A stretch of 64,000 nt of DNA from Polyangiaceae bacterium. GTDB lineage: Bacteria > Myxococcota_A > Polyangia > Polyangiales > Polyangiaceae. The notes under the pieces are model-generated. The model worked only from the letters and a program-made list of their open reading frames with translations, searched no databases and had not been told where the DNA came from. The position numbers and the translations under genes are program-made. This document shows, in pieces, positions 1 through 64,000 of the stretch. The stretch is from the NCBI GenBank assembly GCA_020846005.1, contig JADLEQ010000044.1, positions 1-64,000 on the forward strand. Reading direction: 5' to 3'. The stretch's first letter is position 1. Each line of letters begins with the position of its first letter.

Positions 1-1
1 C

Positions 2-366
2 GTGCGCAAGCGTCGCCGTGTGCGGCGCGACTCGACCCTCAGCCTCGGCGGCACCGTGTACGAGGTGCCGCTCGGCTACCTCGGGGGGCAGGTCGTCACC
101 GTCGCCACCAGCCTCTTCGACGGTGCGGAGCCCGTGACCGAACTCGACGGCGCGCTGTTCCGCGACAACCATTCCTGCCGGCGCGCGACAACTATTCTTG
201 CCGGTTGGCGCCGTCCTGACGGCGGCCTGTACTGTCGCGATTCCAGGAGCTTCATGAGGTCGAGGCTCGGCAGTACGCCGACACCGTCGAGGTCTGGTAC
301 CGCAAGCACCTCGTCGAGACCATGCCGCGCGTGCGTGGCGCCGGGTACAGGACGCAAGCGTCGTAG
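2..366 (+). pseudogene. Transposase C-terminal remnants (two fused fragments)
   Basis: Two transposase tails are visible in different frames. Residues read from base 2 (RRVRRDSTLSLGG..YEVP, then a V-T-V strand) resemble the beta-barrel after the DDE core of Mu/IS481-type transposases. From about base 220 another frame reads EARQYADTVEVWYRKHLVE, then MPRVRG, which is the C-terminal signature of IS21-family IstA, and stops at 364-366. At the junction a block of about 20 bp containing GCGACAAC is nearly repeated in tandem (about 163-182 and 185-204), and both copies encode RDN-H/Y-SC, an IstA-like motif. Neither fragment has an intact catalytic domain inside the window, although the first could be the end of a gene starting to the left. 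I read this as decayed insertion-sequence debris. Confidence 0.6.
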
Positions 367-392
367 AGCACAACGAACGCCATCGCGTGCCC

Positions 393-602
393 TCAGTACC
401 CAAGCCCGTGCTTCTCTGCTTCGGCGGTCAGCTCGTCCAGCACGGCTTTCCGATGTGCGTCGTCCCGCTGCTTGTACTCGACGAGATCGGCCATCCCCTT
501 GTTCGCGAGCATGTAGGCCTGCTGCTTGTCGATCTTGAGGGTCTCGCTCGCAACCCTGAGCAGCGGCATCAACTTCGGGAACCGACGAACCTGGGGACTC
601 AT
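393..602 (-). CDS. Small hypothetical protein (69 aa)
   Basis: ATG at 600-602, with a GAGG-like purine stretch about 10 nt upstream, opens a 69-residue basic, helix-rich protein. It contains KIDKQQAYMLANKGMADLVE and ends KHGLGY. No signal peptide, membrane segment or known motif is visible, and I do not recognise the family. It lies between a transposase remnant and a recombinase remnant, so it may be cargo or leftover of a mobile element. Its amino-acid composition is sensible and the opposite strand is not, which is the main reason to believe it. Confidence 0.45.
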   Translation of the reverse strand: MSPQVRRFPKLMPLLRVASETLKIDKQQAYMLANKGMADLVEYKQRDDAHRKAVLDELTAEAEKHGLGY

Positions 603-710
603 TGGGAGCCCGCCTCGGTGCGGCCCTCGGTGGTTCCGGTGGCGTTCTCCTCGACTGCCCGGGCAACAGCCCGACGCCGAACTCGCCCAGCGTGATCCCC
701 TGAGCCGTCC

Positions 711-910
711 GTGCCGACGGCCGACGAGATCATCGCTGGGGTGCGCCATGTCGAGGCACGCCTCAGGGACGACCCCACGGGAGCACGCGAAGCACTCCGT
801 CGACTCGTCCTCGACGGGGCCATCCACATGGACCCGCAGGACGACGGCAGCTACCGAGCCCGCGCGTTCCTGCTGCCCGAGAACCTGGCGAACAAAAGCC
901 GGAAGCCCCG
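711..910 (+). pseudogene. Truncated serine-recombinase C-terminus
   Basis: From GTG 711 the frame encodes PTADEIIAGVRHVEARLRDD, then AREALRRL, then a DGAIHMDPQDDGSYRARAFL segment. This pattern is typical of the C-terminal end of large serine recombinases in actinobacteria and proteobacteria (a helix, then a beta segment with a DG...P..DG.Y.A motif). No resolvase catalytic domain or zinc ribbon precedes it. The frame then runs through the terminator of the neighbouring tRNA gene and into the tRNA itself, to 986, so the true stop is lost. It is probably the last piece of an integrase that targeted or captured the tRNA-fMet locus. Confidence 0.45.
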
Positions 911-933
911 AGCGGGGCGACCGTCCGGGGCTT
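895..933 (-). terminator. Intrinsic terminator of tRNA-fMet
   Basis: On the minus strand the sequence AAGCCCCG (903-910) pairs perfectly with CGGGGCTT (926-933). The distal side is followed by CCGGCTTTT, giving a stem-loop and a short U-run about 30 nt past the tRNA 3' end. This is one of very few canonical rho-independent terminators in the window. Confidence 0.75.
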
Positions 934-964
934 CGGGTGTCTCCCACGAGGTCGTAGGAAGCGA

Positions 965-1041
<77 letters not shown>

Positions 1042-1056
1042 TCAGTGGGGGGGCGG

Positions 1057-1084
1057 AAACTACCGCCGCCCGCTTGGCTGTCAA
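1057..1084 (-). promoter_or_regulatory. Sigma-70-type promoter of tRNA-fMet
   Basis: On the minus strand a perfect -35 TTGACA (1079-1084) is separated by 16 nt from TAGTTT (1057-1062). This puts transcription start about 8-10 nt before the mature tRNA 5' end at 1041. The perfect -35 box stands out in this G+C-rich context. Confidence 0.6.
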
Positions 1085-1136
1085 GCGCCGCGCGTAGGGC
1101 GGGCTCGGCCCCCGCGCCCGCGGCCCCCCCGCCCGC

Positions 1137-1808
1137 TCAGAGCCAGGCGTAGGCCGCGCGGATCGCCTCGCGCCCGCCCGCGGGGACCAGGGCCCCGTGG
1201 GCGAGCACGATGCGGTGGGTGTCCCACTCGAGGAGGCGGTCCGCCTCGCGGCGGCCCTTCTTCCAGTCCTGCACCGCGACGCGCTCGAGGTACCCTTTGC
1301 CGGGCGCGGTGTTGCCCATGAGGCGCGCAGCGACGCGCGTCACGGGGGAGGGGTGCTCGATCAGGTTGAGCAGCGCGTCGGCGCAGATCATCGTCCGCGT
1401 CGCCCGGTGGAAGAAGACGACCTCGTGCTCGAAGCGCGCCGAGAAGTAGAGCTGGTCGAGATCGGCCGACCACTCCGGGCGCGGCTCGTCGTCGATCACG
1501 AAGGACCACGCGAGGTCGGCCCGCTTGCGCTCGAGCCCGGGGCACGCCGCGAAGGCGGCGCGAGGGTACGCGCGCATCCAGTCGCCGACGTACAGGTGGT
1601 GGTAGAGGCTCGACGCGGCGACCGCCTGCACCTCGCCGAGCGCGTCGACCTCGGCGCGGGTCGCCGGATCGAGGGCGACCGGGCAGTGGACGAACAGGCC
1701 GCCGCCTCCCAGGCGCACGAGCGTCATCCGGGTGCCCGTCTCCAGGCCCCAGAAGCGCTGCGGGCGGTGCGTCGTCCAGACGCCGGGCGCCACCTCGTCG
1801 AGGCTCAT
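1137..1808 (-). CDS. DUF4336 (metallo-beta-lactamase-fold) protein
   Basis: The 223-residue product begins MSLDEVAPGVWTTHRPQRFW, a start typical of DUF4336 proteins, which have a metallo-beta-lactamase-like fold. Conserved-looking blocks include LYHHLYVGDWMRAYP near residue 90, a CPGLERKR segment, and IVLAHGALVPAGG at the end. The classical HxHxDH zinc motif is absent; SLYHHLYVG sits in its place, as is usual for this family, whose activity is not established. No signal peptide is seen. It begins 7 nt after the upstream ATPase stop, so the two are almost certainly co-transcribed. Confidence 0.8.
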   Translation of the reverse strand: MSLDEVAPGVWTTHRPQRFWGLETGTRMTLVRLGGGGLFVHCPVALDPATRAEVDALGEVQAVAASSLYHHLYVGDWMRAYPRAAFAACPGLERKRADLAWSFVIDDEPRPEWSADLDQLYFSARFEHEVVFFHRATRTMICADALLNLIEHPSPVTRVAARLMGNTAPGKGYLERVAVQDWKKGRREADRLLEWDTHRIVLAHGALVPAGGREAIRAAYAWL

Positions 1809-1815
1809 CGCGGCG

Positions 1816-3792
1816 TCACTCCAGCGCCTCGCCCGTCCACCACGCCGCCTCGAGCCACCCCACCGCGCGCCGCACGACCTCGCGCGGGGTCGCGCCGCTC
1901 CGCGCCAGCCGCCCGACGAGCGCCTCGAGCGCGGCGTCCGGCACCGGACCTCGCACCTTCGCGTGCACGGCCGCGACGCGCCCCGCGAGCTCGCGCGTGG
2001 CCGACTTCGCGAGCGCGGGGACCTCGAGGAGGCGGGTGCGCCGCAGGCGCAGGGAGAGCATCGACGGATCCTCGACGGCGAGCATGCCGACCTGCTCGCC
2101 GATCTGAGCGAGCAGCGCCTGGCTCTCTTGCCGGAGCTGCCGCAGCGCCTCCGGGGTCACCGCGAGGACGACCGCGCCCGCGTCGAGGGTGCCGCTCGTG
2201 TAGAAGGCGAGCGAGCGGAGCGCCGTCCGCCGTTCGGCGGGCTTCACGCCCTCGCGGAAGAGGTTCTCCGCCTCGTCGACGATGAGCACGGGGCCCCGGA
2301 GCTTCTCTAGCCGGTCGAGCAGCGCGAGCCACAGGAGGAAGCGCCGGTAGGCGTTCATCCGCACGGCGGGCTGCGCGGGCTTGTCCGCGAGATCGCGCGC
2401 GCCGAGGAACGACAGCAGCGCCGGCACGGCCGCCTCCGCGTCCTTCGCGCGCGCGAGCCCGGCCTCGGCGGCGCGCCCCGCCTCGCCCCCCGCGGCCGCG
2501 ATCTCGCCGAGCACCGCCACCAGCCGGTCCGTGGTCGCGCGGGTCGAGAGCCAGCGGTGCGCGAGGTCGAGCGGGCTCGGACGCCCAGGCAGGGGGAGGA
2601 CGGCGTCCTCGAGGAGGCGACGCAGGTGGCGCTGCGGGTTGCCGAGGTCGGCCTCGAGGCGCTCCACGTTCAGGTGGAAGACGGGGCTCCGGCGCTCGAG
2701 CGCGCGCTCCGCGAGGTGGAGGAGCAGGTGGGTCTTGCCGGAGCCGTACTCGCCCGTGAGCAGCGCGAACACCGAGCCCGTCGTCCCGTGCGAGAAGAGC
2801 TGCTCGATGCGACGGTCGATCTCCTCGTAGGCGACGCTGAGCTCGGGCACGCCCTCGGTCGGTGGCAGCCCGTGCGCCGCCCGCAAGAGCGCGCGGAGCT
2901 GGCGGGCCACTTGGGGGCGCGGGGGGCGCACCTCGGGCGGCGGATCTGGCTCGGTCACGTGATCGAGGTCGACGACGGTCGCGTGCGGCAGCGGCACGTG
3001 GGCCGGCGTGGCCGCCTTCAGGCGCATGGCGAGCGGGCGGAGCTCGTCGACGCTGCGCGGCCCCACGATCAGCGCGCCTCCGCCCGCCACGAGCACGCTC
3101 GTCGCCTCGAGGCCGCGCCCGCCGTCCACGTTGTCGATGAGCTCGCGGAGCAGCACGTAGGCGTTGCGGCGCCGCGCGGCGGGGAGCTTGGGCAGCGCCT
3201 CGGAGTGGGTGAGCGCCAGGAGCGTGCCGCGGTAGCCGAGCGCGCGCGCGAGCCGCGTGACCTCGCCCAGGGCGCGCCGGCTCGTCTTCAGCGTGAGGGC
3301 GCCCGGCGGATCGCTCGGGCGCGCGGGCGGCAGCGGGGTGCCGTCGATCCACGCCGTCAGGCGCTGGGCCTCGCGCCGCGGCCCCGCTGACACGTCGACG
3401 TACGCGCGCGCCAGCTCGCCGAGGTCGCCGTACACGCCGTGCTGCGCCAGGCCTCGCTCGAGGACGGAGACCGCCCCGTCCCCGTGCGCGTTGGCGAAGC
3501 CGTTCAGCACGGCCACCAGGCCGCGCTCGTCGATCGGCGTGCCGGGGGCGCCGCACGAGCGCAGCACCGTGCGGACGAGCGAGTCGAAGGCGTCGAGGCC
3601 GAGCATGGAGGCCAGCGACACCTCCGCCACGAGGAAGCCGCGCCGCCACGCGCGCGCCGTCACCTCGTCGACGACGCTGGCCGCGAGCCCGGGCGTGTCG
3701 GAGCAGAGCACCACCACCTCGGCGCCGCCGGACGCCGCCACGTCCTCGAGCCCCTGCTCGCGCGCGCGGACGACCCCCTCCATCCGGCTCAT
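1816..3792 (-). CDS. BREX-type ATP-binding protein with degenerate N-terminal ATPase half
   Basis: A 658-residue P-loop protein. The second half carries a textbook Walker A, GEYGSGKTH (about residues 347-355), and Walker B, PVLIVDEAENLF (about 501-512). This is the signature of the BREX-system ATP-binding domain (DUF2791). The first half looks like an older copy that lost both motifs: the Walker A region reads VVVLCSDTPGLAASV, and the Walker B position reads GTLLALTHSEAL followed by a LLRELIDNVDG segment typical of the family. No other BREX gene (pglX, pglZ, brxA/B/C/L) is nearby, so a defence role cannot be inferred. I chose ATG 3790-3792 because AGGAG lies 7 nt upstream; an ATG at 3817-3819 is also open. 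Substrate and partner are unknown. DUF4336 follows in the same operon. Confidence 0.8.
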   Translation of the reverse strand: MSRMEGVVRAREQGLEDVAASGGAEVVVLCSDTPGLAASVVDEVTARAWRRGFLVAEVSLASMLGLDAFDSLVRTVLRSCGAPGTPIDERGLVAVLNGFANAHGDGAVSVLERGLAQHGVYGDLGELARAYVDVSAGPRREAQRLTAWIDGTPLPPARPSDPPGALTLKTSRRALGEVTRLARALGYRGTLLALTHSEALPKLPAARRRNAYVLLRELIDNVDGGRGLEATSVLVAGGGALIVGPRSVDELRPLAMRLKAATPAHVPLPHATVVDLDHVTEPDPPPEVRPPRPQVARQLRALLRAAHGLPPTEGVPELSVAYEEIDRRIEQLFSHGTTGSVFALLTGEYGSGKTHLLLHLAERALERRSPVFHLNVERLEADLGNPQRHLRRLLEDAVLPLPGRPSPLDLAHRWLSTRATTDRLVAVLGEIAAAGGEAGRAAEAGLARAKDAEAAVPALLSFLGARDLADKPAQPAVRMNAYRRFLLWLALLDRLEKLRGPVLIVDEAENLFREGVKPAERRTALRSLAFYTSGTLDAGAVVLAVTPEALRQLRQESQALLAQIGEQVGMLAVEDPSMLSLRLRRTRLLEVPALAKSATRELAGRVAAVHAKVRGPVPDAALEALVGRLARSGATPREVVRRAVGWLEAAWWTGEALE

Positions 3793-3898
3793 CAGCGGAC
3801 TCCTGCGTCCTCTCGCCATCCCGGGGGAGTATCACGGCGGCGCTCGCGCCGGTTCGGCCGAGTGACGGCGGCGGGGCCGCGCCGCGGCGCCACGGCGC

Positions 3899-3927
3899 TT
3901 GACAGCGCCACGCCCGCCCTCTAAACC
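3899..3927 (+). promoter_or_regulatory. Promoter of the isc operon
   Basis: A perfect -35 TTGACA (3899-3904) is followed after 17 nt by TAAACC (3922-3927), about 20 nt before the ATG of the MerR-type gene. The 17-nt spacing is ordinary rather than the stretched 19-20 nt typical of MerR-activated promoters. This favours repression or a looser mode of control by the regulator encoded just downstream. No convincing dyad is visible in the spacer. Confidence 0.5.
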
Positions 3928-3948
3928 TCACCCATACGTAAGAGTTGG

Positions 3949-4515
3949 ATGGCCAGCCCCACCGAACCCCGCCGCCTCGCCCTCGCGCCGACCACGCTCG
4001 CCCGGTCGGTCGAGGAGGCGTCCGTCGGCGACGCCGGCCGCGCCGAGGGGGCGCTCTTGCAGGTGGGGGAGCTGGCCCGGGCCACCGGCAAGACGGTGCG
4101 AGCGATCCACCTGTACGAGGAGCTCGGGCTGCTCACGCCCCACGATCGCAGCAAGGGCCGGTTCCGTCGCTTCGCGCGGGACGCGGTGGTGCGTGTCCGC
4201 TGGATCTCGAAGCTGCAGGATCTGGGGCTCACCCTGCCCGAGATCCAGGAGGTGGTGCGCGCGCACGAGGAGAGCGCCTCGGCGTCCCACGCGGCCGCCT
4301 ACCTCCGCGGCGTCTACGCGCAGAAGCTGGAGGAGACACGGCGCAAGCTCGAGCAGCTCCGTGAGCTCGCGCACGAGCTCGAGGCCAGCCTGCACTTCCT
4401 CACGCACTGCGACGCCTCGTGCTGCTCGACGGAGACGATCACCTCCTGCCCGAGCTGCGAGCACCAGGCCGCAGCCCCCGCCCCCGATCTGGTCGCGGGC
4501 GCCCGCATCCACTGA
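3949..4515 (+). CDS. MerR-family regulator with Cys-rich tail, first gene of isc operon
   Basis: A 188-residue protein. After about 36 unstructured residues comes a MerR winged helix: LLQVGELARATGKTVRAIHL, then YEELGLLTP, a FRRFARDAVVRVRWI wing and a LGLTLPEIQEVV helix (about 37-105). A dimerisation coiled coil follows (KLEETRRKLEQLRELAHELE). The tail carries six cysteines: CDASCCSTETITSCPSCEH (about 154-172), suited to bind an Fe-S cluster or thiophilic metal. It sits 12 nt before iscS, where most proteobacteria have Rrf2-type IscR. The natural inference is an Fe-S or iron-sensing switch for the operon, but this is not shown. SoxR also carries C-terminal cluster cysteines, with a different spacing. 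Confidence 0.85.
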   Translation: MASPTEPRRLALAPTTLARSVEEASVGDAGRAEGALLQVGELARATGKTVRAIHLYEELGLLTPHDRSKGRFRRFARDAVVRVRWISKLQDLGLTLPEIQEVVRAHEESASASHAAAYLRGVYAQKLEETRRKLEQLRELAHELEASLHFLTHCDASCCSTETITSCPSCEHQAAAPAPDLVAGARIH

Positions 4516-4527
4516 ACCAGGCTCCCC

Positions 4528-5751
4528 ATGGCGATCCAGCTCCCCATCTACATGGACTACCACGCGACGACGCCCGTCGACCCGCGTGTGCTCGAGGCGA
4601 TGCTGCCGTTCTTCGGCGCGAGCTTCGGGAACGCGGCGAGCCGGTCCCACGTCTTCGGCTGGGCGGCAGAGGCCGCCGTCGAGGCGGCGCGGGAGACGAT
4701 CGCGAGGTTCATCAACGCCGAGAGTGAGAAGGAGATCGTCTTCACCTCCGGCGCGACCGAGAGCGACAACCTCGCGATCAAGGGCGTCGCCGAGTACTAC
4801 GGCTCCAAGGGGCGGCACCTCGTCACGACGACGATCGAGCACAAGGCGGTGCTCGACTCGTGCAAGCGGCTGGAGAAGCAGGGCTTCGAGGTGACGTACG
4901 TCCCCGCCGGCAAGGACGGCCGCGTCTCGCCGGACGCCATCCGCGCCGCGGTCCGCCCCGACACGCTCCTCGTCAGCGTGATGCTGGCGAACAACGAGGT
5001 CGGCTCCGTCCAGCCGATCGCCGAGATCGGGGCGGTCACGCGAGAGCGCGGCGTGCTCCTGCACGTCGACGCCGTGCAAGGCGTCGGTCGCGTGCCGTTC
5101 GACGTGCGCGCGATGAACGTCGACCTCGCGTCGATCACGGCTCACAAGATCTACGGGCCGAAGGGCATCGGCGCGCTGTACGTCCGGCGGAGCCGCCCGC
5201 GCGTGCGGCTCGCCCCGCAGATGGACGGCGGGGGTCACGAGCGCGGCTACCGCTCGGGCACCCTCAACGTCCCCGGCATCGTCGGCTTCGCCAGGGCGTG
5301 CGAGCTGATGATGCAGGAGGGCGCCGCCGAGGCCGAGCGCCTGCGGGCGCTGCGGGACCGGCTGCACCGTCGCATCGTGCAGGCGCTGCCGGAGGTCTAC
5401 CTGAACGGCCACCCCACCGAGCGGCTGCCGGGGAACCTGAACTTGTCGTTCGCCTTCGTCGAGGGCGAGGCGCTCATCATGGCGATCAAGGACGTGGCCG
5501 TCTCCAGCGGCTCGGCGTGCACGAGCGCGAGCCTCGAACCGAGCTACGTGCTCCGCTCGATGGGTCTCGACGAGGAGCTCGCGCACTCGTCGATCCGCTT
5601 CGGCCTCGGCCGGCAGACGACGGAGGAGGAGGTGGACTACGTGGCTGACCTGGTGATCGGGAAGGTGACGAAGCTCCGCGAGATGTCCCCCCTCTTCGAG
5701 ATGCACCAGCAGGGCATCGATCTCAAGAGCATCCAGTGGGCAGCCCACTGA
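4528..5751 (+). CDS. iscS: Cysteine desulfurase IscS
   Basis: The 407-residue PLP enzyme takes sulfur from cysteine as an enzyme persulfide and passes it to IscU. Visible features are the N-terminal [14 protein letters not shown], the [15 protein letters not shown] block, the PLP lysine in [12 protein letters not shown] (about Lys207), and the mobile active-site Cys in [10 protein letters not shown] (about Cys331). The C-terminal part matches the long group I (IscS/NifS) form rather than SufS. It lies 18 nt before iscU. The length is close to the usual 404. Confidence 0.97.
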
Positions 5752-5769
5752 GCACCGAGGCAGGCGACC

Positions 5770-6213
5770 ATGGCGTACTCCGAGAAGGTCATCGAGCACT
5801 ACGAGAACCCGAAGAACGTCGGCACGCTCGACCAGGACGATCCCAGCGTGGGCACGGGGCTGGTCGGCGCGCCGGCGTGCGGCGACGTGATGCGGCTGCA
5901 GATCAAGGTCGGTGAGGATGGCGTCATCGAGGACGCCCGCTTCAAGACCTTCGGCTGCGGCTCGGCGATCGCCTCGAGCTCGCTCGCGACCGAGTGGCTC
6001 AAGGGGAAGTCCCTCGACGAGGCGGGCGAGATCAAGAACAGCCACATCGCCGAGGAGCTGAGCCTCCCGCCAGTGAAGATCCACTGCTCGGTGCTCGCCG
6101 AGGACGCCATCAAGAGCGCCATCGAGGACTTCCGCCGCAAGCGTGAGGCGCGCCGCGCGCTGCAGGGCGACGCGCCGCCCGCGGAGCCGGAGCGCGCCGA
6201 GGCGCGGGTGTGA
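5770..6213 (+). CDS. iscU: Fe-S cluster scaffold IscU
   Basis: A 147-residue scaffold on which the [2Fe-2S] cluster is built. All three ligand cysteines are in place (Cys37 in PACGDV, Cys63 in TFGCGSA, Cys106 in KIHCSVLAEDA), with Asp39 next to the first. The HscA-recognition motif LPPVK is at 99-103. A basic/acidic tail of about 20 residues (RRKREARRALQGD onward) extends past the usual end at about 128. The TGA stop overlaps the start of iscA (TGATG), indicating translational coupling. Confidence 0.97.
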   Translation: MAYSEKVIEHYENPKNVGTLDQDDPSVGTGLVGAPACGDVMRLQIKVGEDGVIEDARFKTFGCGSAIASSSLATEWLKGKSLDEAGEIKNSHIAEELSLPPVKIHCSVLAEDAIKSAIEDFRRKREARRALQGDAPPAEPERAEARV

Positions 6214-6620
6214 TGGTCGCCGAGGCGCACCCCCCGCCGCCCGCCGCCGCGCCGCCCGAGGCGCGACCCGCGGCCGACGCGCTCGCGCGCTCGCTCACGA
6301 TCACGGACGCCGCGGCCGCCCACGCGCGCGCGAAGCTCGACAAGCGCGGCACACCGGACGCCGCCATCCGGCTCGGCGTCAAGGGCGGCGGCTGCTCCGG
6401 GTACAGCTACGTCATCGAGTTCGCCGACACACCGCCCCGCGAGCGCGACCGCGTGATCGAGGTGGGCGGAGTCCGCTTCTACGTCGACAAGAAGAGCCTC
6501 GTGTTCCTGGCCGGCTCGGCCCTGGATTTCGAGCGGACGCTCATGTTCCAGGGCTTCAAGTTCAAGAACCCGCAGGAGGCCTCCAAGTGCGGCTGCGGGC
6601 ACTCCTTCACGGTGAAGTAG
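6213..6620 (+). CDS. iscA: A-type Fe-S carrier IscA/ErpA-like
   Basis: A 135-residue HesB/IscA-family carrier. The core begins at about residue 28 (LTITDAAAAHARAKL), contains KGGGCSGYSY with Cys61, and ends in KCGCGHSF (Cys126, Cys128), giving the three invariant cysteines. A proline/alanine-rich extension of about 27 residues precedes the core and is unusual for the family. The start is ATG 6213-6215 overlapping the iscU stop; GTG at 6210 is also possible. IscA versus ErpA cannot be settled by eye, but operon position favours IscA. Confidence 0.9.
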   Translation: MVAEAHPPPPAAAPPEARPAADALARSLTITDAAAAHARAKLDKRGTPDAAIRLGVKGGGCSGYSYVIEFADTPPRERDRVIEVGGVRFYVDKKSLVFLAGSALDFERTLMFQGFKFKNPQEASKCGCGHSFTVK

Positions 6621-6640
6621 GCCGCGCCACCTCGAGGGAG

Positions 6641-7180
6641 ATGCCCGAGCCCGCGCCCCCCGATCCGTTCTCGCTGCTCGGCCTCGAGCCGGTCTTCCGG
6701 CTGGACGAGGCGGTGCTCGAGGCGCGCCACCGTGAGCTGGCGGCGGCCCTCCACCCCGACCGCCATCACGCGGAGGCGCCGCGTGCGCGACGCCAGGCGC
6801 TCGGCGCCGCCATCGAGGTGAACGCCGCCTTCCGCCAGCTCCGGGATCCCGTCCGCCGCGCGGAGGCGCTGCTCGTCCGCCGTGGCTGGGCGGTCGCGGC
6901 GGGGTCGGAGCCGCGCCCGGCCCCGGAGCTCCTGATGGACGTGATGGAGCAGCGCGAGGCGCTCGCGGTGGCGCGCCGCGCCCGAGACCGCGCCTCGCTC
7001 GAGCGGCTCACGCGCGGGATGGTCGAGCGCGAGGCGGCGCTCGTCGATCGGCTGGGCGAGCTGCTCGACGAGCCGGCGGCCGAGGCGCACGCCGACGCGG
7101 CGCTCCGCGCGCTGGTCGAGCTCCGTTACACGCGGCGCTTCCTCGACGAGGTGCGCGCGATCGAGGACGAGCTCGACTGA
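6641..7180 (+). CDS. hscB: Fe-S co-chaperone HscB
   Basis: A 179-residue J-domain protein that presents IscU to the Hsp70 HscA and stimulates its ATPase. The N-terminal J domain has DPFSLLGLEPVF, a helix, and the HPD motif at residues 38-40 (AALHPDRHH). The C-terminal three-helix region that binds IscU is present (PELLMDVMEQREAL). The ATG follows a GAGGGAG ribosome-binding site directly. Neither hscA nor fdx follows; the operon ends here at convergent genes, so HscA must be encoded elsewhere. Confidence 0.9.
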   Translation: MPEPAPPDPFSLLGLEPVFRLDEAVLEARHRELAAALHPDRHHAEAPRARRQALGAAIEVNAAFRQLRDPVRRAEALLVRRGWAVAAGSEPRPAPELLMDVMEQREALAVARRARDRASLERLTRGMVEREAALVDRLGELLDEPAAEAHADAALRALVELRYTRRFLDEVRAIEDELD

Positions 7181-7190
7181 GGCGTCGCGC

Positions 7191-7226
7191 CGCCGCCGGC
7201 GTCGAGCGGCGCGTCAGCCGGCGGCG
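7191..7226. terminator. GC-rich hairpin between convergent genes
   Basis: A perfect 10-bp inverted repeat, CGCCGCCGGC (7191-7200) and GCCGGCGGCG (7217-7226), flanks a 16-nt loop. It spans the gap between the hscB stop and the stop of the convergent acyltransferase gene. There is no U-run, so it may be a Rho-assisted or bidirectional terminator. Confidence 0.4.
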
Positions 7227-8047
7227 TTCGCCGCCTCGGGATCCTCGACGAGCTGCCGGACGCGATCCAGCGATCGCATGGCGTAGAGGCCGTCCTCGAT
7301 CCGCTCGTCGTACGTGTAGCGCAGCACGGCCGTCGGGCGCACCTCGACCCTGCCATCGATGACGAGCGGCTCGTCCTTCACCCGCCCGAGGACGCAGAAG
7401 ATCGGGATCGTACCGTACTCGTAGAGGTGGTGGTACGCGGCGTCCATGCCCAGGCTCCCGAGGTTCGCGACGAACGCGCTCGCGAAGAACGGATCCGGCT
7501 GGACGAACGCCCTCGGCAGCCACCCGAGCGAGTCGACGGCGCGCACCAGCCGCACCGCCAGCCCGAGGATCGGCCCCGGCAGCCGCAGGAGCAGGTCCAT
7601 CTCCCGGTCCGTGTGGCTGCGCTCGTCCGACTTGCCGCGCGTCACCTGCTCGCGCACCGCGCCCACGAGCTCCGGGAAGGTCATGCGTGGATCCATGCGC
7701 TGCTTGACGACCACCACCGGGGAGCGATCGTCGAAGCGCTTCTTCGCCGAGTAGGAGAGCCAGATGCCCTCGCGCTGCCAGAGCCTGCCGCCCGACACGA
7801 AGCGGTTCAGCCGCGGGCGCTCGTCGAGCGCGCGGGTGATCGCCCACAGCACGACGTGGAAGAGCGTGGCGTGCTCGTGCTCGTCCGCGGCGCGCCGGCG
7901 CTCGAGGAACGCGAGCGTGCGGCTCACGTCGAGGCGCTGCTCGAACGTCACCGCCGACTCGTTCTTGCCGCGCATGAGCCACGGCATCATCCGGCGGTAG
8001 GGCGGCACGTCCGGCACGGGCGTGCCGTCGGGGCGGCGGAAGATCAT
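7214..8047 (-). CDS. E2-like (2-oxoacid dehydrogenase) acyltransferase lacking catalytic His
   Basis: A 277-residue protein with the chloramphenicol-acetyltransferase-like fold of 2-oxoacid dehydrogenase E2 catalytic domains: VSRTLAFLERRRA, an HATLFHVVLWAITRAL helix, PRLNRFVSGGRLW, and VANLGSLGMDAAYHHLYEYG. No lipoyl or peripheral-subunit domain precedes it. The family's active-site DHRxxDG corresponds here to YDERIEDGLYAM: the catalytic His is Glu, while Asp-Gly is kept. It is therefore either a non-catalytic paralogue or uses different chemistry. It is divergent from the PlsC-like gene, sharing about 60 nt of upstream DNA. Confidence 0.75.
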   Translation of the reverse strand: MIFRRPDGTPVPDVPPYRRMMPWLMRGKNESAVTFEQRLDVSRTLAFLERRRAADEHEHATLFHVVLWAITRALDERPRLNRFVSGGRLWQREGIWLSYSAKKRFDDRSPVVVVKQRMDPRMTFPELVGAVREQVTRGKSDERSHTDREMDLLLRLPGPILGLAVRLVRAVDSLGWLPRAFVQPDPFFASAFVANLGSLGMDAAYHHLYEYGTIPIFCVLGRVKDEPLVIDGRVEVRPTAVLRYTYDERIEDGLYAMRSLDRVRQLVEDPEAANAAG

Positions 8048-8108
8048 CCCGGGAGTGTGCCACGAACCGCCCCCGTCGCGCCTGGCACGCGGTGTGCAAA
8101 CGGCGGGC

Positions 8109-8912
8109 ATGGTCGGCGACGGCACCCCGCTCCCGGAGCTCCCGGCGCTGGTGCGCGACGGGGGCCACGGCTTCGACGAGCTCGGCGCGAGCGACCGCTG
8201 GGTGCGCGCCGCGGCGCGCTGGCTCGGGCCGCTGCACGATCGGTGGTTTCGCGTGAGCGCCGCCGGCCGCGAGCACGTGCCTGCGCGGGGCCCCGCAATT
8301 CTCGCGGCCAACCACAGCGGGGGCCTCCCGTGGGACGGCGCCATGATCTGGCGGGACCTGCTCGCCTCGCCCACGGCGCCTCGGCTCGTCCGGCCCATCG
8401 CGGACCACTTCGTGCCGAGCCTGCCCTTCGTGGGGACGGTGCTCGCGCGGGGCGGGGTGGTCGGCGGCAGCGGCGGCAACGCGCGGGCGCTGCTCGAGCG
8501 GGGCGAGGTCCTGCTCATCTTCCCGGAGGGCGTGCCCGGGATCGGCAAGCCGTTCCGCGAGCGCTACCGGCTGCGGCCGTTCCGCGTCGGCCACGTGGAG
8601 CTCGCGATCCGCCACCGGGCGCCCATCGTCCCGACGGCGGTGATCGGCGCCGAGGAGCAGATGTTCGAGCTCTTCCGCGTGCGGCTCGGGCGCGCGGCGG
8701 CCGCGCCGTACCTCCCGGTCCTCGTTCCCCCGTGGCCCCTCCCCGTCCGCTACCACCTCCTCTATGGCGAGCCCCTCGACCTCGCGGCGTCGCACCCGCC
8801 CGAGGACGCGGACGACCCGGACGTGCTCGAGGCGGGCGCCGAGCGGGTCCGGGCAGCGGTGGCCGGCCTGATCGAGCGCGGGCTCCGCGAGCGCCGGGGG
8901 TGGTTCCGGTGA
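8109..8912 (+). CDS. PlsC-like lysophospholipid acyltransferase
   Basis: A 267-residue LPLAT-fold enzyme expected to transfer an acyl group to a glycerophospholipid or related lipid at the inner membrane. Motif I reads NHSGGLPWDGAM (a stretched H-x6-D variant used by the MGAT/TmcN-like branch rather than HX4D), and the substrate-binding block is FPEGVPGIGKPF. PIVPTAVIGAEEQ further on is also typical. No clear transmembrane helix is seen. Its TGA overlaps the GTG of the following SDR gene (GTGA), so the two are coupled. Confidence 0.85.
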   Translation: MVGDGTPLPELPALVRDGGHGFDELGASDRWVRAAARWLGPLHDRWFRVSAAGREHVPARGPAILAANHSGGLPWDGAMIWRDLLASPTAPRLVRPIADHFVPSLPFVGTVLARGGVVGGSGGNARALLERGEVLLIFPEGVPGIGKPFRERYRLRPFRVGHVELAIRHRAPIVPTAVIGAEEQMFELFRVRLGRAAAAPYLPVLVPPWPLPVRYHLLYGEPLDLAASHPPEDADDPDVLEAGAERVRAAVAGLIERGLRERRGWFR

Positions 8913-9880
8913 CCGCGACCGTCGTGACCGGCGCCTCGACGCCGATCGGCGAGGCGGTGATCGAGCGGCTGCTCGGGGCCGACGCGGCGCGGCGCGTGAT
9001 CGCCGTCCTCGCGCCGCACGAGCCGATCCCGCGGCGCGCCGCGGGCGGCGAGCGCGTGACGTGGGAGCACGCCGACCTCACCCGCGCGCGGGACATCCAC
9101 CGCCTGCTGTTCGGCGCGGCGCGTCGGCTCGAGGCCGACACGCTCGTGCACCTCGCGCTCCACCGCTCGGCGCTCGACGAGGGAGATCGGGTGCGGGCCC
9201 TCAACGTCTCCGCGGCGCGCGAGCTGCTCGACGCGGTGGAGCGCCACCCCACGATCCGGCGCTTCGTCCTGCGCAGCCACGCCGAGGTGTACCGCGCGCG
9301 CGCCGAGCTCCCCGCCGTGGTCGACGAGCGGCACCCGCTCGAGTTCGACCCTCGGGCGCCGCAGTGGATCCGCGACCGGGTGGAGACGGATCTCGAGGTG
9401 TGCAGCCGGATGGGGCTCACGAGCACCGTGCTCGTCGTCCTGCGGTGCGCGGAGTGCCTCGCGCGCGGGACCGGGAGTCAGCTCTACGACTGGCTGGGCT
9501 CGCGGGTGTGTCTCACACCGCTCGGCTTCGACCCGATGCTGGATCTGGCGAGCGTGGCCGACCTCGCGCAGGCGCTCACCAGCGCGAGCTCGCTCGGCCG
9601 GCACGGCGTGCTCAACGTGCCGGGCGCCGACCGACTCCCGCTCTCGGCGCTCGTCCGCGAGGCCGGGCGCGCCTGGGTCCCGCTGCCGGGCCCGGCGCTC
9701 GGCCCGCTCTACGCGCTCCGCACGCTGGCGCTCGGATCCCACTTTCGCTACCGGCAGAACCGCTGGCGCTTCCACCACGGCGTGGTGCTCGACGGTCGCC
9801 GCGCGCGCGAGGCGCTCGGCTACGTGCCGAGCCACCCGCTCGACTTCGCGGCGCTCCGCCGGGAGCTCGCCGCCGGCTGA
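8909..9880 (+). CDS. NAD-dependent epimerase/dehydratase (extended SDR)
   Basis: A 323-residue extended short-chain dehydrogenase. The N-terminal dinucleotide motif is VVTGASTPIGEAVIERLL (a TGAxxxIG form), and an acidic ADLTRARDI segment is followed by LVHLALHRSALDEGDRVRALNV. The usual YxxxK catalytic pair is not obvious: HAEVYRARAELP stands near the expected tyrosine. Substrate is unknown; many relatives act on nucleotide sugars or sterol-like lipids. It is translationally coupled to the PlsC-like acyltransferase, which suggests a shared lipid-related role. Confidence 0.8.
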   Translation: MTATVVTGASTPIGEAVIERLLGADAARRVIAVLAPHEPIPRRAAGGERVTWEHADLTRARDIHRLLFGAARRLEADTLVHLALHRSALDEGDRVRALNVSAARELLDAVERHPTIRRFVLRSHAEVYRARAELPAVVDERHPLEFDPRAPQWIRDRVETDLEVCSRMGLTSTVLVVLRCAECLARGTGSQLYDWLGSRVCLTPLGFDPMLDLASVADLAQALTSASSLGRHGVLNVPGADRLPLSALVREAGRAWVPLPGPALGPLYALRTLALGSHFRYRQNRWRFHHGVVLDGRRAREALGYVPSHPLDFAALRRELAAG

Positions 9881-9896
9881 GCTCGCGTCGCGCCGG

Positions 9897-10415
9897 TCAC
9901 CCGCCGCGCGGCGCCGGGCCGAGGCGCGCGACGATCTCGGCCACCGCGCGCTCGTCCTCTCCACCCTCGGCTCGCACGTCGGGGGAGCGGGGCGCCTCGA
10001 AGGGCTCCGTCGCGCCGGGGAGCGCCGCGAGCTCGCCCCGCCCCGCGCGCGCGTAGAGCCCCTTGGGGTCTCTCGCGCGGCACACCTCGAGCGGCGTCCC
10101 CACGTGGACCTCGACGAACCGCGGCGCGAGCGCTCGCGCCCGCGCGCGGTGCTCGGCGCGGTTCGCGGTGGCGGGCACGACCGCGATCGTCCCCTGCGCG
10201 GCGACGAGCGCGGCGAGGCGCGCGAGCGTCTCGTAGAACGCGCGCCGCCCGCCCTCGTCGTACCCCGGCGGCGGCACGAGCGCGTCGCGGACGGCGTCGC
10301 CGTCCAGCACGCAGCAGGCCCACCCGCGCTCGCGCAGCGCGACCGCGAGCCGCCCGGCGAGCGTCGACTTGCCAGACGACGGGAGCCCGGTGATCCAGAC
10401 GACGGCGCCGGTCAC
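9897..10415 (-). CDS. cysC: Adenylyl-sulfate kinase (APS kinase)-like
   Basis: A 172-residue P-loop kinase close to CysC, which makes PAPS from APS. Walker A is GLPSSGKST, followed by LDGDAVRDAL, then FVEVHVGTPLEVCRARDPKG and LYARA, all standard APS-kinase blocks, and ending with EPFEAPRSPDV. It is slightly shorter than the usual 200. No sulfate adenylyltransferase or PAPS reductase is in the window, so the product may feed a sulfotransferase instead of assimilation. The GTG start overlaps the stop of the APH-like gene by 4 nt (GTGA). It is the last of three kinase genes in one operon. Confidence 0.85.
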   Translation of the reverse strand: MTGAVVWITGLPSSGKSTLAGRLAVALRERGWACCVLDGDAVRDALVPPPGYDEGGRRAFYETLARLAALVAAQGTIAVVPATANRAEHRARARALAPRFVEVHVGTPLEVCRARDPKGLYARAGRGELAALPGATEPFEAPRSPDVRAEGGEDERAVAEIVARLGPAPRGG

Positions 10416-11569
10416 TCGCCCTCGAAGAGGGCCTCCGCGGCCCGCGGCTCGAGCACGCCCCGATCGAGCGTCTCGATCACGAAGCCGAGCAGTCGCTCGC
10501 GGATCTCCGGCGCGACGGACGGGTACCACGCCGGGTTGGCGACCACGAGCGCGCGCCACGCGAAGTACGGCGGCGCGACCGCCAGCACCTCCCGATCGCC
10601 CGTCGAGGCCAGGTACTCGCGGAAGAAGGCGTGCCAGAGCGGCGCGAAGCCGTGCTGCCACGAGCCGGGCGACGCGAGCGCGAAGAAGACGAAGTTCACC
10701 GCCATCGCGGTGAGGTCGTCGGCGGGATCGCCCGCGCAGCCGCGGCTGGCGTCGAGCCAGCGCAGCTCGCCGCGGGGCCCCACGATCACGTTGAACGGGT
10801 GGAAGTCGCCGTGGATGCGCGCGAGCCGATCCGCGCGCTCGGTGAGCCGCCACCGCCAGCTCGCGCACTTGGCCTCAATCGCGGCGAGGCGGTCGCGGGG
10901 GACGCCGGGTGCGTCCGCCGGGTAGCCGTCGACGATCCCGAAGATCCCCTCGCCGCTGCCCACCAGATCTCGGACGGACCGGCGCCAGGCGACCGGATCG
11001 TCGAGGCGTTGGCCGTGCAGCGACGCGAGGAACCGCGCGAGCGACCGCACCCGCTCGACGTCCTCGGCGGACGCGGCCCGCGCGCGCTCGATGCGCCGCA
11101 GGTGCTCGGCGTACGGCGCCCCCTCGACCCACTCCGTCAGCAGATACGCCTCGCCCGTCTCGCGCAGCGACACGAGCCCGCCGGCCTCGTCGAACAGGCC
11201 CACGTCGAGCGCGCGGGCGTGCCCCGGGACGAGCCGGAAGGTGTCGTACGCGAGGAGCAGCTCGGCGGCGCGGTCCGCCCGGCGATCGTGCCCGAACGCG
11301 TTCGAGGTGGCGGTGTGCAGCACGAGCTTGCGGGGCGGGCCGCCGTCGCTCACCTCGACGACCAGCGGGGCGCCGTAGCCCGTCGCTTTGGTGGTGAGAT
11401 CCACCGGCCCGTCGTCGGCGCCGAGGAGGCGGCGCGAGAGGACCCGCGCGCCCGGCACGACGCGCCGCACGGCCCGCGCGACGGGGTCGTCCTCGAGCAC
11501 GTCGCGCGCAGGGCTCGGGCGCGCGCTCGACACCGCACCCCGACGGGGTCTGCGCGCCGCGGCCGTCAC
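10412..11569 (-). CDS. Aminoglycoside phosphotransferase (APH)-fold kinase
   Basis: A 385-residue APH/choline-kinase-fold protein. The Brenner catalytic loop HGDFHPFNVIVG is followed by ELRWLDASRGCAGDP, supplying the metal-binding Asp; AYLLTEWVEG marks the hinge. These proteins phosphorylate small hydroxylated molecules, and the fold alone does not show drug resistance. Its GTG start overlaps the Ser/Thr kinase stop and its own stop overlaps cysC. An APH-fold protein paired with a small P-loop kinase recalls the bifunctional COG2187/COG0645 fusions, here as separate genes. Confidence 0.82.
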   Translation of the reverse strand: MTAAARRPRRGAVSSARPSPARDVLEDDPVARAVRRVVPGARVLSRRLLGADDGPVDLTTKATGYGAPLVVEVSDGGPPRKLVLHTATSNAFGHDRRADRAAELLLAYDTFRLVPGHARALDVGLFDEAGGLVSLRETGEAYLLTEWVEGAPYAEHLRRIERARAASAEDVERVRSLARFLASLHGQRLDDPVAWRRSVRDLVGSGEGIFGIVDGYPADAPGVPRDRLAAIEAKCASWRWRLTERADRLARIHGDFHPFNVIVGPRGELRWLDASRGCAGDPADDLTAMAVNFVFFALASPGSWQHGFAPLWHAFFREYLASTGDREVLAVAPPYFAWRALVVANPAWYPSVAPEIRERLLGFVIETLDRGVLEPRAAEALFEGE

Positions 11570-13008
11570 GCCGTCTCCAGCACGCCGCGGCGGAGGAGCC
11601 CCGCGAGCAGGCGGATGGCGTCCCGGCGGGGCATCGACGCCTGCTGGAGCGCGGTGGACACGGTCGTCGGAGACTCGAAGCGGGCCGCGAGCGACGCGGC
11701 GCGCGGGGACAGGCTCAGCCTCCGGATGTCGGTCGCGCGCGGCCCCGCCTGGAGCGTCGCCTCGAGCGGCCCGACGCGCGTCGCGAAGACGTTGTCGACC
11801 AGCGAGAGCGCGGGGCCGACCTCCTCGACGACAGCCGGGTCGTTGCCGAAGACGAGCAGCTCGAGGAGCTGCTCCGCGCCGTCGACGGCGTCGTCGAGCC
11901 GATGCGCGCGGAAGCTCTCGCGCGTCGCCTCGATGACGCGGCGCGCGTGGGAGGAAGCCGACTCCCCCGCCGCGCGCTCCGGGCGCGACGAGCGGGGGCC
12001 GGAGCCCGGCGCGCGCGCGCTCACCGGGCTCGACGCGGGCGGGTTCGGGCGGGCAGGATCCGTCTTGCGCCCGACCGCGGCGACGTTCGTCGGCGTCGGC
12101 GTCTGCGTGGTGCGGGCCTTGGCCGCCTCGGCCGCGTTCGACAGCGCCCACGCGAACTGCGAGATCGAACGGAACCGCTGCGTGCGGTCCTTCGCCATCG
12201 CGCGCTCCACCGCGGCCTCGACCTCGGCCGGGACCCACGGCGCGAGCTCCGTGATCGGGGGCGGCGTGGAGTGGAGCACGCTGTCCGCCACGGTCTCCAG
12301 CTCCGCCTCCGGGAACGCCTCCTCTCCCGTGAGCATCCGATAGGCGATCGCGCCGAGCGCGAACTGGTCGACGCGCGTGTCGATCGACGCGGTGGGGACG
12401 ACCTGCTCGGGAGCCATGTAGCCCGGCGTGCCCACGATCGAGTGAACGCCCGTCAAGCGGCGCGTCTCGTTGAGCCGCTTGCTCACGCCGAAGTCGAGCA
12501 CCTTCACGAAATCGGGCTGGCCCTCGACGCGCACCAGGAACAGGTTGTCCGGCTTGAGGTCGCGGTGGACGATCCCTTGCGAGTGGGCGGCCGCTAGCGC
12601 CGCGGAGACGTCGGAGAGGATCCTCACCGTCTCGGCCACGGTGAGGCGCTTGACGCGATCCAGCCGCTCCCCGAGCGTCTCGCCCTGGAGCAGCTCCATC
12701 ACCAGGAAGGGGTCGCCGGTGGCGGACTCCCCCACGTCGAGCGCCTGCACGACGTGCGGGTGCCCGAGCTCCGCGATGACGGCGACCTCGTGCTGGAACC
12801 TCGCCAGCAGGTCGGCCCGGCTCGCGTCGGCGCTCCGCACGATCTTCACCGCGACGGGCCGGTGTAGGCGGAGGTGCTCGGCCTCGTACACGGCGCCCAT
12901 GCCGCCCTGCGCGAGCAGCCGGGTGATGCGGTACGCCCCGCCCAGCACCTTCCCGACGAGCGGGTCCCCGCCGTGGGGCGGCGAGGTCGTGGAGGGGGCG
13001 GCGTTCAA
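11566..13008 (-). CDS. Ser/Thr protein kinase (PknB/Pkn2 type)
   Basis: A 480-residue eukaryotic-like kinase. In order: a glycine-rich loop in ITRLLAQGGMGAVYEAEH, the VAVKIV lysine, catalytic HRDLKPDN, DFGVSK, and GTPGYMAPEQV in the activation segment. A Pro/Ser-rich linker of about 70 residues follows, then a helical C-terminal domain (AHRLDDAVDGAEQLLELLVF). No transmembrane helix is evident, so it is probably cytoplasmic, as with many myxobacterial kinases. I chose TTG 13006-13008 because AGGAG lies 7 nt upstream and the residues before it are out of character. It heads a tightly overlapping operon with the APH-like kinase and cysC. Confidence 0.92.
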   Translation of the reverse strand: MNAAPSTTSPPHGGDPLVGKVLGGAYRITRLLAQGGMGAVYEAEHLRLHRPVAVKIVRSADASRADLLARFQHEVAVIAELGHPHVVQALDVGESATGDPFLVMELLQGETLGERLDRVKRLTVAETVRILSDVSAALAAAHSQGIVHRDLKPDNLFLVRVEGQPDFVKVLDFGVSKRLNETRRLTGVHSIVGTPGYMAPEQVVPTASIDTRVDQFALGAIAYRMLTGEEAFPEAELETVADSVLHSTPPPITELAPWVPAEVEAAVERAMAKDRTQRFRSISQFAWALSNAAEAAKARTTQTPTPTNVAAVGRKTDPARPNPPASSPVSARAPGSGPRSSRPERAAGESASSHARRVIEATRESFRAHRLDDAVDGAEQLLELLVFGNDPAVVEEVGPALSLVDNVFATRVGPLEATLQAGPRATDIRRLSLSPRAASLAARFESPTTVSTALQQASMPRRDAIRLLAGLLRRGVLETA

Positions 13009-13257
13009 CGTGTGGCTCCTGGCGTGGCGGGGTCGAGTCGGGCGATCGCTACCTGTGTCCGCCTCGCCGTCCGAGCAACTGTCGTGCCGGACGCCCTGCC
13101 TCGGATCGGGGCCGGCTGCGCGCACGAACTGCGGGTCGCCGGTGCACGCGGCGCACCCGGCGCGCCCCGGCGGGGCCGCCGTGCTCGGGGCCGGCCGGTC
13201 GTCGCCCGCGTCGCCGCTGCTGGCACGGCCGATGCACCGACGGCGGCAGGAGGTCCC

Positions 13258-13521
13258 ATGACGCTGAGAGAAGAGCTCACCCCCGTGATCGACGAGATGG
13301 CCCAGCTCCGCGACGAGATCCGCGTGCGGCTGCACCTCGGCGGGATGGACGCGCGCGACGAGTGGTACCGGCTCGAGGAGCGCGTGGACGCCGTCGAGCT
13401 CACGGTCGAGCGCGCCGCCGACGACGCCGCCGAGGCGACGCGCGGGCTCGTGCACGAGCTGCGCCGCTCGCTTCGTAGCTTTCGCGATCGCCTCGTGCAG
13501 ATCGAGACCCGGCCGCTCTGA
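13258..13521 (+). CDS. Small coiled-coil hypothetical protein (87 aa)
   Basis: Opens at ATG 13258 behind a perfect AGGAGG. The product is almost entirely helical and highly charged: LTPVIDEMAQLRDEIRVRLH, then LGGMDARDEWYRLEERVDAV and heptad-like helices to the C-terminus. The block RLHLGGMDA..W..LE recurs, to my memory, in other myxobacterial small proteins of unknown role. There is no signal peptide or cysteine. It precedes the outer-membrane protein gene by 13 nt and is probably co-transcribed. Confidence 0.75.
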   Translation: MTLREELTPVIDEMAQLRDEIRVRLHLGGMDARDEWYRLEERVDAVELTVERAADDAAEATRGLVHELRRSLRSFRDRLVQIETRPL

Positions 13522-13534
13522 GCGGGGAGGCAGC

Positions 13535-14275
13535 ATGCACCAGCGACTGTCGCCGCTCGCCTTGGCGGGTGCCCTCTCCGTGACCGGTGTCGCGGCAGCG
13601 GCGCCGCCGGCGCGCCCCGCCGCGCCGACGGCGCCGGCCTCGGATCCCGCGCCCGGCGTGACCGATCGCCCCCCGAACGCGTTCCGCCACGACGGCTTCT
13701 ACTTCCGGTTCGGCACCGGCTTCGGCGCCGTGAGCGAGTCGCTCCGCTCGAGCCGCGCGGAGGTGTACGGCGGCCGGATCGAGGGGAACACGAGCGGCCT
13801 CGCGACGCTCGGCGAGCTCGCCGTCGGGGGCACGATCGCTCCAGGGCTCGTGCTGGGGGGCGGCGCGTACACGTTCGACATCGTCACCGCGACCTTCCGC
13901 GGCACCGACGACAGCGCCTCGGCCCCGCCTCGTGAGCTCGATCCGGCGCGGCGGAACTTCGCCCTCGTCGGGCCGTTCGTGGACTGGTACTTCGATGACC
14001 GGAGCGGGTTCCACGCGCAGCTCGCCCTCGGCGTCGCCTCGCTCAGCGTCGTCGAGCTCGACACCTCCCCGGTCGAGGACGAGCCCTACGGCGCCGTCGG
14101 GGGCGGGATCATGCTGGGCATCGGCTACGAGTGGTGGGTCGCCGAGGAGTGGAGCCTCGGCGTGATGGCCCGGACGACCGCCGCGTTCCTCGTGGGCAAG
14201 GACGAGAGCGAGGTGAACTGGCATCACGCCCTCGGGAGCTCACCCGGGCCGATGTTCACCGTGACCTACCACTGA
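13535..14275 (+). CDS. Secreted outer-membrane beta-barrel-like protein
   Basis: A 246-residue protein with a signal peptide (ALAGALSVTGVAAAAPP) and a Pro/Ala linker, then alternating hydrophobic/aromatic strands such as GFYFRFGTGFGAVSESL, GELAVGGTIAPGLVLGGGAY and LGIGYEWWVAEEWSLGVMAR. This is the pattern of a small 8-12-stranded barrel. The final strand GPMFTVTYH lacks a terminal Phe but ends with an aromatic-rich strand. No enzymatic motif is seen. Confidence 0.7.
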   Translation: MHQRLSPLALAGALSVTGVAAAAPPARPAAPTAPASDPAPGVTDRPPNAFRHDGFYFRFGTGFGAVSESLRSSRAEVYGGRIEGNTSGLATLGELAVGGTIAPGLVLGGGAYTFDIVTATFRGTDDSASAPPRELDPARRNFALVGPFVDWYFDDRSGFHAQLALGVASLSVVELDTSPVEDEPYGAVGGGIMLGIGYEWWVAEEWSLGVMARTTAAFLVGKDESEVNWHHALGSSPGPMFTVTYH

Positions 14276-14345
14276 GCGGCGCGCGCTCCCGGCTCCCGTT
14301 GGTCGGAGCGCCCCCCGGTCGTGGTGCGCGCGCGCGCCTCGTGCG

Positions 14346-16028
14346 ATGATGCGCGACATGATGAGGAAGCTCGTGCCCTCGGGCCTCGACGTACGCGCGG
14401 CGGGGAGGCTCACCCGGTCGCTGCTGGGGGGGTGGGTCGTCGTCGCAGCGCTCGCGGCCGGCTGCGAGGACGAGAAGGAGGAGCAGGGGAGCTCCGGCTA
14501 CTACGGCTGCGCCGCCCAGTGCTGGGACCAGCTCGGGTGTGACGCGCCGTCCGCCGACCTCGATCAGTGCGCTCGCGCGTGTTGGACGAACGCGCAGACG
14601 CGATCGCAGGCGTGCCGCGAGGCGCTCGCCGAGCTCGGGACCTGCGCGACCGACAACGGCTGTGAGAACGTGGGCTCCGCCTGCAGCTCGGAGTTCTACG
14701 CGGTCTCGAGCTGCCCCGACGATCCTGACGCTGGCAGCGGCGGGAGCGGAGGCTCCGGCGGGAGCGGAGGCTCCGGCGGGAGCGGAGGCTCGGGCGGGAG
14801 CGGAGGCTCCGGCGGCTGCGGGCGCTTCGAGTTCGTCGCGGCGGGCGGGGACTGCGCGGCGGGCTGCAGCGGCGTGAGCTGCAGCTGCTCGCCGTTCCCG
14901 CGCTCGGTCACCTCGTGCACCCCGGACGGATGCCTCGTCTCCGCGAACTGCGCCGAGGTGTGCGCCGCGGACTCGCTGAGCGACGCGCTCGACTGCACCG
15001 ACACGTACACCGTGGCGTCCGGCTCGGGCGGAGCGTCGGGGTCGGGGGGCTCGTCCGGCTCGGGCGGGGCGTCGGGGTCTGCGGGCGCGGGCGGGGCGTC
15101 GGGCGCTGCGGGCTCGGGCGCGGCGTCGGGCGCTGCGGGCTCGGGCGCGGCGTCGGGGTCTGCGGGCTCGGGCGGGGCGTCGGGGTCGGGGGGCTCGTCC
15201 GGTTCGGGCGGGGCGTCGGGCGCTGCGGGCTCGGGCGGGGCGTCGGGGTCGGGGGGCTCGTCCGGTTCGGGCGGGGCAGCGGGGATCGGGGGTATGGCAG
15301 GAGGGGGAAGCGGGGGAGCCTCGGGGGCGGGCGGCGCCTCCGGGGGGGGCGGCACGGGCGGGGTGTGCACCTCGGACTGCACCGGGTCGTGCGGGACGAT
15401 CCTGGACTCGTGCGGCGCGCCGGTGGACTGCGGCGCGTGCACCTCCCCGCTCGTGTGCGGCGCGCAGCAGGCCAACGTGTGCGGCTGTCCGGCGGGTGGC
15501 GTCGTGTCGAGCAGCGCGGCCAGCGGCGTCAGCCAGGCGGGGATCGGCGACGTCGCGTGGGGGACCGCCGACAGCCTCGACACGGCGGACGGCGGGCTCG
15601 GGACGAGCTTCGCCGGGTGCGCCACCGCGGCCCTCTCCAACGCGGGGTCGAACCGGAACAGCGTCTGGCTCGTCGCGACGGACCTCGGGATCACGCTGCC
15701 CGCCGGCGCGGTCGTCACCGGCATCCGGGCGGTCGTCCGGCGCCGCTCGCGGGACGGTGACGTGACGGACGCCGAGGTGCGGCTGGTGCAAGGGGGGACG
15801 TTCTCTCCCGCGGATCGCGCGAGCGCGAGCGCCTGGTCCACGACCTACGCCGACGCCACGTACGGGTCCGCCGGCGATCTCTGGGGGCGCGCGTGGACGG
15901 CGAGCGACGTGACGAGCCCGAGCTTCGGCGTGGCGATCGCCGCGACCTATGGAGGCGGACCGGGCGACGACATCGCCGGGGTCGACCAGGTGCGCGTCGA
16001 GGTCACGTACGACGTGGTCTGCAACTGA
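14346..16028 (+). CDS. Cell-surface lipoprotein with Gly/Ser repeat linkers
   Basis: A 560-residue lipoprotein with lipobox AALAAGC near residue 40. In order: a Cys-rich module (GCAAQCWDQLGCD, then CARACWTNAQTRSQACREAL), a 24-residue GGS repeat (four 18-bp DNA repeats), another Cys-rich module (GDCAAGCSGVSCSCS), a long Gly/Ser/Ala repeat, a third short Cys module (CTGSCGTILDSCGAPVDCG), and a C-terminal beta-sandwich-like domain of about 180 residues ending VRVEVTYDVVCN. It is probably an extended surface protein or adhesin, with globular modules spaced by flexible linkers. No family is assigned to the last domain. Start is ATG 14346, with alternatives at 14349, 14358 and 14361. Confidence 0.8.
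   Translation: MMRDMMRKLVPSGLDVRAAGRLTRSLLGGWVVVAALAAGCEDEKEEQGSSGYYGCAAQCWDQLGCDAPSADLDQCARACWTNAQTRSQACREALAELGTCATDNGCENVGSACSSEFYAVSSCPDDPDAGSGGSGGSGGSGGSGGSGGSGGSGGSGGCGRFEFVAAGGDCAAGCSGVSCSCSPFPRSVTSCTPDGCLVSANCAEVCAADSLSDALDCTDTYTVASGSGGASGSGGSSGSGGASGSAGAGGASGAAGSGAASGAAGSGAASGSAGSGGASGSGGSSGSGGASGAAGSGGASGSGGSSGSGGAAGIGGMAGGGSGGASGAGGASGGGGTGGVCTSDCTGSCGTILDSCGAPVDCGACTSPLVCGAQQANVCGCPAGGVVSSSAASGVSQAGIGDVAWGTADSLDTADGGLGTSFAGCATAALSNAGSNRNSVWLVATDLGITLPAGAVVTGIRAVVRRRSRDGDVTDAEVRLVQGGTFSPADRASASAWSTTYADATYGSAGDLWGRAWTASDVTSPSFGVAIAATYGGGPGDDIAGVDQVRVEVTYDVVCN
14739..14810 (+). repeat. 18-bp tandem repeat (GGSGGS linker)
   Basis: Four consecutive copies of an 18-bp unit (GGCGGGAGCGGAGGCTCC, with one base changed in copy three) encode a Gly/Gly/Ser linker. 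Near-identity at DNA level, not just protein level, implies recent unit duplication and a slippage-prone locus. Confidence 0.85.
15021..15300 (+). repeat. Imperfect Gly/Ser/Ala-coding tandem repeats
   Basis: About 280 bp of imperfect repeats with a period near 27 bp (9 residues of the type SGGASGSGG/AAGSGAASG). It forms the second linker of the surface lipoprotein. Stretches of more than 30 bp recur exactly, for example around GGCTCGGGCGCGGCGTCGGG. Confidence 0.75.
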
Positions 16029-16037
16029 CGCCCGGAC

Positions 16038-16054
16038 CGCGCGAACCACGCGCG
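16038..16054. terminator. Short GC hairpin between convergent genes
   Basis: CGCGCG (16038-16043) pairs with CGCGCG (16049-16054) over a 5-nt loop in the 27-nt gap between two convergent stops. No U-run is present. Confidence 0.35.
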
Positions 16055-16055
16055 A

Positions 16056-17054
16056 TCAGAACGGCAGATCGGCGCAGCAGCCCGTGACGCAGTACTGCGT
16101 GGGGCCGCACGGGGCCTCACCCGAGGCGCCGCACGGGACTCGATCACTCGGGCAGCGTGAGCTCGCGCCCTCGCACCCGAGCGGGGGCGAGGGCTCGCCA
16201 GCGCACGTCTCGCACTCAGCGCACGGGTTGAGGCAGCTCGGCACGGGCGTGCAGGGGCGGCAGCGCGACGCGTCGCCCAGCGCTCCGGGGTCGCAGTGCT
16301 CTTTCGTCCCAGACTCGTACCCGAGCCAGACGTAGTGCCCCGAGCGCGCCGGCAGCTCGCAGCAGCCGAAGCAGTCGCAGCCGTTGGGGACGACGGGGAG
16401 GCACGTCGCGCCGCAGAGCGGCGGCTGCGCGACGGTGAGCGACGCGCACGTGCCGGCCCCGGCGGGGAAGCCCACCATCGGATCGTACGAGCACGCCGGC
16501 GTCCCGCTCGGGCCGAAGTCCGGGGGGATCGACAAGGTGTCGCACCTCTGATCCCAGAAGCAGCCGTCGTTCCCGGCGCCGGTGTCGCCATCGAAGTAGC
16601 AGTCCTGGCGGCACGGCGCGCTGTTCTCGCCCGGGATGCCGCCGAAGAACGAGTCCTCCGTGTCATCGCAGGGGCCGAGGCAGGCGTCGTCGCCGGAGTC
16701 GACCCTGCCGTCGAGGTCGTCGTCGACGCAGTTGCCGCAGTCGAAGATCCGGGTGCCGCACGCCGTGGGGACGCAGGCCGCGGCGCCGCTCGCGCCGGAG
16801 TCGGCTCCGCCGGAGGCGCCCGCCGCGCCGCCCGCGGAGCCGTCGACGGTTGCCCCTCCGGCGCCCGCGGGCGCGGCGTCCCCCGCGGCGCCCGCGGCCC
16901 CGCCGCCGGCCTGACCGGCCAGCGGACGGGCGTTCGTGCCGACGAGCACGTCCTCGCTGCAGCCGGCGGCGGCCGCCACCGCCGCGGCGAGCGTCACCGC
17001 CACGCGGAGCGCGCGGCCCAGAGGGCTCGCTGAGGGGGAACGACGGAGGGGCAC
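16056..17054 (-). CDS. Cysteine-rich lipoprotein, shared Cys domain (copy A)
   Basis: A 332-residue lipoprotein (VAAAAGC lipobox) with a short Gly/Ala-rich linker and a Cys domain of about 220 residues. Landmarks are CGNCVDDDLDGRVDSGDDAC (a DxDxDG-like calcium-site pattern), CYFDGDTGAGNDGCFWDQRC, PNGCDCFGCC, a YVWLGYE strand, CRPCTPVPSCLNPC and YCVTGCC. The same landmarks in the same order occur in the lipoproteins at 20673-23675 and 23866-25041. It lies 18 nt downstream of the anti-sigma gene on the same strand, so it probably belongs to that ECF operon. Function is unknown; the many cysteines suggest a disulfide-stabilised surface protein. Confidence 0.85.
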   Translation of the reverse strand: MPLRRSPSASPLGRALRVAVTLAAAVAAAAGCSEDVLVGTNARPLAGQAGGGAAGAAGDAAPAGAGGATVDGSAGGAAGASGGADSGASGAAACVPTACGTRIFDCGNCVDDDLDGRVDSGDDACLGPCDDTEDSFFGGIPGENSAPCRQDCYFDGDTGAGNDGCFWDQRCDTLSIPPDFGPSGTPACSYDPMVGFPAGAGTCASLTVAQPPLCGATCLPVVPNGCDCFGCCELPARSGHYVWLGYESGTKEHCDPGALGDASRCRPCTPVPSCLNPCAECETCAGEPSPPLGCEGASSRCPSDRVPCGASGEAPCGPTQYCVTGCCADLPF

Positions 17055-17072
17055 GCCGGCCGCGGCGCGCCG

Positions 17073-17792
17073 CTACGGTGCGGTGGCCGTGTCCCGTACC
17101 TTACGACGGTGCGCGGAGTCCGGGTAGTCGCGCTCGAACTTCGACGCCCGATCGCGCGCCTCGCCCGCCTTGCCCAGGCGTCGGAGCGCCTCGATCCGGA
17201 CCACCTCGCGCTCCTGCACGAGCGCTCCGTGAGGGAACCGCCGCTCATGCTCGCTCACCAGCGCCAGCGCGCGGCTGGGATCCGAGCGCAGCGCGGCCTG
17301 CGCCGTCGCGAGCAGGCTCACCTCGGCCGCGCCGGAATTCGCCGGCTTCGCCGCAGCGGAGGGGGACGTGCCGGCCTGCGGCTGCGGTGGCGCCTCGCCC
17401 TGGGCGCTCGTCGCCGCCTCGGCCGATCCGGCGGGCGACGCGGCCGGCGGGTCGCCCGTGGCGCGCGCTGGCTCCACCGCGACGTTCGTCGGCGACTCCG
17501 GCGCGCTCACGGCTGGGGTCGCCGGGCGACCGGGCGTGGGTGCCGCCGCCGTCGCCCACCACACTCCGCCCGCCACGACCGCGGCGCCCGCGAGCACCCC
17601 GAGCTTGGCGGCGATCGGGAGCCCCGCAGCCGGGAGCGGCGCCGCGAACAGTGGCTCCAGCTGGGTCGCGATCCGCTCGAGCGACGCGGGCGGTGGCGCG
17701 ACCCGCTGCGCGCCCCGCAGCGCCTCCGCTACCTCGGTGGGTGCGGCGTCGCCGCCGGCGGCCAGGCGCTCCGGATCTCGATCGGTCGTCAT
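17073..17792 (-). CDS. Membrane anti-sigma factor with TPR-like C-terminus
   Basis: A 239-residue protein. A cytoplasmic N-terminal segment of about 65 residues is followed by one transmembrane helix (KLGVLAGAAVVAGGVWWATA), a Pro/Ala/Ser-rich periplasmic linker, and a C-terminal helical repeat (RALALVSEHERRFPHGALVQ to YPDS). Its ATG overlaps the sigma gene stop (ATGA), the standard position for a cognate anti-sigma factor. No zinc-binding HxxxCxxC motif is seen, so it is not a classical ZAS. The C-terminal repeat resembles that of the protein at 54627-55400. Confidence 0.75.
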   Translation of the reverse strand: MTTDRDPERLAAGGDAAPTEVAEALRGAQRVAPPPASLERIATQLEPLFAAPLPAAGLPIAAKLGVLAGAAVVAGGVWWATAAAPTPGRPATPAVSAPESPTNVAVEPARATGDPPAASPAGSAEAATSAQGEAPPQPQAGTSPSAAAKPANSGAAEVSLLATAQAALRSDPSRALALVSEHERRFPHGALVQEREVVRIEALRRLGKAGEARDRASKFERDYPDSAHRRKVRDTATAP

Positions 17793-18301
17793 CGTGGGGG
17801 CTCCGTGGCGAGCGCGGCGATCACGACGCGACGGGCGGCGTGGAGGCGCGAGTAGGCTGTCTGCAGAGGGCAGGACATGAGCGCCGCGATCTCCTTCATG
17901 CTGACGTTCTCGATCTCGAACAGCACGAAGACCTCGCGCTTGTCGGCGTCCATCGACTCGAGCGCCGCGAGGAGCTTGCGTTGCGCCTCGCGCGCGGCGA
18001 CCGCGTCGGCCTGGGGAGGCTCGAGCTCGCTGTCGACGTCGTCTCCGACCGGCACCTCGCGGCGGACCCACGCTCGCCTCCGGTAGTCCGACGCGGCGCG
18101 GAGGCAGATGCCGTAGATCCAGGTGCGGAGCGTCGAGCGCCCCTCGAAGGCGCTGAGCCGCCTGTGCACGACGACGAACACTTCCTGGCAGACGTCGTCC
18201 ACGTCCGCCTCGGGGACGCCGAGGTGGCGGAGCGCTCGCCACACGTAGCCTGCGTGCTCATCGAAGATCCGCCGGAGCGGGGGGAGCTCCGGTCTCGTCA
18301 C
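17789..18301 (-). CDS. ECF sigma-70 family factor (module 1)
   Basis: A 170-residue sigma factor with only regions 2 and 4. Region 2 includes ADVDDVCQEVFVVVHRRLSA and LRTWIYGICLRAASDYRRR. Region 4 includes LESMDADKREVFVLFEIENV, SMKEIAALMSCPLQTAYSRL and HAARR. It would direct RNA polymerase to its own set of promoters when released by the anti-sigma factor encoded next to it. The start is GTG 18299-18301. The upstream gene on the same strand encodes a secreted outer-membrane-like protein, 67 nt away. Confidence 0.92.
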   Translation of the reverse strand: MTRPELPPLRRIFDEHAGYVWRALRHLGVPEADVDDVCQEVFVVVHRRLSAFEGRSTLRTWIYGICLRAASDYRRRAWVRREVPVGDDVDSELEPPQADAVAAREAQRKLLAALESMDADKREVFVLFEIENVSMKEIAALMSCPLQTAYSRLHAARRVVIAALATEPPR

Positions 18302-18368
18302 GGATCGCCCCGATGCCAGCCGGCGGAGAGGCGATCCAGCAGTGAGCGGCGGGCCGGCCTGGCAATTA

Positions 18369-19388
18369 TCATCGAGATCGCAAGATCAGCCCGAGCCCGA
18401 GCTCGCCCCAGACGGGAGGCGGCGTCCATACCACGACGCGTTCGCCGACGGAGGAGAGCCCGTAGAGGTGGTCCCGTGTCAGGACGGCACCGGCGCGCCC
18501 GGCGAGCCCGAGCGCGAGCGACTCGGTGAGCGCCACCTCCAGCGACGGGCCGGCGAGGACCCCGAAGTGCACGCGCCCCACGGCGCGCCTCCGGTCCCAA
18601 CCGATCCCCTCGAAGCGCGCCAGGCCGCCGCGTCCCGCCGCGCAGGTACGGAGCGCGAACGGGGGCGCCGCCAGCGCCGGGGAGCACGCCACCGGGCCGC
18701 CCTCGAAGAGCGACACCCGCGCGCCCGGATCTCGATCGGCCGCCGAGGGCCACCACGCGGCGGCCTCGACACCCGCCCACCATCCGTCCCCCGGCGAGAT
18801 CCCCGCGGCGCCGATCAGCCCAGGCGACGCGTTCGGCAGAAGCCCGGTCGAGGCGGCGCCGAAGACCCACGCCCGGAGCTCGGTCGCGGCCGCCGTCACG
18901 GGCTCGACGTGCAGGGGCGTCGGCCCGGTGCGGGCGCGGCGCGGCGCGGCGGCTGGCTTCGCGGGCGCTCCAGAATTGGCGCTCGGGGGCGGCGGGAGCT
19001 CGGCTCGTCGCAGATCGATCATGAGGGCGATGACGAGCGGGAGCGAGGCCCGGAACGCTTCGCACCCGGGCCCCTCGGCTCGCAGCTCGCGCTCCCCGAC
19101 CTCCACGCCCGCGGAGGTGCGGAGCGCGAGCCGGACCACCCTCGCGCCACCCACGGAGGAGTACTCGACTCGCAGCACCAGCTCAGCGGACCCTCCGCCG
19201 ATCGCCTTGCGGCCGAGCCGCGCCTCGACGGCCCGCGCCAGCTCGGGCGCAGCGGGGCAGGCCTCGGGCGCCGCGGGCACGACCTCGAGCTCGGCCCGAA
19301 CGAAGGCGCCGTCCGCGGGATCGCCGCGGGCTCCGAGCAGGCTGGCTCCGAGCGCGCCGACGGCGAGGAGGGGTCCGGGGCGCGTCAC
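18369..19388 (-). CDS. Predicted secreted outer-membrane-associated protein upstream of sigma gene
   Basis: A 339-residue product whose GTG start (19386-19388) follows a GGGAG site. It begins with a signal-peptide-like LLAVGALGASLLGARG. The first 120 residues look like a small globular domain (AELEVVPAAPEACPAAPELA, ending FRASLPLVIALMIDL). After a Pro/Ala linker come glycine-rich amphipathic strands ending GELGLGLILRSR, resembling a beta-barrel end. I do not recognise a named family. The same place in the third ECF module (56037-56993) is also held by an outer-membrane-type protein. Confidence 0.65.
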   Translation of the reverse strand: MTRPGPLLAVGALGASLLGARGDPADGAFVRAELEVVPAAPEACPAAPELARAVEARLGRKAIGGGSAELVLRVEYSSVGGARVVRLALRTSAGVEVGERELRAEGPGCEAFRASLPLVIALMIDLRRAELPPPPSANSGAPAKPAAAPRRARTGPTPLHVEPVTAAATELRAWVFGAASTGLLPNASPGLIGAAGISPGDGWWAGVEAAAWWPSAADRDPGARVSLFEGGPVACSPALAAPPFALRTCAAGRGGLARFEGIGWDRRRAVGRVHFGVLAGPSLEVALTESLALGLAGRAGAVLTRDHLYGLSSVGERVVVWTPPPVWGELGLGLILRSR

Positions 19389-19480
19389 GGCTCCCGGAGC
19401 GTCGCACGATCGGGCTACGGGCTGCACCCCGGCGGGAGCGGGCCCGTCAGAATCGAACGGCCGGCCGCCCACTCACGGGT

Positions 19481-20080
19481 GTGGAAGCCGCAAGCCGCGT
19501 CGTCGTCGCGCTCCTCGAGCAGCTCCAGGCGTCGCTCGGGCGCGAGATCGTGCAGCGCCGGATCCCCGGTCGTCTCCGCGGCTGGCTCGAGGTGAGCGGG
19601 CTGGGGCGGGCCGGTGAGCCGCCACCCGGCAGCGTCCGTGATCTGCTCGCCGCCGTCGACGTGGCGTTCGGCGCTGGCGACGGCCGCGTGTGGGCGAGCC
19701 TCGGGCGCGAGCTGCACGAAGCGGTCGGCGCGCGCACCGGGAGCGAGCCGATCGAGCAGGATGCCGAGGACGCGCTGGCCTTCGCGCGCCACTTCCTCGG
19801 GCCGCGGCTCACGCTCGCCTGGGCCCCGGAGGCGGACGGCCGGCGGCAGCTCACCGTCGCCGTCGAGGGCGAGCCGTCGGTCGCGCGCGTCCTCGCCCAA
19901 TTCGTCACGGGCTGGCTCGCGGCCGGCGACGTGGCTGCCGGCGCTGGCCACTGCTCGGTGGAGGCTGCGGTCGAGAGCGTCGGCGCGCGCGCGCGCCTCA
20001 CCTGCTGGCCGCGCACGCCGTCCTCTCAGCCGCCCGCGAGCGGTGTCCGCGGCGACTCGCCGGTCGCGCACACCGCGTGA
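19481..20080 (+). CDS. Hypothetical single-domain protein (199 aa)
   Basis: Starts at GTG 19481, with no strong ribosome-binding site. The product is an alpha/beta-looking domain: VVVALLEQLQASLGREIVQR, an FARHFLGPRLTLAWAPEADG centre, VARVLAQFVTGWLAAGDVAA and a final ARARLTCWP. The layout recalls lineage-restricted myxobacterial single-domain proteins (the DUF2378 type), but the match is too loose to assign. No signal peptide or metal motif is seen. It stands alone, divergent from the OMP-sigma operon (start codons about 90 nt apart), and converges on the next gene with a 6-bp hairpin (20089-20106) between them. Confidence 0.6.
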   Translation: MEAASRVVVALLEQLQASLGREIVQRRIPGRLRGWLEVSGLGRAGEPPPGSVRDLLAAVDVAFGAGDGRVWASLGRELHEAVGARTGSEPIEQDAEDALAFARHFLGPRLTLAWAPEADGRRQLTVAVEGEPSVARVLAQFVTGWLAAGDVAAGAGHCSVEAAVESVGARARLTCWPRTPSSQPPASGVRGDSPVAHTA

Positions 20081-20104
20081 TCGAGCGCGAGCGGAGCCGC
20101 CCGC

Positions 20105-20629
20105 TCAGGGGAGGCAGACCTTGCGGTTCGCGGCCCCGCCGCCCGTTGAACGGCACGTGAAGGCGGAGCCTGCTTCCCGCTGGCAGTAGAGCGTCTCGTC
20201 GGCCCCGGCGTCGTCCGGCCAGCCGCCGTCCGGCGCGACGAGGTCCGCCGCCTCACAGCTCAAGAAGCACATCTTCTGGCCGGTGGACTCGAACGGCGAG
20301 CAGACCTGGCGGAGGCCGGTCTTGCACTCGCCGTCGACCGCGCAGCAGTCGGCGTCCGTCTCGCACAGGTGCGTGCAGTAGCCGTCCTCCACGCGATCGA
20401 GGCACTGCACCTCGCCGGCGAGCGCGCCGGCGTCCACGCTCGGGTAGCAATCGGTTGCCGCCTCGCACGACTGCCCCGTGTTGTCCGGGCCGCGCCCGCC
20501 GGCGCCACCGCCGCCGCCGCTGGAGCTCTCCTCCTCGCCACACGAGACGGCGAGGAAGAGCAGCGCCAGGAGCGCGCCGGCCGCGCGCCAGCGGCGCGTG
20601 GGTTCGAGGCTTCGTGAAGGGGTCGTCAT
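20105..20629 (-). CDS. Small cysteine-rich lipoprotein
   Basis: A 174-residue lipoprotein with lipobox LAVSC. After a Gly-rich linker come 13 cysteines in short spacings (CEAATDCYP, CTHLCETDADCCAVDGECK, SPFESTGQKMCFLSCEAADL, YCQREAGSAFTCRS), ending KVCLP. It does not contain the shared Cys domain of its neighbours. It follows the 1000-residue lipoprotein on the same strand after 43 nt, so the two are likely co-transcribed. The role is unknown, probably cell-surface. Confidence 0.75.
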   Translation of the reverse strand: MTTPSRSLEPTRRWRAAGALLALLFLAVSCGEEESSSGGGGGAGGRGPDNTGQSCEAATDCYPSVDAGALAGEVQCLDRVEDGYCTHLCETDADCCAVDGECKTGLRQVCSPFESTGQKMCFLSCEAADLVAPDGGWPDDAGADETLYCQREAGSAFTCRSTGGGAANRKVCLP

Positions 20630-20672
20630 GGGGTGGATCCTTCCCCCGCCGCGGGCGGCGCGGGCGCGTCGT

Positions 20673-23600
20673 TCAGGAGGGCACGTCTTGGCAGCAGCCG
20701 GTGATGCAGTACTCGCCGGCCGGGCAGTCCGCCTGGCCGGGCTGGCCGCACGGAGCCGCGCCCCCGTCGCACTGCTGCACGGTGCACTCCGGTGGGAGGT
20801 CCGGCTTGCCGAGGCAGATCTCGCAGGTCGCACACGGGTTCAGGCAGGCGGTGACCTGCTGGCACGGCTTGCAGCGGAGCGGGTCGCCCAGGTGATCCAG
20901 ATCGCAGCTCCCGTCCGTCAGCGTCGCCGTCTCCGAGCCGAGCCACACCGGGTACGCGATGCCGGGGAACGTGCAGCAACCGAAGCAGTCGCAGCCGTTC
21001 GGCGTGAGCGGTCCACAGTAGCTCCCGCAGAGCGCGTCCTGCGTGGTGCGGAGCTGCGCACACGTCCGGCTCGTCCCCGGGATGCTGGCGTTCTCGTTGT
21101 ACCCGCACTGCGACCCCTCCGGCGGATAGTTCGGCGGGACCTCGTTCGGGTCGCACTTGTGGCTCCAGTAGCAGGAGTCGTTGCCGGCCCCGGTGTCCTG
21201 GTCGAAGTAGCAGTCCTGCTTGCAGGGCGAGTTGTTCTGACCGGAGATGTTCCCCTTGAAGCCCGACTCGTTGTTCGAGCACGGGCCGACGCAGTGCTCG
21301 TCCCGCGCGTCGATCTTGCAATCGTTGTCGTCGTCCAGGCAGTCGCCGCACCGGTACGTCTTGCCCTGGCAGGTGGCGATCTCGCAGAAGTTGCCGCAGC
21401 CGCGCGTCGGGTCGCAGGTCTCCCCGCAGCCGCACAACGAGTCGTCCGGGACGGGCACGCAGCGATCCGCCGCCTCGTCGCAGATCTCCGAGGTGCACGC
21501 GATACCGTCGTCCGGGCAGGCGAGCGCTGCCGCCGCCTGGCAGTCGTTCACCGGGTCGCACACCTCCGCGCCGTTGCAGAACGAGCCGTCGTCGCAGGAG
21601 GAGTCGACCGGGACGTTGCTGCAGCCCGTGAGCGGGTCGCACACGTCGTCCGTGCAGGCGACGCCGTCGTAGCAGTTGAGGGCCGGACCGGAGACGCAGC
21701 CGGTCGCGACCACCGCCCCCGGCGTCCCGGGGGCACACGTCTCTGGGCCGTTGCAGACGGTGCCGTCGGCGCAGCGCGCGTGGATCGGCGCGTGCGCGCA
21801 GCTGTCCGCGGACTCGTCGCACGAGTCGTCGGTGCACGAGGCGCCGTCGTCACAGTTCGGGGCGCTCCCCGCGACCGGCTTGCAGACACCCGGCGAACCG
21901 CCTGCCAGATCGCAGAACTCGCCGCCGTTGCAGAACTGGCCGTCGTCGCACTGGCCGTCGGAGGTGCAGCTCTGACCCGTCTGGCAGCCGCCCGTCGAGC
22001 AGAACTGCCCGTTCGGGCACAGCGCGCTGTTCAGCGTCGTCGCGCACTGGTCGGCCGACTCGTCGCACGCCTCGACCGTGCACGCGTAGGCGTCCGCGGG
22101 GCAGGTCACCGCGGTGCCGGGGAGACACCCCGTCGTCGCGTCCGCGCCCGCGCTCGTCGGCGCGCAGGACTCCTGGCCGTCGCAGTAGAGGCCGTCGTTG
22201 CACGCCCCGTGGTTCGGCACGAACGCGCACGAGTCGGCGTTCTCGTCGCACGAGTCGGCGGTGCACGACTTCCCGTCGTTGCAGGTGGGCGCCGCACCCG
22301 CCACGCACCCCTGGAGGGCGTCACAGCGCTCCGCGCCGTCGCAGTACAGGCCGTTGTCGCACGCGGAGTTCTGCGGGGCGAACGCGCACGCGTCGGCTCC
22401 CTCGTCACAGGAGTCCGCGGTGCACGCGAGGCCGTCGTTGCAGGCCGGCGGAGTCCCGGCGACGCACCCGGTCGTCGGGTCAGCGGCGCTGCTGGCCGGA
22501 TCGCAGGCCTCGACGCCAGTGCAGAACAGAGCGTCGTCGCAGAGCCCGCTCTGCGGGATCGAGACGCAGGCGTCCGCCGACTCGTCGCACGTGTCGACGG
22601 TGCACGAGAACGCGTCCGGCGCGCAGCTCACCGCGACCCCGGCCACGCACCCATCGGAGTCTGCCGACGGGTGGTTCGGGTCGCAGGCCTCCGCGCCGTC
22701 GCAGAACTGGCCGTTGTCGCAGTCGTTGGCGCTGGCGCAGCCCGTCCACCCGCCGCCGGTGCCGCCGCCTCCTGCTGCGCCGGCCGCACCGCCCGCGCCC
22801 GCGCCGCCCGCGCCTGCCGTGCCGCTCGCGCCTGCCGTGCCGCCCGCCGCGGAGTCCGGCCCGGCGTCGAACGCGCTGCCGCCGCTGCCCGCGCTGGCGC
22901 CCGCGCCGCTCGCGCCGCCCGTCGAGCCGCCGCCGCTGCCCGCGGAGCCGCCCATCGCGCCGGAGCCGCCCGCACCCGCGGTCGCGCCCGCGCCCGCCGA
23001 GCCGCCGCCCGCGCCGCCCGCACCGGCCGCGCCGCCGCCTCCTGCCGCTGCGCCGCTGCCGGCGGCGCCGCCCGAGCCCGCGGCACCTGCCGCAGCTCCG
23101 GCCCCCGCCGCTCCGCCGGTCGCGCCCGCGCCGCCGGAGCCCGTCGCGCCGGCGCCAGCCGCGCCGCCCGAGCCTGCGGCGCCCGCGGTGCCGCCGCCGC
23201 CGGCCGCGCCGCCCGAGCCTGCGGCGCCCGCGGTGCCGCCGCCGCCGGCCGCGCCGCCCGAGCCTGCGGCGCCCGCGGTGCCGCCGGCGCCAGCCGCGCC
23301 GCCCGAGCCCGCGGCGCCCGCGGTCCCGCCGCTGCCGGCCGCGCCGCCCGAGCCCGCGGCGCCCGCGGTCCCGCCGCCGCCGGCCGCGCCGCCCGAGCCT
23401 GCGGCGCCCGCGGTGCCGCCGCCGCCGGCCGCGCCGCCCGAGCCGCCCGAGCCGGCCGACCCGCTGCTGCCTGCCGTCCCGCTCGTCCCGCCGGTCGCCG
23501 ACGAGCCTCCCGAGCCGCCGCTCCCGGCGGAGCCGCCCCCGCCGGTCGCGCCGGCGCCGTCGGTCGAACCGTCCAGCTTGCCGCCCCCGCCGCCGCCGCC

Positions 23601-23675
23601 CTCGCCGCTCCCTCCGCACGCTGTCAGCAGCACACAGACGGAGAACACCCCCGCGAGCGAAGTCCCGATTCTCAT
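20673..23675 (-). CDS. Very large cysteine-rich repeat lipoprotein, shared Cys domain (copy B)
   Basis: A 1000-residue lipoprotein (VLLTAC lipobox; AAGGA Shine-Dalgarno). In order: about 290 residues of Gly/Ala/Ser repeats with a perfect 15-residue period in places; about nine Cys-rich units of 40-60 residues (pattern C-x-NG-x-FC-x-G-x-E-x-CD ... C-x-DG-x-x-CT-x-D-x-CDE-x-x-D-x-C); and a C-terminal domain of about 220 residues shared with 16056-17054 and 23866-25041 (CGDCLDDDNDCKIDARDEHC, PNGCDCFGCC, YCITGCC). The middle repeats resemble the disulfide-knot repeats common in myxobacterial surface proteins. It is probably an elongated, heavily disulfide-bonded outer-membrane protein. Divergent from copy C across 190 bp. 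Confidence 0.85.
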   Translation of the reverse strand: MRIGTSLAGVFSVCVLLTACGGSGEGGGGGGGKLDGSTDGAGATGGGGSAGSGGSGGSSATGGTSGTAGSSGSAGSGGSGGAAGGGGTAGAAGSGGAAGGGGTAGAAGSGGAAGSGGTAGAAGSGGAAGAGGTAGAAGSGGAAGGGGTAGAAGSGGAAGGGGTAGAAGSGGAAGAGATGSGGAGATGGAAGAGAAAGAAGSGGAAGSGAAAGGGGAAGAGGAGGGSAGAGATAGAGGSGAMGGSAGSGGGSTGGASGAGASAGSGGSAFDAGPDSAAGGTAGASGTAGAGGAGAGGAAGAAGGGGTGGGWTGCASANDCDNGQFCDGAEACDPNHPSADSDGCVAGVAVSCAPDAFSCTVDTCDESADACVSIPQSGLCDDALFCTGVEACDPASSAADPTTGCVAGTPPACNDGLACTADSCDEGADACAFAPQNSACDNGLYCDGAERCDALQGCVAGAAPTCNDGKSCTADSCDENADSCAFVPNHGACNDGLYCDGQESCAPTSAGADATTGCLPGTAVTCPADAYACTVEACDESADQCATTLNSALCPNGQFCSTGGCQTGQSCTSDGQCDDGQFCNGGEFCDLAGGSPGVCKPVAGSAPNCDDGASCTDDSCDESADSCAHAPIHARCADGTVCNGPETCAPGTPGAVVATGCVSGPALNCYDGVACTDDVCDPLTGCSNVPVDSSCDDGSFCNGAEVCDPVNDCQAAAALACPDDGIACTSEICDEAADRCVPVPDDSLCGCGETCDPTRGCGNFCEIATCQGKTYRCGDCLDDDNDCKIDARDEHCVGPCSNNESGFKGNISGQNNSPCKQDCYFDQDTGAGNDSCYWSHKCDPNEVPPNYPPEGSQCGYNENASIPGTSRTCAQLRTTQDALCGSYCGPLTPNGCDCFGCCTFPGIAYPVWLGSETATLTDGSCDLDHLGDPLRCKPCQQVTACLNPCATCEICLGKPDLPPECTVQQCDGGAAPCGQPGQADCPAGEYCITGCCQDVPS
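23160..23445 (-). repeat. 45-bp tandem repeats coding GSGGAAG-GGTAGAA units
   Basis: Six full units and one partial of 45 bp encode 15-residue repeats (GSGGAAGxGGTAGAA, x = G, S or A). Several units are identical at DNA level. This is the regular core of the longer low-complexity linker of the 1000-residue lipoprotein and a likely site of length variation. Confidence 0.8.
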
Positions 23676-23865
23676 CTTCGGTTCGTCCTTGGTTCTAGGT
23701 GGGGCGAGCGACCCGCTCGGCCCCCCGGCGTCAGTGGTCCGAGCCGCCGCCGTTTACGACGAGGGAAGCGCTGGCCCGCCGCCGCTTCCCGGACGACTGG
23801 CCGGCGGGTGCGGGCGAGCGTGATAACGGGGCGCGCCTCCAGCCACGAAACGGCGGAGACTCACC

Positions 23866-25041
23866 GTGAACACCAACTCGAGATCAGCCAGATGGTTCGC
23901 GTTCCTCGGCGCCCTGACGCTCGCGGCGGCGGGCGCGTGCAGCAGCGACTCGGAGGAGGAAGGCGGCGGCGGAGGTTCGGGCACGGACGGCGGTGACGCT
24001 GCGGCCGGCGCGGCGGGGAGCGACGCCTCCGCGGGCTCCGGTGGCGGGGCCGGCGCCGCTGCCGGGGCCAGCGGTGGCGGCGGGGTCGCGGGTGGCGGTG
24101 GTTCGTCTGCCAGCGCCGGCACCGGCGCCGTGTCGGGGACCAGCGGTACTCCCGGGTGGGACGCCGCCGCCGATGGGCCGGTCCAGGTCTCGGACGGTGG
24201 CGTCGTGATCACCGAGGACGGCGGGACGAGCTACGTCTGCTACCCGACGCGCTGCGCCGGCAAGCTCCTCGAGTGCGGCAACTGCCTCGACGACGACGGC
24301 GACGGCCTCGTCGACTGGCGCGATCCGGAGTGCCTCGGCCCGTGCGACAACTCGGAGGGCCCCGGGCTCGACAGCGCCGTCGGCGGCACCGTCGGCGCGA
24401 GCTGCGGCGTCGACTGCTACTTCGATTTCGGCAACGGCCCCGGCAACGACGACTGCCACTGGGATCACCGCTGCGACCCGCTCGCCCCCGAGGCGCCGTC
24501 CTGCCCGCACGAGCCCTCGCGCGTCGGGACGAGCGAGTGCCCGGACACGCAGTCCCAGCAGTGCGAGGACTTCTGCAAGCCGTACACGCCCAACGGCTGC
24601 GACTGCTTCGGCTGCTGCACGTTCCCCGCGCTCGAGGGGGCGGGCGATGGCGGCGGACCGCTCTACGTGTGGATCGGGACGCTCGACGACTCGAACGTCT
24701 CGACCTGCACGCTCGCGGACGTGACCGATCCGGTCAAGTGCAGGCCGTGCACGCCCGCGGGCAACTGCCTGAACGAGTGCGGACGGTGCGAGATCTGCGT
24801 GGGCAAGCCCGAGGTCCCGGACGACTGCTATCCGCCCGCCGATGCCGGCGTCGGTGGGAGCGGCGGCTCGTCGGGCTCCGCGGGGAGCTCGGGGAGCGCC
24901 GGATCTGCCGGATCGGGGGGTACCGGAGGGTACCCCGGCCAGTGCCCCGAGGGGATCACGCCCTGCGGCCTCCCGGGCCAGGGCCCCTGCGCGCCGGACG
25001 AGTACTGCCTCACCGGGTGTTGCAGAGACGCGCCGCAGTGA
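23866..25041 (+). CDS. Cysteine-rich lipoprotein, shared Cys domain (copy C)
   Basis: A 391-residue lipoprotein: GTG start with GGAG upstream, lipobox AAAGAC, Gly/Ser/Ala linker of about 90 residues, then the shared Cys domain. Landmarks: CYPTRCAGKLLECGNCLDDD, CYFDFGNGPGNDDCHWDHRC, PNGCDCFGCC, LYVWIGTLD, CRPCTPAGNCLNEC and YCLTGCC. Unlike copies A and B it carries a second Gly/Ser insert of about 25 residues just before the last cysteine cluster. It is transcribed away from copy B, so the pair may share a regulatory region. Confidence 0.85.
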   Translation: MNTNSRSARWFAFLGALTLAAAGACSSDSEEEGGGGGSGTDGGDAAAGAAGSDASAGSGGGAGAAAGASGGGGVAGGGGSSASAGTGAVSGTSGTPGWDAAADGPVQVSDGGVVITEDGGTSYVCYPTRCAGKLLECGNCLDDDGDGLVDWRDPECLGPCDNSEGPGLDSAVGGTVGASCGVDCYFDFGNGPGNDDCHWDHRCDPLAPEAPSCPHEPSRVGTSECPDTQSQQCEDFCKPYTPNGCDCFGCCTFPALEGAGDGGGPLYVWIGTLDDSNVSTCTLADVTDPVKCRPCTPAGNCLNECGRCEICVGKPEVPDDCYPPADAGVGGSGGSSGSAGSSGSAGSAGSGGTGGYPGQCPEGITPCGLPGQGPCAPDEYCLTGCCRDAPQ

Positions 25042-25068
25042 TCGTGAAGGGTCGGCGGCGGCGCCGGT

Positions 25069-25845
25069 TCAGCCGTAGAACCCGCCGCCGTCGACGACCA
25101 GCGCCTGGCCGGTCAGGGCGCTCGCGCCCGGGCTCACCACCGCCGCGATCACGTACGCGACCTCGTCCGGCGTGACGAGGCGTCGCTGCCCGATCGTCCC
25201 GAGCACGAGCGCGGCCGCGCGCTCGCGGTCCAGGCCGCCCCGGCGCATCGCCCCCTCGATGGCCTGATCCGCCATCGGCGTGTCGACGTAGCCGGGGCAC
25301 ACGGCGTTCGCCGTCACGCCGCGGCTCGCGACCTCGGCCGCCACCGCGCGCGTGAACCCGAGGACGGCGTGCTTCGAGGCCGCGTAGGCGCTCACGTACG
25401 GCGCGCCCGTACGCGCGAGCACGCTCGCGACGTTGACGATGCGCCCGAACCCGCGCGCCAACATCCCGGGGAGGAACGCCTGCGTCACGCGGAGCGTGCC
25501 GGTCGCGTTCACGTCGAAGATCCGCTCCCAGTCGGCCTCCGTCAGCGCTCGCACCGACGCGCTCGACGCCACGCCGGCGTTGTTCACCAGCACGTCGATC
25601 GGACCGATCGTCGCGGCGGCGGTCTCGGCCAGCGCGGCGACGCTCGCCGAGTCGGCCACGTCGACGCACGCCGCGTGCGCCTCGTGCCCGCTCGCGCGGA
25701 GCGTCTCGGCGACCGCCTCCACCTTCTCGCGCGAGCGCGCGGCCACGACGACGCGCGCGCCTCGCTCCGCCAGCGCGCGCGCCGTGGCCACCCCGATGCC
25801 GCTGCCCCCGCCCGTGATCACCGCGCCTCGACCCTGGAGCTCCAT
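25069..25845 (-). CDS. SDR-family NAD(P)-dependent oxidoreductase
   Basis: A 258-residue classical short-chain dehydrogenase: cofactor loop TGGGSGIG, NNAG, catalytic Ser in VASVLARTG, Tyr-x-x-x-Lys in YAASK, and the PGYVDTPM segment. The size and C-terminal VDGGGFYG match 3-hydroxybutyrate dehydrogenase/FabG-like members, but the substrate cannot be read from sequence. Arg at positions 39 and 41 (VVAARSREK) after the second strand suggests NADP(H) preference. Monocistronic. Confidence 0.9.
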   Translation of the reverse strand: MELQGRGAVITGGGSGIGVATARALAERGARVVVAARSREKVEAVAETLRASGHEAHAACVDVADSASVAALAETAAATIGPIDVLVNNAGVASSASVRALTEADWERIFDVNATGTLRVTQAFLPGMLARGFGRIVNVASVLARTGAPYVSAYAASKHAVLGFTRAVAAEVASRGVTANAVCPGYVDTPMADQAIEGAMRRGGLDRERAAALVLGTIGQRRLVTPDEVAYVIAAVVSPGASALTGQALVVDGGGFYG

Positions 25846-25894
25846 GCGCGCGTCATGTCACGCGCGCGGCGCCGGGCGCAAGCGGCCCGGCGCC

Positions 25895-26299
25895 TCACTC
25901 GTCGTGGAACCGGACGCGACGGTGCGTGAGCGTCCGGGACGAGGCGGCCGTCTCCTCGCGTGAGGGTGACTCGAACGTCGCGAGCACGGCGTCGAGCAGC
26001 GCCTCGTCCGAGCGCAGCACGCCGAGCGTGAGGAGGCGACGGCGCGGGTCGTGCGGCGCGAGCTGTCCGAGCAGGGCGTTGGCGCGCTGGCGCTTGCGCT
26101 CGAGCCGATCGTGTCGCGCCTCGCGCGCGTCCGGGGCGAGCTCGCGGCTGCGCAGCGTTGGCGGCGGGTCCGAGTCCCGCCGCGGCCGCCGCCCGCGGAC
26201 GCCCGAGCGCTCTTCGTCCGGCGTGTACGGCGCGAGCGCGCGCCCGCCGGACTGCACCGGGCCGGCGTAGGTGGGGCGCGTCGTCATCGGCTTCGACAT
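25895..26299 (-). CDS. Hypothetical protein (134 aa)
   Basis: A basic, Arg-rich protein with a disordered N-terminal half (Pro, Arg, Asp) and a compact C-terminal half: RANALLGQLAPHDPRRRLLT, LGVLRSDEALLDAVLATF, ending RRVRFHDE. No signal peptide, membrane helix or cysteine is seen. The start may be ATG 26299 or ATG 26287; neither has a strong ribosome-binding site. I do not recognise the family. Confidence 0.5.
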   Translation of the reverse strand: MSKPMTTRPTYAGPVQSGGRALAPYTPDEERSGVRGRRPRRDSDPPPTLRSRELAPDAREARHDRLERKRQRANALLGQLAPHDPRRRLLTLGVLRSDEALLDAVLATFESPSREETAASSRTLTHRRVRFHDE

Positions 26300-26646
26300 C
26301 GGACTACGAACCAGCGAGCTGCAGGATCCGTTCCCGCAATGGACTCCGGCCACCGCGGCCAGCGGCCGGCCCGGAGCCGACCCGGGGCTTCGGCTTCAAG
26401 TGCTGGAGATCCATGATGTTTCCGTATTGTGTGCGGGAAGTCCCGAAGAGCGGTGGCCGGGCGGCGTGCGCTGGCGAGAGAACGGCGGACCGCCGCGGGA
26501 GCTGACACGCGCGCCGGGGGCGACACGCGCGTCACGGCTCCCGGCGGCTCCGCGGGCGTATCGCACCTTGTCGGAGGCGCTGCGCTTCCGTATGCTGACC
26601 AGCCGTCCGGGCGCCTCGTCGCGGCTCGGCCGGAGTTGCATCGCGC
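26300..26646. other. Non-coding gap (347 bp)
   Basis: Divergent intergenic space between two hypothetical genes. It includes a slightly less GC-rich patch near 26405-26440 (ATGATGTTTCCGTATTGTG), plausible as promoter DNA for one or both sides. All open frames here have poor composition. No RNA gene or repeat was seen. Confidence 0.5.
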
Positions 26647-27042
26647 GTGTCCCACGAGCCCGACGAACCTGAGTCCGACGACCCCTCCGAGCCCGGGGAG
26701 GAGGTCGATCCGCTGCTGCCCAGGCTCCCCGAGGAGCTGGGGATCGATCCGCTCTTCGCGGCGCTCTTGCACTGCGCAGCCTTCCTCGATCTCGGGGGCG
26801 ACGACCACGTCGCGCACGACTTCGCGTTGGAGGTCCTCGAGCAGCTGTCCGAGTACGTCAACCGCTTGACGTTGACGCCCGAGCGGGCGGCCGAGCTCAC
26901 CGCGCAGGCCGAGCGGATCGCCGCGTACGCGGAGGACTCGGGGTGGGAGGAGGGCCAGGTCGCCCTGGTCCGCCGGTTCTTCTACAACTGCGGGCTGTTC
27001 ACGATGGGCGGCGACGAGGACGACGACGAGCTCGAGGAGTGA
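26647..27042 (+). CDS. Acidic hypothetical protein (131 aa)
   Basis: GTG start. It has an acidic disordered N-terminus (EPDEPESDDPSEPGEEVDP), a helical core (LPEELGIDPLFAALLHCAAF, then DFALEVLEQLSEYVNRL, and two more helices) and an acidic tail (DEDDDELEE). It is probably a soluble cytoplasmic protein. Its stop overlaps the GTG of the VOC gene (GTGA), so the two are coupled. No family recognised. Confidence 0.7.
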   Translation: MSHEPDEPESDDPSEPGEEVDPLLPRLPEELGIDPLFAALLHCAAFLDLGGDDHVAHDFALEVLEQLSEYVNRLTLTPERAAELTAQAERIAAYAEDSGWEEGQVALVRRFFYNCGLFTMGGDEDDDELEE

Positions 27043-27437
27043 GCGGGGGCTCGCCCTGCCCGCGCCTCCACCACGTCGCCCTCGGCGCGCAGGATCCCGA
27101 GCGCGTGGCGGCGTTCTACCGCGACGTGCTCGGCCTGGTGGAGGTGCGCCGATCCCTGCTGGAGGACTCGCGCGTCCGATCGGTGTGGCTCGACCTCGGC
27201 GGCGCCGTGCTCATGGTGGAGCGGACGGAGGCCGGGCCGCGCCGCGTCGACGGGATCGGGGCGGGCCCGTTCCTCCTCGCCGTGACGGCGGTGGGGGATG
27301 TGGTGGCGCACGCGCGTCGCCTGGAAGAGGCGGGGGTGGTCATCGAGGGCCGCACGGAGCACACCTGCTACGCCCGAGATCCCGAGGGGAATCGGGTCGC
27401 GGTGAGTTCGTATCCGCTGCGCGACGACCGGAGGTGA
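27039..27437 (+). CDS. VOC-family (glyoxalase/bleomycin-resistance fold) protein
   Basis: A 132-residue VOC protein: LHHVALGAQDPERVAAFYRD at the start, with the first metal-ligand His, then VWLDLGGAVLMVER, and YARDPEGNRVAVSSYP at the end. These are the paired beta-alpha-beta-beta-beta units of a dioxygenase/glyoxalase fold. A Glu is lacking in the final metal position usual for glyoxalase I (VAVSSY), so the metal and the reaction are uncertain. Confidence 0.88.
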   Translation: MSGGSPCPRLHHVALGAQDPERVAAFYRDVLGLVEVRRSLLEDSRVRSVWLDLGGAVLMVERTEAGPRRVDGIGAGPFLLAVTAVGDVVAHARRLEEAGVVIEGRTEHTCYARDPEGNRVAVSSYPLRDDRR

Positions 27438-27476
27438 CGGCCGGGCGCCCCTCAGGTGGCCGTCTGGTGTCGCAGG

Positions 27477-27507
27477 TTGCCCACAGGCAGCACAAGTTGT
27501 CCACAGG
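27477..27507 (+). promoter_or_regulatory. Two DnaA-box-like direct repeats
   Basis: TTGCCCACAGG (27477-27487) and TTGTCCACAGG (27497-27507) are direct repeats 20 bp apart, about two helical turns. TTGTCCACA equals the DnaA box favoured in high-GC Streptomyces and is one base off the E. coli box. They lie 35-65 bp before the start of the enoyl-CoA hydratase gene. They could be DnaA sites or an unrelated operator. Confidence 0.4.
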
Positions 27508-27541
27508 GTCCGGTCCGCGGCCGGCCTGCTAGCCTGACCTC

Positions 27542-28384
27542 ATGGAGCTGCCCCTCGAGTGCCTCCGCGTCGAGCGGGCGGGGAAGGTCGCGATCGTCAC
27601 GCTCGCCCGCGAGGCGCGGCTCAACGCCTGGACCACGCGGATGGGGGTCGAGCTCTTCGGCACGCTGCGCGCGCTCGACGACGAGGACGGCGTGCGCGCG
27701 ATCGTCGTGACGGGGGCGGGGCGAGCCTTCTGTGCCGGGGCCGATCTCGAGACCGGCGGGTCCACCTTCTCGCGCGAGCGCGCCTGGGAGGAGTCCGGGC
27801 GGCTCGAGGCGCGGGTGCGCCCGTGGAACGTCCGCACCCCGATCCTCGCGGCGATCAACGGCGCCGCCGTCGGGATCGGCGCCACGCTCCCGCTGCACTG
27901 GGATCTCAGGATCGCCTCGGAGCGGGCGCGCATCGGCTTCGTGTTCGTGCGGCGGGGGATCGTCCCCGAGGCGCACTCGACCTGGCTCCTGCCGCGGCTC
28001 ATCGGCGCGGCGAAGGCGTTCGATCTCCTGCTCACCGGGCGCATGCTCGACGCCAACGAGGCGCTGGCGTACGGCCTCGTCAGCCGCGTCGTGCCCCACG
28101 ACCGGCTGATGGATGAGGCCCTCACGATCGCGACGGAGCTGGCCGAGCAGACCTCCCCGGTCGCCGTCGCCACGACCCGGCGCCTGCTCTGGCGGCAGCT
28201 CATGCAGCCCGATCCGCGCGCGGCGCGACGCCTCGAGGATGAGGTGTTTCGTTGGATCGGTGCGCAGCCGGACGCCGCCGAAGGCGTCACCGCGTTCCTC
28301 GAGAAGCGCCCGCCCGGCTGGCGGGGGAGGAAGGCGCGCGACTTCGCGCCAGGGCTGGACGAAGTGCCGGACGTGGACGAGTGA
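27542..28384 (+). CDS. Enoyl-CoA hydratase/isomerase family (crotonase)
   Basis: A 280-residue crotonase-fold protein. Oxyanion-hole elements are GAGRAFCAGADL and NGAAVGIGATLPLHWDLRIA; the third block is FVRRGIVPEAHSTWLLPRLI, which retains the Glu after Pro. The Glu usual in the GGG-CEL position is absent (GIGATL), so hydration with both glutamates is doubtful and isomerase or other crotonase chemistry is possible. It overlaps the following methyltransferase gene by 4 nt. Confidence 0.88.
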   Translation: MELPLECLRVERAGKVAIVTLAREARLNAWTTRMGVELFGTLRALDDEDGVRAIVVTGAGRAFCAGADLETGGSTFSRERAWEESGRLEARVRPWNVRTPILAAINGAAVGIGATLPLHWDLRIASERARIGFVFVRRGIVPEAHSTWLLPRLIGAAKAFDLLLTGRMLDANEALAYGLVSRVVPHDRLMDEALTIATELAEQTSPVAVATTRRLLWRQLMQPDPRAARRLEDEVFRWIGAQPDAAEGVTAFLEKRPPGWRGRKARDFAPGLDEVPDVDE

Positions 28385-29721
28385 GCGGCGCGGTCGACAC
28401 GGCCACCGCCGCGGACGTTGTCGTCGAGCGTATGGTGCCGGGCGGCGCGGGGCTCGGGCGCACGGCGGACGGGCGGATCCGCCTCGTAGCGGGGGGCGCG
28501 CCCGGCGATCGGCTCCGGCCGCGCGAGGGCGACCGTGGCGACGACGCGCTGACCGTGCGCGCGTTCGAGATCGTCGAGCGTGGCGCCGACCGCGTGGAGC
28601 CGGAGTGCCCGTGGGCCGACCGGTGCGGCGGCTGCGACTGGATGCACCTCGAGCGCGCCGCCGAGCTGCGCGAGAAGCGCGCGGTGGTGCGGGACGCGCT
28701 CGTGCGCGTGGGTCGCCTCCAGGCGCCGCCCGTCGAGGCAGTCCGGACCGCGGGCGCGTCCATCGCGCTGCGGGATCGGTTGCGCCTGCACGTGTCGGAC
28801 GCCGGCGCGGTGGGGCTGCTCGGCGCGCGGTCGCGCGCGGTGGTGGAGATCGATCGGTGCCTCGTCGCGCGGCCCGAGCTGAACGCCGCGATCGGCGAGC
28901 TGCGCGCGGCGGGGCGGCGCTACGCCGGAGCGCTCGCCGGGATCGAGGAGCTCGAGCTGCGCGTGGCGCCGGCCGGGCCGCCCGTCGCGCTCGCGGCGAG
29001 GCTGCGCGAGCCGACCCAGCTCGCGACGGTGGCGCTCCTCCGCGAGCTCGCCCGGCGCTGGGCCGTGGGGATCGGCACGCGCGGGCGGGGGCCCGGAGGC
29101 CCGGCGCGCGTCCGGCTGCCGCAGCCCGAAGACCAGCGCTGGCCGCTCCCGGGCGGCGCGACCCTGAGCGCCCCGCCCGACGCCTTCACCCAACCGAGCC
29201 GGGAGGTGGCGGCGCTGCTGGTCGGCGCGGTGGTCGCGGGGGCACGGCAGCGAGGCGTGAGGACGTTCGTCGATCTCTACTGCGGCGCAGGCGCCTTCAC
29301 TCTCGCGCTCGGCGCGACGGGCGCGAGCGGCGTCGGCGTCGAGCGGGACGGCTCGGCGTTGCGCGCCGCAGAGCGCCAGCGTCGCGCCGCCGGCGCGAGC
29401 GGCGTCCGCTTCGTGCGCGGGGACGCGGCGTCGCTCGTCGATCGCGTGGGGGAGCCGGGGGAGCGCCCCGACCTGGTCGTCGTCGACCCGCCCCGGGCGG
29501 GCGCGCGGGGCGCGGTCGAGGGTCTGTTGCGGCTGCGGCCCGCGCACGTCGCGATGTGCTCGTGTGATCCGGCGACGCTGGCGCGCGATCTCGGGGCGCT
29601 CGTCGCTGGCGGGTACGCGCTCGAGGAGATCGTGCCGTTCGACATGTTCCCGCGCACCCACCACGTGGAGACGCTCGCGTGGCTGCGCGTCGCCGACGCT
29701 GGCGGGCCGCGCGCCGGCTGA
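28381..29721 (+). CDS. TrmA/RumA-family RNA m5U methyltransferase
   Basis: A 446-residue SAM-dependent uracil-5-methyltransferase. It has an N-terminal TRAM-like segment; cluster cysteines CPWADRCGGC plus a later Cys (IDRCLVAR), as in the [4Fe-4S] enzyme RlmD; a SAM site FVDLYCGAGAFTLALG; VVVDPPRAG; and the nucleophile in MCSCDPATLARDL. The C-terminal HHVETLAWL is standard. RlmD (23S U1939) or a close relative is likely; the exact target base cannot be read. The start is GTG overlapping the crotonase stop. Confidence 0.92.
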   Translation: MSGAVDTATAADVVVERMVPGGAGLGRTADGRIRLVAGGAPGDRLRPREGDRGDDALTVRAFEIVERGADRVEPECPWADRCGGCDWMHLERAAELREKRAVVRDALVRVGRLQAPPVEAVRTAGASIALRDRLRLHVSDAGAVGLLGARSRAVVEIDRCLVARPELNAAIGELRAAGRRYAGALAGIEELELRVAPAGPPVALAARLREPTQLATVALLRELARRWAVGIGTRGRGPGGPARVRLPQPEDQRWPLPGGATLSAPPDAFTQPSREVAALLVGAVVAGARQRGVRTFVDLYCGAGAFTLALGATGASGVGVERDGSALRAAERQRRAAGASGVRFVRGDAASLVDRVGEPGERPDLVVVDPPRAGARGAVEGLLRLRPAHVAMCSCDPATLARDLGALVAGGYALEEIVPFDMFPRTHHVETLAWLRVADAGGPRAG

Positions 29722-29732
29722 CGCGCGTCGCG

Positions 29733-30197
29733 TCAGTCGGTAGCGGCGTCGGCGCTGCCGCCGCAGGTCGCGGCCGGCAGCTCCGCGCAGTACGCGTCGC
29801 ACACCGTGCCGCACGCGTCCCCGCAGTAGGCGCACCGCTCCGCGGCGAGGTACGCCGCGACGTCGGCGTCCGAGGTGCAGTGCGTGTCGATGCACGCGGC
29901 GACGCAGGCTGCGCCGGCGGCGCCCTCGTTCACCTTGCACCCGCTCGACCCGGACCCCTTCTTGCCGAACGCGCAGGCGAGGATCGCTGCGCAGCCGGGG
30001 CTCGCCTGGCAGGCCTCCCACTCGGGACACTCCCCGACGCGGCAGCCACCGCACTGGTCGCAGGTGCCTGCGTCCGCACACACGCTCGGCGAGGCGACCT
30101 GGGCCGGCTCACCGGAGTCGCCGCAGGACGGGATCACCAGCGCGCCCAGCCCCAGCGCCAGCCCGAGGACGAGAGCTCTTCGCATGGTCCGCAGCAT
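29733..30197 (-). CDS. Cysteine-rich lipoprotein of ECF module 2
   Basis: A 154-residue lipoprotein with lipobox LVIPSC and 18 cysteines after it (CADAGTCDQCGGCRVGECPE, WEACQASPGCAAILACAF, CVAACIDTHC, CAYCGDACGTVCDAYC). The spacing resembles small myxobacterial Cys-rich lipoproteins that carry a helix-rich disulfide module, not the domain of about 220 residues seen elsewhere in the window. It is the last gene after sigma, anti-sigma and Spy-like genes on the same strand (35-nt gap). Start at ATG 30197 or ATG 30185. Confidence 0.75.
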   Translation of the reverse strand: MLRTMRRALVLGLALGLGALVIPSCGDSGEPAQVASPSVCADAGTCDQCGGCRVGECPEWEACQASPGCAAILACAFGKKGSGSSGCKVNEGAAGAACVAACIDTHCTSDADVAAYLAAERCAYCGDACGTVCDAYCAELPAATCGGSADAATD

Positions 30198-30232
30198 AGC
30201 CCGGGCCGTCTCCGTGGGGCCAGCGCTGGCGC

Positions 30233-30724
30233 TCAGTCGTCGCCGCGGTGCTGCCGGCGGCGGTCCCGCCGCGCGTCGCGGCGGTGGCGCTGGAGCGCCC
30301 GGAGCAGCTTCGCCTGCTGCTTGGGCGTGAGCAGCTTCTCCAGCTCCGCGATCTCCTGATCGGCGAGCGACCGGAGCTTGGCGCGGGCGGCCTTGACCCG
30401 CTCGAGCGCCTTCGTGTACGCCTGCTGGTCGCCGCTGTCGTCCTCCAGCAGCTCGGCCAGATCGCGCAGGGCGCGCCGCTGCTCCTTGCGCGCCTTCTGC
30501 CGCTCCGGGGCGCGCTTCTTCAGCACCTTCTCCACCTCGGCGGCCCTGCGGTCGTCGAGCCCCACCTCGCGCCGGAGGATCTCGCCACGGCGCCGCTCGA
30601 CGCGCTCCGCGCGCGCGCGGTCCTCGTCTGCCCGCGCGGACGGGGCCGCCGCCGCCACGGCGACCACGACCGCGCTCGCCAGCGCGGCGCGGCACGCGAG
30701 CCGGGCGAGCCTGCCTGTCGTCAT
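30233..30724 (-). CDS. Spy/CpxP/ZraP-like periplasmic protein
   Basis: A 163-residue exported protein: signal peptide ALASAVVVAVAAAAPSARA, then a long, very basic helical region (EVEKVLKKRAPERQKARKEQ) with the LTPxQQ motif as LTPKQQAKLLRALQRHRR, characteristic of the Spy/CpxP/ZraP group of periplasmic chaperones and stress sensors. Its ATG overlaps the anti-sigma stop (ATGA), giving sigma, anti-sigma and periplasmic sensor in one operon. This suggests the sigma factor responds to envelope or metal stress; that is inference. Confidence 0.8.
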   Translation of the reverse strand: MTTGRLARLACRAALASAVVVAVAAAAPSARADEDRARAERVERRRGEILRREVGLDDRRAAEVEKVLKKRAPERQKARKEQRRALRDLAELLEDDSGDQQAYTKALERVKAARAKLRSLADQEIAELEKLLTPKQQAKLLRALQRHRRDARRDRRRQHRGDD

Positions 30725-31185
30725 CCGTCCTCGAAATCCAGCCATGCGTCGTCCTCCTCGTCGTCGTCGTTGGCCCAGGGATCCGGGTCATCGAGCCAGT
30801 CCGCGCCGAGCTCGTCCACCTCGTCGAGATCGGCGAGGACCTCGTCGTTCGTCGCGCTCTCCTCCGACGCTGGCGCCGGCGGTGCATGGGGAGGGGGCGA
30901 CCCGGCCGTACCGCTCGAGGTACCGCTCGGAGCGCCCCCGCCCATCGCCGCCGTGGTCTGCGCCGAGTCGCCACGCTCCCCGCCGCCGGTCGATCCGACG
31001 AAGACGGCCGCGCCGAGCGCGACGAGCCCTGGCGCCACCCAGGCCCACCAGCGCAGCCCGTGACCCCGCCGCGGCCGCTCGGGGATCTCGCGGGCTCGGG
31101 CGGCGAGGCGGACGAGGGTCGTCGGGCTGGCGGGCTCAGCGGAGCGGTCGAAGAGCGCGCGCAGGTCGTCGTCCGGGTCGCTCAT
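30721..31185 (-). CDS. Membrane anti-sigma-type protein (module 2)
   Basis: A 154-residue protein. The cytoplasmic segment (DLRALFDRSAEPASPTTLVR) precedes one transmembrane helix (WWAWVAPGLVALGAAVFVG). A Gly/Ser/Pro linker and a strongly acidic periplasmic tail (DDEEDDAWLDFEDG) follow. The start overlaps the sigma stop. The very basic downstream Spy-like protein and this acidic tail are complementary in charge, so direct contact in the periplasm is possible. Confidence 0.75.
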   Translation of the reverse strand: MSDPDDDLRALFDRSAEPASPTTLVRLAARAREIPERPRRGHGLRWWAWVAPGLVALGAAVFVGSTGGGERGDSAQTTAAMGGGAPSGTSSGTAGSPPPHAPPAPASEESATNDEVLADLDEVDELGADWLDDPDPWANDDDEEDDAWLDFEDG

Positions 31186-31844
31186 GCGGGGTCTCCTCGC
31201 TGCGCGACGGCATCGGCGAGCTCGGCGCGCAGCGCCTTCATGGCGTGGTGCGCGTGCACGCGGACGGCGCCCGCCGTGCTGCCGACGGCCTGCGCGATCT
31301 CCGCGTCGTCGAGCCCGCCGTCCAGACGCAGGATCGCGACCTCCTGCTGCTTGCGCGGGAGGCGGGCGAGCGCGGTACGGATCCGCTCGGCGAGCCGCAG
31401 GGCGCTGACGGCCGCGGCGGGGGAGGGGGTGCCCTCGGGCGGCTCGGCGGCGTCTTCGCGGTGCCGGCGGCGCACCTCGCCGCGCAGCAACGTCCTCGCC
31501 TGTTGAGCGGCGACCGCCGCGAGCAGCGCGCGCAGGGAGGTCCCCGGCGTGTACCGCTCGAGCCGCTGGTAGACGAGCGTCAGGGCCTCCTGCAGGGCAT
31601 CCTCGGCGAGGGCGTGGTCGCCTGCGGACGCGCGCATCGCGATGCGGTGGAGCATGGGGAGGTGCGGCTCGACGAGCGACGCGAACGCGCGGCCGTCGCC
31701 CGCCAGCGACCGCTGCACCAGGTCGCGCTCGACCCGCAGCTGGGTGCCCTCCGCTCCGGCCGGCCCCGGCTCGGGCGCCGGTCGGCTCACGAGCCAGCCG
31801 GGCCAGAGGCTGGCGCCGCCGTGTGAGAGCGGGATCGTGGGCAT
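31182..31844 (-). CDS. ECF sigma-70 family factor (module 2)
   Basis: A 220-residue sigma factor. After about 40 disordered residues, region 2 reads LVQRSLAGDGRAFASLVEPH to HALAEDALQEALTLVYQRLE. Region 4 reads IRTALARLPRKQQEVAILRL, then DDAEIAQAVGSTAGAVRVHA and HHAMKALR. It is a group-4 (ECF) factor whose cognate inhibitor is the overlapping downstream membrane protein. ATG 31844 follows GAGGTGCG. Confidence 0.9.
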   Translation of the reverse strand: MPTIPLSHGGASLWPGWLVSRPAPEPGPAGAEGTQLRVERDLVQRSLAGDGRAFASLVEPHLPMLHRIAMRASAGDHALAEDALQEALTLVYQRLERYTPGTSLRALLAAVAAQQARTLLRGEVRRRHREDAAEPPEGTPSPAAAVSALRLAERIRTALARLPRKQQEVAILRLDGGLDDAEIAQAVGSTAGAVRVHAHHAMKALRAELADAVAQRGDPA

Positions 31845-31896
31845 CGCACCTCGATGCCGGCGACGCGCGGCGGGTTAAGCCAGCCGCGGACGCGGC

Positions 31897-33930
31897 TCAT
31901 CGGCGCCTCCGGTCGCGTTTTGCCCCCAGCGCGTCGCGGATCCTCGGCATCGCCTCGCGGAGCTGCTCCGCCGTCCGCTGCCGCTGTACGAGGGCCGGGA
32001 GCAGGGGGGAGTCTTGCCCGCGGCGCAGCCGGACCAGGTCGGCGGCCTCGGCGGCCCCCGTGGCGGAGCCGAGGCGGAAGAGGAAGGCGAGGGCGCGATC
32101 CTCCGCCTCTTCGTCGAGCGCCCCGCTGCGCAAGGCGGCGAGCCACGCGCGCTCCGCCTGCAGCCGGCGCCCGCTCAGCATCTCGAGCTCCGCCGCCGCC
32201 GCCGGAGCTTGGCTGCCGGCTGCGGCGAGCGTGGCGATGCGGTCGAGCAGCTCGCCGAACGCGAGCGCGTCGGGGAACTCGGGGGAGATGCGCAGCGCCT
32301 GTCGTTGCAGGCGGCGCGCCTCCGCCAGCTCGCCGAGGCGGAGCGCGGCGCGCGCCACCTCGAGGACGTCGGTCGCCGTCGTGACCGTGCGCCGGTTCGC
32401 GCTCTCGACGTAGAGGGCGCGCGCGGTGTCGTAGTCGCCGCGCCACGAGGCGCAGTGCGCACGGAGCGCGGTGAAGCCGCACGTGCGGACGAACGGGCCG
32501 CGCGCCTCGCTCAGGTCGAGGACCTCGTCGGCCTCGGCGCACATCCGTGCGCGCTGGAGCAGATCGACGAGCGCGGACTCCGGCCCGCAGCTCTCGGGAG
32601 CGGTCGTCTCGACGGCGTCCACCCAGAAGGCGACCTCGTCGGCGAACAGCCCGATCCGTCGCTCGAGCGCGGGGAGGAAGCTCAGCCCGACCGCCGCGAG
32701 GAGCGCGGGCCCGCGCCATCCCCTCGCGGTGCGGGCGTCCAGCCAGCGCGCGCCGTACACGGTCAGCGTGGCGAGTGGGATGTAGAGCAGACGATCGCCG
32801 ACCGTGGCGCTCCACGCGAGCGGGATGACGTGGAGCACGAGGGCGAGTGAGACGCCCCCGAGCGCGAGCACCGCGCGCTCCTCGGCGTTCGCCCGCCGTA
32901 CGAGCGGCGGGAGCTTCCACGCGGCGAGCGCGAGCGCGACGCCACCGAGGGCGGAGAACGCGACCGCGGGCGACCCGACGACGCCGATCTGGGTCTGCGG
33001 AAACCACGGCAGCAGCGCGAGCCAGACGTAGCGGCCCGCCGCCTCGAGCACGGTGAGCGCGCGCTCCGCCGTGGTGAGTGCGACGCCGTGCGCGCTCGCG
33101 ACGACCGCGCCCGGCAGCGCCTGCGCTCTCAGCGCGAGGTAGATCGCCAGCGTCACGCCGGCGAGGCCCACCCGGACGAGCGCGTCGCCGGCCCGCCGCC
33201 GGGGCGCGGCGAGCCACGTCGAGCCCTCCGCGACGGCGATCGCCGCGAGCGCGGCGAGGCCGGCCTCCTTCGCCAGCAGCGCCGCGAGCGCGAGGAGCAG
33301 CGCGAGCGCGCGGCGCCCCGGGTGGCGCGGCGACCAGGCGAGCACCGCGCCGAGCCCGAACGTCGCGCAGAGCGTGTCGGTGCGGCCCGAGATCCACGCC
33401 ACCGACTCCGCGAGGCGCGGCGCGAGCCCCCACAGGAGCGCGCCGGCGCCGGCGCCTCGCGCGCCCGCTCCCGCGCGCCGCGCGAGCGCGAAGACGAGCG
33501 CGACGTTCACCAGGTGGAGCGCGACGTTCGTGAGGTGGAACCCGACCGCGTTCTCGCCGTGGAGCGCGCGATCCAGCGCCAGCGAGAGGACGGTCAGCGG
33601 GCGGTAGAACATGCCCGACCCGGCCACCTCGCTCCGCAGATCCCAGAACGGCGTGACCAGATACTCCCACGGCGCGTGGAGGCGCTCGGTCATCGGCTGC
33701 GTCACGAGCTGCAGGTCGTCCCACAAGAACGGACCGTCGAGCGACGGCGCGTACGCGGCCGCGATCACCACGAGCACCGCGAAGAGCGCCGTCGCCGGCC
33801 GCAGGCCAGGTGGCGTGGCCGCTCCGCCCGCCGGGGCCGCTGGCGGCGTGGAGGCTGCGCGGTCGTCCGGGTCGAGGCCCGCCGGCGTGTCGGGCGCGTC
33901 GGGCTCCTCTGGGTCGCGCGGGGCACTCAT
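31897..33930 (-). CDS. Polytopic GT-C-like membrane protein (TMTC-like) with helical-repeat tail
   Basis: A 677-residue protein: Pro/Ala-rich cytoplasmic N-terminus, about ten membrane helices, then about 250 periplasmic residues in TPR-like helices. The first loop has FLWDDLQLVTQPM, then FYRPLTVLSLALDRAL and FHLTNVALHLVNVALVFALA, patterns shared by TMTC/DUF1736 and other GT-C glycosyltransferases that use polyprenyl-phosphate sugars; the loop Asp-Asp is the usual catalytic or metal position. Acceptor and sugar are unknown. ATG 33930 was chosen; GTG 33969 is possible. Confidence 0.7.
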   Translation of the reverse strand: MSAPRDPEEPDAPDTPAGLDPDDRAASTPPAAPAGGAATPPGLRPATALFAVLVVIAAAYAPSLDGPFLWDDLQLVTQPMTERLHAPWEYLVTPFWDLRSEVAGSGMFYRPLTVLSLALDRALHGENAVGFHLTNVALHLVNVALVFALARRAGAGARGAGAGALLWGLAPRLAESVAWISGRTDTLCATFGLGAVLAWSPRHPGRRALALLLALAALLAKEAGLAALAAIAVAEGSTWLAAPRRRAGDALVRVGLAGVTLAIYLALRAQALPGAVVASAHGVALTTAERALTVLEAAGRYVWLALLPWFPQTQIGVVGSPAVAFSALGGVALALAAWKLPPLVRRANAEERAVLALGGVSLALVLHVIPLAWSATVGDRLLYIPLATLTVYGARWLDARTARGWRGPALLAAVGLSFLPALERRIGLFADEVAFWVDAVETTAPESCGPESALVDLLQRARMCAEADEVLDLSEARGPFVRTCGFTALRAHCASWRGDYDTARALYVESANRRTVTTATDVLEVARAALRLGELAEARRLQRQALRISPEFPDALAFGELLDRIATLAAAGSQAPAAAAELEMLSGRRLQAERAWLAALRSGALDEEAEDRALAFLFRLGSATGAAEAADLVRLRRGQDSPLLPALVQRQRTAEQLREAMPRIRDALGAKRDRRRR

Positions 33931-34053
33931 GGCGACGTGGGCGTCGGCGCCCCGGACCACGCTACCCACGATGGCGGCGCGGGTCGAGCCGACGAACCTG
34001 CCCGCGCGCCGGGCCCGGGCGAGGTCGTGGCCGCCGGGCTAGGCTGCGCGCCC

Positions 34054-35322
34054 ATGGACTACGACGTGATCGTGGCGGGCGCCGGCTCGGCTGGCGCGGC
34101 GACCGCGCTCGGCTGCGCCCGTCGGGGCCTGCGGGTGCTCTGCGTCGACCGGCGGCCGCTGGACGACGCGGGCGCGCGCTGGGTGAACGCCGTCCCCGCG
34201 CGCCACTTCGACCTGGCGGAGGTGCCACCGCCGAGCGGCGCCGAGCTCCGGGCGGCCGCGGGCCGGTTCCATCTGTTCGTGGGCGAGCAGGGCGCCAAGC
34301 TGACCGTCGAGGGGCACGACGCGCTCGAGGTCGACATGCGGCGCCTCGTGCAGCGGCTGCAGACGCTGGCGGCGGCGGCGGGCGCGGAGCTCCGCGGCGG
34401 GGTCGAGGTGCACCGCAAGGAGGCGCACGCGCTGGTCACCTCGGCGGGGAGGCTCACGGCGCGCTATTTCGTCGACGCCTCCGGGATGGCGGGGGTCGGC
34501 CTCCTCGGCGCGGGCCCGCCTCGTCGGCGGGACGTCTGCGCGGCCGCGCAACAGGTCCGCGCGCTGGCCGACCGCCGAGCGGCCGAGGAGTTCGTCGCTC
34601 ACCACGGCGCGGCGCCCGGGGAGACGCTCAGCTTCGCCGGTAGGGCGGGAGGGTACTCGGTGGTCAACGTCCGGCTCGAGGGTGACGAGGTCAGCCTGCT
34701 CGCGGGGAGCATCCCGGCGGACGGCCACCCGCCGGGGTCGGAGCTGCTCGCGCGCTTCGCCGCGGAGCACCGCTGGCTCGGGCCGGTGGTCTTCGGCGGC
34801 GCGCGCGCGATCCCGCTCGGTCGCCCCCACGCGCGCCTCGTGTCGGGGGACACGGCGGCCGTCGGCGACGCCGCCTGCCAGGTCTTCAGCGCGCACGGCT
34901 CGGGGGTCGGCATGGGCATGATCGCCGCCGCGCGCCTGGCCGGCGCGATCGCCGGGGACGGCGGGCTCCGGCAGTACGAGGCGAGGTTCCACGCCGAGTG
35001 GGGCGCGCTGCTGGCCGTGTACGACGAGTTCCGGCGCCTCTCGCAGCGGCTCCGCCCGTGGGAGCTCGAGCAGCTCGTCGCGCGCGGGCTCCTCGACGCC
35101 GAGGGCGCCAGCGCCGGGATGCGGCAGGAGCTCCCCCGCCTCGGAGCGCGGCGGGCCGCGCGCCTGGCCGTGCGCGCCGCGAGCGCGCCGGGGCTCGCCC
35201 GACCGCTGCTCGCGACGGGCGCGCGCGCGGCGGTCGGCGCGGCGTTGCGTGGCGCCTCGCCGCGGGCTCCTGCCCTGAGCCCGCTCTGGTCACGGGTCGC
35301 GACCGTCCTCGATCGCCGCTGA
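34054..35322 (+). CDS. Geranylgeranyl-reductase-family FAD oxidoreductase
   Basis: A 422-residue flavoprotein with the Rossmann motif VIVAGAGSAGAATALGCARR and a second FAD contact, AAVGDAACQVFSAHGSGVGM. Spacing and overall length match the geranylgeranyl reductase/halogenase-like group that reduces or modifies isoprenoid chains. The substrate is not determinable. It is divergent from the GT-C-like gene (123 nt apart) and its 3' end overlaps the convergent GNAT gene by 33 bp. Confidence 0.85.
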   Translation: MDYDVIVAGAGSAGAATALGCARRGLRVLCVDRRPLDDAGARWVNAVPARHFDLAEVPPPSGAELRAAAGRFHLFVGEQGAKLTVEGHDALEVDMRRLVQRLQTLAAAAGAELRGGVEVHRKEAHALVTSAGRLTARYFVDASGMAGVGLLGAGPPRRRDVCAAAQQVRALADRRAAEEFVAHHGAAPGETLSFAGRAGGYSVVNVRLEGDEVSLLAGSIPADGHPPGSELLARFAAEHRWLGPVVFGGARAIPLGRPHARLVSGDTAAVGDAACQVFSAHGSGVGMGMIAAARLAGAIAGDGGLRQYEARFHAEWGALLAVYDEFRRLSQRLRPWELEQLVARGLLDAEGASAGMRQELPRLGARRAARLAVRAASAPGLARPLLATGARAAVGAALRGASPRAPALSPLWSRVATVLDRR

Positions 35323-36033
35323 GCTCGGCGCCGCGGGCTCCTCCGCGGCCGCAGGCGGCGGGCCGTGATCGTCGGTCGCGAGGCGCGCGCGGACCGAGAG
35401 GACGCCCTCCGCCGCCAGCCGGAGCAGGCGCGCGAGGCCGGACAGGGCGCTCTCTGCCGGCACGCCGCCTCCCGCTCCGGGCGCGCCCGCGTCCGCGGTC
35501 GTCGCCGGGAGGGGGACGTCGAGCAGCACCAGATCGCGGTCGTGGTGGGTCACGGCGTCGAGGCCCAGGGCGTCGAAGAGGCGCAGCATCGGGTCGTTGC
35601 TCGCGAGGACCACGCAGCGGAACCGCCGGACGCCGCGCTCCACGGCGGCCGCGACCAGGCGACCGAGGAGCAGCGTCCCCAGGCCGAGGCCGTGCGCCGG
35701 GTCGACGACCGCGATCGCGGCCTCGGCGATCTCCGGCTCGATCGCGTCGCGCACGAACCGCGCGATTCCGAGCCCCTCACCGGCGACGCCGCCCGTGAGG
35801 CGCTGCGCGCCCAGCGCGAAGTGTCGGTCGCCGTCGACCTCCGTCAGGTATCGGAGCTCCGCGTCCGAGAGGGACGCCTTCGACCCGAGGAACCTCCGAT
35901 ACCGAGACTCGGGCGACAGCCGGGCGAAGCCGTCCCGGAGCAACGCCTTGTCCCCGGGGTGCACGCAGCGCACGAGCACCTCCGTGCCGTCGCGGAGGCG
36001 ACAATGCTCCGAGTAGCTCGGATCGTAGCGCAC
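35290..36033 (-). CDS. GNAT-family N-acetyltransferase
   Basis: A 247-residue protein whose residues 1-165 form a GNAT domain of the kind found at the end of protein acetyltransferase Pat: LRDGTEVLVRCVHPGDKALL, FARLSPESRYRRFLG, then AIAVVDPAHGLGLGTLLLGR carrying the acetyl-CoA loop (HGLGLG), and FDALGL. The last 80 residues are low-complexity Ala/Pro. GTG 36031-36033 is the first good start; the ribosome-binding site is weak. Substrate unknown, with protein lysine acetylation plausible. Confidence 0.82.
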   Translation of the reverse strand: MRYDPSYSEHCRLRDGTEVLVRCVHPGDKALLRDGFARLSPESRYRRFLGSKASLSDAELRYLTEVDGDRHFALGAQRLTGGVAGEGLGIARFVRDAIEPEIAEAAIAVVDPAHGLGLGTLLLGRLVAAAVERGVRRFRCVVLASNDPMLRLFDALGLDAVTHHDRDLVLLDVPLPATTADAGAPGAGGGVPAESALSGLARLLRLAAEGVLSVRARLATDDHGPPPAAAEEPAAPSSAAIEDGRDP

Positions 36034-36065
36034 GCGCCGGAGGATACCTCGGGGCGGAGGTCGCT

Positions 36066-37658
36066 TCAGCCGGTCGTGGTCGCGCTGGCGGCGCGCGCAG
36101 CGCTCTCTGCCGCCGCGCGCGCGACGTGTGGCAGCACCCGCGCGGTCCAGTCGATCGACGGGCGGTAGTGCGTGAAGAGGCCAGCCAGCGTGGAGAACAC
36201 GCGCCCGAGCATGACGAACTCCGGCGGGATGCGCACCACCGGATCCCGCCGGCTCTGCTCCACGACGCCGGCCATCTGCGCGATCATCTCGTCCCGCTCC
36301 GGCCAGCGGAAGCTCTCGCCGGAGGTCAGCGCCAGGCGAAACTGGTGCAGGAGGATCTGCGCGAACGCGTCGAGCGTCTCCGTGCGGCCGCTCGCCGTGG
36401 CGAAGCCGAGCTCGCCGAAGAGCATCGCCATCGCGGCGGTGTCTCCGCAAACGAAGGACGACAGCAGCCCGCCGAACCCGGTGCGCATCAGCTCGGGGAG
36501 CTGCTTGGTGCAGCCGAAGTCGAGCAGGACGAGGGCGCCGTCCTCCGCGACCAGGAAGTTCCCCGGGTGCGGGTCGGCCTGGAACTCGCCGCGCCCGAGC
36601 ACCTGTACGAGGTACGCCTCGAGGAGCCGACCGAGGAGATCGGACAACGCCTCCCGGCCCTCGGCGTCGCCTCGGGCGGCGAGCTCGTCGAGGACCGTCG
36701 CGATCTTGCGCCCGCGCTCGAAGGTCGTGGTGAGGACACGCCCGCTGCACAGCTCGGGGACGACGCGAGGGACGCGGACGCCCGCCAGTCCGGTGAACAC
36801 GGCGGCCATGCGCGTCGTCACCTCCGCCTCGCGACGGTAGTCGAGCTCGAGGCGGATCATCTCGGTGAGCTCGGCCGCGATCGTGGCGTAGTCCGTTCGA
36901 GGGAGCAGGGTCGCCAGGCTCTCGAGGAAGAGCTCGAGGAGCGCCATGTCGGCGTCCACCAGCTCCCCGATCCCGGGACGCTGCACCTTCACCGCGACCT
37001 CCAGCCCGGAGTGGGTCACGGCCCGGTGCACCTGGCCGATGCTCGCGGCCGCGATCGGCGCGGTGTCGAACGCGGCGAAATGCGTCTCCAGCGGCGCGCC
37101 GAGCTCCGCGGTGAGGAGCTCGGCGACCTCGGGCCAGGGGATCGCGGGGGCGGCGTCCTGGAGCTTCGAGAGCTCCGCGACCCACGCTGCGGGCATCACG
37201 TCCGGTCGCGCGGAGAGGAGCTGACCGACCTTGAGGAACGCGCCCCCCTGCTCCGCGCTCGTCGCGTAGAAGCGCGCGGCGTTCGTCGCGTGGAGTCCCT
37301 CGATGTAGCGGCGCGCCGCCTCGTCCGAGGTGAACGCCGCGCGGAGCTCGGTCCACCGGTAGCTGCCCGCCACCTTCGTGAGCATCCAGCTCGTCACGGC
37401 CAGCCGGGCCTGCCGCTGGCGCCAGCGGCGGGCGTCGCCCATCGCGTCGCCGAAGCCGCGCTTCGCGTCGGAGAAGCCGAGCGCCGCGTCCGCGGCGAGC
37501 TTGCGCGTCTCCCACGCGACCGCCTCGACGCTCCGGAGCACGGCGTCGAGCAGCGTCACCGCGGCGCGCACCTCGTTGCCGAGCGGGACCCCGCGGGCTC
37601 GGGGCCTCCTCCCGCGTGCGGGGGCGGGCGGGGCGGCGTGGGGCATCGACTGGGCCAT
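36066..37658 (-). CDS. AarF/UbiB-family (ABC1) atypical kinase
   Basis: A 530-residue ABC1 protein. The family-specific KxGQ motif is GGAFLKVGQLLSARPD, the Ala-rich nucleotide loop is APIAAASIGQVHRAV, and the kinase core has VAVKVQRPG, FQADPHPGNF and LVLLDFGCTKQ. UbiB/COQ8 relatives are ATPases needed for ubiquinone synthesis or lipid handling at the membrane; no other ubi genes are nearby. A Met-poor, Pro/Arg-rich N-terminus of about 25 residues precedes the domain. It lies 43 nt after a MerR-family gene and is probably its co-transcribed target. Confidence 0.9.
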   Translation of the reverse strand: MAQSMPHAAPPAPARGRRPRARGVPLGNEVRAAVTLLDAVLRSVEAVAWETRKLAADAALGFSDAKRGFGDAMGDARRWRQRQARLAVTSWMLTKVAGSYRWTELRAAFTSDEAARRYIEGLHATNAARFYATSAEQGGAFLKVGQLLSARPDVMPAAWVAELSKLQDAAPAIPWPEVAELLTAELGAPLETHFAAFDTAPIAAASIGQVHRAVTHSGLEVAVKVQRPGIGELVDADMALLELFLESLATLLPRTDYATIAAELTEMIRLELDYRREAEVTTRMAAVFTGLAGVRVPRVVPELCSGRVLTTTFERGRKIATVLDELAARGDAEGREALSDLLGRLLEAYLVQVLGRGEFQADPHPGNFLVAEDGALVLLDFGCTKQLPELMRTGFGGLLSSFVCGDTAAMAMLFGELGFATASGRTETLDAFAQILLHQFRLALTSGESFRWPERDEMIAQMAGVVEQSRRDPVVRIPPEFVMLGRVFSTLAGLFTHYRPSIDWTARVLPHVARAAAESAARAASATTTG

Positions 37659-37701
37659 GGCTGGGTTCTCCTCGGGTCGGGTTCGCGTGGGTCCCCTGGG
37701 A

Positions 37702-38523
37702 TCAACGCCGCCGTGTGGGCGGCAGCGAGCTGCTCCGTTGGACGAGCTCGCCGAGCGCGCGCTCCATTTCGCGCGCGAAGAGCACCCGGACCGCCTCACC
37801 GGCGATCGGGCGCCACGTCTCGAGAGCGCGCGCGCTGCGCTTCGGGTCCACCTCGCCGCGGCGCGCCGCCTTGACGAAATGCTCGACCAGCTCTTCGGCG
37901 AGCCGGCTGAAGCGCTTGCGCAGCAGCTCGATCGCGTGCACGGCGTCCGCGAGGTCGAGCCCGGCGGCGTCGACCTCGAGCGCCATCCGCAGCAGCGTGG
38001 GGCTCTCGACGACGTACGACGTAGCCCCTTCGCGCCGGAGGAAGCCCAGCCGCACGAGCTCCGCCACGAGCCCGGGCCGCGCGCCGTCGCCGAGCGCGGC
38101 CTTGAGCTCGTCCGCGCCGAGCAGGCGGGGGCGGTCCTCCGTCCACGGCGCTCGGAGCTGATCTCCCAACCCGAGCCACTCGGAGACGCTGAGCTCGCCC
38201 GCGTCCGCGCGCCCCACCAGGTCGCGGATCGCGCGCAGGTTCAGCCCCCGATCCTGGAGCTCGGCGACGAGCCGCAGCCGCTCCACGTGCGCGCCGTCGT
38301 AGTACGCGACGCGACCCTCGCGGCGCGGCGGCGGCAGCGCGCCCGACGACTGGTAGAAGCGGATCGTCCGGCTCGGGACGCCGGTCGACGCGGCGAGCTC
38401 GTCGATCGTGAAGCGCGCCGCGTCCGCGCGCGGCGACGCGGGCGCTCGGGTCGCGGGGGCCTCCGCCTCGCCCGCACCCGCAGCCGCGACCTCGCCCAGT
38501 CCGAACGCCGCGGCCGCCGTCAT
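37702..38523 (-). CDS. MerR-family transcriptional regulator with long effector domain
   Basis: A 273-residue regulator: about 35 Ala-rich residues, then a MerR helix-turn-helix (FTIDELAASTGVPSRTIRFY to YYDGAHVERLRLVAELQDRG) and a C-terminal effector region of about 160 residues with a second DNA-binding-looking winged segment (ARPGLVAELVRLGFLRREGA, then TSYVVESPTLLRM). No cysteine cluster is present, so metal sensing is unlikely; a small ligand or lipid is possible. An 18-bp perfect palindrome lies in its promoter, implying autoregulation of this gene and aarF. Confidence 0.88.
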   Translation of the reverse strand: MTAAAAFGLGEVAAAGAGEAEAPATRAPASPRADAARFTIDELAASTGVPSRTIRFYQSSGALPPPRREGRVAYYDGAHVERLRLVAELQDRGLNLRAIRDLVGRADAGELSVSEWLGLGDQLRAPWTEDRPRLLGADELKAALGDGARPGLVAELVRLGFLRREGATSYVVESPTLLRMALEVDAAGLDLADAVHAIELLRKRFSRLAEELVEHFVKAARRGEVDPKRSARALETWRPIAGEAVRVLFAREMERALGELVQRSSSLPPTRRR

Positions 38524-38533
38524 GATGGCGCCA

Positions 38534-38562
38534 TCAATAACCGTGACAGTCGCGACTGTCAA
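38534..38562 (-). promoter_or_regulatory. Promoter with overlapping 18-bp palindromic operator
   Basis: Minus strand: -35 TTGACA (38557-38562), 17-nt spacer, -10 TATTGA (38534-38539). The perfect palindrome TGACAGTCGCGACTGTCA (38544-38561) overlaps the -35 box and most of the spacer. A protein bound there would occlude polymerase or, MerR-like, twist the promoter. The predicted transcription start is only about 5 nt before ATG 38523, suggesting a nearly leaderless mRNA. Confidence 0.75.
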
Positions 38563-38615
38563 CACGACCCGATGCGGCCCAACTGCGGCAGCCGGCGCCT
38601 ACCGGCCCGGCACGA

Positions 38616-38972
38616 TCACCAGGCGCAACCGAAGGCCGCCATGCTCGTCTTGGCCTGGTCGAGCGCCTGCCGGCAGCCCTGGGCCAGGCCGGCCTTGGTC
38701 ATCGGGTTCTGCGCGGCCGTCTTCCAGCCCGTCCGCATGGTGTCGAGCGAGGTCTGGAACGTCGTGCGCTGGGCCTCAGGGACCTTGTCCTTGATGCACC
38801 TCTCGTACTTCGTCAGGTACTCGTCGCACTCGGCGATCCCCACGCCGCCGGCGACCGGCGCCGCCTCGGCGCCCGTGCCGGAGGGCTGTGGCTTGTCCTT
38901 CTTGCAGCCGAGGAGCGCCGCCACCACCAGCCCGAGCGCCAGGGCGCTCGTCCATCGCTTGCTCGCGTTCAT
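38616..38972 (-). CDS. Small lipoprotein (118 aa)
   Basis: Signal peptide with lipobox VVAALLGCKK, a short Pro/Gly linker, and a compact helical domain with four cysteines: AECDEYLTKYERCIKDKVPE ... GCRQALDQAKTSMAAFGCAW. The C-x7-C and C-x16-C pattern suggests a two-disulfide helical hairpin, common among small myxobacterial lipoproteins. It lies upstream of the MerR promoter on the same strand. Function unknown. Confidence 0.78.
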   Translation of the reverse strand: MNASKRWTSALALGLVVAALLGCKKDKPQPSGTGAEAAPVAGGVGIAECDEYLTKYERCIKDKVPEAQRTTFQTSLDTMRTGWKTAAQNPMTKAGLAQGCRQALDQAKTSMAAFGCAW

Positions 38973-39074
38973 TCGTCCGAACCTCCAGGCGGGGACGCCC
39001 CGCCGGGGCCCAGGTTAGCCGGGGCCGTCCCGCCGGGGAAGCGGCTCGGCGGGCATCGCGCCTAGGATGGGGAG

Positions 39075-40919
39075 GTGAGGAGCGACGCCACGGGTGCCGC
39101 GAACGGCCCGCCGCCGCCGGGCGGCGCCGTCGCGCGGTGGCTGGCCTCTCCGGTCGTGCTCGTGCTCGCGCCCCTCCTCGCCGTCGCGCTGTCTCTCTCC
39201 GCGCTCGGCGCGGGCCGGCAGCTCGAGGAGTGGGCGCCGGCCTCTGCTCACGGCCCGATCGCGTGGGAGAGCCTCGCGCGCGAGCTGGTGTTCGGGGCAC
39301 CGCCGCCCGCCCGCCACGAGATCCTCGCCTCCAGCTACGTCGCGAAGGATCTCGGACACATCCCCTGGTATGCGAGCCCGGAGCTCCGGGTGGCGCTGCG
39401 CCGGCCCCTCGCGGCGCTGTCGCACCGCTTCGACGCGTGGGCGGCGCCCGGGGGCGCCTGGTTCGCGCACGCGCACTCGCTCACGTGGCTCGCGGCGTTC
39501 GTGCTCGTGGCAGCGCTCGCGCTCCGGCGGGTGCTCGGCGCGGGACCCGTCGCTGGGCTCGCGGCGCTGGTGCTCGCGTGCGACGACTCGCGCGGCGTGA
39601 CCGTCGGCTGGCTGTCGAACCGCACGGCCCTCCTCTCGTGGACCTTCGGGCTCCTCGCGTTCCTCGCCCTCGACGCCGCCGCCGCCTCGCGACGGCCGCG
39701 CGCCCGCGCTGGACTCGCGGTCGCGAGCGGCCTGGCGACCTGGCTCGCGCTCAGCGCGGGCGAGTACGGGCTGGGCGCGCTCGCCTGGCTGCTGGCGCAC
39801 GCAGCGTTCCTCGACCCCCGGCCCGCCCGGGCCCGGCTCGTCGCGCTCGCGCCGACCCTGGCGGCCGTCGCCACCTGGGGCGCCGCGTACGTCAGGAGCG
39901 GGTCGGGGGCGACCGGATCCGGTGCGTACCTCTCGCCCGTCGCCGCACCCTGGCGATCCCTCGTCGAAGGATCGCAGCGAGCGCTGCTCCTGCTGGCGGG
40001 CGCGTTCGGCCCGCCGCTCGAGCCGGCGATGGCGCTCGGCCCCTCGGCTTGGCCGTGGGCTCTGGCGGCCTTCTACGCCCTGCTCGCGGCGTCGTGCGCC
40101 GTGGTGGCGTGGCTCACGGTGCGGTCCGTCCCGGCGCGCTTCCTCGCGGTCGCCGGCGTCGGGTCGGTGCTGCCGCTCACCGGCGCGCTGCCCTCGGAGC
40201 GTCTGCTCGGGCTCACCGCCGTCGCCGTGTCGGCGCTGATCGCGCTCGGGCTCGCCGCGCTGGTCGCGCCTGCGCGTCCGCTCCACGCGTGGCTCCGCTG
40301 GCTCCGCCCGCCGCTCGTGGCGGCGTGGCTCCTCTCGCACGTGGTGCTCGCGGCGTGGCTCGCGCCGTCCAAGGCTCGCGGCCTCGCGCGGGAAGCGGAC
40401 ACGGTGCGGCGGCTCGCCGCGTCCGCGCTCGACGGCGTGCCGCCGTCGGCGCAGCTCGTGCTGGTGAACTCACCCGGGGCGTACCTCGGCGCGGAGCTGG
40501 TGCGCGCGATCCACGCGCTGCCGCGCCCCCCGCCGGACCGCGTGCGCGTGCTGCACGGCGGGGACGGGCGACTGCTCGTCGATCGCGTGGCGAGCGACAC
40601 CCTCGGCGTCGTCCCCGAGGGCGGCTTCTGCGCCGCGCTCCACGCGCGCGTGTACCTCTCGCCGGAGGCGCCGTGGGCCGTCGACTCGGGCGTGCAACTC
40701 CGCGGCGTGCGCGTGCTCGTCGACGCGGTCGACGCGACGGGGTGCCCGACTCGCGCGAGGTTCGTGTTCGCGAGGGGGCTCGAGGGAGAAGGCGTCGTCG
40801 TCAAACACCTCGTCGACGGCGAGTACCGGCGGCTCGCCCTGCCGCCGGTGGGCGAGCGCCTGCTGCTCGGTGGCGCCGCGCCCGGCGGTGTGGGTCGCCC
40901 GCCCGAACCGCGGCCTTGA
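39075..40919 (+). CDS. Polytopic GT-C-like membrane protein
   Basis: A 614-residue protein with about ten membrane helices and a C-terminal soluble region of about 170 residues. The first loop contains VAKDLGHIPWYASPELRVAL, then RRPLAALSHRFDAWA, and the HAHSLTWLAAFVLVAALALR and NRTALLSWTFGLLAFLALDA blocks parallel the layout of the TMTC-like protein at 31897-33930. A role as a GT-C glycosyltransferase is suggested, but its loop lacks the WDD motif of the other protein. GTG start; GGAGGTGAGG upstream provides a weak ribosome-binding site. Confidence 0.65.
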   Translation: MRSDATGAANGPPPPGGAVARWLASPVVLVLAPLLAVALSLSALGAGRQLEEWAPASAHGPIAWESLARELVFGAPPPARHEILASSYVAKDLGHIPWYASPELRVALRRPLAALSHRFDAWAAPGGAWFAHAHSLTWLAAFVLVAALALRRVLGAGPVAGLAALVLACDDSRGVTVGWLSNRTALLSWTFGLLAFLALDAAAASRRPRARAGLAVASGLATWLALSAGEYGLGALAWLLAHAAFLDPRPARARLVALAPTLAAVATWGAAYVRSGSGATGSGAYLSPVAAPWRSLVEGSQRALLLLAGAFGPPLEPAMALGPSAWPWALAAFYALLAASCAVVAWLTVRSVPARFLAVAGVGSVLPLTGALPSERLLGLTAVAVSALIALGLAALVAPARPLHAWLRWLRPPLVAAWLLSHVVLAAWLAPSKARGLAREADTVRRLAASALDGVPPSAQLVLVNSPGAYLGAELVRAIHALPRPPPDRVRVLHGGDGRLLVDRVASDTLGVVPEGGFCAALHARVYLSPEAPWAVDSGVQLRGVRVLVDAVDATGCPTRARFVFARGLEGEGVVVKHLVDGEYRRLALPPVGERLLLGGAAPGGVGRPPEPRP

Positions 40920-41126
40920 TCTCGATTTCGCTCCACCCCGCGATGCAACGCGGAGCGGCGCGGCGTGGGGTCGCGGCGTGTGTGCGGCGAAGCGCTGCGG
41001 CGCGGCGAGCGGCGCGCCCGCGGTCGCGCGCCGCCCCGACCGACGAGCGCGACGCCGCCGCGCCACCCGGCAACCCCAGCCTCGTCCAGCGCGCGGCTCG
41101 CCGCCCGCGCCGCTCCATCGCCGCAC
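40920..41126. other. Gap with no convincing gene
   Basis: Every frame reads as Arg/Ala/Pro-rich low-quality protein on both strands. No repeats, RNA fold or promoter with a good -35/-10 pair was found. Together with the doubtful genes that follow, this is the least gene-like kilobase in the window. Confidence 0.4.
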
Positions 41127-41374
41127 GTGGCCTTCGACCGAAAGGTGCTCCCCACGACCGGCGCCGTGGACGACCCGCTCCCGCGGGCGCGCCCGTCGCG
41201 GCGCTCCTCTGCCTGTTCGACGCTGGCGTTCAGCGGGTGCCGAAGACGGCGCTCGACCGGGGGACGCTCGAGACGCGCCTGACGGCGCATGGGCTCGAGA
41301 CGCTGGCGCTGCGGTGGGCGGCGCTCCGGGACGCGGACGGGGCGGCGGGCCGGAGGCCGCGGACTCCGCGCTGA
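41127..41374 (+). pseudogene. Possible small gene split by a frameshift
   Basis: GTG 41127 opens a frame that looks coding for about 20 residues (VAFDRKVLPTTGAVDDPLPR). From about 41190 a different frame takes over with coding-like composition (VAALLCLFDAGVQRVPKTAL, then DRGTLETRLTAHGLETLALR) up to a stop at 41372-41374. A one-base change in the GC run around 41183-41192 would join them into a protein of about 80 residues. It may be a decayed gene or a sequencing error. Function unknown. Confidence 0.3.
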
Positions 41375-41379
41375 CGCCG

Positions 41380-41592
41380 GTGGCGGAGGTGCCGTACCTG
41401 CCCACGGGCGGCCTCGTGGAGCGCGCGACGTCCCGGGCGCGCGGCAGCGCAGAGCGCCGCTACCGCCAGCAGCGGTGGAGGGGGTTGCGCGAGGACTACG
41501 GGTTCGCGATCGCGAGCGGCACCGCGTCCGCGCGGGCCCTCCACGACCGAGTGCTCGACCGCGTCCGCGACCTCCTCGCGGCTCACGTGTGA
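41380..41592 (+). CDS. Small hypothetical protein (70 aa)
   Basis: From GTG 41380, 5 nt after the preceding stop, the frame encodes VAEVPYLPTGGLVERATSRA, RGSAERRYRQQRWRGLREDY and two more helices ending RVRDLLAAHV. It is basic, helical and has no cysteine or signal peptide. Third-position G/C bias supports it. GTG 41389 is an alternative start. No family recognised. Confidence 0.4.
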   Translation: MAEVPYLPTGGLVERATSRARGSAERRYRQQRWRGLREDYGFAIASGTASARALHDRVLDRVRDLLAAHV

Positions 41593-41979
41593 GCCGCCAG
41601 CGTTGCTTGCCCGCGTCGCGACGGTCTGGCGTGACGGTCGGGCGCGGGCGACCACCGGGAGGAGCCGCGCCCGCGTCACGACCGCCGCACACGCGCCGGC
41701 AGGATGGGCCGCCGCGGCGCCTGGCGCCTCCCCTCGGCATCGACTCCGACCACCCCGGGCGCTTCGTCGTCGCTCACCCGGGCGCCCGACCGACCGCGAG
41801 CGTCGCGAAGGGGCCGCCGCGCATCGGCGCGAGGCTCGCGAGGCCCGGCCACCGGGGCGCGGGCGCGCGGACCTCCGCGCTGCCGCTCGGGATCGCGAAG
41901 CAAGAACTGCGCCGGTCTGCGGCTTGTCGGCCCGAGCCCGCCTACCGCCGGAAGGCCTCGTCGGGTAGCATCGCGCGCG
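41593..41979. other. Non-coding gap (387 bp)
   Basis: It lies between the small hypothetical gene and the giant TPR gene. Frames on both strands are Arg/Pro-rich and inconsistent. It may contain the promoter of the TPR operon, but no recognisable -35/-10 pair was seen. Confidence 0.4.
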
Positions 41980-44900
41980 ATGCGCCAGAGGCTCGTGGTC
42001 GTCGGGCTGGTCGCCCTCCTCGGCCCGGCCAACGCATTCGGAGCCGACGAGCCGCCGACCTCACCCGCCGCGGCGGGTGAGAGCTCGGAGATCAAGCCCG
42101 CGGGCGAGCGCCAGCTCGGCGCGCGCGGGCGCCCCACCGTGAAGAAGCGGCAGGACGCAGCCGAGCGGAAGAAACGGCAGGGGCGCCTGTCGCTTCGCAT
42201 CCCCGAGCGGCTCCGGCGCACGCTCGAGGCCAAGATCGAGCGCAGGATCGTCCGTAACGTCGCCGAGGCGACGCGGCTCCGGCGCGAGGCGATCCGCCTG
42301 CTCGACCGCTTCTTGGCCGAGTCGCCGGAGTCGGCCCCGGGCGTGCCGGAGGCGCTGATGCGGCTCGGCGAGCTTGAGTGGGAGGACGCCCGCGATCGGT
42401 TCCTCGCGGACTTCAAGCGCTGGGAGCGCCAGCCGGTCGACGTGCGCGGCGAGCCGCCCACGCCCGACTACGCGAAGGCCCGCGGGCGGTTCCTCCGCGT
42501 CTTGCAGCGGCACAAGCGCTTCCGCGACTACGACCTGGCGCTCTACGTCGACGGCTTCCTCGCGAACGAGCAAGGGAAGTTCGACGACGCGCTCGGCCGG
42601 TTCGACACCATCCTCGCCTGGTTCCCCCGCAGCCGCTTCGTCCCGGACGCTCACATGGTCCGCGCGGAGTACGAGTTCACCAAGGATTTCCCCGACTACG
42701 AGATCGCGTACCTCGAGTACGAGAAGGTCCTCTCGTTCGAGGGCACCGGCCTCTACGACATCGCCCTGTTCAAGAGCGCATGGTGCCTCTGGAGGCTCGG
42801 GCGTACGGACGAGGCTGCCCGGCGGTTCCTGAGCGTCTTCCAGCGGACGTACGACGCCGCCGAGGCCGCGGAGCGGGCCGGCAAGAGCCGCGCCGACATC
42901 GATGAGCTCCAGCGCGAAGCACTCCGCAACCTCGTCGCCGTGTTCGTCGAGGACGAGAAGCACACCGCCGAGGACATGCACCGCTTCCTCGTCCGGGCGG
43001 GCGGCGACAAGTTCGCCGGCAAGATCGTCCGCGCGCTCGCCGACGCCTTCTACGAGCAGGCGCACTACGAGCGCGGCATCGAGGCCTATCGGTTGCTGCT
43101 GAAGCTCGAGCCCCTCGCTGCCGACGGCTGGAAGCACGCGCTCGCCGTCGCCCAGGGGCACTCGACGATGGAGCGCTGGGCCGAGCTCGAGGCGGACTAC
43201 CGCTGGATCACCGGCGACTTCACCGCGCCGCCGCCCGCTCCCAAGGGGAAGCGGCCCCGCAAGGCGAGCGCGTGGGCGCAGGCGCAGGGCCCGGCCACGC
43301 TGGCCGAGGCCGAGCGCGCGATCGAGGCGCAGCTCCGGGAGGACGCTGTCGGCCTCCACGCGAAGGCGCAGCGCGACCAGAACAGCAAGGTGGAGTTCCA
43401 GGCCGCCGCCGCGCTCTACGGCGTGTACCTCGAGCGCTTCGGCAAGCAGGCGGGCAGCTACGAGATCTGGTTCAACGCGGGCGAGATCTGGTTCCACCGG
43501 CTGGACGACGCCGTGCGCGCGGCGGACGCCTACCTCGCCGCCGTCCGCCTACAGCCGAAGGGGGCCTACTCTCGCGACGCCCTGCTGAACGCGCTCGCCG
43601 CGCTCGAGCAGGCGCGCTCGCGCGAGTTCGAGGCCGCCAAGGCGGCTGGGCGCCGGCCCGAGGAGACCGCGACCGATCGCAAGCTGACCGAGGCGATGGA
43701 GCTCTACGTGGGGACGTTCCCGGACGATCCCAAGGTACCCGAGCTGCTCTTCCGCCAAGGCAAGCTCTACTACGACTACGGCGTCTACGATCCCGCGGTT
43801 CGCCAGTGGGGTCTGCTCGTCGAGAAGTACCCGAGGAGCTCGTTCGCGGAGGGCGCTGGCGAGCTCATCCTCGACTCGTTCAACAAGAGCAGCGACTACG
43901 CCAACATCGAGACGTGGGCGCGCCGTCTGAAGAAGGCTCCGGCGTTCCAGTCGGCAGAGAAGCAGGCGCGGCTCGACAAGCTGATCGTGCAGGCGGTCTT
44001 CAAGCAAGGCGAGCAGCTCGCCGAGCAGGGGAAGCACGCGCTGGCGGCTGCCGCCTACCTCCGCGCCGCGCGGGAGTTCCCCAAGGAGGCGCGCGCCGCG
44101 CAGGCGGCGGTGAACGCCGAGGTCGAGGCGAGGCGCGCCGCCGATCTCGGGACGCTCGAGGAGGCGGCGCAGCTCCTCCTGCGCGACCACGCCGCGCGGC
44201 CCGAGGCGGCGCAGGGCCTGTGGATCGCGGCGTCGACCTACCAGAGCGTCGGCCTCTTCGGCGACGCCGCTCGCCACCACGCGGCGATCGCGGAGAGGTT
44301 CCCCAAGTTCGAGCACCACAAGGACGCCGCCTACAACGCCGTGCTGCTCCGCGTGACGATCGGCGACCACGGGCCCGCCATCGAGAGCGGGGAGCGCTTC
44401 CGCAAGGCGTACCCGAAAGACGACCTCGCCGACGAGGTCACCTTTCTGATGGGCAAGGCCCACGAGAAAGCCCAGAAGTGGAAGGAGGCCGAGGCGCTCT
44501 ACGCGAACTACGCGCGGAGCGCGCGCGGCGCCTCGAGCCAGGTGGAGGCTTGGGTCCGCCTGGCGGTCGTGCGGCTGAAGCTGGGGGACGCCAAGGGCGC
44601 GGCCTCGGCGCTCGACTCGGCGGTGAAGCTCGCGCGGCTGCGCAAGAGCCAGCTCGACGCGACCGGCAAGTACTTCGCAGCGCGCGCCCGCTACATGCAG
44701 GGCGAGCGGATCCTCGCCGAGTACGAGGCGATCGAGATCGCTGGGGACGTGAAGCAGCTGAAGGAGCGCCTCCGCCGCAAGAGCGAGCTGCTGAAGAAGG
44801 CCGCCGAGACCTTCCTGGACACCGCGGAGTGGGCGGTGGCCGAGTGGACGACCGCGGCGCTCTACCAGATCGGGTTCACCTACGAGTCGTTCGCGAAGGC

Positions 44901-45342
44901 CCTCCTCGCCTCCGCGCCGCCTCCGGAGCTCGCCGCCGAGGAGAAGGAGCTCTTCAAGCAGCAGATCGAGGAGTTCGTCATCCCGATCGAGGAGCGCGCG
45001 CTCGAGGCCTACGAGAGCGGCTGGCAGAAGGCCGTGGAGCTCGGGATCTTCAACGGGTGGACAGCGAAGATGCGGGTAGCGCTCGGGCGGCTGAACTCGG
45101 AGCTCTACGTGCCGCTGCGCGAGTTTGGCCTGGAGCTGCGATCGCGCGGTCCGTCCCCGCTCCCGCCGCTCATCGACGGGCCGCGGCGCGGCAAGGACGG
45201 CCGGAGCGAGCGCTACTACGTCCCGCTCTCTCCCGCGAAGGAAGCGCCCGGGGCGAAGAGCCCCGGCGGCGAGCCGGCCGCCGGCAAGGCGTCGCCCGGC
45301 AAGGAGCCGTCGGCCAAGCCGGCGCAGGAGGCGCCCAGGTGA
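41980..45342 (+). CDS. Giant periplasmic TPR protein (Glt/Nfs-like candidate)
   Basis: A 1120-residue exported protein: signal peptide LVALLGPANAFGADEPP, a charged spacer, then TPR-like helical pairs throughout (YDLALYVDGFLANEQGKFDD, PELLFRQGKLYYDYGVYDPA, DEVTFLMGKAHEKAQKWKEA). It ends in a Lys/Pro/Gly-rich tail. The arrangement giant TPR protein, TPR lipoprotein, beta-barrel matches the gltD/gltE/gltA-type (or nfsD/nfsE) parts of the Myxococcus gliding and spore-coat machines, where they span periplasm and outer membrane. That identity is inferred from architecture only. The next gene overlaps its stop (GTGA). Confidence 0.8.
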   Translation: MRQRLVVVGLVALLGPANAFGADEPPTSPAAAGESSEIKPAGERQLGARGRPTVKKRQDAAERKKRQGRLSLRIPERLRRTLEAKIERRIVRNVAEATRLRREAIRLLDRFLAESPESAPGVPEALMRLGELEWEDARDRFLADFKRWERQPVDVRGEPPTPDYAKARGRFLRVLQRHKRFRDYDLALYVDGFLANEQGKFDDALGRFDTILAWFPRSRFVPDAHMVRAEYEFTKDFPDYEIAYLEYEKVLSFEGTGLYDIALFKSAWCLWRLGRTDEAARRFLSVFQRTYDAAEAAERAGKSRADIDELQREALRNLVAVFVEDEKHTAEDMHRFLVRAGGDKFAGKIVRALADAFYEQAHYERGIEAYRLLLKLEPLAADGWKHALAVAQGHSTMERWAELEADYRWITGDFTAPPPAPKGKRPRKASAWAQAQGPATLAEAERAIEAQLREDAVGLHAKAQRDQNSKVEFQAAAALYGVYLERFGKQAGSYEIWFNAGEIWFHRLDDAVRAADAYLAAVRLQPKGAYSRDALLNALAALEQARSREFEAAKAAGRRPEETATDRKLTEAMELYVGTFPDDPKVPELLFRQGKLYYDYGVYDPAVRQWGLLVEKYPRSSFAEGAGELILDSFNKSSDYANIETWARRLKKAPAFQSAEKQARLDKLIVQAVFKQGEQLAEQGKHALAAAAYLRAAREFPKEARAAQAAVNAEVEARRAADLGTLEEAAQLLLRDHAARPEAAQGLWIAASTYQSVGLFGDAARHHAAIAERFPKFEHHKDAAYNAVLLRVTIGDHGPAIESGERFRKAYPKDDLADEVTFLMGKAHEKAQKWKEAEALYANYARSARGASSQVEAWVRLAVVRLKLGDAKGAASALDSAVKLARLRKSQLDATGKYFAARARYMQGERILAEYEAIEIAGDVKQLKERLRRKSELLKKAAETFLDTAEWAVAEWTTAALYQIGFTYESFAKALLASAPPPELAAEEKELFKQQIEEFVIPIEERALEAYESGWQKAVELGIFNGWTAKMRVALGRLNSELYVPLREFGLELRSRGPSPLPPLIDGPRRGKDGRSERYYVPLSPAKEAPGAKSPGGEPAAGKASPGKEPSAKPAQEAPR

Positions 45343-46439
45343 GGCGCCTCGTCCTGGTGCTCGCCCTGGCGGCCGCCGCGTGCGGCGGCGGCGGGGGCGC
45401 GGCGGGCGGCCGGCCGCGCGCGCCCGCGCTGCCCCCCGCGCACCCCGAGGCGGTCACGAAGCTCGCGCGCGGCGTCGTGCTCGCGCGTGAGCCGGGCGGC
45501 GTCCCACGCGCGATCGAGGTCTTGCGCGAAGCGGTGAGCAAGGATCCAAACCTCTGGGAGGCGCGCTACGATCTCGGCGTCCTGTTGGCGGACACCGGCG
45601 ACCTGGCGGGCGCGGAGGAGCAGCTCGAGGCGGCGCTGGAGCTCGCGCCCAACGCTGAGGACGTGGTCGTCGCGCTCGGCGAGGTGCGACGACGGAGGAG
45701 CGATCCTCGGGGCGCGGCTGCCGCGCTGGAGCCGTTCGTGAAGGCGCACCCGGACGCCTTCACGGCCCGCGTCGCGCTGGTGAGCGCGCTGCGCGAGGCC
45801 GGGAGGATCGCCGAGGCGATCCAGCACGCGCAGGCGGTCCTCGTCCGTCGCGCGAACGATCCCAGCGCGCTCGCCGAGCTGGCCCTCGCCCACCTCGAGC
45901 GTGGCGAGACGGACACCGCCGAGCTGCTCAGCCAAGAGAGCCTGAAGGCGGAGCCCCGCACCGCCGCGGCGGAGCGGACGGCGGGGCTCGTCGCGCTGGC
46001 CCGCGGCGACGACGCCGTCGCCTTCCAGCACTTCGTCCGGGCGAGCGAGCTCGACCCGAAGGACACCACCGCGCGCCTCAACATGGGCACGGTCCTGTTG
46101 CAGGCCGGGGTCCACGCGCAGGCGGAGAAGCAGTTCCGCGCCGTGCTCGCCGTCGAGCCGGGCGCGGTGCCCGCCCAGCTCGGGCTCGCCGCGGCGCTCC
46201 GCGGGCAGGGGACGAAGCAGCGCGCCGAGCCGTGGCAGGAGGCCGAGAAGATCCTCCAGGGTGTCCTCGAGCGCGACCCGAACAACCTGGCCGGGCTCTA
46301 CAACCTCGCGGTCCTCTACCTCGAGAGCCTCGGGCGCCCGGCCGACGCCAAGCCGCTCCTCGAGCGCTTCCTCACCCAGGCCCCGACCGCGCACCCCGCG
46401 CGCGAGGACGCGAAGTCGAAGCTGGCCGGCATCCGCTGA
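45339..46439 (+). CDS. TPR lipoprotein (Glt/Nfs-like candidate)
   Basis: A 366-residue lipoprotein: VLALAAAACGG lipobox, then about nine TPR units of 34 residues with classic signatures (LWEARYDLGVLLADTGDLAG, AEEQLEAALELAPNAEDVV, TTARLNMGTVLLQAGVHAQA). Consistent with an outer-membrane-anchored scaffold that recruits the periplasmic TPR protein or a secreted partner. GTG start with AGGAGG upstream, overlapping the previous stop by 4 nt. Confidence 0.88.
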   Translation: MRRLVLVLALAAAACGGGGGAAGGRPRAPALPPAHPEAVTKLARGVVLAREPGGVPRAIEVLREAVSKDPNLWEARYDLGVLLADTGDLAGAEEQLEAALELAPNAEDVVVALGEVRRRRSDPRGAAAALEPFVKAHPDAFTARVALVSALREAGRIAEAIQHAQAVLVRRANDPSALAELALAHLERGETDTAELLSQESLKAEPRTAAAERTAGLVALARGDDAVAFQHFVRASELDPKDTTARLNMGTVLLQAGVHAQAEKQFRAVLAVEPGAVPAQLGLAAALRGQGTKQRAEPWQEAEKILQGVLERDPNNLAGLYNLAVLYLESLGRPADAKPLLERFLTQAPTAHPAREDAKSKLAGIR

Positions 46440-46527
46440 GCCCGCGATCGCCCGGAGCGCGGCTGGCGCCCCGTCGCTTCGACGAATTCTCGCCGAGTCC
46501 GCCGCCCATCCCGTACGATCCCGTCGC

Positions 46528-47319
46528 ATGAGGAGCTCGAGACTCTGGCTCGTTTCCGCGTCGGCCGCGCTGCTACTGGCGGGCGCGGCCCGCGCGGAGA
46601 AGCTCGGTGAGGTGCTGCCCACCCGCGAGGAGGACGCCCAGTCCGACGAGGAGGGCGCCGCCGAGTCGGCCACCGAGGTCAGCGGCGAAGAGAACGAGCT
46701 CGTCGGGGCGGACGCCGACCTCGCGAGCGGGCGCTTCCAGCTCGGGCTCCGCACGGGGTTCGCGCTGGGCCTGGGGAAGATCGAAGGAGGCCCCGGGGGC
46801 ACCGAGCTCGGCGACGCGGCCACCGGCCAGATCCCCGTCTGGATCGACGTGGGCTTCCGCATCACTCCGCACTGGTACGCGGGCGCCTACGCGAGCTGGG
46901 GCTACGTCCTGGCGAAATCGGAGTCCGCGCCGATGCGCGACTTCGTCTGCGACGGCGGCGCAGACTGCTCCGGCCAGTCGCTCCGCTACGGGGTGCAGGG
47001 GCAGTACCAATTCGCGCCGGGCCGGACGAGCTTCTGGCTCGGGCTCGGGATCGGCGGCGAGAGCGTCCAGATCGACCAGACGGAGGCCGGCGTCACCTGG
47101 ACGGCGGAGGCCAGCGGGATCGAGTTCGCCAACCTCCAGCTCGGCGTAGACTTCCCGACGGCCGAGTCGTCGACGGCGGGGCTCTTCACGGCGCTCACCA
47201 TCTCGCAGTACGCCAGCCGCTCCGTGGAGACGGGCTCCAGCCCCTCGAGCGGAGGGGTCTCGAACCAGGAGCTCCACCACTGGATCTTCGTCGGCCTCCG
47301 CGGCACCACCGACTTCTGA
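46528..47319 (+). CDS. Outer-membrane beta-barrel protein (Glt/Nfs-like candidate)
   Basis: A 263-residue protein with signal peptide ASAALLLAGAARA, an acidic N-terminal segment (EEDAQSDEEGAAESATEVSG), then about ten amphipathic strands: RFQLGLRTGFALGLGKIEGG, HWYAGAYASWGYVLAK, RTSFWLGLGIGGES, and a C-terminal HHWIFVGLRGTTDF ending in Phe, the usual BAM-recognised terminus. It is the third component of the TPR set and ends 2 nt before the GH31 gene. Confidence 0.82.
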   Translation: MRSSRLWLVSASAALLLAGAARAEKLGEVLPTREEDAQSDEEGAAESATEVSGEENELVGADADLASGRFQLGLRTGFALGLGKIEGGPGGTELGDAATGQIPVWIDVGFRITPHWYAGAYASWGYVLAKSESAPMRDFVCDGGADCSGQSLRYGVQGQYQFAPGRTSFWLGLGIGGESVQIDQTEAGVTWTAEASGIEFANLQLGVDFPTAESSTAGLFTALTISQYASRSVETGSSPSSGGVSNQELHHWIFVGLRGTTDF

Positions 47320-47321
47320 AG

Positions 47322-49409
47322 GTGCGGTCGCTTCGTCCAGCGTCGTCCGGCGTCGCGCTCGCGATCGCGTTCGCGGCGTTCGCGGCGGCGTGCGGCGGGG
47401 ATCCGGACGTCGCGCGCGAGGGCGCCCGCGCGCTCCCGGACGGCACGCGCGTCGACGTCGCCGACGACGGCTCGCTCACGCTGCGCGCCGGTGACCGCGA
47501 GCTCCTCGCGACGGCCCCGGGGCGTCCGTTCGTCGTGCGCGACTACGAGACGATCACCAGCTGGCTGCTCGGCTCGTTCACCTTCAGCCGTGACGCGGAG
47601 GTCGCGGTGGAGATCGGCCAGCTCGAGGGCGCGCGCCGCGAGGGGGACACCGTGGTCGTCGACTACCGGGGCGCGGGCGACGCCGCGCTCACCGTCGTCG
47701 CTTCGGTAGCCGCAGCGGGCGAGGCGACGCGGCTCGAGCTCAGCGTGAGCGGCGTCCCCGGGGGGAGCTCGATCGCCGTCCCGTTGCGCTGCGACGAGGA
47801 GTCGACCTTCTACGGCTTCGGCGAGCAGTACGCGGCCGCCGAGCACCGCGGGCAGGCGTTCGACCTGTTCGTCGGCGAGCAAGGGATCGGCCGCACCGCT
47901 GCCGGGGACTCCCATCGTACCTACTACCCCATGCCCTGGTGGCTCGACGCGCGTGGGGTGGGCGTCCTCGCTGAGACGCACCGCCGGGCGCTGGTCGACC
48001 TGTGCGCGACCGACCCGGAGGTCGCCTGGCTGGAGGTCGAGCAGGGCGAGGAACTCGAGCTCCTCGTGTTTCATGGACCGTCGCCCCTCGACGTGGTGCG
48101 CCAGCTCGGGGCGCGCGTCGGCCGTCCGCTCGCGCTGCCCGCGTGGGCGTTCGAGCCGTGGATCGCGATCCAGGGCGGGCGCGACGCCGTCCTCGCCGAG
48201 GCCGACCTGCTGGAGGCCGCCGGGATCGACGCCGGGGCGCTCTGGGCCCAGGACTGGACGGGCGCGCGCACGAACTTCGGCGGCGGGTACGGCGTCCAGT
48301 ACCGGTGGGTCGCCGACGACACGCTCTACCCCGACCTCCGAGACATGACGGATCAGCTCCACGCGCGCGGCTACCGCTTCCTCGCCTACGCGAACCCGTT
48401 CGTCATGCCCGCGCTCGACCACTTCGCGCCGATGGAGGCCGACGGCCTCCTCATCCGCGACGCGACCGGCGGCACGTACCTCCACGCCTCGCCGGCCGGC
48501 GACGCCTCCCACCCGGACTTCACCCGTGCCGAGACCTGGGCCTACGTCGAGGGCGCGCTCGGCGCCATGGTCCGGGATCTCGGCATCGATGGCTGGATGG
48601 CGGACTTCGGCGAGTGGGTTCCCCTCGACGCGGTGCTGGCGGACGGCTCCGACCCCGTCGAGTACCACAATCGCTTCCCCGAGCTCTGGCACCGAGCGTC
48701 GCGGAACGCGCTCCTCGCCGAGCGCCCCGACGGCGACTTCGTCTTCTTCTCGCGGAGCGGGTGGACGGGCGACCAGGCGGCGGCGCAGGTCACCTGGGCG
48801 GGTGACCAGGAGGCGACCTGGAGCGAGCACGACGGCCTGCCGACGGTCGTCCCGGCGCTGCTCACGCTGGGCCTCTCCGCCGTCCCTTACGTGACGCACG
48901 ACATCGCCGGCTTCAGCAACGGGCCGAGCACCCAGGAGCTCTACCAGCGCTGGACGGAGCTCGGCGCGCTGACCCCCATCTTCCGCACGCACGAGGGCAA
49001 CCGGAGAGCGGACAACTGGTCGTGGAAGCGCGACGCGGAGACGACCGCTCACTTCCGGCGGATGACCCGCCTCCACGCCGCGCTCCGCGCGACGTTCGCG
49101 ACGCTGGCCGCGGAGGCCGAGACGACCAGCGCCCCCATCCTGCGCCACCTCATGCTCGAGCATCCCAGCGACGCGACCGCGCGCGCCGTGCACGACCAGT
49201 TCCTCATCGGCAGCGAGCTCCTCGCCGCGCCAGTGCTGGTGGAGGGCGCTGTCCGCAGGCGGGTCTACCTCCCCGCTGGCCGTTGGCATCACGTCTGGAG
49301 CGGCGACGCCCACGATGGGCCCGGCTACGTCGAGGTCGCGGCGCCGATCGGGGAACCACCGCTCTTCGCGCTCGGTGCGCCGCGACCCGATCTCCGGGTG
49401 GTCGACTGA
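47322..49409 (+). CDS. GH31 glycoside hydrolase lipoprotein
   Basis: A 695-residue secreted lipoprotein (FAAFAAACGG). The N-terminal beta-sandwich (FYGFGEQYAAAEHRGQAFDL) is followed by the GH31 (beta/alpha)8 barrel: nucleophile Asp in IDGWMADFGEW (about residue 427), acid/base Asp in TWAGDQEATWSEHD (about 491), and a C-terminal beta domain. The loop WAQDWTGARTNFGGG resembles the QDW...FG stretch of sulfoquinovosidases such as YihQ, but the Arg and Trp that bind the sulfonate there are not in register. It probably hydrolyses an alpha-linked sugar at the cell surface; which one is unknown. Expression with the TPR/barrel set is likely. Confidence 0.88.
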   Translation: MRSLRPASSGVALAIAFAAFAAACGGDPDVAREGARALPDGTRVDVADDGSLTLRAGDRELLATAPGRPFVVRDYETITSWLLGSFTFSRDAEVAVEIGQLEGARREGDTVVVDYRGAGDAALTVVASVAAAGEATRLELSVSGVPGGSSIAVPLRCDEESTFYGFGEQYAAAEHRGQAFDLFVGEQGIGRTAAGDSHRTYYPMPWWLDARGVGVLAETHRRALVDLCATDPEVAWLEVEQGEELELLVFHGPSPLDVVRQLGARVGRPLALPAWAFEPWIAIQGGRDAVLAEADLLEAAGIDAGALWAQDWTGARTNFGGGYGVQYRWVADDTLYPDLRDMTDQLHARGYRFLAYANPFVMPALDHFAPMEADGLLIRDATGGTYLHASPAGDASHPDFTRAETWAYVEGALGAMVRDLGIDGWMADFGEWVPLDAVLADGSDPVEYHNRFPELWHRASRNALLAERPDGDFVFFSRSGWTGDQAAAQVTWAGDQEATWSEHDGLPTVVPALLTLGLSAVPYVTHDIAGFSNGPSTQELYQRWTELGALTPIFRTHEGNRRADNWSWKRDAETTAHFRRMTRLHAALRATFATLAAEAETTSAPILRHLMLEHPSDATARAVHDQFLIGSELLAAPVLVEGAVRRRVYLPAGRWHHVWSGDAHDGPGYVEVAAPIGEPPLFALGAPRPDLRVVD

Positions 49410-49420
49410 CGGAGCGCGCC

Positions 49421-50629
49421 GTGAGCGACCCCCCGCGCCCCTCGACGTGGCCTCGCGTCACGCTCCCGCGCACCCTGGAGGCCGCGCTGCTGCGCGGGCA
49501 TCCGTGGGTGTATCGTGATCACGTCGGCGGTGCGCTGGACGCGCCGAGCGGCGCGGTGTGCGAGCTCAGCTGCGGGAGGTTCCGGGGGTTCGCGCTGTGG
49601 GACGCGGCGTCGCCCATCGCGCTGCGGATCGTCTCGCGACGTCGCGCGCCCGACGCCGCGCTCGTGCGCGCGCGTGTGGAGCAGGCGTGGGAGCTGCGCG
49701 CGTCGGTGCGCGCCGCCGGCACGACGGCCTACCGGTGGCTCAACGGCGAGGGCGACGGCCTGCCCGGCGTGGTCGTCGATGTCTACGCGCGCTTCGCCGT
49801 GCTCGTGACCTACGCCGACGCCGTGGAGCCGCTCGTGCCCTGGGTGGTCGACGCGCTCGAGCGGGTGGCGGTCGAGCGCGCGGGCGCGCCGCTCGCGGGG
49901 ATCTCGCGGCGCGCGCGGGGTGGGGTAGGGGAGTCGTCCCTCGTGGGGCTACGGGGTCGCCCGCCGCCGGCGCGGTTGGTCGTCGAAGAGCACGGCGTCA
50001 GGATGCTCGCCGAGCTCGCCCACGGGCAGAAGACGGGGCTCTTCCTCGATCAGCGTGACAACCGCCGGTACCTCGCCGGCCACGCGGGCGGCCGCTCGGT
50101 GCTGAACCTGTTCGGCTACACGGGGGGATTCGCGGTCCACGCGGCGGTGGCGGGGGCGTCGCGCGTCACCTCGGTCGACGTGGCGCCCGAGGCTACGGAG
50201 GCGGCGCGCGAGAATCTCCGCCTGAACGGCGTCGACCCGGACGCCCACGAGCTCGTGACGGCGGACGTGTTCGACTACCTCACGGACGCCGGGCGGCGCG
50301 CGCAGCGGTGGGACCTCGTGATCTCCGATCCACCGAGCTTCGCCCGGCGGCGCGAGGGCGCGAAGAAGGCGGCGCGCGCGTACGAGCGCCTCGCGGCGGC
50401 CTGCGTGGGCGTCACGGAGGCCGGAGGGTTCCTCGCGGCCGCGAGCTGCACCTCGCAGGTCGGCCCGCCGGCGTTCCGCGACGCGGTGGCGGCGGGGGTC
50501 GCGCGCGCGGGGGCGACGTTCCAGATCGTCCACGACGCTGCGCACGCCGCCGACCATCCCGTCGCGTGCGGCCACCCCGAGGGGCGCTACCTCAAGCTGC
50601 TCTTCGGGCGGGTCCTCCCACGCGACTGA
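49421..50629 (+). CDS. RlmI-like 23S rRNA (cytosine-C5) methyltransferase
   Basis: A 402-residue PUA-methyltransferase. The N-terminal PUA domain includes LLRGHPWVYRDHVGG; then NGEGDGLPGVVVDVY and HGQKTGLFLDQRDNR, the SAM site VLNLFGYTGGFAVHAAVAGA, DLVISDPPSFARRR and the active-site Cys in ASCTSQV. These are COG1092 (RlmI/RlmK C) signatures. In E. coli RlmI methylates C1962 of 23S rRNA; the exact target here is inferred. GTG start behind GGAG. The stop lies in a perfect hairpin shared with the convergent gene. Confidence 0.88.
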   Translation: MSDPPRPSTWPRVTLPRTLEAALLRGHPWVYRDHVGGALDAPSGAVCELSCGRFRGFALWDAASPIALRIVSRRRAPDAALVRARVEQAWELRASVRAAGTTAYRWLNGEGDGLPGVVVDVYARFAVLVTYADAVEPLVPWVVDALERVAVERAGAPLAGISRRARGGVGESSLVGLRGRPPPARLVVEEHGVRMLAELAHGQKTGLFLDQRDNRRYLAGHAGGRSVLNLFGYTGGFAVHAAVAGASRVTSVDVAPEATEAARENLRLNGVDPDAHELVTADVFDYLTDAGRRAQRWDLVISDPPSFARRREGAKKAARAYERLAAACVGVTEAGGFLAAASCTSQVGPPAFRDAVAAGVARAGATFQIVHDAAHAADHPVACGHPEGRYLKLLFGRVLPRD

Positions 50630-50644
50630 GCCGGACCGGCTCAG
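50626..50644. terminator. Palindrome holding both convergent stop codons
   Basis: CTGAGCCGGACCGGCTCAG is a perfect 19-nt palindrome with a single central base. The TGA of the RlmI-like gene (50627-50629) and the TGA of the opposite gene (complement 50641-50643) sit symmetrically in its two arms. It probably acts as a bidirectional terminator; no U-run is present. Confidence 0.45.
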
Positions 50645-51387
50645 AAGACGTAGCGGAGCGCGAGGCCGCTCATCCAGGCGAGGGCCGTCTCGCTGCTGCG
50701 CTCGCGGTCCAGGAGGCGATCGTAGTTCCGCACACCGCCGTGGAGCACGAAGGCGAGGTGCGGGTTGACCTGGTGCCACTCCAGGCCGAGGTGCCCGCCG
50801 AAGTAGGGAGCGAGCTCCGTGGAGTCCCGGTACCCGTACGCGACGAGCACGTCCTCCGTCAGCGCGGCCGCGCCCGCGCTGCCCTGCGCGTAGATCCCCA
50901 CGCGATCGTGGGGCTTCACCGTGAAGCGGAGCCCCCCGCCGAGGCCGTAGAGCGCATAGGCCCGCGGGTTGGGCGGTGGGTTCGCGTAGCGCGTGCTGGT
51001 GAACGACACGTCCCCTTCCACGAACACCATCGCCCAGCGGAAAGGCTCGAAGCCGACGAGCGCGTGCAGCCACGGCGCCGTCGGAGAGACGTTCTTCATC
51101 GGGCCGAGGTGCCCGAGCGCGCCGAGCGTCGACTGCACCACGAAGCCGTGCCAGCGCGGCGGCGGGGGTGGCGCCTCGGGGGGCGCGCCGTCGTCCGCGA
51201 TCGAGCGGCCCCCGCCGATGGACCGGGCGTCGAGCCACGCCTCGACCTCCGCGGCCGACGGCTCGGGCGGACGGCTGGGAGCCGCGGCGCGCAGCGAGCC
51301 GACCGTCCCCGCGCTCGCGAGCGCCAGCGTCCACGCGCTCGCGCGGCGGGGCCAAGCGCGAGCGGGTGTCCGTCGGGGGCTACGCAC
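50641..51387 (-). CDS. Predicted outer-membrane protein
   Basis: From GTG 51387 a 248-residue product with signal-peptide-like ASAWTLALASAGTVGSLRAA, then strands of barrel type: LHALVGFEPFRWAMVFVEGD, AYALYGLGGGLRFTVK, LAFVLHGGVRNYDRLLDRER, ending WMSGLALRYVF with a C-terminal Phe. No enzymatic motif. The frame extends upstream, but that would overlap pyrE. Function unknown. Confidence 0.7.
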   Translation of the reverse strand: MRSPRRTPARAWPRRASAWTLALASAGTVGSLRAAAPSRPPEPSAAEVEAWLDARSIGGGRSIADDGAPPEAPPPPPRWHGFVVQSTLGALGHLGPMKNVSPTAPWLHALVGFEPFRWAMVFVEGDVSFTSTRYANPPPNPRAYALYGLGGGLRFTVKPHDRVGIYAQGSAGAAALTEDVLVAYGYRDSTELAPYFGGHLGLEWHQVNPHLAFVLHGGVRNYDRLLDRERSSETALAWMSGLALRYVF

Positions 51388-51409
51388 GGCGCGGCCGAGC
51401 GTAGCACCC

Positions 51410-52006
51410 TCAGGCCGGGCCGGGGGCTCCGGTCGCTCGCTCGAAGTCCCCCCGACGGAAGAGCGACACCATGCGGACCCCCGCTCGGGAGAAGGCGTCG
51501 GCACCGCCCTCGTCGCGGTCCACGAGGGCGAGCACTCCGACGACCCGAGCGCCTACCTCGCCCAGCGCGGCGACGGCCGCGAGGCTGGAGCCGCCGGTGG
51601 TGATCACGTCCTCGAGCAGCACGACCGGCAGGCCGGGCTCGAGCGCACGGTCGCCCTCGACCAGCCGGGCGCTGCCGTGGTCCTTGCGCTGCTTGCGCAC
51701 GTAGAGCGCGGGTAGGTCGCGCCCTCGCTGGTGGCTCACCAGCGAGACGGCGCTCGCGAGCGGGCAGCCGCCGAGCTCGACGCCCGCCACTGCGCGGCAC
51801 TCCGGGAAGTCCGCCAGGGCCGCGAGCATCAGCTCGCCGATGAGCGCGTGGCCCTCGGCGGTGAGCGCCGTCTGCTTGCAGTCGATGAAGAAGTCGCTCT
51901 CGCGACCTGAGGCGAGGACGACCCGCTTGCGCTCGTAGCTCCGCTCGCGCAGGAGCTCGAGCAGCCGCTGGCGCCGGGCCGCCGAGCGCCCGGGCGGGCC
52001 GCTCAC
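51410..52006 (-). CDS. pyrE: Orotate phosphoribosyltransferase
   Basis: A 198-residue PRTase that joins orotate to PRPP in UMP synthesis. Visible: FFIDCKQTALTAEGHALIGE, substrate-side AVAGVELGGCPLA, YVRKQRKDHG, and the PRPP-binding signature VVLLEDVITTGGSSLAA. A GTG start overlaps the bactofilin stop (GTGA), so it is coupled to a cytoskeletal gene; pyrD is 5 kb away in another unit. Length is normal. Confidence 0.95.
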   Translation of the reverse strand: MSGPPGRSAARRQRLLELLRERSYERKRVVLASGRESDFFIDCKQTALTAEGHALIGELMLAALADFPECRAVAGVELGGCPLASAVSLVSHQRGRDLPALYVRKQRKDHGSARLVEGDRALEPGLPVVLLEDVITTGGSSLAAVAALGEVGARVVGVLALVDRDEGGADAFSRAGVRMVSLFRRGDFERATGAPGPA

Positions 52007-52623
52007 CGGTGGCCGACCTTCCGTTTCGCCTTCGACCCGCGCTTGAGCGCCGGCACGACGGGAGGCGGCGGCTTGCGGGCCGCGGAGGCGCGCTGCGCCT
52101 CGGGCGCCCTGGAGGACGCGGCGACGCGGGCCGGCGGCGCGGGGGCCGGCTTCTGCGCCTGCGCCGGCGCGGGCTTCGCGGCGGGCGGTGGCGCAGCGGG
52201 GCGTGGCGCCGCGGCGGGGCTCGGCTGCGTCCGCGATGGGGACGCCGCCGGGCCCCTCGAGATCCCCGTCGCTGCGCGGGCCGTAGCCGCCACCGGGCGT
52301 TCGCCGGCGCCCTCGGTCGTGATCGAGCCGCGGACGAGCGCGCCGTCTGCGATCGCGATCCGGGGCGCGGTCAGATCCCCGACCACCCGCGCGTTCGCGC
52401 CCAGCGTGACGGCCGACGTCGCGCGGAGATCTCCGGCGACGACGCCGTCGATCTCCAGCTCTGCGCCGCTCACGTCGCCGTCGATGCGGCCGCCGGCTGC
52501 GAGCGACACGTCGCCCGTGACCTCGACGTTCCCCTCGATCTTGCCGAGCACCTCGAGCGAGCCCTCGCCGCGAACACTGCCGCGCAGGGTCGTCCCGGCG
52601 CCAAGGATCGATCGCGTGGCCAT
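52003..52623 (-). CDS. Bactofilin 3 of 3, with Pro/Ala tail
   Basis: A 206-residue polymer-forming bactofilin. The first 105 residues are the right-handed beta-helix core, with glycine-spaced strands: LRGSVRGEGSLEVLGKIEGN, VEVTGDVSLAAGGRIDGDVS, VTLGANARVVGDLTAP. A 100-residue Pro/Ala-rich tail ends in KRGSKAKRKVGHR, a basic patch suited to DNA or membrane contact. ATG overlaps the upstream bactofilin stop (TGATG). Myxococcus BacP, with its long C-terminal tail, is the nearest concept. Confidence 0.88.
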   Translation of the reverse strand: MATRSILGAGTTLRGSVRGEGSLEVLGKIEGNVEVTGDVSLAAGGRIDGDVSGAELEIDGVVAGDLRATSAVTLGANARVVGDLTAPRIAIADGALVRGSITTEGAGERPVAATARAATGISRGPAASPSRTQPSPAAAPRPAAPPPAAKPAPAQAQKPAPAPPARVAASSRAPEAQRASAARKPPPPVVPALKRGSKAKRKVGHR

Positions 52624-52937
52624 CACACCCCCATGTCGACGTTGCCCTTGAACGAGGCACCGTCTGCGATGGTGAGGCGGGCGGCCTTCACGTCGCCCAC
52701 GAGCTTGCCGCCGGCCTGCAGGTCGACACGGTCCGTCGCGTGGACGTTCCCCGTCACCTGCCCCGCCACGCTGAGAGAGGAGGCGCGGACATCCGCCATG
52801 ACGCTCCCCGCGGGCCCGACGCTCACGGCGTCGTCGCTGGACAGCGAGCCCCTCAGCGTGCCGAGGACGACGACCTCGTCCTCGCTCGTCAGCTCGCCTT
52901 CGATCACGAGCCCTTCGCCGATCACCGTGCTTGCCAT
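52623..52937 (-). CDS. Bactofilin 2 of 3 (short)
   Basis: A 104-residue protein that is almost only the bactofilin core: STVIGEGLVIEGELTSEDEV, VVLGTLRGSLSSDDAVSVGP, AGQVTGNVHATDRVDLQAGG, KLVGDVKAARLTIADGASFK. No extension beyond a few residues. It resembles the short M. xanthus bactofilins that co-polymerise with longer partners. Second gene of the triple-bactofilin-pyrE operon. Confidence 0.9.
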   Translation of the reverse strand: MASTVIGEGLVIEGELTSEDEVVVLGTLRGSLSSDDAVSVGPAGSVMADVRASSLSVAGQVTGNVHATDRVDLQAGGKLVGDVKAARLTIADGASFKGNVDMGV

Positions 52938-52968
52938 GTTCGTCTCGCTCCCAATACCGAGGCGCTCG

Positions 52969-53325
52969 TCAGCGCCCACGCTTGCGTACCGGCTCGAGAT
53001 CGAACCGGGCGTCCACCTGGATCGCGACGCGCGCTCCGGCCACGATGCTCACGCGCTCCGCGCTCACCTTGCCGCGGAGTGTCGCCTGCGGGCCGAGCGT
53101 GACGGGGCCGCGCGCCGTCACGTCGCCGAGCAGCGTGCCCTCCACCGCGACCGACTCACCGGTCACGTCGCCCTCGATCCGCCCGCCCTGGGCCACGACC
53201 ACCTCGCCGTCCACGCGGACGTCGCCGGTGATCTCGCCCGCCACGCCGAGCGAGCCGGGGCCCGTCACGTTGCCGCGCACCCGCGCGGTGGGGCCGATCG
53301 AGCTGGTCGGGGTGGGCTTCGCCAT
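52969..53325 (-). CDS. Bactofilin 1 of 3
   Basis: A 118-residue bactofilin: TSSIGPTARVRGNVTGPGSL, GVAGEITGDVRVDGEVVVAQ, GGRIEGDVTGESVAVEGTLL, GPVTLGPQATLRGKVSAERV, with a short basic tail (LEPVRKRGR). Bactofilins form nucleotide-independent filaments used in cell shape and chromosome arrangement. It lies 31 nt before the next bactofilin, and 145 bp of apparently non-coding DNA lie upstream. Confidence 0.9.
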   Translation of the reverse strand: MAKPTPTSSIGPTARVRGNVTGPGSLGVAGEITGDVRVDGEVVVAQGGRIEGDVTGESVAVEGTLLGDVTARGPVTLGPQATLRGKVSAERVSIVAGARVAIQVDARFDLEPVRKRGR

Positions 53326-53470
53326 TCCGCGCCGCACGCTAGTACAGGGCCGGGCCGGTTGGGACGGACGAGCGGGGCGCCCGCCCGCGGCTGGCCGCGG
53401 CGGCGCCCAGACGGAAGCGCCCGGCGGCCTGGTGGACCGCCGGGCGCGCCGCCCCTCGCCCGGGATCAGC

Positions 53471-54580
53471 TCAGAGGCACACGAACCGGCACGCGTTCGC
53501 GACGCAGACGTGCTCGGCGCACGAGCCGTCCGAGCACGGCATGCAGAGCTCGGTCGCCGGGCAGTCGCCGTTGGCGTTGCACCACGGCTCCGTCGGGTCG
53601 TCCGGGCAGACGGTGCCGCACGCGCCGTCGACGCACGCGCTCGAGCCGCACCCGCCGTTCGCGCAGGGCAGGCAGGCGAAGTACTGCGGGCACTCCGCGT
53701 CGCTCGAGCAGGCGTTGCCCGGCCCGCCGCAGTCGCTCGGGGGCGTCGGCGCGCAGGCGCCCGCGCCGTCGCAGAAGAACAGCACCGCCGGAGCCACGCA
53801 GCTCGGATCGCCGGGAGGGCACGGGCTGCAGCGGTCACCGCAGGCGACCCCCGCGCACGGGTCATATCCCGCGCAGCCGCCGACGGAGCCCACGCACTGG
53901 CCGTTCACGCACGCCGTGGCGGGACAGCTGAAGGAGCCGTCCGGACACGGCTGGCACGGCGCGCCGATCTGCGGGCAGTCCGCGTCGGACCCGCACTGCG
54001 CACCACCGCAGCCCGGCCAGCTCCCCAGGCACTGGCCCTGGTCGCAAACCACCGTGGGACACGAGACCGAGCCGTCCGGGCACACCTCGCAGGGCGCGCC
54101 CAGCTGCGGGCAGTCCTCGTTCGACTGGCAGGTGCCCGCGGGATCGCAGACGGGATACCCCATGCCGCAGCCACCGTTGGCGTCACAGAACATCTCGACG
54201 GCCGGCGCTCCGCAGTCGGCGTCGTCCGGCGCGCACGGCGAGCAGGAGGCGCCGCACGCCCGCCCCGCGCAGGGATCCCAACCGCCGCCCGCGCAGTGGG
54301 GCAGCGCGTTCTGGCAGGTCCCCGCCTCGTTGCAGTACTTGAGGCTCATGTCCTCGACGCAGTCGGCGTCCGTCGGGTCGCAGACGCTGCATGCGTCGCC
54401 GCACTCGCGGTTCGCGCAGGCGTCGTACCCGGGCTGGCCGCCGCTGCCGGACGAGCCGCCACCGCCCGACGAGCCTCCGCCGCCGAGGTTGTCGTCCCCG
54501 CTCCCCAGGCTGGAGGTGCCGCCGCAGGCGGCGAAGAGAAGGGCAACGGAGCTTGCTGCAAGAACGTGCTTGATCATCAT
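53471..54580 (-). CDS. Cysteine-rich repeat lipoprotein of ECF module 3
   Basis: A 369-residue lipoprotein with lipobox LLFAAC and a short Gly/Ser linker. It is built of repeated Cys-rich units: CANRECGDACSVCDPTDADC, CAGRACGASCSPCAPDDADC, and CAGVACGDRCSPCPPGDPSC (one type); CPQLGAPCEVCPDGSVSCPT and CPQIGAPCQPCPDGSFSCPA (a second type, nearly identical units). These resemble disulfide-rich surface repeats. It follows the anti-sigma gene by 46 nt on the same strand and completes the third ECF module. Confidence 0.82.
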   Translation of the reverse strand: MMIKHVLAASSVALLFAACGGTSSLGSGDDNLGGGGSSGGGGSSGSGGQPGYDACANRECGDACSVCDPTDADCVEDMSLKYCNEAGTCQNALPHCAGGGWDPCAGRACGASCSPCAPDDADCGAPAVEMFCDANGGCGMGYPVCDPAGTCQSNEDCPQLGAPCEVCPDGSVSCPTVVCDQGQCLGSWPGCGGAQCGSDADCPQIGAPCQPCPDGSFSCPATACVNGQCVGSVGGCAGYDPCAGVACGDRCSPCPPGDPSCVAPAVLFFCDGAGACAPTPPSDCGGPGNACSSDAECPQYFACLPCANGGCGSSACVDGACGTVCPDDPTEPWCNANGDCPATELCMPCSDGSCAEHVCVANACRFVCL

Positions 54581-54626
54581 GTGCGTGGGTCTCCCGCTCG
54601 TTGATGCCCTGCCGCGCGCGTTCTGA

Positions 54627-55400
54627 TCACGGGGCGTGGGCTCGGCTCGCCCCGCCCCTCGGCGGGCCGGCGAGGAGCGCGCGCGCCCGCGCGGCCTGGG
54701 GGCTCCCGGGGTGTGCGTCGACGAGGCGCTGCGCCAGGACGCGCGCCGGGGTGGAGTCGCCCGCGCGCTCGAGCGCCGTCATTCGGAGGTACAGGGCCTC
54801 GGGGGCGAGCGCTCCGGCGGGGAACTCGGACTGGTAGCGGTCGAGCGCGGCCAAGGTCCCGCGCGGATCTCCGGAGGCGAGCACCGCGCGCGCGCCGTCG
54901 AGGGCGCGCACCTCGGCGCCGAGCACACCGCTCGGGTCGGCGCTCGCGGCCACGACCGGGGGCCGGGCCGCCGCCGCGCGCGCGGTCGCCGGAGCCGCCG
55001 GCTCCTCACGGCCCGGCTCGGCAGCCGGCGCTCGGAGGTGCGCCGGAGGCGCCGGGGGCGCTACCCTCCGGGGGCTCGGCGCGACGACCTCGGTCGGGGC
55101 GGCGGTCGGCTGCACCGTTCGGACGACGCCCATGGTCGCGAGGCCGCCAACGGCGCCGAGCCCCGCCCATTTCAGCACCACCGCTGCCGTGGTCGTCCAC
55201 CACCCCGCCGCGGCGCCCGCGGACGACAGCTCCGTCGCCGCGGCCGCGCTCGTCGCCGCGGCGCCGAGCGCGACGCCGGCGCCCAGCGCGGCCAGCGTGC
55301 GCTCCATCGCGTCCGACGGAGGGAGCTCGCTGCGGCCCGCGCGCAGGAGCTCTCGCTCGAGCGTGCCGGCGGTCTCGAACAGGCGGGGAGGGTCGGTCAT
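54627..55400 (-). CDS. Membrane anti-sigma-type protein with TPR-like C-terminus (module 3)
   Basis: A 257-residue protein. After about 30 cytoplasmic residues come two possible membrane stretches: AALGAGVALGAAATSAAAAT and AVVLKWAGLGAVGGLATMGV. A Pro/Ala linker follows, then a C-terminal repeat: LAALDRYQSEFPAGALAPEA to AHPGSP. The C-terminal block matches that of 17073-17792 (FPxGAL, then ALxRxG, then PxS). The ATG overlaps the sigma stop (ATGA). Confidence 0.72.
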   Translation of the reverse strand: MTDPPRLFETAGTLERELLRAGRSELPPSDAMERTLAALGAGVALGAAATSAAAATELSSAGAAAGWWTTTAAVVLKWAGLGAVGGLATMGVVRTVQPTAAPTEVVAPSPRRVAPPAPPAHLRAPAAEPGREEPAAPATARAAAARPPVVAASADPSGVLGAEVRALDGARAVLASGDPRGTLAALDRYQSEFPAGALAPEALYLRMTALERAGDSTPARVLAQRLVDAHPGSPQAARARALLAGPPRGGASRAHAP

Positions 55401-55993
55401 GATCGGGCTCCGGGGGCATCGAGGCGCGCGACGCGCTCGCTGAAGTGGGCACGGGCGCGACGGAGGCGCGAGGCCACCGTGCCCGGCGGGAGGCCGAGCG
55501 CCTCGGCGATCTCGGCCATGGTGAGCTCCTCGAGCTCGTAGGAGACGAAGACGTCGCGGAGCTCGGGGGGCATCTCGTCGAGGACCGTGTCGAGGAGCCG
55601 GCGTGCCCGCTCTCGGTCGCACAGCTCGTCCGGCCCCGGCGACGAGTCTCGGCGCGTCGTCAGCGCGTCCTCGGTCGTCTCGCGGCGCCTCGCCGCGGTG
55701 CGCCGCCAGCGCTGCGCCGTCCGCAGCGCCACGCCGAAGAGGAAGGAGCGCTCACACCCCGGCCGGATGCAGGCGACCTTCCCCGAGGTGGTGAGGAACA
55801 CCTGCTGCGCGGCGTCATCGGCGTCGCCCGCCGGGACGCCGAGGCGGCGGAGCGACCTCCAGACGAAGGTGAAGTGCTGGCGGACCAACGCCTCGAGCGT
55901 CGCGCAGGTCGACGGCAGCGGCTCGACGTGAGGGTCGCCGAGGTCGAGGGCGGCTCCGGAAGCCAGCATCGGCATGGATGCCCGGTCACGCAC
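55397..55993 (-). CDS. ECF sigma-70 family factor (module 3)
   Basis: A 198-residue sigma factor. Region 2: LVRQHFTFVWRSLRRLGVPA, GDADDAAQQVFLTTSGKV, then FLFGVALRTAQRWRRTAARR. Region 4: LLDTVLDEMPPELRDVFVSY, ELEELTMAEIAEALGLPPGT, VASRLRRARAHF. It is the same operon type as 17789-18301, with an outer-membrane-type gene upstream and an anti-sigma gene overlapping downstream. The start is GTG 55993; in-frame ATGs at 55975 and 55969 are alternatives. Confidence 0.9.
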   Translation of the reverse strand: MRDRASMPMLASGAALDLGDPHVEPLPSTCATLEALVRQHFTFVWRSLRRLGVPAGDADDAAQQVFLTTSGKVACIRPGCERSFLFGVALRTAQRWRRTAARRRETTEDALTTRRDSSPGPDELCDRERARRLLDTVLDEMPPELRDVFVSYELEELTMAEIAEALGLPPGTVASRLRRARAHFSERVARLDAPGARS

Positions 55994-56036
55994 GAATTGA
56001 TCGTAGCCGCCCGCCGGGCTTCGCGCCGGCCGGCCC

Positions 56037-56993
56037 TCACTCCGGGTCCCACTGGAAGCCGACCCGCAGCCCGCCCCGCAAGAACTGGGCGGCGCCCCGC
56101 GCGGTCGTCTCGGGGTAGTGCTCGACGGCCAGGTGCACCCCGGCCCAGGGCAGCACGCCCTGGGTGCGGAGCGCGGCGTAGCCGACGGCCAGCCCCGCTC
56201 GGCCGCCGAGGCTCAGCCGGGTGTCGCTCGCCTGAAACCACCCGACCGGCGCCAACTCGGCGTCGAGCTGCCACGCCACGCCCCGGACGCGAACCAGCAC
56301 GGGCAGCGCCGGGAAGTAGTTGATCACGAACGACTGCGTGCGCGCCCCGGAAGTCGTGGTCACGCCCTGCTCGAGCATGGCGCCTCCGCCGAACTCGGCG
56401 CCCGCCAGCAGCGTGACCGAGCCGCCGAACCCCCAGGCCGGGAGGAGCCGACCGGCGCCGCCGCCGCCGTACGTGAGCCGCCCCTCGAACCTCCGCACCT
56501 GGAGCATCCCGCCCGTCTCGAGGCTGACCGTGAAGCGATCGCGGTCCGTCTGGCGGCCCTCGAAGGCGAGCGAGGGCTCGAGCCAGAACGGGCACTCGCC
56601 GGCCGACGCTACCGCGTGCGAGAGCGCCTGCGCGCGCCGCTCCGCCGACAGCGCGGCGACGAACCCGGCGTCGTCCGCGTCGCGGACCCGCTCCCAGATC
56701 GCGCGCGGATCGCCGCGTCGGGCGCGGTCCGCCTCCGCGAGCTCGAGCGCTCGCGCGCGCGCCGCGGGCGTCGCCCTGCAGATCGTCTGCAGCATCGTGG
56801 GGTGGATCTCGGCATACGCCTCCGCGTCGAGGAACCACCCGCTCGACGCCTCGGCCTCGACGATCCGCGCCGCGTCGGCGAGCACGCCCTCCGCGGAGCG
56901 CGCGACGGCGTCCGCTTCCGCGCTCGGGTCGGCGCGAGCCGCGGGCGACAGCGCGGCCGCGAACAGCGCCGCGGCGAGCGTCCAGCGATTCAC
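56037..56993 (-). CDS. Outer-membrane beta-barrel-type protein upstream of sigma gene (module 3)
   Basis: A 318-residue protein: signal peptide LAAALFAAALSPAARA, a helical N-terminal domain (AEADAVARSAEGVLADAARI, ARARALELAEADRARRG), then barrel-like strands from about 130 on (FTVSLETGGMLQVRRFEGRL, GFGGSVTLLAGAEFGGGAML, LVRVRGVAWQLDAELAPVGW) ending FQWDPE. It lies 43 nt before the sigma gene on the same strand. An outer-membrane sensor controlling the anti-sigma factor is a reasonable guess, not shown. Confidence 0.72.
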   Translation of the reverse strand: MNRWTLAAALFAAALSPAARADPSAEADAVARSAEGVLADAARIVEAEASSGWFLDAEAYAEIHPTMLQTICRATPAARARALELAEADRARRGDPRAIWERVRDADDAGFVAALSAERRAQALSHAVASAGECPFWLEPSLAFEGRQTDRDRFTVSLETGGMLQVRRFEGRLTYGGGGAGRLLPAWGFGGSVTLLAGAEFGGGAMLEQGVTTTSGARTQSFVINYFPALPVLVRVRGVAWQLDAELAPVGWFQASDTRLSLGGRAGLAVGYAALRTQGVLPWAGVHLAVEHYPETTARGAAQFLRGGLRVGFQWDPE

Positions 56994-57082
56994 CCGATCC
57001 GCCTAGCGACCCTGCGCGGAGATCGCCAGGGGGCGGCCTCGTTTCCGCTTCCCTCGGCCGGCGCGCCGTGTGAGCACTGGGC

Positions 57083-58174
57083 GTGCTCCACCGGCTCGCG
57101 ACCGCGCTGCTCTTCCGCCTCCCGCCCGAGACTGCGCACGCGCTGGCGGTCGGCGCGCTCCGCGCGTTCGTCGCCGTGCCCGGCGCGCGCAGGCTCCTCG
57201 GCGCCGTCTGCTCCGTGAGCGACCCCGCGCTGCGCACCCGCGCGCTCGGGCTCGACCTCCCGTCGCCGATCGGCCTCGCGGCGGGCTTCGACAAAGACGC
57301 GGTCGCCTTCGAGGCGCTCGGCGCCCTCGGCTTCGGCTTCGTCGAGGTGGGGACGCTCACCGCGCGGGCCCAGCCAGGGAACCCGACGCCGCGGCTGTTC
57401 CGGCTCCCGGCGGACCGCGCGCTGGTGAACCGCATGGGCTTCAACAACGGCGGCGCTGCGGCGGCGGCCGCGCGCCTCGCCGCTCCGCGCCGCACCGTCG
57501 TCGGGGTGAACATCGGTCGCACCAAGCTCGTCTCCGACGACGCCGCGCTCGACGACTACGCGGCGAGCGCCCGCGCGATCGCGCCGCACGCGGACTACGT
57601 CGTCGTGAACGTGTCCTCGCCGAACACGCCCGGGCTGCGCGACCTGCAGGCCGTCGAGCGCCTCCGCCCGCTGCTCGTTCGGGTGCGCGACGAGCTCGAC
57701 CGGGCGCGGACCACGAGCCGGGTACCGCTCCTCGTCAAGATCGCGCCCGACCTCGGCGACGCCGACGTGCTCGCCGTCGCCGAGCTGGCGCTCGATCTCG
57801 GCCTCGACGGTGTCGTCGCCACGAACACCACCATCGCGCGACCGGCGCTCCGCACGTCGCGCGCCGAGGTCGACGCGTTGGGCGCAGGCGGGCTCTCCGG
57901 GCCGCCGCTCCGCGAGCGCGCGTTGGCCGTGCTCCGGCTCCTGCGCGGCCGCGTCGGGGAGCGGCTCGTGCTGGTCGCGGCCGGCGGCATCGAGGGGCCT
58001 GACGACGCGTGGGAGCGCGTCCGGGCCGGCGCGACGCTGGTGCAGATCTACACCGGCTTCGTCTACGGCGGCCCGCTCGCGCCGTCGCGCATCGCGCGGG
58101 GGCTCGCGGCGCGCGCTCGCGCGGGAGGGTTCTCGGCGGTGCAGGCCGCGGTCGGCGTCGACGCGAGCGGCTAG
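57083..58174 (+). CDS. pyrD: Dihydroorotate dehydrogenase, quinone-dependent (class 2)
   Basis: A 363-residue flavoenzyme of pyrimidine synthesis, oxidising dihydroorotate to orotate at the inner membrane. N-terminal amphipathic helices ([20 protein letters not shown]) mark the class-2 form. FMN/substrate motifs: [24 protein letters not shown] with catalytic Ser, and TGFVYGGPL. Starts at GTG 57083; TAG at 58172-58174 overlaps the stop of the convergent gene on a CTAG. Confidence 0.95.
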
Positions 58175-59616
58175 CGCGGCACCGTGAGCGCGACCACCCG
58201 CCACCCGCGCGGCTCCGCCCGGAAGCGAACGCGCTGCGACCACTCGCGCGCGCCCAGCCACACCTCGTGCGTGCCGGGACGCAGGCGGACGCGAGCGACC
58301 GCGATCCGCGCCGGCAGCAGGCTCCAGCTCCGCGTGTCCGGCGTGTCGGCCGCGGTGAGGGCGACCTGCGTCCCGAGGCTCGCGAGCAGCCCCCCGACCC
58401 CACCGCCGGCCGCCCGGCGAGCCCCCTCTCCGGCGGCGACGCGGGTGATCATCCGCGTGATCGCCGACCCTACCACGGCTCCCTTCGCGTTCTCCCAAGC
58501 CCGGTACGCCTCGCGATCCACGGCGACCAGCCCCTCCAGGGTGCGCGGCGCGCCGTCCAACAGGAAGATGGGTGCGTCCCACGTCCCGCGCGGGCGACCG
58601 AGCTCCGGGAAGTTCACCCAGGTGACGAGGCCTTGCGCCGCGAGCGCGTCGGCGCGCGCGTGGTCGTAGGGGCTGATCGCGCCGCTCGCGTAGGTGAGCG
58701 CGAGGCCGATCGGGACACGCTTGGCGCGCTTCGCGGGGACGCGCCCGAACGACACGACGACGAGCAGCTCGGCGTCTTCGTCCTGCACGGCCGGCGCAGG
58801 CGCGGCGGGAGCCGCCGGCGCGGGCTCCTCGGGCTCGACCGGCGCCGCGGGGTCGCCCGTCCGCGGCGCCGGCGCGGCGCGCTCGGGCGCCTCGAGGAGC
58901 CGGCGGAGCCTGGGCGAGCGGAAGGTGCTCTGGGCCGCGAGCCGGGCGATGGGCTCGCGGAGCGTCGAGTAGTCGCCGTAGGCGAGCGCGTCGTCGTACC
59001 ACCGGAGGGCCTCGTCGGGGCGGCCGCTCCGCTCGAAGGCGAACCCCGCCAGGTAGCTCCCCGCGCCGGCGAGCGCTGCCTCCTGCGACTCGTGCGAGGC
59101 GAGGTAGCGCTGCATCACGGCCAGGCGCCGCGCTTCGACCCGGGCCCCCGACAAGTCACCGCGGGCGAGGTACGCGATGAGGTTCATCGTGTTGACGAAC
59201 AGCTTCTCGTACGCTGGAGCTCGATAGGGGCCGGCGTCGTCGGAGAAGAGGTAGCGGCCGAGCTCGTCGCCGGCGCCGCGCGAGAAGTCGAGGAGCTCGA
59301 CGCGCTTGTCCGCCGCGCCCAGATCTCGGCTCGCGAGCGACCACTCGCCGAGCATCTGCAGCACCATCGCTCGCTCGAGGAGCAGCAGCGCCTGATCCCC
59401 GTCGAGGTCGTCGGGCAGCTCGCGCGCATGGTCGACGCCGAGCTCATCGTTCAGCGCGGCCAGGGCGACCCGCGGCGCGCGGGCATCGAGCGCCGCGCGC
59501 GCACCGGCGGTCCGATCGGCGAAGCCGCCGCTGCAGCCGAGCGCCACCAGCGCGAGCGCCGCCGCGAGGGCGACCACCGCGCTACCGCACGTCCGCTCGG
59601 CGGGAGCCCGCGCCAT
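58171..59616 (-). CDS. COG3014-family TPR-like lipoprotein
   Basis: A 481-residue lipoprotein (VALGCSGG). TPR-like helices occupy the first half ([38 protein letters not shown]). After an Ala/Pro linker comes a beta-rich C-terminal half with [40 protein letters not shown] and [20 protein letters not shown]. This is the architecture of COG3014 proteins, which elsewhere often neighbour LpoB. Its start is 15 nt after the LpoB-like stop. Role unknown, probably periplasmic or outer-membrane. Confidence 0.75.
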
Positions 59617-59631
59617 GGTCGCCGTGCGGCG

Positions 59632-60258
59632 TCAGATCACGCCCTTGGTGACCGTCGACTTGTGCTGAAAGAGGATCACGCTCGTCTCGGCCTCGATCAC
59701 CTGGATGAACATCATGTACTGGACTCGGCGCTCGCCCTCGATGCGCTCGTCGGCGCTGAAGACCTTCCCGGTGACGAAGTAGCGCGCGCCGACCTGCTTG
59801 CCCCAGCGCGCCACGTCCCCCGGCGCGAAGCCGTCCGCGTGCTGGCGCCGGATCTCCTCCATGATCGTGGCCTGGTTCTGCAGGCTGACCACCCGAACCC
59901 CGCCCGCGTTGACCAGGACCGTCTCGATGTCGCTGGTGAGCGCCTCGAGGGCGCTGTCGACGTGCTCGCTCGTCTCGTTGCGGAGCGGCACCACGGCGAC
60001 CACCGGCCCCGACTCGCTCCGCCACCGCTCGATGACGGCCGAGGCCTGCAGCGCCTTCAGGTTCTCGTGCAGGAGCTTCTGCAGGTCGCGCTTGTCCAGG
60101 CCGGTGCTCATCGCCTGGTCGTCGAAGCCGACCTCGTCCTCGCCGCGGATCGCCGTGGGACCGCCGCACGCGGTGAGCGCCGACGCGCACGCCAGCCCGA
60201 ACGCCCACCGGACGAGTCGAGAGGCGGTCCGCGCGCGGGGAGGGCGTCGATGAGGCAT
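59632..60258 (-). CDS. LpoB-like penicillin-binding-protein activator lipoprotein
   Basis: A 208-residue lipoprotein (CASALTAC lipobox; charged N-terminus MPHRRPPRARTASR). The C-terminal domain follows LpoB: VVAVVPLRNETSEHVDSALE, VLVNAGGVRVVSLQNQATIM, then KQVGARYFVTGKVFSADERI and VIEAETSVILFQHK. E. coli LpoB reaches from the outer membrane to activate PBP1b; the partner here is unknown. The COG3014 gene follows, in the pairing seen in other bacteria. A Met 36 residues upstream is in frame but implausible. Confidence 0.85.
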   Translation of the reverse strand: MPHRRPPRARTASRLVRWAFGLACASALTACGGPTAIRGEDEVGFDDQAMSTGLDKRDLQKLLHENLKALQASAVIERWRSESGPVVAVVPLRNETSEHVDSALEALTSDIETVLVNAGGVRVVSLQNQATIMEEIRRQHADGFAPGDVARWGKQVGARYFVTGKVFSADERIEGERRVQYMMFIQVIEAETSVILFQHKSTVTKGVI

Positions 60259-60319
60259 CGCCCCGATCGTGACGCAGCTACCTGGAAAATCCAGTGGTGG
60301 CCTCGAGCGGGGCGGGGAC

Positions 60320-60982
60320 TCAGCTCGGAGTCCGGCGCACCGGGATGATCTGGACTCGGCGGTCATCGCCCTCGCCCTCGCTCCGGGTCACCACGCCCTC
60401 GAACTTCGCCAGCGCGAGATGGACGACCCGGCGATCGCGCGGGCTCATCGGCTCGAAGGTGATGATCTTGCCCTCGTCGACCGACTGCTTGCCGAGGCGC
60501 TTCGCCATCGTGGCGAGGGAGCTGTCGCGGCGGCTCCGGTAGCCCTCCGCGTCCACGAGCACGTGGCGCCGCTCCTGACCGGGCCGGTTGATCGCTCGGT
60601 GCGTGAGGAACTGTAGCGCCTGCAGCACCTGTCCCTTCTTCCCGATCACGCGCGCGGCGTCGTTGCCGACCACCTCGATCACGACCTCGCGGTCCGCTGA
60701 CTCCGCGTCGGGCCGCCGCGCCTTCACGCGGCAGTCCATCCCCATCTCGCGGACGACGTCCCTCACGAACTCCAGCGCGCGGCGCTCGTGCTCGTCCTCG
60801 GGGACGTACTCCGGGCGGCGCGGGCGGCGCTCCCGGCGCTTGGCGCCGTCGGCGTCCGTGGCCTCCGTCGGCTCGCCGGGGCTGGCGTCTCCGCCCGCCT
60901 CGGCCTCCGCCGTGTCTTCCGCCTCGTCCTCGTCACCGTCGTCGTCCCACGACTCGTCCAGGTCGTTCTCGTTCTCGCTCAT
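60320..60982 (-). CDS. khpB: KhpB/Jag: KH-R3H RNA-binding protein
   Basis: A 220-residue protein. It has a very acidic N-terminal tail (ESWDDDGDEDEAEDTAEAEA), a KH domain with RVIGKKGQVLQALQFLTHRA, and an R3H domain from VDAEGYRSRRDSSLATMAKR to SPRDRRVVHLALA, the R-x3-H core. Short acidic N-termini are usual; this one (about 55 residues) replaces the Jag-N domain. It follows yidC after 3 nt, the standard rpmH-rnpA-yidC-khpB order. Confidence 0.93.
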   Translation of the reverse strand: MSENENDLDESWDDDGDEDEAEDTAEAEAGGDASPGEPTEATDADGAKRRERRPRRPEYVPEDEHERRALEFVRDVVREMGMDCRVKARRPDAESADREVVIEVVGNDAARVIGKKGQVLQALQFLTHRAINRPGQERRHVLVDAEGYRSRRDSSLATMAKRLGKQSVDEGKIITFEPMSPRDRRVVHLALAKFEGVVTRSEGEGDDRRVQIIPVRRTPS

Positions 60983-60985
60983 GGC

Positions 60986-62833
60986 TCACGCCTTTCCTTT
61001 GTCCAGGAGAGGGCGACTCTCCGAAGTGCTGCCGGCGTCCGCCTCGGCGTCCGCCTTTCGCTTGTTCTTCCCCGTGGGGCTCGAGGCCGGCGGGGCCTCG
61101 GACTTCGTGCGCACCGCGATCTCGCCGAGGCGCGTGCCGTCGGGTCGCATGCCCGTCTTCCGCCGGACCTGGCGCTCCACGAGCTGCTGCTGAGCGATCC
61201 CGAGCAGCCCGTTGGTGAACATGTAGACGCCCAGCCCCGCGGGGAGGAACAACATGAAGACCGTGAACATGGCCGGCATGAAGTACGTCATCATCTTCTG
61301 CTGCGCCGGGTCCATCCCGGTCATCGGGATGAGCCTCTGCTGGACGAACGAGGTGGCGCCGATGATGAAGGGGAGGACGTAGTACGGGTCCGACGCGGAG
61401 AGGTCCGGGAACCAGAGGAACGGGATGTTGTAGAGCTCGACCGCCGTCTGCAGCGTCGTGTAGAGCGCGAACCACACCGGCATGCTGGCGAGCTGGGGGA
61501 GGCAGCCCTTCGCCGTCGTGAGGGGGCCGGCGTCGTGCTTCTGCATGAGCTCGAGCTGCGCCAGCCCGCGGGCCTGCGGGTCGTCCTTGAACTTCGCCGC
61601 GATGGCGTCCATCTCCGGCTTCAGCTCCCGCATCTTGATCATGCCCTTGATCGAGGGGAGGGCGAGGGGGAAGAGGAGCACGCGCGCGGTGATGGTGAGC
61701 AGGATGATCGCGAGCCCCCAGTTCGGGACGAACCCGTGGACGTGGAGCAGGAACGCGACCAACACCTTCGCGATCGCCGAGAAGAAGCCGAGGTCGATCA
61801 GCTCCGCCAGCGGATACTGCCCGCCGGCGGCCGTCCCGAGGACGGCGCGCTCCTTCGGGCCGACGTACGTGCCGAGGCGGTACTCGGCGCTCTCGCCGGG
61901 CCCGAGCTCCTTCGCCGGGTAGGCCAGCCGGGCGCGATACATGGCGCCCGCCTTCGGATCGGAGCCGTAGCTCGTTGCGCTCGGCCACTGCTCGATCTGC
62001 TGCTGGCAGACGGGGGCGCCCGGGCCTGACACCGGCAGGAGCGCGTGGGTGAAGTAGGCGTTCGACACCGCGGCGACGCGCGGCTCGCCCGGCGCCTCGA
62101 GCCAGTCCCCGCGGTGCAGCGGCGACCGGGGGAACTCCTCGAAGTCGCCGGGCTCGAAGTCGGTGATCATCCGCCGCGTCGTCTTCGCCGCGGCGTCGAC
62201 GCACTCGACGCTCGTGACGAAGGGGCTCACGCGGAACATCCCGCCCTCGACCTCGTGCCGATACCGCCAGGCGGTCGTTTCCACCGTCGCCGCGTGGGTC
62301 CGCTTCACCTCCGAGCGGTTGGTGACGGTCATCGTCACGTCCAGTTCGTAAGGCCGCTCGTTGGCGGCGATGACCTTGCGCAGCGCCACCTGGGTGTCCT
62401 CGAACGCGTACTCGCAGCGCTTGCCGTCCTCCGCTACGAGCTTCCAGTCGAAGAGATCCACGCGGGTCTGCCACTCCGCCCACTCCGCGGGGTGGAGCGC
62501 TTCGTTCCGCAGGTGGAACCGGAGCTGCTGGCGCGCCTCTGCGTCTGGCGTGGTGCCGAGATCGATCGGCTTGCCGCCCTTCTGGTACTTTGCCTCGGCG
62601 AGCTCGAAGCGCTCGAGGGACGCGCCGCGCGTCGACACGAACGCGCGGAAGCGCGGCCCCTCGATGCGGCACAGCGCCTCGCCGGGCGCGCGCTCGGCGG
62701 CCTGGGCGAGCGTCTCGGGAGCCAGCGGCTGGCGCTTGTCCCCGCCCTTGCCGAGGAGCTTCGGCAGGAAGAGCACCATCCCCAGGGCGATGAGGCCGAG
62801 GAGCAACCAACGAGAGATCGCGCTGCCCTGCAT
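60986..62833 (-). CDS. yidC: Membrane insertase YidC
   Basis: A 615-residue YidC/Oxa1 insertase that places small and Sec-dependent proteins in the inner membrane. N-terminal anchor (RWLLLGLIALGMVLFLPKLL), a periplasmic beta-supersandwich of about 320 residues as in Gram-negative YidC, then five core helices including GFVPNWGLAIILLTITARVL, KGCLPQLASMPVWFALYTTL and MMTYFMPAMFTVFMLFLPAG. The conserved hydrophilic-groove Arg sits in TARVLLFPLA. A charged cytoplasmic tail, KNKRKADAEAD, ends the protein. Confidence 0.96.
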   Translation of the reverse strand: MQGSAISRWLLLGLIALGMVLFLPKLLGKGGDKRQPLAPETLAQAAERAPGEALCRIEGPRFRAFVSTRGASLERFELAEAKYQKGGKPIDLGTTPDAEARQQLRFHLRNEALHPAEWAEWQTRVDLFDWKLVAEDGKRCEYAFEDTQVALRKVIAANERPYELDVTMTVTNRSEVKRTHAATVETTAWRYRHEVEGGMFRVSPFVTSVECVDAAAKTTRRMITDFEPGDFEEFPRSPLHRGDWLEAPGEPRVAAVSNAYFTHALLPVSGPGAPVCQQQIEQWPSATSYGSDPKAGAMYRARLAYPAKELGPGESAEYRLGTYVGPKERAVLGTAAGGQYPLAELIDLGFFSAIAKVLVAFLLHVHGFVPNWGLAIILLTITARVLLFPLALPSIKGMIKMRELKPEMDAIAAKFKDDPQARGLAQLELMQKHDAGPLTTAKGCLPQLASMPVWFALYTTLQTAVELYNIPFLWFPDLSASDPYYVLPFIIGATSFVQQRLIPMTGMDPAQQKMMTYFMPAMFTVFMLFLPAGLGVYMFTNGLLGIAQQQLVERQVRRKTGMRPDGTRLGEIAVRTKSEAPPASSPTGKNKRKADAEADAGSTSESRPLLDKGKA

Positions 62834-62856
62834 GGTGCGTCAGCTCCGCGCGGGCC

Positions 62857-63162
62857 TCACCCCGGCAGGTGCTCCGAGGCGTGGGGCTCTGCGCAGCAGC
62901 GGCCCGAGAGCGCCGCCGCGCTGGTGAGGACCGTCCCCGGCGGCAACGGCGGCGGATCCCAGCCGCCGCGGTGGAAGGGGTGGCAGCGGGCGATGCGCAG
63001 CAGCCCGCGCCACGCGCCCCGCGCCAGCCCGAGGTGCTCGATGCAGGCCGCCGTGTAGCGGGAGCACGACGGCTCGAACCGACACACGTTGCCCATCACG
63101 GCGCCGAGCGTGAGCTGGTACGCGCGGATCAGGAGCGTCGCGACGCGGGCGGCCGGGGACAC
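62857..63162 (-). CDS. yidD: YidD, membrane-protein insertion efficiency factor
   Basis: A 101-residue protein with the DUF37/YidD core: [60 protein letters not shown]. Three conserved Cys are present, including CRFEPSCS. GTG start at 63162, inside the 3' end of rnpA (34-nt overlap), 23 nt before yidC. Confidence 0.93.
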   Translation of the reverse strand: MSPAARVATLLIRAYQLTLGAVMGNVCRFEPSCSRYTAACIEHLGLARGAWRGLLRIARCHPFHRGGWDPPPLPPGTVLTSAAALSGRCCAEPHASEHLPG

Positions 63163-63656
63163 GGCGCGCAGTCTGCGTCAGTCCCCGGGGGGGCGCCAGC
63201 GCCGGCGCGATCGGCGGCAGGTCGCCGCGCGCGGTCGCGGCGGGCATCCTCCCAGCGGCGGGCGATGGCGCCGCCAGCGCGGCGCAGCTCGTCGACCAGC
63301 GCGGCGAGGCCGGCCGGCACCCGCCGGAGGATGAACACCACGTCTGCCCCGGGCGGCCAGAGCTCCGGGGTCGCGCGGAAGGCCTCGCGCACGAGCCGCT
63401 TCGCGCGGTTGCGTTGGACGGAGCCGCCGACCTTGCGCGAGGCGACGATGCCGAGGCGGCTCGGAGCGGACTCGAAGGGCGCCTCCCGGGCGTGGAGCAG
63501 GAGCGCGCAAGATGGAGTGGAGACGCGGCGCGCGGCGCGCTGGATGCGCTGGTACTCGGACCGCTTGCAGACCCTCCGCGCGCGGCGATCGGCTGGGGGC
63601 GCCGGCGCGGGCGCTGCGGACGTACGCGGCTCGGGCGCACTCTCGCGTCCGCTCAC
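63129..63656 (-). CDS. rnpA: Ribonuclease P protein component RnpA
   Basis: A 175-residue basic protein that helps RNase P RNA bind and cut pre-tRNA 5' leaders. The RNR signature is [17 protein letters not shown], preceded by [17 protein letters not shown] and [12 protein letters not shown], and ending in [20 protein letters not shown]. There is an extra Ala/Pro N-terminus of about 28 residues and a Pro/Arg/Ala tail of about 45 residues, so it is longer than the usual 110-130. GTG start overlaps the rpmH stop (GTGA). Confidence 0.92.
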
Positions 63657-63802
63657 TTCTCGTAAGCGGTGACCGTCAGGCGCCAGCGGCCCTTCTGGCG
63701 GCGGGCCTTCAGCACCTTCTGGCCCCCGCTCGTGCTGATGCGCTTGCGGAAGCCGTGGGTGCGGACGCGGCGGGTGTTGTGGGGCTGGTAGGTGCGCTTC
63801 AT
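63653..63802 (-). CDS. rpmH: 50S ribosomal protein L34
   Basis: A 49-residue basic protein: [20 protein letters not shown] then R-I-S-T-S-GG and a C-terminal [13 protein letters not shown]. It is the classic L34 sequence, first gene of the rpmH-rnpA-yidD-yidC-khpB unit. Confidence 0.98.
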
Positions 63803-63827
63803 GGCGGGGCCCGTCTGCGGGGGGCGA

Positions 63828-63856
63828 AGTCAGCCACACCGGTGCTGGGGTGTCAA
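63828..63856 (-). promoter_or_regulatory. Candidate promoter of rpmH operon
   Basis: A perfect -35 TTGACA on the minus strand (63851-63856) is followed after 17 nt by CTGACT (63828-63833), a weak -10. It lies about 25-50 nt before the rpmH ATG. The -35 box is the convincing part. Confidence 0.4.
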
Positions 63857-63902
63857 GCGGCCGGTTGCGGGGCCCGCGTGGGCCTGCTAATCGGGGCTCG
63901 CC

Positions 63903-64000
63903 ATGCGAGAGAACATCCGGCTGGTCTCCTCCGAGGGGACGGGCACGATCTACTACACGACCAAAAACAAGCGGACGCAGACCTCGAAGCTCGAGCTCAA
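63903..64000 (+). CDS. rpmG: 50S ribosomal protein L33 (cut by window end)
   Basis: The first 32 residues are present: [20 protein letters not shown], then [11 protein letters not shown], matching the L33 N-terminus, with the usual zinc-free bacterial form (no cysteine seen so far). It is divergent from rpmH across 100 bp. The gene continues past 64000. Confidence 0.95.

Follow-up and report, generated by a model that had tools for sequence, protein, structure and literature searches.

A probable ECF sigma factor cassette of Polyangiales whose exchangeable lipoproteins share an N-terminal tag

Gene content of the M1 and M3 loci

The window, meaning the whole 64 kb stretch of DNA that was analysed, holds two loci (M1 and M3) with the same plan: a protein in a barrel slot, an ECF sigma factor, an anti-sigma factor with a periplasmic TPR tail whose gene overlaps that of the sigma factor by ATGA, and a Cys-rich lipoprotein.

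18369..19388, minus strand: M1 outer-membrane protein, predicted to combine a periplasmic alpha/beta domain at the N-terminus, with two conserved Cys, and a C-terminal 8-stranded barrel (AlphaFold2, structure matches to NspA/OmpA barrels, conserved slot before sigma)
17789..18301, minus strand: M1 ECF sigma factor (Sigma70_r2, Sigma70_r4_2 and TIGR02937 above cut-off)
17073..17792, minus strand: M1 putative anti-sigma factor, from position and topology (ATGA overlap with sigma; profile A1)
16056..17054, minus strand: M1 lipoprotein of the LIP1 family, with lipobox, tag CSEDVLVG, linker and Cys-rich domain
16938..16961, minus strand: M1 N-terminal tag C-S-E-D-V-L-V-G, from the predicted acylated Cys
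56037..56993, minus strand: M3 protein with a signal peptide, occupying the barrel slot (no sequence-level homology to the M1 barrel)
55397..55993, minus strand: M3 ECF sigma factor (Sigma70_r2, Sigma70_r4_2 and TIGR02937 above cut-off)
54627..55400, minus strand: M3 putative anti-sigma factor, TPR in its periplasmic part, gene overlapping that of sigma by ATGA (weak TPR_14/TPR_6; profile A1 E 4.7e-54)
53471..54580, minus strand: M3 lipoprotein, Cys-rich (15% Cys) and bearing the tag CGGTSSLG (homologues hold this slot in other genomes)
54503..54526, minus strand: M3 N-terminal tag C-G-G-T-S-S-L-G

The sequence-only reading had described three operons of one plan, with anti-sigma genes starting by ATGA overlap and a lipoprotein gene 18 nt behind the M1 anti-sigma. 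M1 and M3 are indeed alike, and their coordinates agree with the overlap in both and with the spacing in M1, where the lipoprotein gene has a GTG start (an alternative internal start at 17003 is possible); the third locus, M2, is a different operon. Both M1 and M3 sigmas contain sigma-70 regions 2 and 4 only, as ECF factors do. The M1 anti-sigma combines a short cytoplasmic N-terminus, one TM segment, a Pro/Ala-rich linker and a C-terminal TPR, and the TPR membrane protein is assigned as the probable anti-sigma by position and topology only. The C-terminal repeat previously noticed in two of the anti-sigmas is present and corresponds to TPR (Pfam TPR_14/TPR_6 and YfiO, weak scores), the Pfam and NCBIfam scans of these proteins giving weak TPR-type or below-cut-off matches only. 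None of the 15 anti-sigmas of A1 has a FecR domain, and FecR-plus-TPR relatives adjoin related sigma genes at two loci (L166 and L382), the first of which additionally carries a putative barrel protein and a LIP1 lipoprotein.

The AlphaFold2 model of the M1 barrel protein (OMP1) has a mean pLDDT of 78.5 and, over residues 166-339, matches barrels of the NspA/OmpA kind (VIA Z about 17); no Pfam or NCBIfam family matched OMP1, and no Pfam family its relatives. The Cys-rich domain of the M1 LIP1 protein is also modelled well (pLDDT 89.5, pTM 0.88); no Pfam or NCBIfam family matched LIP1, and a Foldseek comparison of the model with the PDB gave no match at E <= 10, which does not in itself prove a new fold. 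A scan for sigma-70 promoters found no promoter-like site, and the terminator scan gave two weak terminator-like sites, each lying inside a gene, and nothing in the gap that separates anti-sigma from lipoprotein. In the regions ahead of the barrel genes, enumeration against simple shuffles gave composition-driven pairs and no common ECF promoter. Elsewhere in the source genome lie a third cassette of the M1 type (contig C52, L072) and a variant one (contig C54, L075); the TPR_Slam match of the latter, at E 0.009, was not significant.

The M2 operon and the spread of the cassette

29733..31844, minus strand: M2 whole locus, sigma, anti-sigma, Metal_resist protein and an adjoining untagged Cys-rich lipoprotein
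31182-31844, minus strand: M2 sigma factor
30721-31185, minus strand: M2 anti-sigma factor (no TPR match)
30233-30745, minus strand: M2 Metal_resist protein (PF13801 above cut-off)
29733-30197, minus strand: M2 Cys-rich lipoprotein (no tag)

At M2 a Metal_resist periplasmic protein follows sigma and anti-sigma and this order is kept in the orthologues, which identifies a sigma/anti-sigma/Metal_resist operon of the CnrYXH/Spy-like type. The sigma gene is followed by the Metal_resist gene in six other genomes, a seventh having sigma and anti-sigma only, and none of the M2-orthologous loci in these genomes has a Cys-rich lipoprotein. Given this, and an anti-sigma that has no TPR match, M2 was rejected as a third copy of the cassette.

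The M1/M3 plan itself is widespread. The TPR anti-sigma was found with profile A1 in 140 of the 184 genomes of the order, and homologues of the M3 sigma occur in 34 of 59 relatives at E <= 1e-30. Among the 59 sigma plus anti-sigma loci of the discovery set the two genes share the 4-nt overlap in 46, and one barrel family, the OMP1 type, lies upstream of sigma in 48; in a hold-out of 50 loci the OMP1-type barrel was present in 43/47, and sigma preceded the TPR anti-sigma in all 48 testable cases, in agreement with the proposal of a conserved sigma/anti-sigma core. The four-gene order recurs across genomes, and a lipoprotein beside sigma is no peculiarity of the source genome: it is the next gene in 70 of 108 cassettes, usually no more than about 30-60 nt from the anti-sigma. 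The order can vary: at locus L412 a tagged lipoprotein gene lies directly upstream of the barrel gene. From these comparisons of sequence and gene order we consider it very probable that cassette and tag are real, and that the M1 and M3 loci each represent a copy of one cassette with tagged lipoproteins, centred on Polyangiales. Our literature searches, limited to open-licence papers, returned no published description of either.

Lipoprotein bodies and the N-terminal tag

Seven Cys-rich lipoproteins are encoded in the window, so that three of them behind sigma operons prove little alone. The link between Cys-rich lipoproteins and the cassette is nevertheless real: next-gene lipoproteins contain at least 7% Cys in 37/70 cases, against 5/60 background lipoproteins (p = 2e-8), and in the first sample the figures were 20/42 compared with 8/165 co-directional neighbours. 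Cys-richness as the defining trait was rejected, as the tag is also found on lipoproteins of the slot with 0-4% Cys.

The constant N-terminal tag, absent from the earlier reading, is new here. It consists of C-x(3-5)-[V/S]-x-[LVI]-G right after the acylated Cys, its Gly nearly always at Cys+7 or +8, and it is present in 39/70 next-gene lipoproteins compared with 14/163 background lipoproteins (p 4e-14), counts that are slightly diluted by M2-type loci because the iterated anti-sigma profile, unlike profile A1, also matches the M2 anti-sigma. A stricter lipobox set gave 16/33 against 2/45, and the motif, specified beforehand, was recovered on the hold-out (15/26 against 8/42, p 0.0013). None of the 39 tagged genes is further than 150 nt from the anti-sigma, the median distance being 32 nt; the 31 next-gene lipoproteins in which the strict tag is missing include several that resemble variant forms in which A or D replaces G.

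Behind their tags, the 39 lipoproteins fall into at least 22 body clusters without detectable homology, which upholds the earlier view that lipoproteins of different sequence occupy the same slot. The further idea that sensor and lipoprotein are both swapped around the core stands for the lipoprotein only: the barrel is mostly constant, M3 being one exception. Homologues of the M3 lipoprotein occupy the same slot in other genomes (L205, L207, L266 and L272). Within LIP1 the tag depends on the locus, being present in 7 of the 8 proteins encoded directly behind a TPR anti-sigma but in 5 of the 66 without a linked sigma or anti-sigma (p 3e-6), and at least two of those five sit at cassettes after all, one at L412 and one beside a sigma gene with a broken anti-sigma (L081). 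This indicates that the bodies are swapped and that the tag belongs to the cassette.

Possible roles of the tagged lipoprotein

The cassette may act in cell-surface signalling (CSS), with the barrel protein's domain, the TPR anti-sigma and the tagged lipoprotein forming a trans-envelope relay. In the periplasm the N-terminal domain of the barrel protein would come into contact with the anti-sigma's TPR tail, and the tag would be a docking site that couples any lipoprotein body to the relay, via either of the two. A change in the lipoprotein, such as a ligand on its exposed domain or a failed arrival at the surface, would alter the hold of the anti-sigma on sigma and so adjust the expression of the cassette and of further targets. 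We hold the chances of such a CSS-like relay to be about evenly balanced; that the TPR rather than the barrel is the receptor of the tag is doubtful.

In CSS the outer-membrane transducer binds the anti-sigma (PMC11637429), and the cassette resembles FecI-FecR-FecA in its ECF sigma, an anti-sigma that crosses the membrane once and ends in a periplasmic domain, the adjacency of the genes and, as predicted for M1, a barrel in the outer membrane that is preceded by a periplasmic domain. It differs in that the M1 and M3 anti-sigmas carry TPR and no FecR domain, that the M1 barrel is predicted to be 8-stranded and OmpA/NspA-like rather than a TonB-dependent receptor (no Pfam match for a plug or signalling domain), and that a tagged, exchangeable lipoprotein is added. 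TPR, barrel and adjacent surface lipoprotein are also the ingredients of Slam systems (PMC5449769); however, Slam joins TPR and a 14-stranded barrel in one chain, whereas in the cassette these are separate proteins with the TPR on the inner-membrane anti-sigma, and Pfam scans of the M1 and M3 proteins gave no Slam match. In the Cpx/NlpE and Rcs/RcsF systems of E. coli a lipoprotein likewise signals the condition of the envelope or of trafficking to a regulator in the inner membrane, but the output is a two-component system or phosphorelay instead of sigma/anti-sigma, and the lipoprotein is single and fixed, with no swapped bodies.

The tag could alternatively be a surface-export signal, read by the barrel or by a general machine, with the sigma/anti-sigma pair sensing the export state so that unexported lipoprotein induces the cassette, as in NlpE/Cpx. 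Its site directly behind the acylated Cys resembles that of the Bacteroidetes LES, a short signal (K-(D/E)2 or Q-A-(D/E)2) next to the +1 Cys (PMC5080379); the sensing of trafficking through one lipoprotein has precedent (PMC6538781), and one tag on so many unrelated bodies fits such signals, as LES too is common to unrelated lipoproteins. However, LIP1 proteins outside cassettes are mostly untagged, so the tag is no general need of that body, its V/S-x-L-G residues are unlike the acidic LES, whose motif is found in neither the M1 and M3 tags nor the tagged set, and it is tied to one operon type. We regard this explanation as unlikely, and the tag might still be a general sorting signal merely used by the cassette operons. 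The sorting and relay explanations overlap.

It is more improbable that the lipoprotein is a mere regulon target beside its regulator, its tag being left over from a shared ancestor, or due to some local constraint on the sequence, and playing no part in signalling. The 38 of 108 cassettes without a lipoprotein beside the anti-sigma and the variable order at L412 would suit it, but the tag persists across body clusters without detectable homology and, within LIP1, follows the locus. A chance neighbourhood, in which abundant Cys-rich lipoproteins happen to follow sigma operons, does account for M2 and for the raw number of such genes in the window; for M1 and M3 it is contradicted by the background comparisons of both Cys content and tag, and it is very improbable.

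ECF sigma factors without a known input are very numerous in myxobacteria. The tag could be a universal connector read by the pair of TPR anti-sigma and barrel, by which almost any surface lipoprotein domain could be coupled to a dedicated sigma, with up to 14 or more parallel channels per myxobacterial genome; this we put forward tentatively. For many of the myxobacterial ECF sigmas the cassette and its constant tag supply a candidate input, made up of the lipoprotein and the barrel, and the tag provides a sequence rule for finding further cassettes. Signalling by surface lipoproteins across three compartments thereby becomes testable with single-residue mutants, and the cassette points to an undescribed link between surface lipoproteins and gene control.

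M1 and M3, and the separate M2 operon

The gene coordinates of the sequence-only reading were recovered by listing ORFs and by a gene caller based on codon usage (gene starts throughout are those of a simple gene caller), and two of its three sigma operons, M1 and M3, indeed follow one plan, with identical gene order and a 4-nt sigma/anti-sigma overlap in each. The C-terminal repeat common to their anti-sigmas, also noticed earlier, corresponds to TPR (weak Pfam TPR_14, TPR_6 and YfiO matches).

Genes of the M1 and M3 operons
18369-19388, (-), M1 barrel protein
17789-18301, (-), M1 sigma
17073-17792, (-), M1 anti-sigma
16056-17054, (-), M1 lipoprotein (LIP1 family)
56037-56993, (-), M3 gene in barrel slot
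55397-55993, (-), M3 sigma
54627-55400, (-), M3 anti-sigma
53471-54580, (-), M3 lipoprotein

Three bactofilin genes (PF04519), in tandem at 52003-53325, follow directly after the M3 lipoprotein and share its strand.

M2 (29733-31844), read earlier as a third copy of the plan, is instead a Metal_resist operon (sigma, anti-sigma and Metal_resist, PF13801). At E <= 1e-30, homologues of its sigma occur in only 8 of 59 genomes, own genome counted; since none of the seven other genomes has a Cys-rich lipoprotein in the orthologous slot and six of them retain the Metal_resist gene, M2 is a distinct system and its lipoprotein a coincidental neighbour.

Distribution of the M1/M3-type cassette

The M1/M3-type cassette is widespread, and our neighbourhood survey, in which many compared sequences derive from metagenome assemblies, shows that the plan recurs beyond this genome. 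M1 and M3 sigma homologues were taken from 59 relatives and their surroundings read, leaving after deduplication a discovery set of 59 pairs of sigma and TPR-type anti-sigma, with an M1-type barrel gene upstream in 48 and the 4-nt overlap in 46. A hold-out of 50 loci from previously unused genomes, selected by anti-sigma alone, conserved this order: the gene just before the anti-sigma was the sigma wherever this could be tested (48/48), and the barrel gene was present upstream in 43/47. The anti-sigma profile A1 has matches in 140 of 184 genomes in the order (a single genome can have up to 14 or more) and, at phylum level, in 91 of 379 sampled genomes. Within the assembly containing the window (5.70 Mb, 119 contigs) it finds M1, M3, a third copy on contig C52 and a weak fourth match on contig C54.

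An N-terminal tag on the following lipoprotein

Among 108 deduplicated cassettes with a visible gene after the anti-sigma, that gene encodes a lipoprotein, as called by a simple lipobox rule, in 70, lies on the opposite strand in 14 and is a non-lipoprotein in 24. Cys content is at least 7% in 37 of the 70 versus 5 of 60 background lipoproteins, drawn from the fetched loci; for the discovery set, 20/42 of the next genes that are close and co-directional encode Cys-rich proteins, versus 8/165 background neighbours. When the mature N-termini were compared with one another, a common motif emerged, C-x(3-5)-[V/S]-x-[LVI]-G, starting at the predicted acylated Cys (CSEDVLVG in M1, CGGTSSLG in M3; elsewhere CGEIVPIG, CSSSEVPIG, CTEDVSVG, CGIDVSLG, CSTDVNLG). 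A first regular expression, set before the hold-out loci were fetched, matched there 15/26 directly following lipoproteins versus 8/42 others (p = 0.0013). With a somewhat broadened expression, composed after the data were seen, the pooled count is 39/70 next-gene versus 14/163 background lipoproteins (p = 4e-14), and with strict lipoboxes only, 16/33 versus 2/45.

The bodies of the 39 tagged lipoproteins form 22 clusters that show no BLAST similarity to each other, in agreement with the earlier view that different lipoproteins occupy one slot. Val or Ile stands three residues before the Gly in 10/22 cluster representatives versus about 4% expected, at a position that the expression constrains only loosely; the p value is somewhat optimistic, since the expression rules out some residues there. 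None of the 39 tagged genes is more than 150 nt from the anti-sigma, and their median distance is 32 nt; for untagged next-gene lipoproteins the median is larger, 97 nt. A variant cassette was found on C54, at a different locus from the weak A1 match:

6117-9053 of C54 (L075), sigma, TPR anti-sigma, putative barrel protein and Cys-rich lipoprotein

Its anti-sigma combines TPR with a Cys-containing N-terminus, zinc-finger-like by eye, and its lipoprotein bears the tag CSESDVVLG.

LIP1, the conserved family that includes the M1 lipoprotein, is present in Polyangiaceae, Sorangium, Polyangium, Minicystis and other Myxococcota; its Cys-rich domain has invariant CDCFGCC and D-x-D-x-D segments and is presumably stabilised by disulfides. 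No Pfam family was found for this domain, and its confident model (pLDDT 89.5, pTM 0.88) gave no Foldseek match in the PDB. In the 121 members analysed, the tag occurs in 7/8 readable cases directly behind a TPR anti-sigma versus 5/66 without linked sigma or anti-sigma (p = 3e-6), and two of these five are nonetheless at cassettes, one directly upstream of a barrel-sigma-anti-sigma operon (L412) and one near an M1-type sigma with a stop-interrupted anti-sigma frame (L081). The window holds three LIP1 genes inside 9 kb (16056-25041), one of them encoding the C-terminal part of a Cys-rich repeat protein of 1000 aa, and only the sigma-cassette copy is tagged.

Further LIP1 copies in the window
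20673-23675, untagged
23866-25041, untagged

The tag thus goes with the locus and not with the lipoprotein body.

On contig G008:C73 (L081, L318) a single TAG breaks the anti-sigma frame beside the M1-type sigma, with the tagged LIP1 nearby, possibly a decaying cassette or a sequence error. Untagged LIP1 genes at L166, L176, L188, L390, L432 and L441 lie near a second conserved lipoprotein of motif type C-S-V-x-x-Q-T-G-C. In Sorangium and relatives the start of LIP1 reads CS-x-S-[TA]-VDGAA, which may be a tag of another kind.

Possible working of the cassette

The sequences establish the gene set, its order, the topology features and the tag; by its position, overlap and single TM, the TPR membrane protein is a putative anti-sigma. 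In the predicted model of the M1 barrel protein (pLDDT 78.5), an alpha/beta domain at the N-terminus is followed by a barrel of eight strands, and this barrel matches those of NspA, OmpA and OprF with Z about 17. The system would resemble cell-surface signalling, in which the N-terminal domain of an outer-membrane transducer contacts the periplasmic part of the anti-sigma (PMC11637429, PMC7186176).

As alternative readings, the tag may be an export signal of the lipoprotein, or the lipoprotein may be only a regulon target of the cassette sigma. The working that we propose is that the tag would link an interchangeable lipoprotein to the barrel/anti-sigma relay, either directly or via barrel-mediated delivery of the lipoprotein to the surface. 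Since ECF sigma genes at L166 and L382 are paired with FecR-plus-TPR proteins, with LIP1 a few genes downstream and, at L166, also a putative barrel protein, our data suggest a possible evolutionary link between the cassette and classical FecR signalling.
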